Below, piece by piece: positions 1-32,855 of a stretch of 32,855 nucleotides of DNA. This stretch comes from Candidatus Heimdallarchaeota archaeon. GTDB lineage: Archaea > Asgardarchaeota > Heimdallarchaeia > JABLTI01. Positions within the stretch are counted from its first letter, which is position 1. Each line of letters starts with the position of its first letter. Under the pieces are notes generated by a model. That model was given only the letters and a program-made list of their open reading frames with translations. It was not told where the DNA came from and searched no databases. Where the stretch lies: the NCBI GenBank assembly GCA_019058165.1, contig JAHLVZ010000021.1, forward strand, positions 1 through 32,855. Reading direction: 5' to 3'. Made by a program: the position numbers and the translations under genes.

Positions 1-9
1 GTGAAACAT

Positions 10-465
10 ATGGCAAGAATGCATACAAGACGTAAAGGTAAATCAGGTTCTAAGAGACCCCCTCATGCATCTATTCCTGAGTGGATAACACAGACACCTG
101 AAGAAATTGAAACAAAAATTGTTGACCTTGCAAAACAAGGCTTAACTTCAGCAATGATTGGTACTGTTCTAAGAGATACTCATGGAATACCTTCATCTAA
201 GCTTATTATCAAGCAAAGAATAACAGAAATTATGAAAAGAGAAGGCATTTATCCTGAATATCCAGAAGATTTTAGAAATTTGGTCAGAAAAGCTATGGCT
301 CTAAGAAGACATCTAGATGGTCATCCAAAAGATCTCCATTCAAGATATGGTTTAGAGAAAATAGAATCAAAAATCAGACGACTAATGAGATACTATCAAA
401 AGAAAGGTGTTATTCCTAAATCTTTCAATTACAGACCATCTACAGCTGCTACAATAATTAGGTAA
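10..465 (+). CDS. rps15: 30S ribosomal protein S15 (archaeal uS15)
   Basis: This is a small-subunit ribosomal protein that binds 16S rRNA in the central domain. The N-terminus MARMHTRRKGKSGSKRP is the hallmark of archaeal and eukaryotic uS15, with the N-terminal extension that bacterial S15 lacks. The end (RRLMRYYQKKGVIPKSFNY) also matches the family. The reading frame is open from base 1 with a GTG, but the family start is the ATG at 10, giving 151 aa, the usual archaeal length. The upstream promoter lies outside the window. A T-rich tract follows the stop (about 500-535). It heads a conserved archaeal cluster with the DHH protein, Pcc1 and S3Ae. Confidence 0.96.
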   Translation: MARMHTRRKGKSGSKRPPHASIPEWITQTPEEIETKIVDLAKQGLTSAMIGTVLRDTHGIPSSKLIIKQRITEIMKREGIYPEYPEDFRNLVRKAMALRRHLDGHPKDLHSRYGLEKIESKIRRLMRYYQKKGVIPKSFNYRPSTAATIIR

Positions 466-500
466 GCTAAATACAGAATTATCTATATTATTGTGCCTGC

Positions 501-540
501 TATCTTTTTTTCTTTCTTTTTATTTAATTTTTAGATTTTA
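501..540 (+). terminator. T-rich tract after rps15, probable archaeal-type terminator
   Basis: The gap between rps15 and the DHH gene contains successive runs of T (ctttttttctttctttttattt and similar). Archaeal RNA polymerase commonly terminates at U-rich tracts without a hairpin. No strong stem-loop is visible here. The remaining bases up to 590 should hold the promoter of the next gene. Confidence 0.4.
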
Positions 541-611
541 GTAACTTTTCAAGTAAAAATACACAAAGTGATATTAAGTAGCACAATATAATGACTTGTG
601 TGGTGGAGATT

Positions 612-2201
612 ATGTCCTCTGCAAAAAGCACTAAAGGAAATTTCAAAGAATTCATCAACAGAATCAATGCTGCAGTTGATACTATTAAAGACTCAAAAGA
701 TACTGTATTTTGTGTGAGTCATATAGATGCAGATGGACTTACTTCTGCAGGTATAATTGGTAAAGCACTTCATCGAGCGAATATTCCCTATCATATTAGA
801 TGCGTTAGACAACTCGAATTACCTATCATAAGTGAATTATCAATGATGAAGGATGTAAAAACGCTTTTATTTACTGATTTGGGTGGAGGACAAATAGAAG
901 GCATTAACAAGTACTTGTCTGATAAGGAAATAATAATTCTAGATCATCATCCAGTACTAGCAAAACCTGAATTTGAAACAATAGTTCATATGAATCCATT
1001 CGAGTTTAACTATGATGGTGCGTATCAAATAAGCGGTGCTGGTCTATCCTATTTCTTTGCTAAAAAGCTGGATTCCAAGAATGTTGATTCAGCAAACATA
1101 GCAGTTGTCGGTGCATTAGCCGATCGTCAAGACAAAGGTGAGAAGAATTCACTTATTTCATTAAACCAGAAAATTGTTGAAGATGGTCTTAAAGCTGGTG
1201 TTCTTGAAGCAAAATTAGATATCAGATTATTTGGAAGAGAAACACGACCAATTTATCAAGCACTTGAGTACACTACTGATCCGTTTCTTCCAGGTCTTAC
1301 TGGCGATGGAGATATGTGTATTCGGTTTATGCGTGATACTGGGATACCTCAACAGAGAGGAGATACTTGGAGAACCATCCAAGATCTTAATGATGACGAA
1401 CGACGAATGCTAGTTGAAGGATTAATCACCTATGGATTAAAGATGGGCATGACAGCTCAAGAATCACAAAGCATCTTAGGTTGGGTTTACAACTTGCCTA
1501 AAGAGCACTCTGGAACTCTTCTGAGAGATGCAAGAGAGTTTGGTTCACTCCTAAATTCTTGTGGAAGATTACAGGCAACAGGAATTGCTATTGGTATTTG
1601 TATGGGTGAAAGAAAATTCCTCTTACAAGAAGCAGAAGAAATAATGCAAGCTTATCGTATTAAAATCTCCAAATCCCTTGAAATCATAAACAAAGATAGT
1701 GAGTATTTGAAAGAGTACTCTAACTTGATACTTTTTGATGGTAGGAATATCATTGATGATACAATGATTGGTACAGTAACTTCCATTGCTATTTCAAGTA
1801 AGAGGTTTATTGATAAGAATAAACCACTTGTAGGTATCGCTATTTCAGAAGATGGAACAGTAAAAGTTAGTAGTAGAGGAACTGCACAACTTATAAAACA
1901 AGGATTGGATCTAGGCTTAGGATTAAGAGAAGCAGTTGAGTCTATAGGTTCAGAAGCTGAGGGTGGGGGGCACAATATTGCTGCAGGTGCAAGAGTTCCA
2001 CAAGGGACAGAAATGTTATTAATTGAAAATCTAAACGCTGCTTTAGAAAAGCAATTACATCCCAAAGAAGAAAAACCATCGGAACCCAAAAAGAAAGAGC
2101 CAAAACCTAAACCCAAAACACCAAAAACACAAAAGAGTAAAACAACAACAGAGAAAAAACCAAAATCAACAAAATCTGCAACCAAGAAATCATCCAAATA
2201 G
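612..2201 (+). CDS. DHH/DHHA1 phosphoesterase, archaeal RecJ-like (GAN-type)
   Basis: Predicted Mn-dependent phosphoesterase or nuclease of the DHH superfamily. All motifs are present: HIDADG (residues 37-42), the lone Asp of motif II in FTDLGGG, LDHHP (DHH), GALADR (motif IV) and the DHHA1 GGGH loop in EGGGHNIAAG near the C-terminus. Archaeal homologues bind the GINS replication complex (GAN) or act as single-strand exonucleases. The location between rps15 and pcc1 is a classical archaeal arrangement. An ATG at 591 is possible, but GGTGGAG just before the ATG at 612 favours the later start (529 aa). The last ~45 residues are a low-complexity Lys/Pro/Thr tail, probably disordered and nucleic-acid binding. 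Activity and partner are inferred from the family. Confidence 0.88.
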   Translation: MSSAKSTKGNFKEFINRINAAVDTIKDSKDTVFCVSHIDADGLTSAGIIGKALHRANIPYHIRCVRQLELPIISELSMMKDVKTLLFTDLGGGQIEGINKYLSDKEIIILDHHPVLAKPEFETIVHMNPFEFNYDGAYQISGAGLSYFFAKKLDSKNVDSANIAVVGALADRQDKGEKNSLISLNQKIVEDGLKAGVLEAKLDIRLFGRETRPIYQALEYTTDPFLPGLTGDGDMCIRFMRDTGIPQQRGDTWRTIQDLNDDERRMLVEGLITYGLKMGMTAQESQSILGWVYNLPKEHSGTLLRDAREFGSLLNSCGRLQATGIAIGICMGERKFLLQEAEEIMQAYRIKISKSLEIINKDSEYLKEYSNLILFDGRNIIDDTMIGTVTSIAISSKRFIDKNKPLVGIAISEDGTVKVSSRGTAQLIKQGLDLGLGLREAVESIGSEAEGGGHNIAAGARVPQGTEMLLIENLNAALEKQLHPKEEKPSEPKKKEPKPKPKTPKTQKSKTTTEKKPKSTKSATKKSSK

Positions 2202-2214
2202 GTGTGATTCTTAT

Positions 2215-2481
2215 TTGAATAAAACCAAAGATATCTATTCAGAAATTCAAGTCACGTTGGTCTTCGAAAATAATCACATTGCTGAAACTATTAATAATTC
2301 AACTTTACCGGAAAACCAAGAAACACCTGAAGGAGTTATTTCAGCATCTAAAATTGAAGGAAACAAAATTATGCTTTTTATAAAATCTGAGAAATCGATT
2401 TTGGATTTGTTGAGAACCCTTGAAGATTATTTTGAAAAAATAGATTTATCAAACAAGACAATAAAAAATGTACAAATATAA
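2215..2481 (+). CDS. pcc1: KEOPS complex subunit Pcc1
   Basis: Small dimerisation subunit of KEOPS, which with Kae1, Bud32 and Cgi121 makes the t6A37 modification of tRNAs decoding ANN codons. The 88-aa alpha/beta pattern fits Pcc1: an edge strand (SEIQVTLVF), an Ile/Ala helix with the TLPEN segment, a Gly turn followed by the strand KIMLFIKSE, then a helix with LLRTLEDYFEKI in place of the usual LRA-NS-RW helix. The start is the TTG at 2215, preceded by GGTGTGAT at proper spacing and only 13 nt after the DHH stop, so it is co-transcribed. The context rps15-DHH-pcc1-rps3ae strongly supports the call. Confidence 0.8.
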   Translation: MNKTKDIYSEIQVTLVFENNHIAETINNSTLPENQETPEGVISASKIEGNKIMLFIKSEKSILDLLRTLEDYFEKIDLSNKTIKNVQI

Positions 2482-2538
2482 TTCTTAACCAAAAGTGTGG
2501 GACATTTTATATTCTCAATAATAAGGAAAATGTTTTAA

Positions 2539-2577
2539 TAGAGACGATTTTGTCTCGAATATGTCTTGGTATCTATC
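2539..2577 (+). other. Small dyads in the pcc1-rps3ae spacer
   Basis: The 165-nt gap carries two short inverted repeats: GAGAC-GATTTT-GTCTC and, downstream, TATCTA-TCT-TAGATA. They could be part of a terminator for the upstream cluster or regulatory dyads before rps3ae. No T-run directly follows either, so function is unassigned. Confidence 0.3.
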
Positions 2578-2646
2578 TTAGATATCAAAACACACAAGAA
2601 CTTATGAATATAATGTTTGTTTGATAACAAGTAGGAGAAAAAAGAA

Positions 2647-3369
2647 TTGAGTAGTAGATCCGCCCGAAGTAGAAAAAGAAAAGATAAAGAAAGTAGAAGA
2701 GTTGTAGATAAATTCACATTAAAGACTTGGTATAAAGTGATGGCCCCAGAAATGTTTGGTGGGGAGCAAATCGCAGAAACTCCTTCTTCTGATCCAGAGT
2801 ATGTTGTAGGTAGAACTCTAAAGTCTACCATAATGGATTTAACTGGCGATTATAAAAAGATGCATGTGAAAGTCACCTTCAAAGTGCAGAAAGTGAAAGG
2901 TGATAATGCAATGACAGATTTTAATGGTCATGAATATACTCGCGATTATTTACGTTCAATGATTCGTAGACGACGAACTCGAATTGATGGCATTTTTAAT
3001 GTTACTACAAAAGATGGTGCTCGTTTGCGATGTAGTATTATAGCCCTAACTCCTTTCAGATGTAAAGCAAGTCATGAGAGAGGTATTAGAGAAGTTATGT
3101 ATGATGTAATTACTAAACGAACAGAAAGAATGCCATTTGATAAACTTGTTATGGATTTAGTAACAGGAAAAATGGCTACTGAAATTTACAAAAGAGCTAA
3201 GAAAGTTCATCCGATTCAAAATGTTGATGTTTGGAAATCAAGAGTTCTTAACCTTCCAACTATGGTTCTAGAACCTGAACCTCCAAAACCAGAACCTGCT
3301 AAGGAAGTTCCAAAGGAAGCTCCAAAAGAAGAAGCTCCTGTGGAAAAACCAGCAGAAGTCAAAACATAA
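2647..3369 (+). CDS. rps3ae: 30S ribosomal protein S3Ae (eS1)
   Basis: Archaeal and eukaryotic-specific small-subunit protein eS1. Recognisable family segments: basic N-terminus (SRKRKDKE), WYKVMAPEMFGG near residue 28, the VGRTLKSTIMDLTGD block, the RRRRTRIDGIFNVTTKDG segment and the ERMPFDKLVMDLVTGK helix. The start is a TTG at 2647, 9 nt downstream of GGAG (2634-2637); the first residues MSSRSARSRKRK fit. The ~30 C-terminal residues form a Pro/Glu/Lys/Ala low-complexity tail (PKPEPAKEVPKEAPK), a variable extension seen in some archaeal eS1. A hairpin terminator follows. Confidence 0.95.
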   Translation: MSSRSARSRKRKDKESRRVVDKFTLKTWYKVMAPEMFGGEQIAETPSSDPEYVVGRTLKSTIMDLTGDYKKMHVKVTFKVQKVKGDNAMTDFNGHEYTRDYLRSMIRRRRTRIDGIFNVTTKDGARLRCSIIALTPFRCKASHERGIREVMYDVITKRTERMPFDKLVMDLVTGKMATEIYKRAKKVHPIQNVDVWKSRVLNLPTMVLEPEPPKPEPAKEVPKEAPKEEAPVEKPAEVKT

Positions 3370-3384
3370 TTATTATTTTGAAAG

Positions 3385-3430
3385 TCAGATCATAACAGAT
3401 CTGATTTCTGTTTCTCTTTTTCATTTTATA
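3385..3430 (+). terminator. Stem-loop plus T-rich tail after rps3ae
   Basis: A perfect 7-bp stem TCAGATC / GATCTGA with a 6-nt loop (3385-3404) is followed by a T-rich run. This is the best-formed terminator in the window and closes the ribosomal cluster. Confidence 0.6.
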
Positions 3431-3524
3431 CTGTTTTTTAAGTTAAAATTAATAGAAAATAAATAAAAAAAGCAATTATCTCTTAGCAATATGTGTGATT
3501 AGAGCATTAATATGAGATGATTTC

Positions 3525-4532
3525 ATGGAAAAAAAGAAGGATCACTTAGAAAGCAAAATCACAATTTCAGAGTGTTTACGAGAATGGGAACCACACCAAA
3601 AAAAGGGATTTGATCCTAATGAGACAAGAATGTCGGATATTTTCGAATGTTGGACAGGAGAAAAAGGACCTGGAATAGGACTTGTAGGAATTCCTTTCGA
3701 TTCTGCAGTTCTAGGCAGAAAGGGAGCTAAAGGTGGTCCAAAGAAAATCAGGGATTCACTTCGATATTTCAAAACCTATGATTGGTCTTTGGATTTTTGG
3801 TTTGGTGATAAAAAAGTCATTGATTTTGGAGATATTATTCTTGAAGCTGAATCGGTTGCAGAAGCTCATGAATTAATAAGTGATGTTATACACAAAATAG
3901 CTTCTCGAGATTACAAAACCATTACTCTCGGCGGAGATCATTCTATAAGCTATCCCATTATCAAGGGATTAAAAGAAGCCTACAATCCGAAAAAAATTGG
4001 ATTAATAAATATTGATGCTCATCTTGACGTTAGAGAAGTTATTAATGGTAGGATAACAAGTGGAACACCTTTTCGACGCATTTTAGATAATAATCTTGTT
4101 TCAGCTGATAATTTCGTGGAAATTGGAATTCGCAATTTCGCAAATGCTAGAGCTTATCGAAGGTATGTTGAAGATAAAAATGGATTGATTTTCACAGTAG
4201 AAGATATTCGTGAGAACGGTTTAGTTTCTATAATAGAAAAAACAATACAAAGAATCACTAAGGGAACTGATTTAACATATATTTCAGTTGACATGGATAG
4301 TCTTGATCAAATTTATGCTCCAGGTGTTAGTGCTCCTACACCCGATGGTTTGACTCCAAATCAAATAATGAAAATAATCCATTCAGTTGCTGTAAAAACA
4401 AACCTCATTGGAATAGATATTGTTGAACTGAATCCTTTGTATGATACTGCTGATACAACTGCAATTAATGCAGCGAATTTTCTCGTTCAATTTATCTCAT
4501 CAACATTTTGGAAATATAAAAGTAAGAAATAA
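3525..4532 (+). CDS. Arginase/agmatinase-superfamily ureohydrolase
   Basis: Binuclear Mn hydrolase that would cleave a guanidino or formimino group from agmatine, arginine or formimidoylglutamate. All metal-ligand motifs are visible in 335 aa: GGDHS (His139), DAHLD (Asp164, His166, Asp168), SVDMDSLD (Asp256, Asp258) and the conserved Glu301 in DIVELNP. The substrate-loop segment is TSGTPFRR (178-185), where many agmatinases have HGTPFRR. This resembles the formimidoylglutamase-like branch, so the substrate is uncertain. Agmatinase (SpeB, polyamine synthesis) is the commonest archaeal annotation. The ATG start at 3525 follows GAGATGA. It is a single gene, convergent with the membrane protein gene that ends at 4543. 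Confidence 0.85.
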   Translation: MEKKKDHLESKITISECLREWEPHQKKGFDPNETRMSDIFECWTGEKGPGIGLVGIPFDSAVLGRKGAKGGPKKIRDSLRYFKTYDWSLDFWFGDKKVIDFGDIILEAESVAEAHELISDVIHKIASRDYKTITLGGDHSISYPIIKGLKEAYNPKKIGLINIDAHLDVREVINGRITSGTPFRRILDNNLVSADNFVEIGIRNFANARAYRRYVEDKNGLIFTVEDIRENGLVSIIEKTIQRITKGTDLTYISVDMDSLDQIYAPGVSAPTPDGLTPNQIMKIIHSVAVKTNLIGIDIVELNPLYDTADTTAINAANFLVQFISSTFWKYKSKK

Positions 4533-4542
4533 TCCAGTAAAG

Positions 4543-5286
4543 CTATTTATCCTTTAATAATAACCCAAGATTTTGTTGATGCCAAAGAATGTGAGAGTTG
4601 TATGTTGATTGCCATCTTCTCTCAAATATTACAACTAAAACTCCAACAAATATCATTAGAATAAATACTATTCCTGCACCTGCAAAGAAAATGGACATTA
4701 TAGCTACAGTAGGATCTTCAATTACGTAACCTAATAATGCTGACAACAAACCCAAAATTAGTAATGAAACTGCGCCTACGAATAGAACATTTAGGATTAA
4801 ATACCACAAAGCAATAATTTTTCCTTTCAGTGGAAACTTTCTCTCTTCTCGATCTGGTGATTTTTGTAAATGCCTACGTAATTTCTCATATCTCATATAT
4901 TGAATAAATGGAGTTCCTATGAAATAAGTTACAATAATTATCATTGTAGTGATAAACATATCAACTTTTGTTGTATTTTCATACGGTCCATGTGGGTAAA
5001 ACCAATGATCTGAAAGATCCTTCAGGGTCATTAGCAAATAGTAATAGTAACCTATTCCGAATGTTGCAAGACCAAAAACAAGCCAATCACCATGAGATCT
5101 TTGTCTCAGAGGTTTTTGAATGGACTCGAATTTTGGTTTATGTATTAGTTTTGTTGGATAAGTTGCTTCTAGAAAATCAATAACTTTTTCTCGAGTAAAA
5201 CGCTTATTTTGTACAACAAAACAATTAGGACAAATTGGTTGGTCTTCACTCATTTCGCTTGAACAATTAAAGCATTTGATTTTCAT
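4543..5286 (-). CDS. Zinc-ribbon multi-pass membrane protein, unknown function
   Basis: The protein (247 aa) begins with a double-CxxC zinc ribbon (Cys5/Cys8 ... Cys19/Cys22: CFNCSSEMSEDQPICPNC). A cytosolic linker follows, then about four or five hydrophobic helices: near residues 68-88 (DWLVFGLATFGIGYYYYLLM), 108-125, 155-180 (Leu/Val-rich) and 195-222. The architecture is N-terminal zinc ribbon plus membrane domain, as in the triplet at 8401-9943, but the membrane part is not obviously homologous. It is divergently transcribed from the 5491 gene and convergent with the ureohydrolase. I do not recognise a family with a defined role. Confidence 0.7.
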   Translation of the reverse strand: MKIKCFNCSSEMSEDQPICPNCFVVQNKRFTREKVIDFLEATYPTKLIHKPKFESIQKPLRQRSHGDWLVFGLATFGIGYYYYLLMTLKDLSDHWFYPHGPYENTTKVDMFITTMIIIVTYFIGTPFIQYMRYEKLRRHLQKSPDREERKFPLKGKIIALWYLILNVLFVGAVSLLILGLLSALLGYVIEDPTVAIMSIFFAGAGIVFILMIFVGVLVVIFERRWQSTYNSHILWHQQNLGLLLKDK

Positions 5287-5490
5287 AATTCAATCACGGT
5301 TCTGTCTTCAGTTGTTACTAATAGGACGTTTTATCTTTTTTAATTTATGTTTATCTAGTGTTGCTGTTTGTTATATCTGCAATAATTTTTTAAGTAATAT
5401 CCTTATGGTATGTATGATTTAAAAACTACAAAACAGTGAGTTCAAAGCGGGATTAAGGGAATATTATTAGCTAAGTGGACAGTACAAAAT

Positions 5491-6633
5491 TTGGTTAGTA
5501 TTAAACTAATAATCGATGCAATAGCAATACCCTTTGGTTCAATTGCTACGATTGTTATCATATCCAAGAACAAACGCAATGTAGCGAATATTCTATTTGG
5601 TATGATTACATTTTTCGGGGGAGTTTTAGCAGTGATTTTTAGCTTATTAAAAGAATATTATTACTTATTGGGGAATAATCAAACAGCAATTTGGTTTGAT
5701 AAATTAGTGCTGTTTTCATTTCTTCTCATGACCATACCAGCTTTAAGTTTCTCAATATTTTTCTGGAGAGCAAAATATAAGTCCATTCCAAGATATTTAC
5801 ACTTTTTTGTTTTTATACCGGCATTTTGTTTATCATTATGGTTGTTTTTGGATAAAGATATCCTCGAATTGGTTCCAACAAAATCAAATTATGGTGCGAA
5901 TACTCAATTAAAACTAGCATTCACAATCGTAAGCGTCTTGACTATGTTTCTGATCTTCCTTTTACTAGTAATTGAAATGCGGATGATGGCTAAGCGAGCA
6001 ACATCATTTCCAGATTTGCGAAGAAGAATGAATCTCTTTGCATATGTTTTTGCTATTGGGTTTGGTGGTGCACTTGTATCCATTTATTTATTCCAGTTCA
6101 TTCCAGGTTTTCAAGATGCCTTACAGCCTTCAACTTTATTCATAATTCTTGCGTCTACACTCTTCTCTCTAGCATTTACTGCTGCTTTAAGCCCTAGTAA
6201 AACAAAATTATGGCATGGTTGTCCTAAGCTATTGATTGAAAATGGTGGAGATACATATTGCCTGAATTCAGAAGGAGGTGACGTGAAGTCTGTAAAGGTC
6301 TTGGATTTGGGAGTAATTATTGAACGAATACAAATTGATACTGATATTTTGAAAACTGGGGCTGATAATTGTGCTAATTCCATTTTCTCAAATTCTGATG
6401 ATATTGTTTGCTGTTTAACTACACACAATCCAATTAAAGTTTTGAATGAAGAAGTTACTCGAGATGAAATGGAGCTAGCAAAAGCGATGGACATCATGAA
6501 TGGAAAAGAGCTGTGCTCTGAATGTTTACATAAAATTATTGCTTACAGAAAAGAGCATAAGGATAAAACAAATGCCCAAATCAAGATGCTTTTCTTGGGA
6601 ATGGGAGCTGACGAGTTTTTTGGAGTAGCTTAA
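5491..6633 (+). CDS. Multi-pass (about 7 TM) membrane protein with Cys-rich cytosolic domain
   Basis: The N-terminal ~240 residues have about seven hydrophobic helices with short loops, resembling the 7TM sensor region found at the N-terminus of some archaeal/bacterial histidine kinases. The C-terminal ~140 residues are soluble and cysteine-rich: CPKL, TYCL, DNCAN, IVCCL and a CSEC near the end. This suggests a metal- or redox-binding output domain rather than a kinase (no H, N or G boxes seen). The start is a TTG at 5491 (MVSIKLIID), with weak AAGTGGA upstream. It would fit a membrane sensor, but this is inference; no ligand or partner is evident. Confidence 0.65.
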   Translation: MVSIKLIIDAIAIPFGSIATIVIISKNKRNVANILFGMITFFGGVLAVIFSLLKEYYYLLGNNQTAIWFDKLVLFSFLLMTIPALSFSIFFWRAKYKSIPRYLHFFVFIPAFCLSLWLFLDKDILELVPTKSNYGANTQLKLAFTIVSVLTMFLIFLLLVIEMRMMAKRATSFPDLRRRMNLFAYVFAIGFGGALVSIYLFQFIPGFQDALQPSTLFIILASTLFSLAFTAALSPSKTKLWHGCPKLLIENGGDTYCLNSEGGDVKSVKVLDLGVIIERIQIDTDILKTGADNCANSIFSNSDDIVCCLTTHNPIKVLNEEVTRDEMELAKAMDIMNGKELCSECLHKIIAYRKEHKDKTNAQIKMLFLGMGADEFFGVA

Positions 6634-6639
6634 TTGCTC

Positions 6640-7134
6640 TTATGTTTTCCAGCTTGTAGAATGATAAGTTCGAACCAGAGGGTCGAAATTCACTAATAAT
6701 TCTAAATCAGAGAAGTTAACTTGACATATTTTGAAACCTTTTGTTCCACACTTCAGCATTTCTTTTGTCAGCTTCCCTTCTTCTACAAGTGAATTGATGT
6801 GTTTGAGAGTATAACCACGTTTTAGTTTTGTAAAAGATCTCAGAACAATTTGGTTTCCAAGTTTATTTACAACTTTGAAGATAAATTTGATCTGATTGGG
6901 TGAATGAGGAACAAGGGGATTACAAAAAACAAGCAAATAATCATTTGAGCTTACTTTATGAAAATCTGGATTAAGAGTTATGGATTCTTCATCTAATTTG
7001 AAGCGATTGTGTAAAAGAACATCCTCAGCAAATATAGGGTCACCGGGAATATTGGCATAGCTGCTTGGGACATAGTTCTTGCGAGTACTATCAACTTGAA
7101 TTAAGAAAGTATTCGCTTTTGTTAACACAACCAT
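6640..7134 (-). CDS. Conserved-looking hypothetical protein
   Basis: A 164-aa soluble protein starting MVVLTKANTFLIQVDSTRKNY. The first half looks beta-rich (TFLIQVDS; RFKLDEESITLNPDF; YLLVFCNP), and the middle (IKFIFKVVNKLGNQIVLRSFTKLKRG) is beta/alpha. PUA-, EVE- or ASCH-like RNA-binding folds can look like this, but I see no diagnostic motif and assign no function. The gene converges on the 5491 membrane protein gene (6-nt gap) and is divergent from the gene at 7261. Confidence 0.5.
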   Translation of the reverse strand: MVVLTKANTFLIQVDSTRKNYVPSSYANIPGDPIFAEDVLLHNRFKLDEESITLNPDFHKVSSNDYLLVFCNPLVPHSPNQIKFIFKVVNKLGNQIVLRSFTKLKRGYTLKHINSLVEEGKLTKEMLKCGTKGFKICQVNFSDLELLVNFDPLVRTYHSTSWKT

Positions 7135-7260
7135 TGTTCTCAGTTATTCATGAAAAAGCAATGTTATTTCTTTCTTCCGATTCCTACGCTGATATTCACA
7201 TAATATTTCCTACAATTAGACAAAAGTTAAAAATAATGTTAGGAATAACTCTTTCATTCA

Positions 7261-8202
7261 ATGGTGAGACAATTGAGTGAACTAATAAAATTCTATCATT
7301 CGGATTTAGCTGATGCCTTGTACTATTTTGAGTATCATGGTCCTTTAAAGAAAAAAATAGGTTGGATAGAACGGGATAAAGAAGCAAGAGCATTATATAA
7401 AGTTATCAGAGAAATAAAGTTTACTCGATTCAAACATTTCTTACCATGGGCTAGAAATATAGTGGTGCTCCACGATATTGAGACCCCCAAAAAATTAGCA
7501 AGATATATAGAGCAAAATCCTCCTAGAGGGAAATTTGGAGAGAAATGGCTTGAGGAAATTCAGAAATTAATAGATATTGTATCTGAAATTCTAAATTATT
7601 ACAAGAAAAATGTCTTGACGAAGGAAACAGAAAAAGAGTTAGAAAATAACCGAGAAGAAATAAAGAAGAAATATTCTAAATATTGGACTAAATTACAAGA
7701 AGAATCACTCAAGCTTCCAGGAATATCTTGGAGGAGAAAAGACCCGATTGTCTGTCTTCTTTATCCCATAGATGGTCGGTTATCCCATAAACTCACTTAT
7801 TCTGATATAGCTTACATTGAAACTTCCAAAGTAATGATCGAAAGAGATGATATGTTTCTTCATGAAGTTGTGAAATTATTGAATTATTCCAAACCGATTG
7901 GTTCTTGGGTTAGGCAAGATAGACGAGGAGTTAGAGCTTTAGCTTATGAGTTATTCACTGAGCTACAAACATTGAAACTCATAAATGCCCTTACAGGCAA
8001 AAGACCTAATTTTCGATCAATTATCTATGAAAAAATGTACAATGTCTGGATTCCTTACATCCGACCTGATACCTCATTCGATGAGGAGGAATTGGAAAGA
8101 ATTCTAGGAGTAGCTTACAAGAAAATAACAAGAAAGGAATATGATGGTTTGTATCAAATGGGTGAGCTATACACAGAACTAAATATTATCTTACTAACAT
8201 AA
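7261..8202 (+). CDS. Hypothetical helical protein, unknown family
   Basis: A 313-aa, charged, mostly alpha-helical protein without membrane segments. Residues ~95-150 (IQKLIDIVSEILNYYKKN followed by a Lys/Glu-rich stretch) look coiled-coil. The C-terminal half is mixed and has FLHEVVKLLNY, an HEVVK that does not satisfy the HExxH metallopeptidase signature. The ATG at 7261 is the only good start. It reads alone, divergent from the 6640-7134 gene with a 126-nt intergenic region between the starts. I do not recognise it. Confidence 0.6.
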   Translation: MVRQLSELIKFYHSDLADALYYFEYHGPLKKKIGWIERDKEARALYKVIREIKFTRFKHFLPWARNIVVLHDIETPKKLARYIEQNPPRGKFGEKWLEEIQKLIDIVSEILNYYKKNVLTKETEKELENNREEIKKKYSKYWTKLQEESLKLPGISWRRKDPIVCLLYPIDGRLSHKLTYSDIAYIETSKVMIERDDMFLHEVVKLLNYSKPIGSWVRQDRRGVRALAYELFTELQTLKLINALTGKRPNFRSIIYEKMYNVWIPYIRPDTSFDEEELERILGVAYKKITRKEYDGLYQMGELYTELNIILLT

Positions 8203-8218
8203 TTTACAAAAACACCCC

Positions 8219-8235
8219 AATTTCAAATTGAAATT
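8219..8235 (+). other. AT-rich dyad after the 7261 gene
   Basis: AATTTCAA-A-TTGAAATT is a near-perfect palindrome 17 nt after the stop codon, followed by a T-rich stretch. It may act in termination or as a binding site. The remaining ~160 nt before 8401 show no gene. Confidence 0.3.
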
Positions 8236-8400
8236 TGATTTCTTATCATTTTTATATGAGATTTGTACTTTACATCATAATTGTCAGTGAGAATTAAGGA
8301 ACTGGACATAAATCATTCCTTATCTCTAAAGATTTTAATAGTTAATATCATAATTAATAATAGATACAAAATACCTCTGAAAAGTAGGAGATATTACTAA

Positions 8401-8850
8401 ATGAGTCAAAATGTTAATCATTGTCCGTATTGTGGTTCCGCATTAGAAGGTGGTTCACAGTTTTGTCAAAATTGTGGAGCTTCTATCTCAGGCGGTGCCG
8501 GACCAACTAAACCTGCTCAACAAACTTATGCTACCCCACCACCACAAGAGTCATATGGCACAACCCCTGCCTATCAGCAACCTGCAACAACAGTTTACAC
8601 CCCACAAAAAAAAGATGATTCTACAGGCCTAATTTCTATGATATTTGGAATCCTAAGTTGTATTGGATTTCTGCCCTGTATAGGATCTATAGTAGCTATA
8701 ATTTTGGGTCATAATGCGAAGAGTAAAGGTGAGAGTCAATATGGTTCAATAGGTCTTGTCCTAGGTTATATTGGTATTGGAATATATGTTGTTGGTGTAA
8801 TTATCTACATTATTCTTATCTTCGCTTTAGATTTGTTTTATTTATTTTAA
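8401..8850 (+). CDS. Zinc-ribbon / DUF4190-like two-helix membrane protein, copy 1
   Basis: The protein (149 aa) has three parts. First is a zinc ribbon CPYCGSALEGGSQFCQNCGA at residues 8-27. Next is a Pro/Gln/Thr-rich linker (to ~75) ending TTVYTPQKKDD. Last is a hydrophobic domain of two helices around a G-x-I-x-A-I-I-L-G-H-N-A-K loop, typical of DUF4190 membrane proteins. The N-terminus and loop should be cytosolic. It is the first of three tandem paralogues (next at 9000 and 9500), each with its own upstream gap, so they are probably separate transcripts. GTAGGAG lies before the ATG. Function unknown. Confidence 0.75.
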   Translation: MSQNVNHCPYCGSALEGGSQFCQNCGASISGGAGPTKPAQQTYATPPPQESYGTTPAYQQPATTVYTPQKKDDSTGLISMIFGILSCIGFLPCIGSIVAIILGHNAKSKGESQYGSIGLVLGYIGIGIYVVGVIIYIILIFALDLFYLF

Positions 8851-8999
8851 TCTAACCGTGAAGAATTCCAACAATAATATATAGACAATGTCTGTAAATG
8901 GGGCAATATAAAAATGAGATTGTACAATTAAATTTTGTACATATCTCAAAAACTTTTTTTTATTTAAAGGATGTAATCTAAGTTGGAGGGACGATCAAG

Positions 9000-9401
9000 A
9001 TGAGTAAATCCGTGCATTGTCCGTTTTGCGGTTCTGTTATAGAGAGTGAATCACAATTTTGTCAAAGCTGTGGTGCATCTCTGACTGCTGTGGAGGAAGT
9101 AATTCCATCGAAAAAAACACAAACAGATGTAAAAGTAAGTTCTGAGATATATCAACAACCAACAACTTTGTATGTTCCACAAGAACAAGAAAAAGAAGAT
9201 TCCTTAGGAATTCTGTCCCTTATTTCAGGAATACTCGGTTTATTTCTCTTGTTGTTTTTTGCCATTGGTGCAATAATAACTGGGCACATAGCAAGAAGAA
9301 AAACTAAAAGCTCGAAGGGATTAATTGGATTAATCCTTGGTTATGCTGGTCTTGCAATTGCTTTAGGCGTTGTACTTTGGATGGCTTCAAGGTTTTGGTG
9401 A
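9000..9401 (+). CDS. Zinc-ribbon / DUF4190-like membrane protein, copy 2
   Basis: Second tandem paralogue, 133 aa: zinc ribbon CPFCGSVIESESQFCQSCGA, a shorter and less Pro-rich linker with the shared TTLYVPQEQEKEDSLGILSLISGI junction, then two hydrophobic helices around a GHIARRKTKSSKGLIGLILGYAG loop. The ribbon and loop are closest to copy 3 (both have CGSVIES and GHIAR), so copies 2 and 3 look like the more recent duplicates. Start is the ATG at 9000, with GTTGGAGGGACG upstream. No function is assigned. Confidence 0.75.
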   Translation: MSKSVHCPFCGSVIESESQFCQSCGASLTAVEEVIPSKKTQTDVKVSSEIYQQPTTLYVPQEQEKEDSLGILSLISGILGLFLLLFFAIGAIITGHIARRKTKSSKGLIGLILGYAGLAIALGVVLWMASRFW

Positions 9402-9499
9402 CACTAAAAACCGAATAATTTATTTTAAGAATAAGAATCCTATATAAATGAGAAAAGCAAACATAATTAGCTAATAGAAATTATGTTGGAAAACGAAAA

Positions 9500-9943
9500 A
9501 TGAGTGAAAAAGAGGAGTATTGTCCATATTGTGGTTCTGTAATAGAAAGTGGCACACAATTCTGTCAGAACTGTGGAGCTGCCCTATCCGAAGTAGAAAA
9601 AACATCCAAAGTACAAATAATACAAACACCACCACAAGCAAGTACTGGTTACTATCAACAACCAGCTGCTCAACAAGGACCATATCATCAACAGACAACA
9701 ACGGTTTATGCTCCACAAAAGAAAGCAGACGATGCAATGGGTATATTATCACTTATTATGGGAATACTTGGTTGGATTATGGTTTTACCAGTTATTGGGA
9801 GTATCATTGCTATAGTATTGGGTCATATAGCTAGAAGTAGATCTAAAAGTGTCACAGGATTAGTTGGGTTAATTCTAGGCTATTCGTTTATTATAATAGT
9901 TGGAATAATATTTATGATAATTTTCATTCCCCTTTATGTTTAG
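9500..9943 (+). CDS. Zinc-ribbon / DUF4190-like membrane protein, copy 3
   Basis: Third tandem paralogue, 147 aa: zinc ribbon CPYCGSVIESGTQFCQNCGA, a linker rich in Gln/Pro/Tyr (QASTGYYQQPAAQQGPYHQQ), then DDAMGILSLIMGILGW and two membrane helices around GHIARSRSKSVTGLVGLILGY. Linker composition and the TTVYAPQKK motif before the first helix match copy 1 (TTVYTPQKK), so the modules may have recombined between copies. An inverted repeat (9955-9970) follows. Function unknown; related proteins are common in Asgard and other archaea as small membrane scaffolds. Confidence 0.75.
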   Translation: MSEKEEYCPYCGSVIESGTQFCQNCGAALSEVEKTSKVQIIQTPPQASTGYYQQPAAQQGPYHQQTTTVYAPQKKADDAMGILSLIMGILGWIMVLPVIGSIIAIVLGHIARSRSKSVTGLVGLILGYSFIIIVGIIFMIIFIPLYV

Positions 9944-9954
9944 AGTCAAGTAAT

Positions 9955-9970
9955 TTCTCTCATCAGAGAA
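9955..9970 (+). terminator. Short stem-loop after the zinc-ribbon triplet
   Basis: TTCTCT-CATC-AGAGAA forms a 6-bp stem 11 nt after the stop of copy 3. It has no strong T-run, so the terminator call is tentative. Confidence 0.35.
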
Positions 9971-10087
9971 TTAGACATAATGAATTAACTAGAATAGCTA
10001 ATTGTAAACTAAAAGGTGACAATGTATAGGAGAGGAAATGTTTTGACAGTTGACAATGTGATACCTTTCTTATAAAAAGCGAAAAAA

Positions 10088-10130
10088 GAAGATAGAAATT
10101 TTAGTCTTCTCTAAAAAGAGAGCTATCTTC
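10088..10130. terminator. Nested inverted repeat between convergent genes
   Basis: An outer 8-bp stem GAAGATAG (10088-10095) / CTATCTTC (10123-10130) encloses a second hairpin TCTCT-AAAA-AGAGA (10108-10121). It sits just downstream of the stop of the minus-strand longin-like gene and 145 nt after the plus-strand triplet, where a bidirectional terminator is expected. Confidence 0.45.
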
Positions 10131-10140
10131 AACTGGGGTT

Positions 10141-10791
10141 CTAAAATGCTCCACGCACGACAGGATGCAAACCGTAATGTTCTGTTCCGTCAGGTCGTTC
10201 CATTTTTTGAACGAATCTATTAGATTCTAATTTTGTTAGTGTAGATTCAGCATCTTTGTCAGATATTCTGAGAAAACGTATTATCTCAGTAACTGAGACT
10301 CTTCTTTTGTAACGAATAAAAGACATTAAACGAGCTTCTTTCGAATCAAATCGTAATTCTTGTTGGACTTTTTCCTTAGAGTGAGTTCCTAATTCTCTTC
10401 TTGTTTCTTCTTTGATGCCAAATAACCTCCTTACTGTGGGGGCAATCTTTTTGAACCTATCAATAGGAATAGGATCACCTGATACTAAGAACTCCTTGCT
10501 GAACATTAGATTAAAATGATCAGCAACACGATTTAATCGCTTATAGGTTATTGGTGCATGCTCACTTGGATCTGTACATGCGACAAAGATTAATTGATCA
10601 CTCATTTTGAAAACGAATCTATATTTGTCTGTTTCAATCCACTTTATTTCTGCCCCAAATGAACCAACAAAGGAATTTACTGCACTCAAAAAACCACTAA
10701 TTAAATTCTCATCACTGTCACTATTATCATATTTTTGGTGAAACAGGCATGTTCCTGATTCTTGTAGAATCCATATTTGTTGCAAATTCAA
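10141..10791 (-). CDS. Longin-like domain fused to a winged-helix domain (Asgard-type)
   Basis: The first ~125 residues look like a longin/profilin-like fold: strand IQ-WILQESGTCLFHQKY, a helix (ENLISGFLSAVNSFVGSF), then strands AEIKWIETDKYRFVFKMSDQLIFVACTD and a long helix (TYKRLNRVADHFNLMFSKEFL). Opening strands of the form xIWILxxxGxxLFxxxY recur in the longin and Roadblock proteins that are unusually abundant in Asgard archaea. Residues ~145-216 form a winged helix (KEARLMSFIRYKRRVSVTEIIRFLRISDKDAESTLTKLESNRFV). This may couple a small-GTPase-system domain to DNA or protein binding. The gene lies at the host side of the element boundary. Family assignment is from pattern only. Confidence 0.6.
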   Translation of the reverse strand: MNLQQIWILQESGTCLFHQKYDNSDSDENLISGFLSAVNSFVGSFGAEIKWIETDKYRFVFKMSDQLIFVACTDPSEHAPITYKRLNRVADHFNLMFSKEFLVSGDPIPIDRFKKIAPTVRRLFGIKEETRRELGTHSKEKVQQELRFDSKEARLMSFIRYKRRVSVTEIIRFLRISDKDAESTLTKLESNRFVQKMERPDGTEHYGLHPVVRGAF

Positions 10792-10881
10792 TTGCTCTTC
10801 ACCTTGTTACTCGAATTACCTCAACTACTAGCTGCAAAAGGAATTTTTGAGATATTAAGACATGTAATATGTAGATGTGCT

Positions 10882-10952
10882 AACACAGTCGTGTTGACAA
10901 GGTTTTTAATGAGAAAAGGAGTATTTTCCTCTGTAATTCGCACGTGGCGAAT
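10882..10952 (+). promoter_or_regulatory. Dyad-rich control region upstream of the RHH gene
   Basis: Two inverted repeats lie in the 180-nt gap before the ribbon-helix-helix gene: AACAC-AGTC-GTGTT (10882-10895) and ATTCGC-ACGTG-GCGAAT (10936-10952, perfect 6-bp arms). The second ends 18 nt before the start codon, immediately before the AAAGGAG ribosome-binding site, a good place for an autoregulatory operator of an RHH repressor. The role is inferred. No attachment-site direct repeat could be recognised here. Confidence 0.45.
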
Positions 10953-10970
10953 CACAAAGGAGCTCATATA

Positions 10971-11465
10971 ATGAAGGATGCACATATTCATATAAGGATT
11001 TCTACAACTGAAAAAAAGAAGTTTCTGGAACTAGCAAAAGCAGAAGGATTGGATCTCTCAGGTTTTTTTATGACTGCAGCCAGGGAGAAGGTATATCGAA
11101 AAGATTATCCAGCAGCTGCAGCAGATAATTCTGTTTTAATAAAAAGAATAGATCAACTAGAAAAGATGGTCCTGCAAAGTAACCAGGAAATAATTAGCAT
11201 CCTGGAAACAACTACACCGGATGAAAAAGAGGATCTATTAATGCATGCAGCAATGGAGAAGATTTACTGGATCCTGCAGCAAGAACAATATCAAAGGGAT
11301 ACTCGAGAGGAATTAAAACAATTGCTCCAGGAACTGGACCAGAAATTAATTGAATACCTGGAAGAAACACCTACAAGATTATTTTCAGCCCTGGACCTAG
11401 CATTAGAGCAATTGGAGAAAGATAAAAAAATAAAGATAGGAAGAAAAATCATTCACTGGTTATAG
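10971..11465 (+). CDS. Ribbon-helix-helix DNA-binding protein with coiled-coil tail
   Basis: Residues 1-40 are a classic RHH (Arc/MetJ-type) domain: strand DAHIHIRIST, helix TEKKKFLELAKAEG, then LDLSGFFMTAAREKV. The rest is a long Gln/Glu/Leu-rich helical segment, probably coiled-coil, for oligomerisation or partner binding. The frame is open from 10944, but the ATG at 10971 has AAAGGAG 8 nt upstream and begins the RHH exactly (164 aa). The gene is opposite in strand to the rest of the element and overlaps the integrase 3' end by 17 nt tail-to-tail. It is probably the element's copy-number, excision or operon regulator, given the dyads just upstream. Confidence 0.75.
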   Translation: MKDAHIHIRISTTEKKKFLELAKAEGLDLSGFFMTAAREKVYRKDYPAAAADNSVLIKRIDQLEKMVLQSNQEIISILETTTPDEKEDLLMHAAMEKIYWILQQEQYQRDTREELKQLLQELDQKLIEYLEETPTRLFSALDLALEQLEKDKKIKIGRKIIHWL

Positions 11466-12390
11466 AACCCATAGTAACGATGATTTTATTCTTCAAGGCT
11501 TCCCTGTAACTATGAATCTTCTGAGATTCTTTAATCCCCAGGTAAAGATAAGTGGTTTGAAGATTAGCATGGCCAAGAGCAAAGGAAATATCAGCAATAT
11601 CAATGTTGAAATCAAAGTAAAGAATCGATGCAAAAGTCCTTCGTAATCGATGAGCATGGATTTTGAAACCGAGTTGATGACTTAAGCGAAGAAATGTTTG
11701 CTGGAGCCATTTACCAGAAGGTCTTTTCTCTGTGGATTTGAGAATAAGAAATGATTCATTAGTTGAATTTAAAGGAAGAAATTTTTTTCGTAATCGCAAC
11801 CATTGCTGCAGCACTTTTCTTTGATAAGGAAATATTGGGATCCTCCTGGTTTTCTGTCCTTTGCTTTGGTGAATGTGCAAGAGATCTTCTTTTAGATCAA
11901 TATCTTGGATATTAATGCTAATTAATTCTTGTAACCGGAGCCCAAAATTAAGCATGGTCCAGGTAGCCATCTTTAAGGAAGGATTGTGAGTAGTTGCTGC
12001 CATTAGTTGATCTACTTCTTCAGGTGAGAGAGCAGTTTTTTGTTCGCCTTTTGGAACTTTGAATCCGGAATAATATTTCTCCATTAATGCAAGTCTTTCA
12101 AGTGAAAAAGTAATCGAAAACGAATAACCGGTTTCCTCAGCTAGATATCTGTAGAAATAAATGATGTAGAGAAGATAGAGTTTAATGGTTGATCGTTTGC
12201 AACCAGATTGGATTTTGTATTGAGCAAAGAGAGCTAATTCTTGTCTACCAACATTATAGATTCTGATTTTTCTCTTCTGGAGAAAAAAAAGAAATTGGGA
12301 GATGTAAGATCCCCGGTAATACAAACTATTTGGTGCTAGAGTGGCAATGGATGCCAAGTAACCATTGAGAAGATCTTCTTTGAAAGTCAT
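11449..12390 (-). CDS. Tyrosine recombinase / integrase (XerC/D-like)
   Basis: Site-specific recombinase of 313 aa, the likely enzyme for integration and excision of this element. The N-terminal ~105 residues are a SAM-like core-binding domain. The catalytic domain shows Arg152 (FGLRLQEL), a candidate Lys177/180 in the beta-hairpin SKGQKTRRIP, His247 and Arg250 (HAHRLRRTFAS), His274 (LGHANLQTT) and nucleophile Tyr283 (YLYLG). The R-K-H-R-H-Y set is complete, so it should be active. It is the last gene of the leftward operon and overlaps the coiled-coil gene by 4 nt (ATGA). Its place at the left edge implies an attachment site between it and the longin-like gene. Confidence 0.92.
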   Translation of the reverse strand: MTFKEDLLNGYLASIATLAPNSLYYRGSYISQFLFFLQKRKIRIYNVGRQELALFAQYKIQSGCKRSTIKLYLLYIIYFYRYLAEETGYSFSITFSLERLALMEKYYSGFKVPKGEQKTALSPEEVDQLMAATTHNPSLKMATWTMLNFGLRLQELISINIQDIDLKEDLLHIHQSKGQKTRRIPIFPYQRKVLQQWLRLRKKFLPLNSTNESFLILKSTEKRPSGKWLQQTFLRLSHQLGFKIHAHRLRRTFASILYFDFNIDIADISFALGHANLQTTYLYLGIKESQKIHSYREALKNKIIVTMGSITSE

Positions 12391-12623
12391 TGTTTCTCCT
12401 CCAATTGTTTGAACCTTCGAGCAAGAACATTAATCTCTACACTCTGAATTGTTAGACGTTTCTTGGCTTTAGCTAATTCTCTCTCGAGAGTTGCTATTTT
12501 TTCAAGTGCCTTTTGTAAGAGATCTTCTTCTATTAATTGGTCCATTGGTGGTTTAGTTTTAGTTTCAGCCAGGTCAAGCACCTCCCAAAAGTTTTCTTCC
12601 AGCATGAAGGATTTCTGCTCCAT
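12387..12623 (-). CDS. Small coiled-coil protein
   Basis: A 78-aa protein, almost entirely helical and highly charged, with a heptad-like segment from residue ~30 on (LLQKALEKIATLERELAKAKKRLTIQ). Its stop overlaps the integrase ATG by 4 nt, so translation is probably coupled. It overlaps the zinc-ribbon gene upstream by 50 nt; a later ATG at 12605 (MLEENFWEV) would reduce the overlap and is a plausible alternative start. It could be an integrase accessory factor, but nothing in the sequence proves that. Confidence 0.6.
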   Translation of the reverse strand: MEQKSFMLEENFWEVLDLAETKTKPPMDQLIEEDLLQKALEKIATLERELAKAKKRLTIQSVEINVLARRFKQLEEKQ

Positions 12624-12810
12624 CTGGAAGCTTGATCACAGATTCTCTTGAAATAGCAGTAAGTGGACTAGATTTGCCTTGATGAATTTTCCGAAAAGTG
12701 ATTTCGCATTGTATGCAACGATAAAAGAGAATGTAGTCTTGGGTTGTGAATGGTCCAAGCTTCCGAGCAATCAAGGGAACATCTCGACCACAGTTTGGAC
12801 AGCAGATCAT
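12574..12810 (-). CDS. Small zinc-ribbon protein
   Basis: The protein (78 aa) begins MICCPNCGRDVP, with a second pair YRCIQCEITF about 25 residues later, giving a four-Cys zinc ribbon. The tail (RESVIKLPDGAEILHAGRKLLGGA) is unassigned. The frame is open further up to 12837, but the ATG at 12810 makes an ATGA overlap with the radical SAM stop and has GGAGG 10 nt upstream. A DNA- or RNA-binding role is typical of such ribbons, but the partner is unknown. Confidence 0.65.
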   Translation of the reverse strand: MICCPNCGRDVPLIARKLGPFTTQDYILFYRCIQCEITFRKIHQGKSSPLTAISRESVIKLPDGAEILHAGRKLLGGA

Positions 12811-13655
12811 TTGGTGAGATCCTCCTTTGCTTTCCATGCATCGATTTGGTTTAGAGCATCGGTCTTCCAGGAAAGTTTTAGATCATATTTCTCTTTCAGA
12901 AGTATGGTTTCATCGTAAAAGCGAATGTAATCTTTCGCAGACCAAAGAGTCTCTAATTCATAGTTAGCTAATCCACAAACCATTGTTGCAGAATCTAGAT
13001 TATAGTTGATCAAATCCTGAATAATCTCAGGAGTGGGTTTCAAAGGTGGTTCTATGCTGGCAAAAATCTTATGACCCAATTTCTTCGCTTTGCTTAAAGT
13101 TACAATCCTTGCTAGATGTCTGCTGCTATTCGGTTCATATTTTTCTTTCTCTTTGGAGGATAATCTACCAGTAATTGATAGACCAATAATATGTCTCTCA
13201 GGATTAAAGAAATCAAGATAACGAAAGATCTTTGCATTCTTAGTAATGAATAATACCCAATTATTTCGTAGAAGTTGCAGCCATTGCTTGAAAATCTGGA
13301 AGTATGTTGGTGATTCAAAAAAGATATCCGGAAAAGGATCTGTCATATTACTAGCAATAATTACAGCGTTGGAAGGAAGAAAAGGTAGTTCTTTGACAAG
13401 CAAATCAAGAGCATTTTTACAAAACTCTATTTTATGGAATGCTCCAGATTTAGGACCCCAATTTCTGAAATTCTTCTTTTCATATTTGTATTTAATCCAA
13501 CAATAAGAGCAATTATTTGCACAACCTTTTGTTAGACTACAGCCAATAAAAATTGGTTCAAAACCAACTATCTCTTTGACTTCATTAATCCAGGGAAATT
13601 TACACTCATTCAAAATGCTGGATTTGGTTATTAGTGGAATTTCTAGAAAAGTCAT
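12807..13655 (-). CDS. Radical SAM protein, SPL / phage Gp37-like
   Basis: A 282-aa radical SAM enzyme. The cluster-binding motif is Cys45-x3-Cys49-x2-Cys52 (GCANNCSYCW), preceded by another Cys39. Downstream are ASNMTDPFPD, a VLFITKNAKIFRYLDFF strand-helix and HIIGLSITGRLSSKEKEKYEPNSSRHLARI. This resembles the order in spore-photoproduct-lyase-like radical SAM proteins (TDPY.P, TKS, SITT, EP) and the phage Gp37/DUF5131 group. A role in DNA-lesion repair or nucleic-acid modification is plausible, not proven. It overlaps the PD-(D/E)XK-like nuclease upstream and the zinc ribbon downstream by 4 nt each, so the three are probably translated together. Confidence 0.75.
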   Translation of the reverse strand: MTFLEIPLITKSSILNECKFPWINEVKEIVGFEPIFIGCSLTKGCANNCSYCWIKYKYEKKNFRNWGPKSGAFHKIEFCKNALDLLVKELPFLPSNAVIIASNMTDPFPDIFFESPTYFQIFKQWLQLLRNNWVLFITKNAKIFRYLDFFNPERHIIGLSITGRLSSKEKEKYEPNSSRHLARIVTLSKAKKLGHKIFASIEPPLKPTPEIIQDLINYNLDSATMVCGLANYELETLWSAKDYIRFYDETILLKEKYDLKLSWKTDALNQIDAWKAKEDLTK

Positions 13656-14239
13656 TGCTGCAGGTCCTCCTTTTTTGCTTTTAGTTCAGGAATGAAATCA
13701 AGGATTGACGGACCAACAACAATAGGCTCAGGCTGAATGTCAAGATCCCAGAGTTTGTTGATGATTTTCTGCTTATATTTTTTCCAAGGCTTATGCTTCT
13801 TAGATTTTGTAGCAGCAAGAATCTGTTCGACATTTTCCTTAATATCATCATAAAGTAAAACGCCTAAACTATGTTCTTTTAGAAAGTTGAATTCTTTTCC
13901 GAAATGATAGATCATAGAAGCAAAATCGTTGGCATTCTTAGGGAAAGCAATATAGCAGTAATCAAACCAGGAATGTCGAATCCAAGCTTGAGAGAGAAGT
14001 TTGGGAAAATTATTCATTTTAACTTCAATAGAGAAAAGAGTGTACTTGTCTGTTTTCTTATGCTTATACCCAGCAACAATATCAAATTCGTAGATATTAT
14101 CCCTCAAACACCAGCGTAGTTTATGATCCTTACCAAATTTGGTAATCTTATTCCAAAGCCATTCTGCAAAGAAACGATAATAGTAGAATTCACTGTCAGG
14201 ATTGTTTTTTCGTTCCTCAATGAGCTTATCAGAAAACAT
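13652..14239 (-). CDS. PD-(D/E)XK-like nuclease candidate
   Basis: A 195-aa protein whose middle has the restriction-endonuclease-fold signature: an acidic pair in NIYEFDIVAGYKH (Glu51/Asp53), then after a turn the strand LFSIEVKMNN with Glu72-x-Lys74, followed by a helix containing QAWIRHSWFDYCYIAFP. This D...ExK spacing and the downstream strand match many phage and mobile-element PD-(D/E)XK nucleases. The C-terminus is basic (KSKKHKPWKKYKQK). It overlaps the radical SAM start by 4 nt and the upstream gene by 1 nt. A DNA endonuclease acting together with the radical SAM protein is inferred from operon coupling only. Confidence 0.6.
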   Translation of the reverse strand: MFSDKLIEERKNNPDSEFYYYRFFAEWLWNKITKFGKDHKLRWCLRDNIYEFDIVAGYKHKKTDKYTLFSIEVKMNNFPKLLSQAWIRHSWFDYCYIAFPKNANDFASMIYHFGKEFNFLKEHSLGVLLYDDIKENVEQILAATKSKKHKPWKKYKQKIINKLWDLDIQPEPIVVGPSILDFIPELKAKKEDLQQ

Positions 14240-14460
14240 TAAATCAAATCCTCCTTCGATATTCCAGGAACGTCTTTTCGTAATTCCCTGGCTCTCTGCT
14301 GGACCATATCCTGCAAAGAACCAATCACTCGATCCATTTCTCGGACTTGCTCTCGAAGCAGTTTCTCTCGAGTAAAATAATAAGCCCTACTCATGGATCC
14401 ATCTTCAAACAACAATGATCGCCAGCAGCAGCGGTCCACAAGAAGTAATTCAGAACTCAA
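14239..14460 (-). CDS. Small helical protein of the element operon
   Basis: A 73-aa protein, mostly helical and Arg-rich (REKLLREQVREMDRVIGSLQDMVQQRARELRKD). The likely start is the TTG at 14460: it makes a TTGA overlap with the zinc-ribbon gene upstream and has GAGGAGG about 7 nt before it. An alternative ATG lies at 14394 (MSRAYYF). Two adjacent Cys (RCCW) occur in the N-terminal part. Function unknown. Confidence 0.55.
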   Translation of the reverse strand: MSSELLLVDRCCWRSLLFEDGSMSRAYYFTREKLLREQVREMDRVIGSLQDMVQQRARELRKDVPGISKEDLI

Positions 14461-14636
14461 TAGAAGTCCTCCTCATCAAATCCTAAAGCATTGTACCAAA
14501 GTTCCTTCAATGTGATTGTTGTTGAAGTATGGCCATCTTCGCATTCATAAATGAGATAGATATGTGGACCATCAATTTCTGGAGAAGATTCCTTGAACTT
14601 CATCGGTTTTCCGCATTTCTCACATTTGGAACTCAT
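14457..14636 (-). CDS. Short zinc-binding protein (59 aa)
   Basis: A short gene reading MSSKCEKCGKPMKFKESS at the N-terminus, with CEKCG as the first zinc pair and YECEDGH about 25 residues later as a Cys/His second half. The remainder ends TLKELWYNALGFDEEDFY. It has GGGAGG 8 nt before the ATG, an ATGA overlap with the 29-aa gene upstream and a TTGA overlap with the next gene. It fills a stretch that would otherwise be a gap in a tightly packed operon, which supports it as real. Confidence 0.6.
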   Translation of the reverse strand: MSSKCEKCGKPMKFKESSPEIDGPHIYLIYECEDGHTSTTITLKELWYNALGFDEEDFY

Positions 14637-14722
14637 GTGATGAACCTCCCAATTATTCGCATGAGTAGATCCAGGAATCGTATTATGATCCTAGTCCGGC
14701 GGTTAACTTTTACTTTGGTCAT
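14633..14722 (-). CDS. Possible 29-aa basic/hydrophobic microprotein
   Basis: It starts MTKVKVNRRTRIIIRFLDLL and ends MRIIGRFIT: a basic, amphipathic or membrane-seeking helix. Support is positional. It has an ATGA overlap at both ends (with the ASCH-like gene stop and the 59-aa gene start) and GGAGG about 8 nt before the ATG. Against it, the length is short and some overlaps arise by chance. If not translated, the segment is a short leader carrying the next gene's ribosome-binding site. Confidence 0.4.
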   Translation of the reverse strand: MTKVKVNRRTRIIIRFLDLLMRIIGRFIT

Positions 14723-15045
14723 GGGTCTTGGACCTCCTTCTGAAAAAGGTGCAAGAAAAAAACAGTCTCATCTGTCAAAGGTGTTGGATAGAATTGTTGG
14801 ATCTCTGAAATAGCAGCCTCTCGAGTCCTGGTATCAGTGTCGATGCAAAGTAACACTGTAGATAATTCTGCAAGAGTGAATTTCACTACAAGAAGACAAA
14901 GGGCAGGGAAAACATTCACATTAGGTTTGTTGTAGATCTTTACTTTTTCTCCTTCTTTGGCAAACTTGCTCTTCCTGAGAGTAGTAAACATTGGTTGATC
15001 AAGCTTGGACCAATACTTGGAGAAAACAATAACAGTATCACTCAT
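14719..15045 (-). CDS. ASCH/PUA-like domain protein (tentative)
   Basis: A 108-aa protein. The order of elements recalls ASCH domains: FSKYWSKLDQPMFTTLRKSKFAKEGEKVKIYNK (loop with Thr/Arg followed by a GEKVKIY strand in place of the GD.V.I signature), then a strand VVKFTLAELSTVLL, an acidic segment DTDTRTREAAISEIQQFYP, and TPLTDETVFFLHLFQKE. ASCH proteins bind RNA or modified nucleosides. The call rests on pattern alone. It overlaps both neighbours by 4 nt (ATGA). Confidence 0.45.
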   Translation of the reverse strand: MSDTVIVFSKYWSKLDQPMFTTLRKSKFAKEGEKVKIYNKPNVNVFPALCLLVVKFTLAELSTVLLCIDTDTRTREAAISEIQQFYPTPLTDETVFFLHLFQKEVQDP

Positions 15046-15305
15046 TTGTTATGGTCCTCCTTCATTTTTGGATTTCGATGCTTGATCTGCTTGAGCCTTT
15101 GATCATAGTAGTAATTCTTATGTTCATCAGCTAGAATCAAATTGATGGATTTCTTCTCTGCTAATGTTAGCAGATCGTAATCGACAATTCCTTTTAGAAC
15201 CAGATTATATAGCAGAAGGTTGATGTATCCAACGTTATCATTAGTAGATTTCAAGCCATTGATTTTGATCAAATGCCTATGTATTCCTTGCTTTGTTAGA
15301 AGCAT
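15042..15305 (-). CDS. Small element protein, unknown
   Basis: An 87-aa protein starting MLLTKQGIHRHLIKINGLK. It is predicted helical, with a hydrophobic centre (VGYINLLLYNLVLKGIVDYDLLTLAEKK) that could be the core of a small helical bundle, and a basic tail. It abuts the sulfotransferase stop directly and overlaps the ASCH-like gene by 4 nt. GGAGGAGG precedes the ATG. No family recognised. Confidence 0.5.
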   Translation of the reverse strand: MLLTKQGIHRHLIKINGLKSTNDNVGYINLLLYNLVLKGIVDYDLLTLAEKKSINLILADEHKNYYYDQRLKQIKHRNPKMKEDHNK

Positions 15306-16412
15306 TTAGTCCTCCTCCTCCTCAAAGGTTTCTAAATGAGTAGCACATAAAGTTCTAGTTGTTTGAAAAACATCTCTAGCATCGTTATAAGTCATAACAG
15401 GACGCTTCACGACAAGCTGAAGTTTAGCTAATAACGATTTAGCGTCCTCTATTTTTTTGTAATCGTCATTCAAGCAGTCAGTGCTTCTTCTTCGTTGTTT
15501 GAAAGATCGTGTTATTTTTCTCCCAAATCTCCAGAAAAGCAAACTATGAATAATCCCTGTCGTTAATTCCTTAAAACGAATAATCCTTATTTTTAGTCTC
15601 TTGAAAAAGGATAATTTGTTTTCGTCATAGCCTAGTTTTTTCATTATCTTTCTATACATAAATGAACCAAAAATAACAATTTCAGACTCTAAAAGATCCT
15701 TCCAACGATAAGCTGATGTCGGGTCAAATAATTTCTCCACGTCATGGAAAGAAGAATTATCAACCCAATCAGCCCCAGAAACGTCTTTTAATTCTTTTAT
15801 GTTGGCAACTAATGGTATTCCCAAAAAATCAGATAATCTTTCAAGTTCTTTTTCAGGCGTAAGAATTAAATCCTCAAATCTTACAATAAGCAGTCTTGGA
15901 TCAATAATTCTCAAAGCTTCAGTAATGCCTTGAAACCACTTCTTAGAATAATGATTCTTGTCGAAATCAGCAAACGCATTTGCGGAAGAAAGTAGAACGT
16001 CTCTTAAGTCACGAACCAAATATATTATTTTCATGTTTGTTTCTTTCAGAAGTGTTTCGATCCAATTCTCCTCTTCGCAAATTTTTACTCCGAAAACTTT
16101 GGTGGAATCATTGACGAATAATCCCATTGCTAAATCAAATAACTCTTCGAGAGTGGTGAACTGATCACTCTGCAAATTATTCAATTCGTTTCTTCCAAAT
16201 TTCGTCATTTCTGCTTTCAAACTAAATAAAAGAATGTTTTTTGTCTTAATAGGCAAAACTTCGGTGAACGTTTTTATCCTTGGACATGCTCTGAAAATAG
16301 CTACGAAAGAATCTCGCAGAAAAACACAATTATCTTGGGTGTTTAACAAGTTTACAAGAAAAGATGTTCCAGCTCTCGGAGATCCAGTTATTAATACTTT
16401 AATCATCTTCAC
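15306..16412 (-). CDS. PAPS-dependent sulfotransferase family protein
   Basis: A P-loop-like sulfotransferase that would transfer sulfate from PAPS to a carbohydrate, lipid or protein acceptor. The 5'-phosphosulfate loop is KVLITGSPRAGTSFLVNLL near the N-terminus (R13, G15, T16, S17). The 3'-phosphate site is IIYLVRDLRDVLLSS with the R-D-x-R-D signature. A third family element is RFEDLILTPEKELERLSDFLGIP. The best start is the GTG at 16412, 8 nt after GGAG; a GTG at 16421 and ATG at 16406 are alternatives. The C-terminal ~110 residues are basic and unassigned. With the adjacent membrane protein it looks like a two-gene cargo for modifying cell-surface molecules, which is an inference. Confidence 0.8.
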   Translation of the reverse strand: MKMIKVLITGSPRAGTSFLVNLLNTQDNCVFLRDSFVAIFRACPRIKTFTEVLPIKTKNILLFSLKAEMTKFGRNELNNLQSDQFTTLEELFDLAMGLFVNDSTKVFGVKICEEENWIETLLKETNMKIIYLVRDLRDVLLSSANAFADFDKNHYSKKWFQGITEALRIIDPRLLIVRFEDLILTPEKELERLSDFLGIPLVANIKELKDVSGADWVDNSSFHDVEKLFDPTSAYRWKDLLESEIVIFGSFMYRKIMKKLGYDENKLSFFKRLKIRIIRFKELTTGIIHSLLFWRFGRKITRSFKQRRRSTDCLNDDYKKIEDAKSLLAKLQLVVKRPVMTYNDARDVFQTTRTLCATHLETFEEEED

Positions 16413-16812
16413 TTTGCCCACTCCTTTCTTTTTGAAACAAACTATTCTGCACAGTCTCTATTTGCTCGAGCAATTCCTCTTCCGACATTTTCATCGCTAA
16501 CGCTATGTAATACGAGTTTAGTTTCGTTTTTAGTTGGAAAATCCTTTTTTCTTTCATAGAGAAAAGTTGGAACGTGTCAGTGTGCCAACCTCCGATGCTT
16601 TCAATCACAAAAATAATTATTAATCCGCTAACAAACATTAATACGTAAATTAGAGCAATCCAACCCATTTTTAAGGACAATCCGACTTGGGTTAATAATA
16701 ATAAGAGTAATGAGACAAAATTTGATACTTGAAAAACAAAGCTAAATTTTGAAACACCGTATTGGTACCTTGTGAGTTGTCTTACAAGGAAATTCACTAG
16801 TTTTCTTATCAC
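16399..16812 (-). CDS. Two-helix membrane protein paired with the sulfotransferase
   Basis: A 137-aa protein with two hydrophobic helices back to back, near residues 28-46 (VSNFVSLLLLLLTQVGLSL) and 50-70 (WIALIYVLMFVSGLIIIFVI), followed by a charged cytosolic C-terminus with a predicted coiled coil (MSEEELLEQIETVQNSLF). The start is a GTG at 16812, directly after the stop of the upstream gene (TAAGTG) and preceded by GGAGGG. Its end overlaps the sulfotransferase start, so the two are probably made together. No family recognised; it could anchor the sulfotransferase at the membrane. Confidence 0.6.
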   Translation of the reverse strand: MIRKLVNFLVRQLTRYQYGVSKFSFVFQVSNFVSLLLLLLTQVGLSLKMGWIALIYVLMFVSGLIIIFVIESIGGWHTDTFQLFSMKEKRIFQLKTKLNSYYIALAMKMSEEELLEQIETVQNSLFQKERSGQSEDD

Positions 16813-17046
16813 TTAACCACCCTCCTTCGTTTTGGAAAAGAAACAGATCTCCTCTAGTTCCTTTTTAGCAGCAGGATCGTTCATGTTCCTATTATCAGGA
16901 ATGCATTCACCATCATAGTTGAATTTGCAATCCAAATGAGGGCAACCTTTCAAAACATCTTCACTTATTTGTTCTGGATTAGGGATGCACCCTTCTCGCA
17001 AATGATTCCTAGCAATCCATAGTTTCAAGGTTTTATTGTCGCTCAT
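16813..17046 (-). CDS. Small Cys-rich protein
   Basis: A 77-aa protein starting MSDNKTLKLWIARNHLREG. Cysteines in GCIPNP, KGCPHLDCKFNYDGEC and EEICFF make a probable zinc- or iron-sulfur-binding knot. The ATG at 17046 is chosen over the longer frame (to 17094) because it forms an ATGA overlap with the upstream gene's stop and follows GGAGGAACC. Function unknown. Confidence 0.55.
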   Translation of the reverse strand: MSDNKTLKLWIARNHLREGCIPNPEQISEDVLKGCPHLDCKFNYDGECIPDNRNMNDPAAKKELEEICFFSKTKEGG

Positions 17047-17408
17047 TGATCCGGTTCCTCCTTTGCATACCAGAATTTGCAGAAAGCACACCAATTAGCA
17101 AGAGTAAAACTAGGATCAAATTTCTCCTGGTAACACTTGCAGCAATGGACTTTGGTTTCACCATCGCAAGCATGGCAATGTCGTAGGAGACAAGTATCAC
17201 AAATCCAATAGCCTTTTTCTTCTACGAATTTTATCTCGAAACAATAATCTCGTTCCTTTGTAAAATCATTGAAAGATGGTCCAGGTTCATGTCGAATGAA
17301 ATAGTGGCCACATTTGAGCAGGACCAAATAGTGTAGATGATCTAATTGTTTGCTCGCAAGAACCTCAACTAAATCATGACAGTCTGTGCAAACATAACTG
17401 ATAGTCAT
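17043..17408 (-). CDS. Multi-zinc-finger protein
   Basis: A 121-aa protein packed with metal-binding pairs: YVCTDCH at the start, KCGHYF, WICDTCLLRHCHACDG, VHCCKCYQ and WCAFCKFW near the end. Together that is enough for two or three zinc sites in a RING- or treble-clef-like arrangement. It overlaps both neighbours by ATGA. Such proteins are typical of archaeal viruses and plasmids, usually without an assigned role. Confidence 0.6.
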   Translation of the reverse strand: MTISYVCTDCHDLVEVLASKQLDHLHYLVLLKCGHYFIRHEPGPSFNDFTKERDYCFEIKFVEEKGYWICDTCLLRHCHACDGETKVHCCKCYQEKFDPSFTLANWCAFCKFWYAKEEPDQ

Positions 17409-18367
17409 TGGTCCTGGTCCTCCTTGAACATCTTGGCAACGTATTTGATGAAAGTTCTAAACTCTCGAGTGAGAGTATCAATTCGCTGATTCGTTGCAGC
17501 AACCATAGAAATAGCTTGAGTAGAAGTAACACTTCCTTGGACCATAGCCATGAATTTCTCTGCTGTGATTGGCTCATCTTTTGGAGCTACCGTTCCATGG
17601 AGCTCATTTCTGATTTTCACTGACCCGTCAGGGAATTTCTTCTTATATCTCCTGGCAAGCCAGTTACCAAAACCATAAAGAGTGATTTCTTCATTAGAAG
17701 TTATTTTTGCTTGTTTTCCTCCAATGGTTTTGTCAGAACCTATACCCCATTGCTTAACTAGCCATTTGTGTAATTGCTTCCAAACCTTCACGCTGGTGAG
17801 AAATTCAACAGCTGTCAAGAATTGCTTGAAGTCCTCAAAACCTAAAGGTTCATCTGTACATCCAATCTTAACTGTAAGTGAATCATTGTGTTTACCAAAG
17901 ACAAAAGTGATCTGTCGAAGAGGACTCATCTCAGCATGATAAGTAAAACCAAAACGAGGAATATTAACACCACAATTTGTGCAAAATTGAAAATCAGAGG
18001 TGAGAGGTTCGTCGCAAAATCGACAAGAGACACCGAGTCCCCCCTTTTGATGCACCCCTTCGAAGTAAAGAGTTAGCTGATGAACTTCCGGATATTTGGC
18101 ATCAGGAAATTGCCTGGAACGATACAATTTTGCTTCATAACCAAGCTTGGCTTTGTAAAAAGTGCACAAACCGGGTCTTTCTCGTAGAATAACTCCTGCT
18201 TTAGCCATCTTTAAGCAGTTTGTACGAACGGAATTATAGTTTAATTTGAGGGAGCCAGCAATATAGACCGGTGAGAAGCCCTTCTCTTCTTGTGAATTCT
18301 CTTCCAGGAAGCGAAGAACCTGCACTTTGATGGTATCAGTGTGCTTTGATGCTTTCTTTGATGTCAT
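17405..18367 (-). CDS. Winged-helix plus zinc-ribbon protein, possible replication or partition factor
   Basis: A 320-aa protein. Residues ~10-72 are a winged helix (TIKVQVLRFLEEN ... SPVYIAGSLKLNYNSVRTNCLKMAKAGVILRE). A zinc ribbon follows at C115-x2-C118 ... C129-x2-C132. The central ~130 residues (KIGCTDEPLGFEDFKQFLTAVEFL ...) are alpha/beta and unassigned, and the C-terminus (ATNQRIDTLTREFRTFIKYVAKMF) is helical. DNA-binding architecture, size and position beside the ParB-like gene make an initiator or segregation adaptor possible, but there is no HUH, AEP or Walker motif to prove replication. Overlaps by ATGA at both ends or nearly so. Confidence 0.5.
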   Translation of the reverse strand: MTSKKASKHTDTIKVQVLRFLEENSQEEKGFSPVYIAGSLKLNYNSVRTNCLKMAKAGVILRERPGLCTFYKAKLGYEAKLYRSRQFPDAKYPEVHQLTLYFEGVHQKGGLGVSCRFCDEPLTSDFQFCTNCGVNIPRFGFTYHAEMSPLRQITFVFGKHNDSLTVKIGCTDEPLGFEDFKQFLTAVEFLTSVKVWKQLHKWLVKQWGIGSDKTIGGKQAKITSNEEITLYGFGNWLARRYKKKFPDGSVKIRNELHGTVAPKDEPITAEKFMAMVQGSVTSTQAISMVAATNQRIDTLTREFRTFIKYVAKMFKEDQDQ

Positions 18368-18690
18368 TTGATATACCCTCCGTAAGTATTGTCTAAATCA
18401 GCAGGAGGATTAGTCTCACTGAACACTCTGAAGCCCTTAGAATCCTTGGAGAGTTTAAACCAATGATTATTTCTGCACGCAGCAAGGTGATGGTCTTTGT
18501 AGTTCCTAGCAATCTTGGTTCGAATCTTCAATCCACACCAAGGACACCAGGGAAGACCAAAAACATGTTCAGCCATCACTCGAGGATAACCTTCTCGCTC
18601 CTGGAATTCCTTCCGATGAATCTTTTTCTCCGTTTCAGGCTCAACTTTTTGAGAAGGCAAATGAGGATAAGGAGGAACAGATTTGGACAT
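18364..18690 (-). CDS. Small zinc-finger protein
   Basis: A 108-aa protein. The N-terminal half is polar and Pro/Glu/Lys-rich. The second half has LPWCPWCGLKIR and, about 20 residues on, DHHLAACRNNHWFKL, a CxxC...HH...C...H zinc site. It ends with an acidic NPPADLDNTYGGYIK tail. The ParB-like stop and this ATG overlap by 1 nt (TAATG), and the downstream overlap is 4 nt. Function unknown. Confidence 0.55.
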   Translation of the reverse strand: MSKSVPPYPHLPSQKVEPETEKKIHRKEFQEREGYPRVMAEHVFGLPWCPWCGLKIRTKIARNYKDHHLAACRNNHWFKLSKDSKGFRVFSETNPPADLDNTYGGYIK

Positions 18691-20831
18691 TAGTTTGCTC
18701 CTCCGGATTTAGAAGCTGCAGCAGCTTTCTTTTGCTGCTGACTATTAGAAAGTTCGCAGTTACCGCATAAATCTTGAGAAAGTTGTAGATGAGTCATTCG
18801 AAGGCAATTCTTGCAAGGTTTGGCAATTAATACACGGTCATTAGGTTCGAGTTTAGTGTATTCTGAAACCCATTGTAAAGCTCGTTTGAAATTGTCAATG
18901 TAGATCTTCATGTAAGCAACTTTTGAGTTGAATCGCTCGAATAAACTGATAGTGAAATTCTTGTTAAGATCACTCCAAAGATTCTTGGCATCGATGCGTT
19001 CTCGATTTAGTTCAGGATAATACTTCTGGAAGAATTTCCAGTTAAACTCAATCATGTTGTGAGAATTATTATGGACTAGCCGGATGAAGTCTTCATCAAT
19101 GGGAAAAATAGGTTTCTTATTGTAGAACTCTCGAGCAGGAGAGAAGTATTTCTCAACCTTCTTTTGCTCAGGCCACTCCTCGAACCAGAGTCGGGTCCCA
19201 CCACCTTCAAGTTTGTCTTCACGAAGGATTATAGGTGAAAACCTTGGAGGGAGAACTGTGAACTCTTCTGCAGAAAGATCCAACCAAACCAAGTTTTCTA
19301 CAGAAGGATCCTTCGCCAAGGACTTTAATCGATTATTCTCTTTCTGAACATGAGCAGTGATTTGCTCTCGCTCATCAGAATCAGAATAATAAAAGCGATA
19401 ATGATTGGGGTCCTTATGTAGATCTACAACAACACCAGGAGCAATGTTTTTCAAAACTTCCCGGAGCTCTTCTAAAGAAAGATTAGTTGTTAAGTAGAAG
19501 GTCTTTCGTGCTTGACCAGTTGCTAACACACTAGAGATTTGTTCAGGGGTGAGAGGAGTATAACGTTTGAGTTGGAATTCATCAAGAGGATAAGCATCTT
19601 TATTTTCTAAAAGCCATTTGATTGCGTTCATATGATCATCATACTCTCGCCATCGAACATGGACCAATTCACCGTTTGGTTGGTAAGATTGAATCTTCCC
19701 TGAGATTTTAGAATTAGATTTTTTCAGAGCATTAAATTGATTCTCTGTAAGAACAGTAGTTCGATCATCCATATGGGTTTTTACTTTGGGTTTTCTGGAT
19801 CGTTCTAGAAGAAGCTTGAACTCTTTCTTATCAGCAAGATCCTTCCAGATAACATCTACTCGAGTATGGCCATTAGCTTCTGGGAATTCTTTGAAGATAA
19901 CAGCATTCTCGTAGGTTTTTAATACCCCTTTCAGGTCTTTGTCTAAACCAACGTAAGCAACAAAACCATTGATGATTTCAATGAGTTTAATGTAGGCTTC
20001 TTGATTAGGAACCTTGACCAAGAAATCAGAGGATTTCTCGTCTTCCTTGTGGTCCAGGATTAATTCCTTGATTGGACCATAATCTTGTAGACAGAGCCAT
20101 TTGGTTCGTGGAACTTTGTGAATGTAAGGCTTGTCAACTTCACCAGAAGGATTGATCACTGATTCGTCGAAAGGATCATCTTCCGGATCTTCGATAGCAA
20201 TGGTTTCCCTGACAACTCCAGCCTGGACCAGTTTGCCAGCTAATGGAGATTCTTCAGGGTGAGTGACGTCACTCACTTCAAAGCTGGTGACGTCACCAGG
20301 TTTTTTGCGAATAATTGATCTTAAGGATATTTCACCTGAGAAATACTCTTCTTGTTCATTAGATTCTAATCCAAGTATATGTAATCGAATGCGTAACCAT
20401 TGACGATTAACACCAAGCAGTTTTGCTAATTTAACTTGAGAAAGATCAGGATTAGAATTCTTAACCTTCAAAACTAATTGACATTCTTCTTTAACTGATA
20501 GTTGCTCTTTTTTGAAGAAAGTCTTAAGCATAATATAGTATGCTTCTTCTCGAGTAACTGGAAGAATGTTAATCTTCTCACCAATTGGTAGTTGTGCATC
20601 AGCTGCAACCTCTAGTAGTCTTGTAGCCCTTCTGTTTCCATCAATGAGAACAAACGCCTTATCTTCAGGAACATCACCGACATCATATTTTGAATAGGGT
20701 CTTGCTACTAAAGCAATATTCATATCCTGAACTGATTGTATATCTTCGAGATCATCAGTAGTTATTGTTTCTCTTGGATTGTCAGGATTGAATCCGATAT
20801 CTGAAAGCTTAATATACTGAATTACTGCCAC
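18690..20831 (-). CDS. ParB-like DNA-binding protein (713 aa)
   Basis: The largest gene of the element. Residues 1-~100 are a ParB/sulfiredoxin-like domain: IKLSDIGFNPDNPRE, then VLIDGNRRATRLLEVA with GNRR at 65-68 in the place of the ParB GERR box. Residues ~128-154 form the ParB helix-turn-helix (DLSQVKLAKLLGVNRQWLRIRLHIL). The remaining ~550 residues are unassigned and include a C-terminal zinc pair (KPCKNCLRM ... DLCGNCEL) and an Ala/Ser/Lys tail. No ParA ATPase gene is in the window. Classical ParB is under half this length, so it may be a partition protein with an extra module or a ParB-family regulator or nuclease. Two long palindromes lie inside its own gene (20259-20299). Confidence 0.75.
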   Translation of the reverse strand: MAVIQYIKLSDIGFNPDNPRETITTDDLEDIQSVQDMNIALVARPYSKYDVGDVPEDKAFVLIDGNRRATRLLEVAADAQLPIGEKINILPVTREEAYYIMLKTFFKKEQLSVKEECQLVLKVKNSNPDLSQVKLAKLLGVNRQWLRIRLHILGLESNEQEEYFSGEISLRSIIRKKPGDVTSFEVSDVTHPEESPLAGKLVQAGVVRETIAIEDPEDDPFDESVINPSGEVDKPYIHKVPRTKWLCLQDYGPIKELILDHKEDEKSSDFLVKVPNQEAYIKLIEIINGFVAYVGLDKDLKGVLKTYENAVIFKEFPEANGHTRVDVIWKDLADKKEFKLLLERSRKPKVKTHMDDRTTVLTENQFNALKKSNSKISGKIQSYQPNGELVHVRWREYDDHMNAIKWLLENKDAYPLDEFQLKRYTPLTPEQISSVLATGQARKTFYLTTNLSLEELREVLKNIAPGVVVDLHKDPNHYRFYYSDSDEREQITAHVQKENNRLKSLAKDPSVENLVWLDLSAEEFTVLPPRFSPIILREDKLEGGGTRLWFEEWPEQKKVEKYFSPAREFYNKKPIFPIDEDFIRLVHNNSHNMIEFNWKFFQKYYPELNRERIDAKNLWSDLNKNFTISLFERFNSKVAYMKIYIDNFKRALQWVSEYTKLEPNDRVLIAKPCKNCLRMTHLQLSQDLCGNCELSNSQQQKKAAAASKSGGAN
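20259..20299. repeat. Twin perfect palindromes with core GTGACGTCAC inside the ParB-like gene
   Basis: GTGAGTGACGTCACTCAC (20259-20276, 18 bp, perfect) and CTGGTGACGTCACCAG (20284-20299, 16 bp, perfect) share the 10-bp core and have centres 24 bp apart. They encode the two DVT tripeptides at about residues 180-190 of the ParB-like protein. I saw no other copy of the core in the window. A cis site (parS-like, operator or origin dyad) for an element-coded protein is the natural hypothesis. Confidence 0.6.
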
Positions 20832-21094
20832 TAGGCTTCCTCCTTCACTTTTCGTTCGTTCTTCCAGTAGTTAAGATCTGCAGGAGGCTCCGGTTCAGGA
20901 GCAATCTTCAGCCAATCTTGAGTATGCTCTCGAGAGCAGAAGTAATGATGTTTCACTGTGGGGATCATCTTTCCATCAGAGTAGGTCCAGTAAGTCGATT
21001 CTTGTAAGAAGTAGGTTTGTGAACCATCTTTCTTGTCATGGTTTCCATGGATCCTTCTGCCACACATTCGACAATGAACTGTTCCTCTAGGCAT
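20831..21094 (-). CDS. Small zinc-finger protein next to ParB-like gene
   Basis: An 87-aa protein with VHCRMCGRRIHGNH at the N-terminus and HHYFCSREHTQDWL in the middle, together a treble-clef-like CxxC...C..H site. A Pro/Glu segment (PEPEPPADLNYW) follows; PPADL also occurs in the 18364-18690 protein. It overlaps both neighbours by 1 nt (TAATG). Function unknown. Confidence 0.55.
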   Translation of the reverse strand: MPRGTVHCRMCGRRIHGNHDKKDGSQTYFLQESTYWTYSDGKMIPTVKHHYFCSREHTQDWLKIAPEPEPPADLNYWKNERKVKEEA

Positions 21095-21660
21095 TAGAAT
21101 CCCTCCCGGAGATGCGAAGGATAAATTAATTCACCCATGCTAGCCAAGCGAATGATTTCTTTCTCTTGACCATTTCTACGAAGATATCTGAGAAGAATTT
21201 TGATATCTTCCAACTTGCGATAATAAGTATCATTGAGATTATTTTCAATCTGGAGTCGTTGAGCAATGACAATAGCATAGAGTTCCTCGTCATTCTTGCG
21301 TAATAATACAAGCTTTAAAGGAATGCTGATTAATTCATAGACTGGTTCTAGTGCATCAATGAAGGTCCTATACCAGGTGAAATCTTCAGGAATAAGATCA
21401 AGTTTTTCTTGTTTCATTTCCTCAAGATTTTGATAGACTCTGAGAATGGCATAGGGATTCTCAAAGGTACAATAAAGCTCATTTTTAGTTAAAATTATTA
21501 ACTCGAGAAGCTTCTTATGACTTACCCAGTTCTCTAGTGCTTCCAATAATTGGATAGCTGAGAGAATTTGGGGCTCAAACCCGGCGATGGTCTTATGGAC
21601 TTGGTGAACCAGGATCTCGCTGGGAACCATATTTTCTAAATGTTCAAATTCTTCAAACAT
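21094..21660 (-). CDS. Helical element protein, unknown
   Basis: A 188-aa helical protein starting MFEEFEHLENMVPSEIL. The frame is open further upstream, but the ATG at 21660 lies just after GGAGGAG and right after the RHH gene stop, so it is the likely start. Acidic and Leu/Ile-rich helices run throughout (LLEALENWVSHKKLLELIIL; PLKLVLLRKNDEELYAIVIAQRL). No cysteines suggest metal binding and no family is recognised. Confidence 0.55.
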   Translation of the reverse strand: MFEEFEHLENMVPSEILVHQVHKTIAGFEPQILSAIQLLEALENWVSHKKLLELIILTKNELYCTFENPYAILRVYQNLEEMKQEKLDLIPEDFTWYRTFIDALEPVYELISIPLKLVLLRKNDEELYAIVIAQRLQIENNLNDTYYRKLEDIKILLRYLRRNGQEKEIIRLASMGELIYPSHLREGF

Positions 21661-21661
21661 T

Positions 21662-22093
21662 TCATTTCTCCTCCTGGAGCATCTCAAAGCCTTTGAGTAA
21701 TCGGCTGAGATCATCTTTTGATTCCAGGGATTTAACCTTCTTAACGAAGTCAACAATCTTGCTCAATTCAACGTCTGCTGTGTTGCATTCTGTACCAACT
21801 GGACAATTAAGGCAAGAATTCTTATTCTGACAATCATCGATGATAGCAGTCCATTCTTCAGCAAATCTTACTAATTCTTGAAAAGCAGTCAGAGTAGAAT
21901 CAGTATCAGATCTGGATATCCTTAACTGATTATCAAAAGCTTGGCGCATAAAATCAGAACGATTCTTGTATTCCTTAGGAATCTTAGAATCTATTGCTGC
22001 AGCTATCTCAGCATCAACCAATAATCCAAGTTGAACCATTGCTTTCTCTTCTGTAGGAATCTTCTTGGGACGTCCTCTTCCGGAATTGATCAT
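21662..22093 (-). CDS. Ribbon-helix-helix protein with a Cys cluster
   Basis: The protein (143 aa) opens with a basic arm (SGRGRPKKIPTEEK), then an RHH domain: strand AMVQLGLLVDAEIAAAI, then EYKNRSDFMRQAFDNQLRI. A cluster CQNKNSCLNCPVGTEC (residues ~88-103) follows and could bind zinc or an iron-sulfur cluster, making metal- or redox-sensitive DNA binding possible. The C-terminus is helical. It is near the promoter end of the operon, which fits an operon or partition regulator. GTAGGAGG lies 8-9 nt before the ATG. Confidence 0.65.
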   Translation of the reverse strand: MINSGRGRPKKIPTEEKAMVQLGLLVDAEIAAAIDSKIPKEYKNRSDFMRQAFDNQLRISRSDTDSTLTAFQELVRFAEEWTAIIDDCQNKNSCLNCPVGTECNTADVELSKIVDFVKKVKSLESKDDLSRLLKGFEMLQEEK

Positions 22094-22107
22094 GTTGTGA
22101 AAACCTC

Positions 22108-22425
22108 CTACACAAAGAGATGAAGATCAGTCGAGCTGACACTTCTAACCATCGAAGCACGGATAGGAATGAACCCAAGTGAAACAAAGCCTTCTCTGAC
22201 AAGAATTGTTCTAGCATTAGTGGATCGAGCTACGATCTTAACGACTGAATCAATTTGTTCCTCAGTCATTTGCTGGATATCCATTCGATAGATTTCTTCT
22301 CTCACTGGTTTATTCCCCAGTCGAGCTGATTCAAGTAAAATACTTGTAAGAGGAATCTTGCCATCAGGAAACGCATCACCATAGAGCATCTTTCCCTGGT
22401 CGTTGAGATAACCATAGTTTGGCAA
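22108..22425 (-). CDS. Element hypothetical protein (105 aa)
   Basis: Starts MPNYGYLNDQGKMLYGDAFPDG; the centre is helical (MTEEQIDSVVKIVARS) and the end is beta-like (TILVREGFVSLGFIPIRASMVRSV). No diagnostic motif. It lies 14 nt upstream of the RHH gene and 2 nt after the next gene, within the operon. Function unknown. Confidence 0.5.
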   Translation of the reverse strand: MPNYGYLNDQGKMLYGDAFPDGKIPLTSILLESARLGNKPVREEIYRMDIQQMTEEQIDSVVKIVARSTNARTILVREGFVSLGFIPIRASMVRSVSSTDLHLFV

Positions 22426-22427
22426 AA

Positions 22428-22619
22428 TTAGTTCTCCTCCTTATTCATCTTGAGATGTTTCTCTCGAGCTAAATCATAAGCCTCTTTCTTAGATAGTCCT
22501 CCCTTCTGAGAGACTTTCTCGCCAGTTCTTTGATTCACAACCCAATAGTTAGAGTGCTTTGAATTTGTGAAAACAATGAACGGATAAGTAGATGTTATTC
22601 CTTGAATACTCAAGAACAA
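22428..22619 (-). CDS. Small element protein (63 aa)
   Basis: Starts MFLSIQGITSTYPFIVFTNS. The second half, VNQRTGEKVSQKGGLSKKEAYDLAREKHLK, looks like a small beta-hairpin followed by a helix. Not recognised. It follows the first operon gene with no gap. Confidence 0.45.
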   Translation of the reverse strand: MFLSIQGITSTYPFIVFTNSKHSNYWVVNQRTGEKVSQKGGLSKKEAYDLAREKHLKMNKEEN

Positions 22620-22901
22620 TCACCCTTTTACAGCAGCCTTAGAAGTTGCTTCATCTAGGCTGGGATTCTTGGCAGCAGATCCATGCTGCTTGTCTATTTG
22701 CTTCTTCAATTCAGAAGCCTGGAGAAGTATTTTACCAGGTTGAGTTGAAAAATCAAATCCTTTTGATTCGACCCAGAATTTACACAGAAAAAAGACTGCT
22801 TCATCTTGGTCGAATTTTCCCTCTTCCAGCTCTTTGAGAGCTTTCTGAGTTTCGTCAAAGACTGATTTTGTTTTATCAGTCGTCTTAATAGTTGAAACCA
22901 T
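22620..22901 (-). CDS. First gene of the leftward element operon, hypothetical
   Basis: A 93-aa helical protein, acidic in the middle (TQKALKELEEGKFDQDEAVFFLCKFW) and with a basic/Ala-rich tail. No motif. Its importance is positional: it is the promoter-proximal gene of the roughly 11.5 kb operon and is divergent from the winged-helix gene across the AT-rich region 22902-23066. Confidence 0.5.
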   Translation of the reverse strand: MVSTIKTTDKTKSVFDETQKALKELEEGKFDQDEAVFFLCKFWVESKGFDFSTQPGKILLQASELKKQIDKQHGSAAKNPSLDEATSKAAVKG

Positions 22902-23066
22902 AATATAGTCTCCATAACTAATTATAGTAGCTATTATAATATATTTGTATATTAATATATCTTTTGTAGTCTATTATAACCGTTGTAATCAATTATTTTT
23001 ATTATCATTAATATTCATAAATTATAACATGAATAGTTACATAGAAAACGTTGTAAGTGTGACATT
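22902..23066. promoter_or_regulatory. Divergent promoter/operator region of the element
   Basis: A very AT-rich 165-nt gap between divergent genes. It holds two copies of CTATTATAA (22931 and 22971) that resemble TATA boxes, and two copies of CGTTGTAA (22981-22988 and 23049-23056), the second 10 nt before the regulator's ATG. The spacing suggests an operator read by the adjacent winged-helix protein, repressing one or both directions. This is inference from position and repetition. Confidence 0.5.
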
Positions 23067-23366
23067 ATGAAGGAAATAGATTTTACTCAATTCTTTATCT
23101 TGATAGATCAACAAGGCACATTTGAAATTCTAAAAATTCTAAATTCTACAGATGAGAGATTGAATCACAATAAACTTGTTGAAAAAGGGATGAATGCTGC
23201 CACACTCAAAAAAGCAAGAATGGTTCTAGGGAAATTTAAACTCATTGATTATGATACTGAAAAAGATGATCCTTATCGAAGACTCTATTATTCACTAACC
23301 GATAAAGGAAAAGAAGTCCTGGGACAAATGGAAAATATAGAAAGGATCCTAACACAAGAAGATTAG
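23067..23366 (+). CDS. Winged-helix transcriptional regulator
   Basis: A 99-aa single-domain winged helix of the PadR/MarR-like archaeal type: a first helix (TFEILKILNSTDE), HNKLVEKG-MNAATLKKARMVLGKFKLIDYD as helices 2-3, the wing DPYRRLYYSLTDKGKEVL, and a last helix (MENIERIL). It is transcribed away from the main operon and is probably its repressor or lysogeny-type switch. No strong ribosome-binding site precedes the ATG (leaderless translation is possible). Confidence 0.75.
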   Translation: MKEIDFTQFFILIDQQGTFEILKILNSTDERLNHNKLVEKGMNAATLKKARMVLGKFKLIDYDTEKDDPYRRLYYSLTDKGKEVLGQMENIERILTQED

Positions 23367-23533
23367 TTCTCAAAGATAATTTCACTGATTTCTTGATCAA
23401 CAATCTTTTGACAAGCAGGACATAAGCAAGGTTTTATTTCTTTTAGAATTTTAATTTTAATCCCAGTTGCTAGTTCCTCATCTGTAAAGAGTTCCTCTAT
23501 TAAATCACTTTTGCTTGATAACTTCTTATTCAT
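23363..23533 (-). CDS. Possible 56-aa zinc-binding protein
   Basis: A short frame starting MNKKLSSKSDLIEELFTDEE, with KPCLCPACQKIV near the end (Cys-x-Cys-x2-Cys). It overlaps the winged-helix gene tail-to-tail by 4 nt. The preceding GGGGAA is a modest ribosome-binding site. Coding-like composition and the cysteine motif support it, but length limits confidence. It may be the last gene of the element at this side, or a host gene. Confidence 0.45.
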   Translation of the reverse strand: MNKKLSSKSDLIEELFTDEELATGIKIKILKEIKPCLCPACQKIVDQEISEIIFEN

Positions 23534-23660
23534 CTTTATTCCCCAATTATTAATTCTCTTCTCTATATTTAAAACAAATTCAAGAGAGAGTTAGATTACT
23601 GAAAGTATTTTTTCTGTTGAACAATTTAGAGGGCAAAAAATCAAGCAATAGAAAAAGAAG

Positions 23661-23682
23661 AGGAGTAAAAAAAATTACTCCT
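23661..23682 (-). terminator. Perfect stem-loop at the end of the transglutaminase gene
   Basis: AGGAGTAA and TTACTCCT form a perfect 8-bp stem around a 6-nt loop, including the stop codon of the minus-strand gene. It is followed on that strand by T-rich sequence. Probable terminator, also a candidate boundary between the element and host genes. Confidence 0.5.
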
Positions 23683-24718
23683 GAAGAATAAACGAACCAG
23701 TTGATTGTAAACTTGCAGTTGTTGGTGGATCAGCAAAAGACCAGGTGAAGATAGATCCCCAGTCACTAAAGGCTGTATCAAAGTAATGTTGTAACCAGGA
23801 AGGATTTTCGCCAATGTTGTTTGTCCAATCGGGTGTGACATCAACGATTAGCCAATCATAATCTCCTCCAAAAGTCCAGAGATCTGCTGTTGGATAATCG
23901 AGGGGATCTATTTGAACCCAAATGAAAGCATGATGAAATCCTCCGGGTTGATAATCAGGATGATCGTAATCATGGACAATTCCAAAATTAGTGTCAAAAC
24001 CATTGTTTTCCATCATTGCTGCTAGGAGAATGCTGAAATCATCGCAATCACCGCGTTTATATTTGAGCATCTCGAGAGGTGAGAGGAAGAGATCAAAAGG
24101 TACTACTCGATTGTAAAGAGTAACACTGTCAAGAGTGTAATCGATGTTATTTCTTACCCATTGGAAGATGTCTGCTTCATCGTTGGTTCCGTCCCAGCAA
24201 TCAAGCCAGGCAGGATCGATGTCATCCTGTGAGACACAAAAAACATTTTCTACTGCAGCCCAAGCGTCATTCATTGAGCCACCGAATTCCCAAAAATCGT
24301 ATTCCGTTAGAACAGTATCAACTTCACTAAAAGCATTGTATTGGCTTGAACCATGCAAGATCATCTCTGCTCCTGAATCAGCTGTTGTTTGGTCACTAGT
24401 ATGATCAAAACAAACATACCTGCAGAGATGATAGTAATAAGTCATCTTATCAACAATTGGTAGTGCTTTTACAAAAGCCATGATTCCTTCGATTTCTATC
24501 TCAAGATCTTCATTTGTTCCAAGTAGTGCTTGAAAAGCAGCGACAAGAGCTTCATGGGTTTCATTCAAAGCACTATGATCATCTACTAAGACATCGTTAG
24601 TTTCTTGTAGATCATTCAACTGCTTATTTTTTACGATAAATAATCCTGTCATAGCCCCAATCCCTGAAGCACCGACAATGGATACAATTATCAAAGGTAC
24701 TAGTAAATTTCCTTTCAT
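23675..24718 (-). CDS. Membrane-anchored transglutaminase-like protein
   Basis: A 347-aa protein. Residues ~4-27 are a single N-terminal membrane helix (LLVPLIIVSIVGASGIGAM), then a coiled-coil stalk, then an extracytoplasmic domain. The transglutaminase-like triad is visible: Cys225 in KRGDCDDFSILL, His262/263 in GFHHAFIWV and Asp293 in WLIVDVTP. The ATG at 24718 with GGAGATA upstream is preferred over the longer frame. Members act as cysteine proteases or amide cross-linkers at the cell surface, but the substrate is unknown. Trp/Asp-rich and acidic, it contrasts with the basic element genes and is probably host. Confidence 0.75.
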   Translation of the reverse strand: MKGNLLVPLIIVSIVGASGIGAMTGLFIVKNKQLNDLQETNDVLVDDHSALNETHEALVAAFQALLGTNEDLEIEIEGIMAFVKALPIVDKMTYYYHLCRYVCFDHTSDQTTADSGAEMILHGSSQYNAFSEVDTVLTEYDFWEFGGSMNDAWAAVENVFCVSQDDIDPAWLDCWDGTNDEADIFQWVRNNIDYTLDSVTLYNRVVPFDLFLSPLEMLKYKRGDCDDFSILLAAMMENNGFDTNFGIVHDYDHPDYQPGGFHHAFIWVQIDPLDYPTADLWTFGGDYDWLIVDVTPDWTNNIGENPSWLQHYFDTAFSDWGSIFTWSFADPPTTASLQSTGSFILQE

Positions 24719-24926
24719 TGAAAAAATATCTCCTTTTCCAAAGTTACTTAATCTATTGTTTGGAATTTTAAAATAGTTTTCTATAGTCAAAACTATCACA
24801 ATATCAATTGATAAATTTAGAAGAAAAAAGAACTAATTGCACCTAGTGATGCATTTAGTAATGCAAGTCAATATGTTGACTTTCAAACTAACGTGTAAAT
24901 ATGATAACAGCTATCATCAAGTATCC
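24719..24926. other. Intergenic, nothing recognised
   Basis: AT-rich sequence carrying the presumed promoter of the transglutaminase-like gene. No open frame or repeat of note before the first CRISPR repeat. Confidence 0.4.
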
Positions 24927-25118
24927 ATTTCAATACTCTTATTCGAGCTTTAGCTTTTGTAACTTTAGTTCCATCAAGAACGAAAAACGGAATATATTTC
25001 CCTTAATTTCAATACTCATAATTGAGCTTTAACTTTTGTAACTGGAATTTACAATTTCACTTGTTGGGTTAATGATACTACATTTCAATCCTCTTAGTTG
25101 AGGTGTTACTATTGCTAC
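24927..25118 (-). CRISPR. Short, decayed CRISPR array (3 repeats)
   Basis: Repeats at 24927-24963, 25006-25042 and 25082-25118 (37 nt each) with spacers of 42 and 39 nt. The repeat is the one used in the large array at the other side of the cas operon (plus-strand form starts ATTTCAATACTC and ends GTAAC). The first has 3-4 changes, the second one, the third about ten. Read as crRNA the array is on the minus strand, with the conserved 3' handle ATTGAAAT in all three. The third keeps the hairpin stem through paired changes (CCTC/GAGG instead of GCTC/GAGT). Confidence 0.85.
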
Positions 25119-25424
25119 TTCATGTTCTGAGTAGTCTCAAAGTTAAAAAACTATTCTCCTATGTATTGAAATAATTTTTTACAAGTAACACGATAAAACT
25201 AAAAACTCTGATTAGCATTTATCGGTTAAATAAAGAGATAAAAAAATCAATTAGAGAAAAAATTTTTCATACTTAGTTTGTTTTTAGTGCTTAAAAACAA
25301 AACCATCATTGAAAATTATTAGCTCTTTTGAGCAAAGTTTTTAATTTGTACTTTCTAATTATATTTGGAAATAAGGGTATTATTGGTTAAAATTAATCAT
25401 CTGCTTCTTGTGGGGAATGATTAA
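25119..25424. promoter_or_regulatory. AT-rich region between small array and cas operon (possible leader/promoter)
   Basis: 306 nt without a gene. On the minus strand it would be the leader of the small array; on the plus strand it must hold the cas operon promoter. GTATTGAAAT, the crRNA 3' handle in opposite orientation, occurs at 25163-25172, perhaps by chance. The ribosome-binding site of the first cas gene is GGGGAATGATT just before 25425. Confidence 0.4.
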
Positions 25425-25964
25425 ATGGATTTAAACCAAATTGCTTACGAAGTAGCTTTAAGAGGAAATAGAACAGGATTAGCTAATAAACAATTATATA
25501 CAATGAAAAATATTATTGCAAGGAAACGTAAAGAATATCTAATTGATTATGTTAAGAGACAAATATCCAGAAATGTAATCAAGACATTGTTTGCAAATTA
25601 CTTTTTATCCATAATCGAAAAAATAAGTAAAGAAAAAATACATGAATTACTTGGTAAAGTACTCAATATTTTTGATTATGTAAAAATCGAACCATTCATA
25701 GAACATTATAATTCATTTATAAGTCAATTAGAAAAAAGGTTTAATATTAATATAACTAATCTTGATATTTTTGTAGAAAATGGCAATAGGAAATTTGACA
25801 TTTTGATAAAGGAAAGGAAGCGATTAGATTATAAAGAGGTTAGTGTTTTTGTTGAAGATTACTTCGAAGAAAAGATGAAAAGAAAACTAAAAATTGAAGA
25901 ATCTTTTTATCTTTGTAGTAAAAGAGAAAAACCCAGAAATTTCACTGATGTGAAATTTGGTTAG
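25425..25964 (+). CDS. First gene of type III cas operon: helical, small-subunit candidate
   Basis: A 179-aa, very basic and helical protein. A segment near the N-terminus (TGLANKQLYTMKNIIARKRKEYLIDYVKRQISRN) could be the helical bundle of a Cas11/Csm2-type small subunit. The C-terminal half is mixed (ITNLDIFVENGNRKFDILIKERKRL). It is the first of six same-strand genes and its end lies just before the Csm3-like start (a few nt, or overlapping if an upstream TTG is used). Complexes of this type need a small subunit and no other obvious one is present, but sequence alone does not establish it. No enzymatic motif. Confidence 0.45.
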   Translation: MDLNQIAYEVALRGNRTGLANKQLYTMKNIIARKRKEYLIDYVKRQISRNVIKTLFANYFLSIIEKISKEKIHELLGKVLNIFDYVKIEPFIEHYNSFISQLEKRFNINITNLDIFVENGNRKFDILIKERKRLDYKEVSVFVEDYFEEKMKRKLKIEESFYLCSKREKPRNFTDVKFG

Positions 25965-25986
25965 TAATATATGGAGGAGTAAATTT

Positions 25987-26679
25987 TTGAGTAGATTTGA
26001 AAATTTTGAAAAAAGATGGAAAATACAAGGAAAAATTGTGTGTGAGACTAATGTAGCGATTGGTTCAGGTGAACCAATATCAACAGGTGATCCAGCACCA
26101 GTAATGAAAACTCATGAAGGTGTACCATATATCCCAGGCTCTACTTTGAAAGGTGTAACAAGAGCTGCAGTTGAAAGGATACTAAATGGGCTAGGTATTG
26201 ATGTTTGTAAAAACAAATTACATCCAAGCGGAAAACTTTGTAAATCATGTGAGATATTTGGTGCAATGAGCTTTGGAAGCAAAGTAATATTTCGTGATTC
26301 AATTGCAAAAAAGGATAGTTATGAATTTGGTGTTCGAACTGGAATAGCGATAGATCTTGATACTGGTTCAACAAAAAGAGGAGCTAAATATGACATTGAA
26401 TTTGTAGAAGTGGGGAGTGAATTTCCATTGGAGATTATTTTTGAAAACCCAAAGGAGGATGAACTCTCGATATTATTTGCAGCTTTAAAATCAATTCCAG
26501 CTATTGGTGGTCATTCAAGTCGTGGTTTAGGTAAAATCAAGATTTTAATAGAAAAGGTAGATATCTATAACCCAAATGATTATTTCAAAACAAAAGTGAG
26601 CCCATCAGAAGTAATGGAAAAAGAGAAATTAGCTCAATATATAACAAAGATTAGCACACCATATCTAAAGGAGAAATAA
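25987..26679 (+). CDS. csm3: Type III Cas7 (Csm3-like RAMP)
   Basis: Backbone subunit that lines crRNA and cuts target RNA at 6-nt intervals. Features in 230 aa: the N-terminal RAMP strand; ISTGDPAPVMK with Asp35, placed like the catalytic Asp of Csm3; GVPYIPGSTLKGVTRAAVERIL (classical IPGSSLKG); a Cys pair in LCKSCEIFGAM; VRTGIAIDLDTG; and the Gly-rich IPAIGGHSSRGLGKIKI loop. The TTG at 25987 is chosen because GGAGGAG lies 7 nt before it; a TTG at 25957 lacks this. It is the only clear Cas7 in the operon, whereas III-A and III-D loci usually have more. Confidence 0.88.
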   Translation: MSRFENFEKRWKIQGKIVCETNVAIGSGEPISTGDPAPVMKTHEGVPYIPGSTLKGVTRAAVERILNGLGIDVCKNKLHPSGKLCKSCEIFGAMSFGSKVIFRDSIAKKDSYEFGVRTGIAIDLDTGSTKRGAKYDIEFVEVGSEFPLEIIFENPKEDELSILFAALKSIPAIGGHSSRGLGKIKILIEKVDIYNPNDYFKTKVSPSEVMEKEKLAQYITKISTPYLKEK

Positions 26680-26685
26680 TAAGTT

Positions 26686-28725
26686 TTGCTATTTTCATCG
26701 TTAGATTTGTGGGAATTGAGAATTGCTCTCTTATTACATGATATAGGTAAGGTGCATCCAAAACATTTTGATTCTAATCATCAAAAAAGAAGTACAGAAA
26801 TGATTCAATCAAGTTTAGATGAATTAAAAAAGAACAAAATGCTCAAAGAATCAATTGAAAGAATTGAATTATATATAAACTATCACCATGGGGAATGGCC
26901 AAAAATTATAGATTCCAAAGAAGAATGGGGATTATTTCTTACTAGAGTTGCAGATAATGCTAGTTCCATATATCAAAAAAGAAATGTTGAAGCATTTTGT
27001 GATAAACAGTCAAGTATAATACGAAGTTTTCCAACAGGTTCTAAGTATTTTCTAATTAGTCAAACCAAAGCTAAACAATATAAAAAATCAATAAGTGATA
27101 TAATTAATAATTTTCTAAATGGAAAAAAAGTCAAAAAAATAGAAGATATTTTTCACAAATTTCTTACAAATTTGTTGATAACAGCAAATAAAAATCCTGA
27201 CAAAGATATATATCATATTCTTGCAGAAGTACCATCAGATACACGTTTTCCCATTAATGACCATTCTTTGTATTCACATTTAAAAGCTGCCTGCTTAATA
27301 GGTGCTAACTTAGTTCCTTTTTTTGATAAAACTACTAAACAGCTAAATGCTTCTATTTGTTTAGTTAGATTAAGCTTTAAAACAAAGGAAAGATTATTAC
27401 AAGCTATTAGAATCAAAGATACCACAGGAAGAATTGAATTACATAGTTTCTTCTTTAAAACACTAATAAATGAATTAATGAAACAACACATCCTAATAAC
27501 AACTAATTCTGGAAAGTTTGATTACAATATATCTTGGGAAAATGTAGTTTATCCAGACCCAATCAGAATATTTAGATCACATGAAATAAGTGAATCCATC
27601 ACTCCAGCAATAGACGAATTTGTGATTATTCTACCAGGAAATAAAGAAGTAATTCATAGAATAATTGGTGATACAATAAAGGCAGTTATAAATATTGCTT
27701 CAGAGAAATTTTCCCTAAACTCTCAGAAATTAAGTCAATATTTGCAACCTTGGTTATGTATTAAAGAAGAGAAAATTTCTGAAAATATAAATTTAAGAAA
27801 ACCATGGATTATCGCAAGCAAGATTAGCAAAAAAATAGCAGATATGTTGGATTCTGATATCTATGAAATAAATAATTTACTAATAAATAATCTTCATGTT
27901 AATAATACTGCCAATTCCTCTGAAAGTAAATTTTGCTCTTCATGTGGATTGTTTCATGGTGAAAGCTCACTGGATAGTTTTGATTATGTATGCACTTTCT
28001 GTGAAAAAATTAGAGAATTAGGGAAAGGAGCATGGATTGATGATATAGCAGATTCTAATAATGATATAGCAAGATTTACCCTAGAAGCAAAAAATTTAGA
28101 TAAATGGCTATCTGGAGAGATTAAATCAAAATTCTCAACAATTGTATTAGATATACCTAAAGCTTCTTTGGAAAGATCCCATTCATTGGCAAGAACTATA
28201 GAATTAGACTTGCGAATCGAGAAAGCAATGAGTAATTGTGTAAAGTTGATTGAAAATGAAATGAGAAAATATAAATTTAGAAGAATACATGCGAAATTTA
28301 ATGCTAAAGGAAAGAATATACCAAATGTACCAGTTTTAGGTAATTTCCAATTAAATGGAGAAACATATGGGGCGTATTTTAGAAAAACTAGTAATGAAAT
28401 ACAAGTAGAGGTTATAGGGATTCCTTATAAGAAGAAAGTAGATTTCAAAAAAGCTTTGGAGAACACTTCAGAAATAAAAATTAGTACTCGTCAAAGAGAA
28501 TTTTGTTTAAAGGGAATTAGAAACATAACCTTCTTAGAAAAAACAACACAATTTAAGATTATCTCACAAAGTAATGCTCTTTTAGAGGTTTTATTACCTG
28601 GAAAAATAGGATTTGAAATTTCAATTAAAATAAACAAATCTTTCTTTGAGGAAACAGGTATGGAAATACAATCATCTTGTTTAATTTTTAATAAGAAACA
28701 ACCTTTGCCACAACTTAGGGGGTAA
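26686..28725 (+). CDS. cas10: Cas10, HD nuclease present, cyclase GGDD motif missing
   Basis: Large subunit, 679 aa. The N-terminal HD domain has His18-Asp19 (LLHDIGK), His67/His68 (INYHHGEW) and Asp90 (RVADNAS), so single-strand DNase activity is plausible. A four-Cys zinc site is at C417/C420 and C436/C439 (CSSCGLFH ... CTFC), as in Cas10 proteins before the second palm. No GGDD or variant is anywhere in the protein; the equivalent region reads FSTIVLDIPKASLERSHSLAR. Cyclic oligoadenylate synthesis is therefore not expected. Loss of the cyclase is characteristic of subtype III-C, but the operon differs. TTG start at 26686; a 1-nt TAATG overlap with the next gene. The C-terminal ~180 residues are divergent. 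Confidence 0.82.
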   Translation: MLFSSLDLWELRIALLLHDIGKVHPKHFDSNHQKRSTEMIQSSLDELKKNKMLKESIERIELYINYHHGEWPKIIDSKEEWGLFLTRVADNASSIYQKRNVEAFCDKQSSIIRSFPTGSKYFLISQTKAKQYKKSISDIINNFLNGKKVKKIEDIFHKFLTNLLITANKNPDKDIYHILAEVPSDTRFPINDHSLYSHLKAACLIGANLVPFFDKTTKQLNASICLVRLSFKTKERLLQAIRIKDTTGRIELHSFFFKTLINELMKQHILITTNSGKFDYNISWENVVYPDPIRIFRSHEISESITPAIDEFVIILPGNKEVIHRIIGDTIKAVINIASEKFSLNSQKLSQYLQPWLCIKEEKISENINLRKPWIIASKISKKIADMLDSDIYEINNLLINNLHVNNTANSSESKFCSSCGLFHGESSLDSFDYVCTFCEKIRELGKGAWIDDIADSNNDIARFTLEAKNLDKWLSGEIKSKFSTIVLDIPKASLERSHSLARTIELDLRIEKAMSNCVKLIENEMRKYKFRRIHAKFNAKGKNIPNVPVLGNFQLNGETYGAYFRKTSNEIQVEVIGIPYKKKVDFKKALENTSEIKISTRQREFCLKGIRNITFLEKTTQFKIISQSNALLEVLLPGKIGFEISIKINKSFFEETGMEIQSSCLIFNKKQPLPQLRG

Positions 28726-29666
28726 TGTCTATTACAGATAAAAAAGTGATATATACTATTGAATTAAAGAATAATTCACCACTAGCCACCTATAAGAATA
28801 AATTATATCCAGTAAAAATCAGCATAACAAAAAATAATCATCTGGAATTTAGAAATAAACACTTTAAAGGTTTAATCAAGTCTTATCCCAATTTGAAGAA
28901 AGAATATTCGAATCTAGAAAGAATATTATTGTCATTTCAGACAAGTCCTTTAGATAGCAATATCTTATTACAGTTTGTGGATGATATTAATGATTTTTTA
29001 AATAAAATGAAAAATCAAGATAAAATTAGTGATATTTATGAGTTAATTTACAATAATATTTTTATCAGCTTTGATTTTATAATTAAATTACAACTAAATA
29101 ATGGAATAGAAGACGAAATTAGTTGGAAATATCAACAAGGATCTTATAGTTTAAGATTAGGTTTATTTTTAGCGGGGCTTGAATCAATATTAATTGATTC
29201 GCCAAAATATACAAAATATATTGAGATTGCTTCAATAGATTCAGATGCAAATCGTTTATTATCAATAAATATAGAAGAGGATGAAAAGGAGAAAATTATT
29301 GGCAAGATTAATTTTAGAAAATTCATTCAAGGTTCGATAGAGTTAGAAAAAACGAAATCAATATACTCACTAAATGAATTTATTCAAACATCAACCCTAG
29401 CAAATGAACTAATACAATCTATTCAAAATGGTGGACCAAGGTCACTAAAAAAATCACAAATACATAATCACCTCAGAAGTTTAAAAACTAATAATATTCA
29501 TGATTTTAAGTTTAAACTTAAAAATACAGTAGCAAATGGCTATATCCCTAGTAATTTAGGGAACAAATTACTAAATTGGTTAGAAGAGGAAAATCAAGTA
29601 ATTTTAGAAAAACGCTTTCAATTATTATTAGATTTATTTAATTTGTTAATTCAAAGGGAGGATTAA
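28725..29666 (+). CDS. Unrecognised protein inside the type III operon
   Basis: A 313-aa protein with a 1-nt overlap at the cas10 stop (TAATG, AGGGGG before it) and 1 nt before the next gene. The N-terminus is beta-rich (KVIYTIELKNNSPLATYKNKLYPVKISIT), the middle is mixed, and the C-terminus is helical (NGGPRSLKKSQIHNHLRSL ... SNLGNKLLNWLEEENQVILEKRFQLLLDLFNLL). SQIHNHLRSL recalls the SQIRxxxxxV of Csm2-type small subunits, and the N-terminus could be a decayed RAMP. Either would make it a structural subunit. I do not recognise a known family, and none of the usual Gly-rich RAMP loops is clear. Confidence 0.5.
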   Translation: MSITDKKVIYTIELKNNSPLATYKNKLYPVKISITKNNHLEFRNKHFKGLIKSYPNLKKEYSNLERILLSFQTSPLDSNILLQFVDDINDFLNKMKNQDKISDIYELIYNNIFISFDFIIKLQLNNGIEDEISWKYQQGSYSLRLGLFLAGLESILIDSPKYTKYIEIASIDSDANRLLSINIEEDEKEKIIGKINFRKFIQGSIELEKTKSIYSLNEFIQTSTLANELIQSIQNGGPRSLKKSQIHNHLRSLKTNNIHDFKFKLKNTVANGYIPSNLGNKLLNWLEEENQVILEKRFQLLLDLFNLLIQRED

Positions 29667-29667
29667 A

Positions 29668-30585
29668 GTGAAGATAACAGCGAAATTAATGGAATTAAAA
29701 TGGGAAGCAAAGAATCCAATTCATATAGGAAAAGGAATGTTAATAGGTAATACACATCTAACAATGGATTATATTCCTGGAACATCAATTAAAGGAGCTA
29801 TTGGAAACAATTTTTTAAAACTATTTTGCATTAATAATGAATTTGCTACATGCACAAAGGGTGGAAATTGTAAAAAATGTAAGTTCCCAGATATTTTCTT
29901 AAATAATAACCATAGTTCGGGTGTTTATTTTTATTCATTTATTCCTGAAGATTATAAACTTGAGAACCAGTATTCAGTTACAATAGACCCTGATACTAAG
30001 TCTTCTAAAACTGGCGAGTTATATAATTACCAAAAATTGGTAATAATAAGTAAAGATAATACTTTGAAATTGATCATGACAGATACTATAGATGAAGAGA
30101 TTGTTGAAAAAATAAAAACTGCAATTAACGTAAATTTACAAGTTGGTTCTAGAAAAAGCTGGGGATGGGGAATAATTAATATAAAAAGTATTAAAACAAA
30201 GGATATTGAAATCTTAGAAAAGAATTCAACCTCGAAAGAAAAAACTTTCAAGATTGAATTAAAATCACCCTTTCCTATTACTGAAAGAAATTTTGATGAA
30301 ACATTAAAGAAGGGATTTAGAGATTTAGCAAAAGGATTCCAATTTGATGATTATCAAGATTTTACAAAAATCAATTATCAAAGATATGAAATAAAACCAA
30401 TTAGTACTCGTTCGGAGATTAATACGAAAGTCATTCGGAATATGGCAGTAACTCCTCCTTTTTATTTTGAGCTTTTCGGAACATCAAAAAATGAATTTGT
30501 ATTAAAACTTGGTCAGATTTTTGGCGTAACAACATCAAATAGTCCCTGGACGAAAACTGGTTATGGATTAATTAAACTTGTTTAA
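29668..30585 (+). CDS. csx10: Csx10/Cas5-like RAMP of type III
   Basis: A 305-aa protein with two RAMP-like halves. N-terminal half: LKWEAKNPIHIGKG, YIPGTSIKGAIGNNFLKLF, a Cys cluster (ATCTKGGNCKKCKFPDIF), VTIDPDTKSSKTGELYNYQKLV and the Gly-rich VGSRKSWGWGIINI loop. C-terminal half: a second domain ending VTPPFYFELFG ... TKTGYGLIKLV. This order resembles Csx10 (subtype III-D Cas5-like subunit that caps the crRNA 5' end), though it is shorter than typical. GTG start with GGGAGG upstream. Csm4/Csm5-like identity is possible. Confidence 0.65.
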   Translation: MKITAKLMELKWEAKNPIHIGKGMLIGNTHLTMDYIPGTSIKGAIGNNFLKLFCINNEFATCTKGGNCKKCKFPDIFLNNNHSSGVYFYSFIPEDYKLENQYSVTIDPDTKSSKTGELYNYQKLVIISKDNTLKLIMTDTIDEEIVEKIKTAINVNLQVGSRKSWGWGIINIKSIKTKDIEILEKNSTSKEKTFKIELKSPFPITERNFDETLKKGFRDLAKGFQFDDYQDFTKINYQRYEIKPISTRSEINTKVIRNMAVTPPFYFELFGTSKNEFVLKLGQIFGVTTSNSPWTKTGYGLIKLV

Positions 30586-30678
30586 GGATTTTTATGAAAA
30601 TGTCTTAACTTTGAAAATAATAATCTTAATTATGATAAGTAGTTCCTAGAATCTTGAGTTGTAGAGCAGTGAAAAAAG

Positions 30679-31470
30679 ATGATAAAATTAATATTTAAAA
30701 TAACAGCAACTAAAGAAGCATATTATCCAACATTTACAGGTCATATATTAAGGGGGGCAATATTATCTATTATTAATGAAGAAAAACCAACAATTGCAGA
30801 AATTTTGCATGAATCAAATAAAATGAGACCATATAGTATCGCACCTTTAAGTTATCAAGAAATAAGATGGACTAAACGAGGAGAAGTTCACATAATACCA
30901 GGAGATAGTATGAGTTTTCAATTGAATATTTTTGATAAGTCAATTGAATATTTAATTCTCCAAATTTTTGAAAGTAAAGAAATTTTTCAATTAAAATTGT
31001 TTCAGGATCCCTTCTTAATAGAGAAAATAGAAGTGATAAAAAATGAATTTTCGGATTTACTATCATTTGAAAAAAAATTAGAGAAATTTAGATTCAAATT
31101 TCTAACACCAACTTATTTTAGCATAAGAAAACAAAAATTCCCATTAAGATTTCCTGATCCTCGATACTTATTTGCTAATTTAAGTAGGATATGGAATAAT
31201 TTCAATAAAGATATTCAAATAAATGAAGAAATGTTTCATGAATGGGTGTCAAATAGCATTTCAGTTACTGGATATAATTTAGAAACATCTACTTTGAACA
31301 TTTCAAAAGGTATACCGAAAATTGGTTTTAAAGGATGGGTTAATTACAAAATCTATTCTGAAGAAAAGAAATACCAAATGTGGATTGATGTTTTAGCCAA
31401 ATTTGCAGAATTCAGTAATATTGGCGGGGGACGAACAGCAGGTTTTGGGTGTGTAAAGTATATTCCTTAA
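30679..31470 (+). CDS. cas6: Cas6 crRNA-processing endoribonuclease
   Basis: A 263-aa RAMP that would cut the repeat RNA 8 nt before each spacer. It has the N-terminal YYPTFTGHILRGAILSII (His22 is a candidate catalytic residue), a central RFKFLTPTYFSIRKQKFPLRFPDPRYLFANLSRIWN segment and the diagnostic C-terminal Gly-rich loop FSNIGGGRTAGFGCVKY. It is separated from the csx10-like gene by 93 nt and may have its own promoter. The conserved repeat 3' end ATTGAAAT fits its predicted 8-nt tag. No cas1 or cas2 follows. Confidence 0.85.
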   Translation: MIKLIFKITATKEAYYPTFTGHILRGAILSIINEEKPTIAEILHESNKMRPYSIAPLSYQEIRWTKRGEVHIIPGDSMSFQLNIFDKSIEYLILQIFESKEIFQLKLFQDPFLIEKIEVIKNEFSDLLSFEKKLEKFRFKFLTPTYFSIRKQKFPLRFPDPRYLFANLSRIWNNFNKDIQINEEMFHEWVSNSISVTGYNLETSTLNISKGIPKIGFKGWVNYKIYSEEKKYQMWIDVLAKFAEFSNIGGGRTAGFGCVKYIP

Positions 31471-31812
31471 ATTAAAAATTCAGCTGAAAAGGAAAAGGGT
31501 GACTAAAAGTATCTTCTTCAAATTATTTTGTTAATAGAAAATATATTTTCATGACAATTATTTTACTTTAATTAAGTTTATCAAAATGAGAATTCTTTAT
31601 CAATGTTTTAACATTTTTAGATTTAATCTTTAGGAATATATAACAATTGGTTGAATGTTTTTTTAACTCTTTATTGATCTTCTACACATACAAAAGAAAA
31701 AAACCTATTTAGACGATGCATCTTTCATTAAAACATCTCAAAACACTTTTGCGAAATTTGATTTTCACATCTACACTATAATCAAAGGTTATTTCCAATA
31801 TTTGCTTAATCA
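31471..31812. other. Intergenic, cas6 to right array; no gene seen
   Basis: 342 nt of AT-rich sequence without a convincing frame. A T7 run near 31660 (gtttttttaac) could terminate the cas operon. The array's leader should be at its other end, so this is the leader-distal flank. Confidence 0.4.
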
Positions 31813-32855
31813 ATTTCAATACTCTTAGCTGAGCTTTAGCTTTTGCAACCTACAAGTAATGCAGCTAATAGATGTTATAATGACTCATAATTTCAATACT
31901 CATAATTGAGCTTTAGCTTTTGTAACTTTAGCAGATGCTAGCACAGGTGAACCATACCATCAAGAATTTCAATACTCATAATTGAGCTTTAGCTTTTGTA
32001 ACAATATGTTTTATATGAGAGTACATCAGTTCAGTAAAATACATTTCAATACTCATAATTGAGCTTTAGCTTTTGTAACTAAAACCCCAGAAGAGCGAGA
32101 CGTCGAAGGCCAAGAAATTTCAATACTCATAATTGAGCTTTAGCTTTTGTAACTTAGGAACATCTATCAGTGTTGACAAAGATTTAATATTATTTCAATA
32201 CTCATAATTGAGCTTTAGCTTTTGTTACCTGAAGAGGTTTATGCAGGGGGATATATAGACTTTCCACTATTTCAATACTCATAATTGAGCTTTAGCTTTT
32301 ACAATTAGTAAAGGTTTGCATTTACGGAGTATGCGATGTGATTGCATTTCAATACTCATAATTGAGCTTTAGCTTTTGTAACACTAATCTCAGCAATAGA
32401 AGAATACATACTAACACATTTATTTCAATACTCATATTTGAGCTTTAGCTTTTGTAACTCCGCATAGAATTAGATACTATGGCAAAAATGTTTGAAATAT
32501 TTCAATACTCATAATTGAGCTTTAGCTTTTGTAACAACATGGTTTTTACTACAATAGCATTTTACGAAACAACATTTCAATACTCATAATTGAGCTTTAG
32601 CTTTTGTAACAGAAAGTAAAACTTAATAGCTATTTCATGTATCAATTAAATTTCAATACTCATAATTGAGCTTTAGCTTTTGTAACTTTATTACAAGCAA
32701 TAATGAAATGGTTCTTCGGTAATTTATTTCAATACTCATAATTGAGCTTTAGCTTTTGTAACTTAAACTTGATGTTCTTAGCAAAAGCACTCATGGCTAG
32801 ATTTCAATACTCATAATTGAGCTTTAGCTTTTGTAACTTAAACTTGATGTTCTTA
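31813..32855 (-). CRISPR. CRISPR array, 14 repeats seen, continues past the window
   Basis: 37-nt repeats start at 31813, 31890, 31966, 32043, 32117, 32192, 32269, 32346, 32422, 32499, 32574, 32650, 32726 and 32801. The 13 complete spacers are 37-40 nt, and a 14th is cut at the window end. Most repeats are identical. The first has about 4 changes, those at 32192 and 32422 one each, and the one at 32269 has an altered last 5 nt. Transcription is inferred on the minus strand, because the repeat then begins GTTAC and ends ATTGAAAT, with a small GCTCA/TGAGT hairpin. The degenerate first repeat is then the old, leader-distal end, and the leader lies beyond 32855. Confidence 0.96.

Follow-up and report, generated by a model that had tools for sequence, protein, structure and literature searches.

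An archaeal type III CRISPR operon that combines an HD-positive, GGDD-less Cas10 with III-D-like Cas5 and Cas7 subunits

The window, by which we mean the whole stretch of DNA analysed (32,855 nt), carries a six-gene operon that encodes a Cas10 large subunit together with Cas7 and Cas5 RAMPs and thus belongs to type III (Table 1). The operon is bracketed by two CRISPR arrays with one common repeat, so that 17 repeats flank it in all; the earlier note makes no mention of them. The reverse complement of the repeat consensus terminates in ATTGAAAT, as is usual for 5' handles of type III. Because of this handle, and because the main array has a degenerate repeat at its low-coordinate end, both arrays are probably transcribed leftwards. 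The repeat does not recur elsewhere in the source genome, the spacers have no match in phages, and no Cas1 was found in the source genome (assembly 86% complete) despite its two arrays. An assembly effect may be present at the contig end (32726-32855), where the final repeat, together with the first 18 bases of its spacer, is an exact copy of the unit before it.

Table 1. Features of the operon and its flanking arrays.
Feature	Position	Strand	Description and basis
Short CRISPR array	24927..25118	- (presumed transcribed strand)	3 repeats, two degenerate; main-array repeat family
Six-gene operon	25425-31470	all +	ORFs confirmed at these positions
ORF1, 179 aa	25425..25964	+	Probable small subunit (Cas11/Csm2-like); weak Csm2 matches
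Cas7 (Csm3/Csx7-like)	25957..26679	+	III-D type; TIGR02581 5.7e-37; III-D profile; tree
Cas10, 679 aa	26686..28725	+	HD, palm 1, zinc finger, degenerate palm 2; D4 absent
HD nuclease motif HDIGK (Cas10 aa 18-22)	26737..26751	+	Invariant in alignments
Zinc site C417-x2-C420 ... C436-x2-C439 (Cas10)	27934..28002	+	Invariant in alignments
WIDDIAD (Cas10 aa 450-456)	28033..28053	+	III-C-type palm 2 signature
QSNA (Cas10 aa 628-631)	28567..28578	+	Occupies the GGDD columns
GGGGG run followed by Cas10 stop TAA	28718..28725	+	ORF4 ATG shares the last A of the stop (TAATG)
ORF4, 313 aa	28725..29666	+	Without detectable relatives; predicted mostly helical
Cas5 (Csx10-like RAMP), 305 aa	29668..30585	+	Csx10 profile, tree, alignment
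Cas6, crRNA-processing endoribonuclease	30679..31470	+	PF10040 3.4e-15; TIGR01877 1.2e-17; PADLOC Cas6d 1.4e-28
Main CRISPR array	31813..32855	-	14 repeats of 37 nt, spacers 37-40 nt; interrupted by the contig end

The genes flanking the operon look archaeal. A transglutaminase-like protein with an N-terminal membrane segment (23678-24799; DUF553, 1.2e-8) directly precedes the short array. Near the operon lies a co-directional minus-strand cluster (11449-22901) that looks like an integrated element and encodes a tyrosine integrase (11452-12390), a radical-SAM-like protein, a sulfotransferase, an RHH regulator and, judged by its sequence, a ParB-type protein of 713 aa. Three tandem paralogs of a short protein with a zinc ribbon and a membrane segment occupy 8401-9943. 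Among the neighbours scanned there is no CARF/Csm6 effector, as the earlier note had it; the weak matches appear to fall on helix-turn-helix parts.

Cas10 matches the HD family (9e-7) and TIGR02578 (4e-11) and is identified by the family libraries as Csm1-type. The earlier note described its HD domain and zinc site as apparently intact and its GGDD motif as lost, and alignments bear out each of these readings. The HD residues H18, D19, H32, H67, H68 and D90 and the zinc-binding C417, C420, C436 and C439 are invariant in comparison with ten Cas10s of the same phylum. QSNA replaces GGDD in both of the alignments made (11 and 34 Cas10s); the other same-phylum Cas10s in the set retain GGDD, SGDD, NGDD or KGDD. 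The polypeptide has no C-terminal D4 domain, since it terminates just past the final strand of palm 2. An AlphaFold model calculated without an alignment reached a pLDDT of 35. With QSNA at the cyclase site and no effector nearby, the operon has neither the active GGDD cyclase nor the CARF effectors of III-A and III-B. The same phylum also holds a distinct lineage of Cas10s of ~540-590 aa in which no HD motif is visible (L088, L090 and L097); at the GGDD position these proteins carry NGDD, SGDD or KGDD, and they adjoin RAMP-like proteins of ~770 aa. Another Cas10 that seemed to lack GGDD (G554, locus L170) proved to be a III-D protein with a masked stretch.

Whole Cas10 initially matched general Cas10 models. 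When the protein was divided, Cas10c, the III-C model, was the only PADLOC match of the C-terminal part (8.9e-6) and ranked second for the N-terminal part (1.4e-9). Against a III-C profile built from 20 III-C Cas10s of other archaea, the whole protein scored 49 bits, compared with 30 for III-D and 22 for III-A; for palm 2 the corresponding scores were 28.2, 3.5 and 1.2 bits, with 4.3 as the best of 200 shuffles. The motif WIDDIAD...LDKWLSG corresponds near-exactly to the III-C signature W[IM]DE.AD, which is exact in 12 of the 20 III-C Cas10s, present as close variants in others and absent from 31 other Cas10s. In the Cas10 tree the protein sits on the III-C stem (SH-aLRT 97) and outside the sampled III-C clade (support 100), on a very long branch (2.5). 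Because of this long branch, and because an AU test tolerates a III-A position (p 0.30; p 0.20 with zinc and palm 2 only), the affinity to III-C suggested by these comparisons is a preference and not a proof.

The RAMP subunits point to a different subtype. Cas7 matches the RAMPs family (1e-24) and scores 172 bits with III-D Csm3, 92 with III-A and 37 with Cmr4, while Cas5 (RAMPs family, 1e-16) scores 70.8 bits with III-D Csx10 and 31.3 with Cmr3; the profiles are unequal in depth, and the III-D scores may be inflated because the III-D profiles derive from the same phylum. Trees agree: Cas7 falls among III-D Csm3s, with 40% identity to the L098 protein, and Cas5 groups with Csx10 (support 99). 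An assignment of Cas5 as Cmr3-like, based on a PADLOC match (1.6e-13), was dropped in view of these scores, and the Csx10-like subunit proposed in the earlier note is upheld, as is Cas6. Cas5 lacks the Cas7-type catalytic Asp in the alignment. The Cas7 had been read as Csm3-like with its Asp present; the first half of this reading holds, but a canonical Asp is doubtful. Aligned with III-D and III-A Csm3s, D44 sits one residue before the catalytic column, which P45 occupies, and this register is gap-free from PVMKT to PYIPG relative to III-D Csm3. An alternative alignment pairs D with D but displaces PVMK. No second type III Cas7 was matched elsewhere in the source genome.

ORF1 and ORF4 had both been left unassigned. 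ORF1 can now be tentatively placed: it weakly matches the PADLOC Csm2 model for III-D (6.9e-6) and a III-A Csm2 (phmmer, 4e-4), and its pairwise score lies 7 s.d. above shuffles. ORF4 retains its unassigned status, with zero matches in the family libraries and PADLOC, no convincing relative among 228 genomes of the phylum, and scores against D4, Cmr5 and RAMP profiles (HMM, hhalign) that do not exceed those of shuffles. A single-sequence AlphaFold model is helical at low confidence (pLDDT 52), and its search against the PDB returned nothing significant; a III-D Csm2 chain (8bmw_B) ranked 19 with an E value of 5.3. The position of ORF4, its helicity and the missing Cas10 domain suggest that it may be this domain in detached form, a D4 substitute, or else a second small subunit. 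It might also be the remainder of a split gene or an unrelated accessory protein.

The junction between the two genes bears on the split-gene explanation, according to which Cas10 and ORF4 are one protein that a frameshift within the GGGGG stretch has split, be it a sequencing error, a mutation or programmed slippage, in a decayed or mis-assembled operon. Judged from the nucleotides, the frames would join into a Cas10 of ~993 aa if 28718-28722 gained one G or if a -1 slip occurred there; this length is within the III-C range of 900-1171 aa, and Cas10 by itself has no D4. However, neither HMM nor hhalign comparisons reveal similarity of ORF4 to D4, and ORF4 is ~100 aa longer than a III-C D4, TAATG overlaps are commonplace in operons, and fusion would leave the III-D Cas5 and Cas7 and the missing cmr1, cmr6, cmr4 and cmr5 unchanged; we therefore consider this explanation unlikely. 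Similarly improbable is that ORF4 acts outside the complex, as an accessory or effector protein in its own right: it resembles no Cas protein and is an orphan among the 228 genomes, but it lies within the operon, with cas10 to its left and cas5 to its right and with overlapping codons, it would complete an otherwise incomplete Cas10, and helical small subunits may diverge past recognition.

Gene content, the HD and zinc residues, the loss of GGDD, the absence of D4, the affinities of Cas10, Cas7 and Cas5 and the arrays are what the sequence analysis shows; assembly of a complex, HD activity, the role of ORF4 and the target are inferred. The reading we favour, as a probable one, is a stand-alone type III effector operon of mixed ancestry that works free of cyclic oligoadenylate (cOA) and defends mainly through the Cas10 HD DNase. 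Cas6 would process the minus-strand array transcript into crRNAs with a AUUGAAAU-type 5' handle. Several copies of the Csm3-like Cas7 would cover the crRNA, with the Csx10-like Cas5 as a cap at its 5' end, where Cas10 would also attach, and Cas11 (ORF1), perhaps together with ORF4, would form the second filament. ORF4 would most likely act as a coupled, separate subunit that restores the C-terminal part of Cas10, that is, a D4/Cas11-like helical domain. Because palm 2 lacks GGDD and the protein lacks D4, Cas10 would not synthesise cOA. The most likely defence output would be cleavage of single-stranded DNA by the HD nuclease upon target recognition, whereas slicing of the target RNA by Cas7 is possible but uncertain. 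Cas7 of III-G and III-H also lacks the conserved Asp, and DNA cutting is predicted for these systems (PMC12669027).

As regards classification, the subunits do not fall cleanly within one subtype, since the affinity of Cas10 differs from those of Cas7 and Cas5. The mixture of III-C and III-D noted earlier is borne out by profiles and trees: Cas7 and Cas5 come closest to III-D, palm 2 of Cas10 comes closest to III-C, and cmr1, cmr6, cmr4 and cmr5 are missing. A separate, undescribed subtype that joins III-D Cas5, Cas7 and Cas11 to a cyclase-dead, III-C-like Cas10 (an HD-palm chain with ORF4 as a detached C-terminal subunit) is a tentative proposal that we regard as doubtful. The same gene order was not found in other genomes: protein searches with Cas10, Cas5 and ORF4 (147-393 genomes) gave no orthologous operon, the Cas10 search covering 393 archaeal genomes. 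A generic HD motif scan of genome contigs yielded one unrelated match only, viral contigs only a tRNA nucleotidyltransferase-like HD protein and one short RAMP match, and plasmids no match.

Alternatively, the operon could be a divergent member of III-F that carries an additional cas6, arrays and one extra gene. III-F is HD-positive, cyclase-negative and effector-free (PMC11229360), and the operon likewise has the HD domain, lacks the cyclase motif and has no effector. By description, III-F as in Thermotoga lettingae (Tlet_0097-0100) also shares the single Cas7, Cas5 and Cas11, so that the gene sets agree except for ORF4 and Cas6, and III-F complexes have been termed Csm-type (PMC8036902). What sets the operon apart, besides cas6, arrays and ORF4, are the PADLOC models and the descriptions of III-F. 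The Cas7_IIIf model scored 12-14 bits on pieces of Cas7 against 44-58 for Csm3 models, and other III-F models are absent among the matches listed for Cas5 or Cas10. Moreover, III-F is described without cas6 (PMC8616872) and is mostly array-less (PMC12669027). We give membership in III-F a low probability and return to the favoured reading, a cOA-free operon of mixed ancestry.

Its closest counterpart for Cas10 is III-C (e.g. Methanothermobacter MTH328-323; loci L106, L108 and L152-L168), which shares the HD domain with a dead palm 2, the WIDE[IV]AD...LD.W motif and the absence of GGDD from the same alignment columns, where III-C proteins have RSPL/GAPT-like loops and the operon Cas10 has QSNA. 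In 16 of 18 III-C loci read from other archaea the gene order is cmr1-cmr6-cas10-cmr4-cmr5-cmr3, the other two being interrupted by contig ends; in contrast, the operon lacks cmr1, cmr6, cmr4 and cmr5, hence the III-C set of these four genes with cmr3, and its Cas10 lacks D4. The III-D systems (same-phylum loci L104 and L098; solved complex 8bmw) share the Csm3-like Cas7, Csx10-like Cas5 and Csm2-like Cas11. However, the III-D Cas10s in the comparison keep GGDD and have a permuted HD, neither of which is true of the operon Cas10, and III-D has several Cas7 paralogs where the operon has one.

III-H resembles the operon in being archaeal, with a dead palm, a retained HD domain, an altered Cas10 C-terminal domain and no cOA effectors (PMC12669027). 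In III-H, however, Cas11 is described as replacing the C-terminal domain of Cas10, whereas the operon has two separate ORFs. The III-H protein Cas10h gave no PADLOC match to the operon Cas10, whole or in pieces, and a search for Cas10h in 80 archaeal genomes gave a single weak match. The earlier note treated cyclase loss as a III-C trait, which is correct for III-C but incomplete, since HD-only, cyclase-dead Cas10s are also described in III-F, III-G and III-H. To these four subtypes without cOA signalling the operon looks like an independent addition, and it suggests that different subtypes can contribute the large subunit and the RAMP backbone. With a Cas10 that stops at palm 2 beside an orphan helical partner, D4 function could be tested in trans. 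The principle of signalling-free defence through HD is already known from the related systems; what is unusual here is how the subunits are combined and that a truncated Cas10 is accompanied by ORF4.
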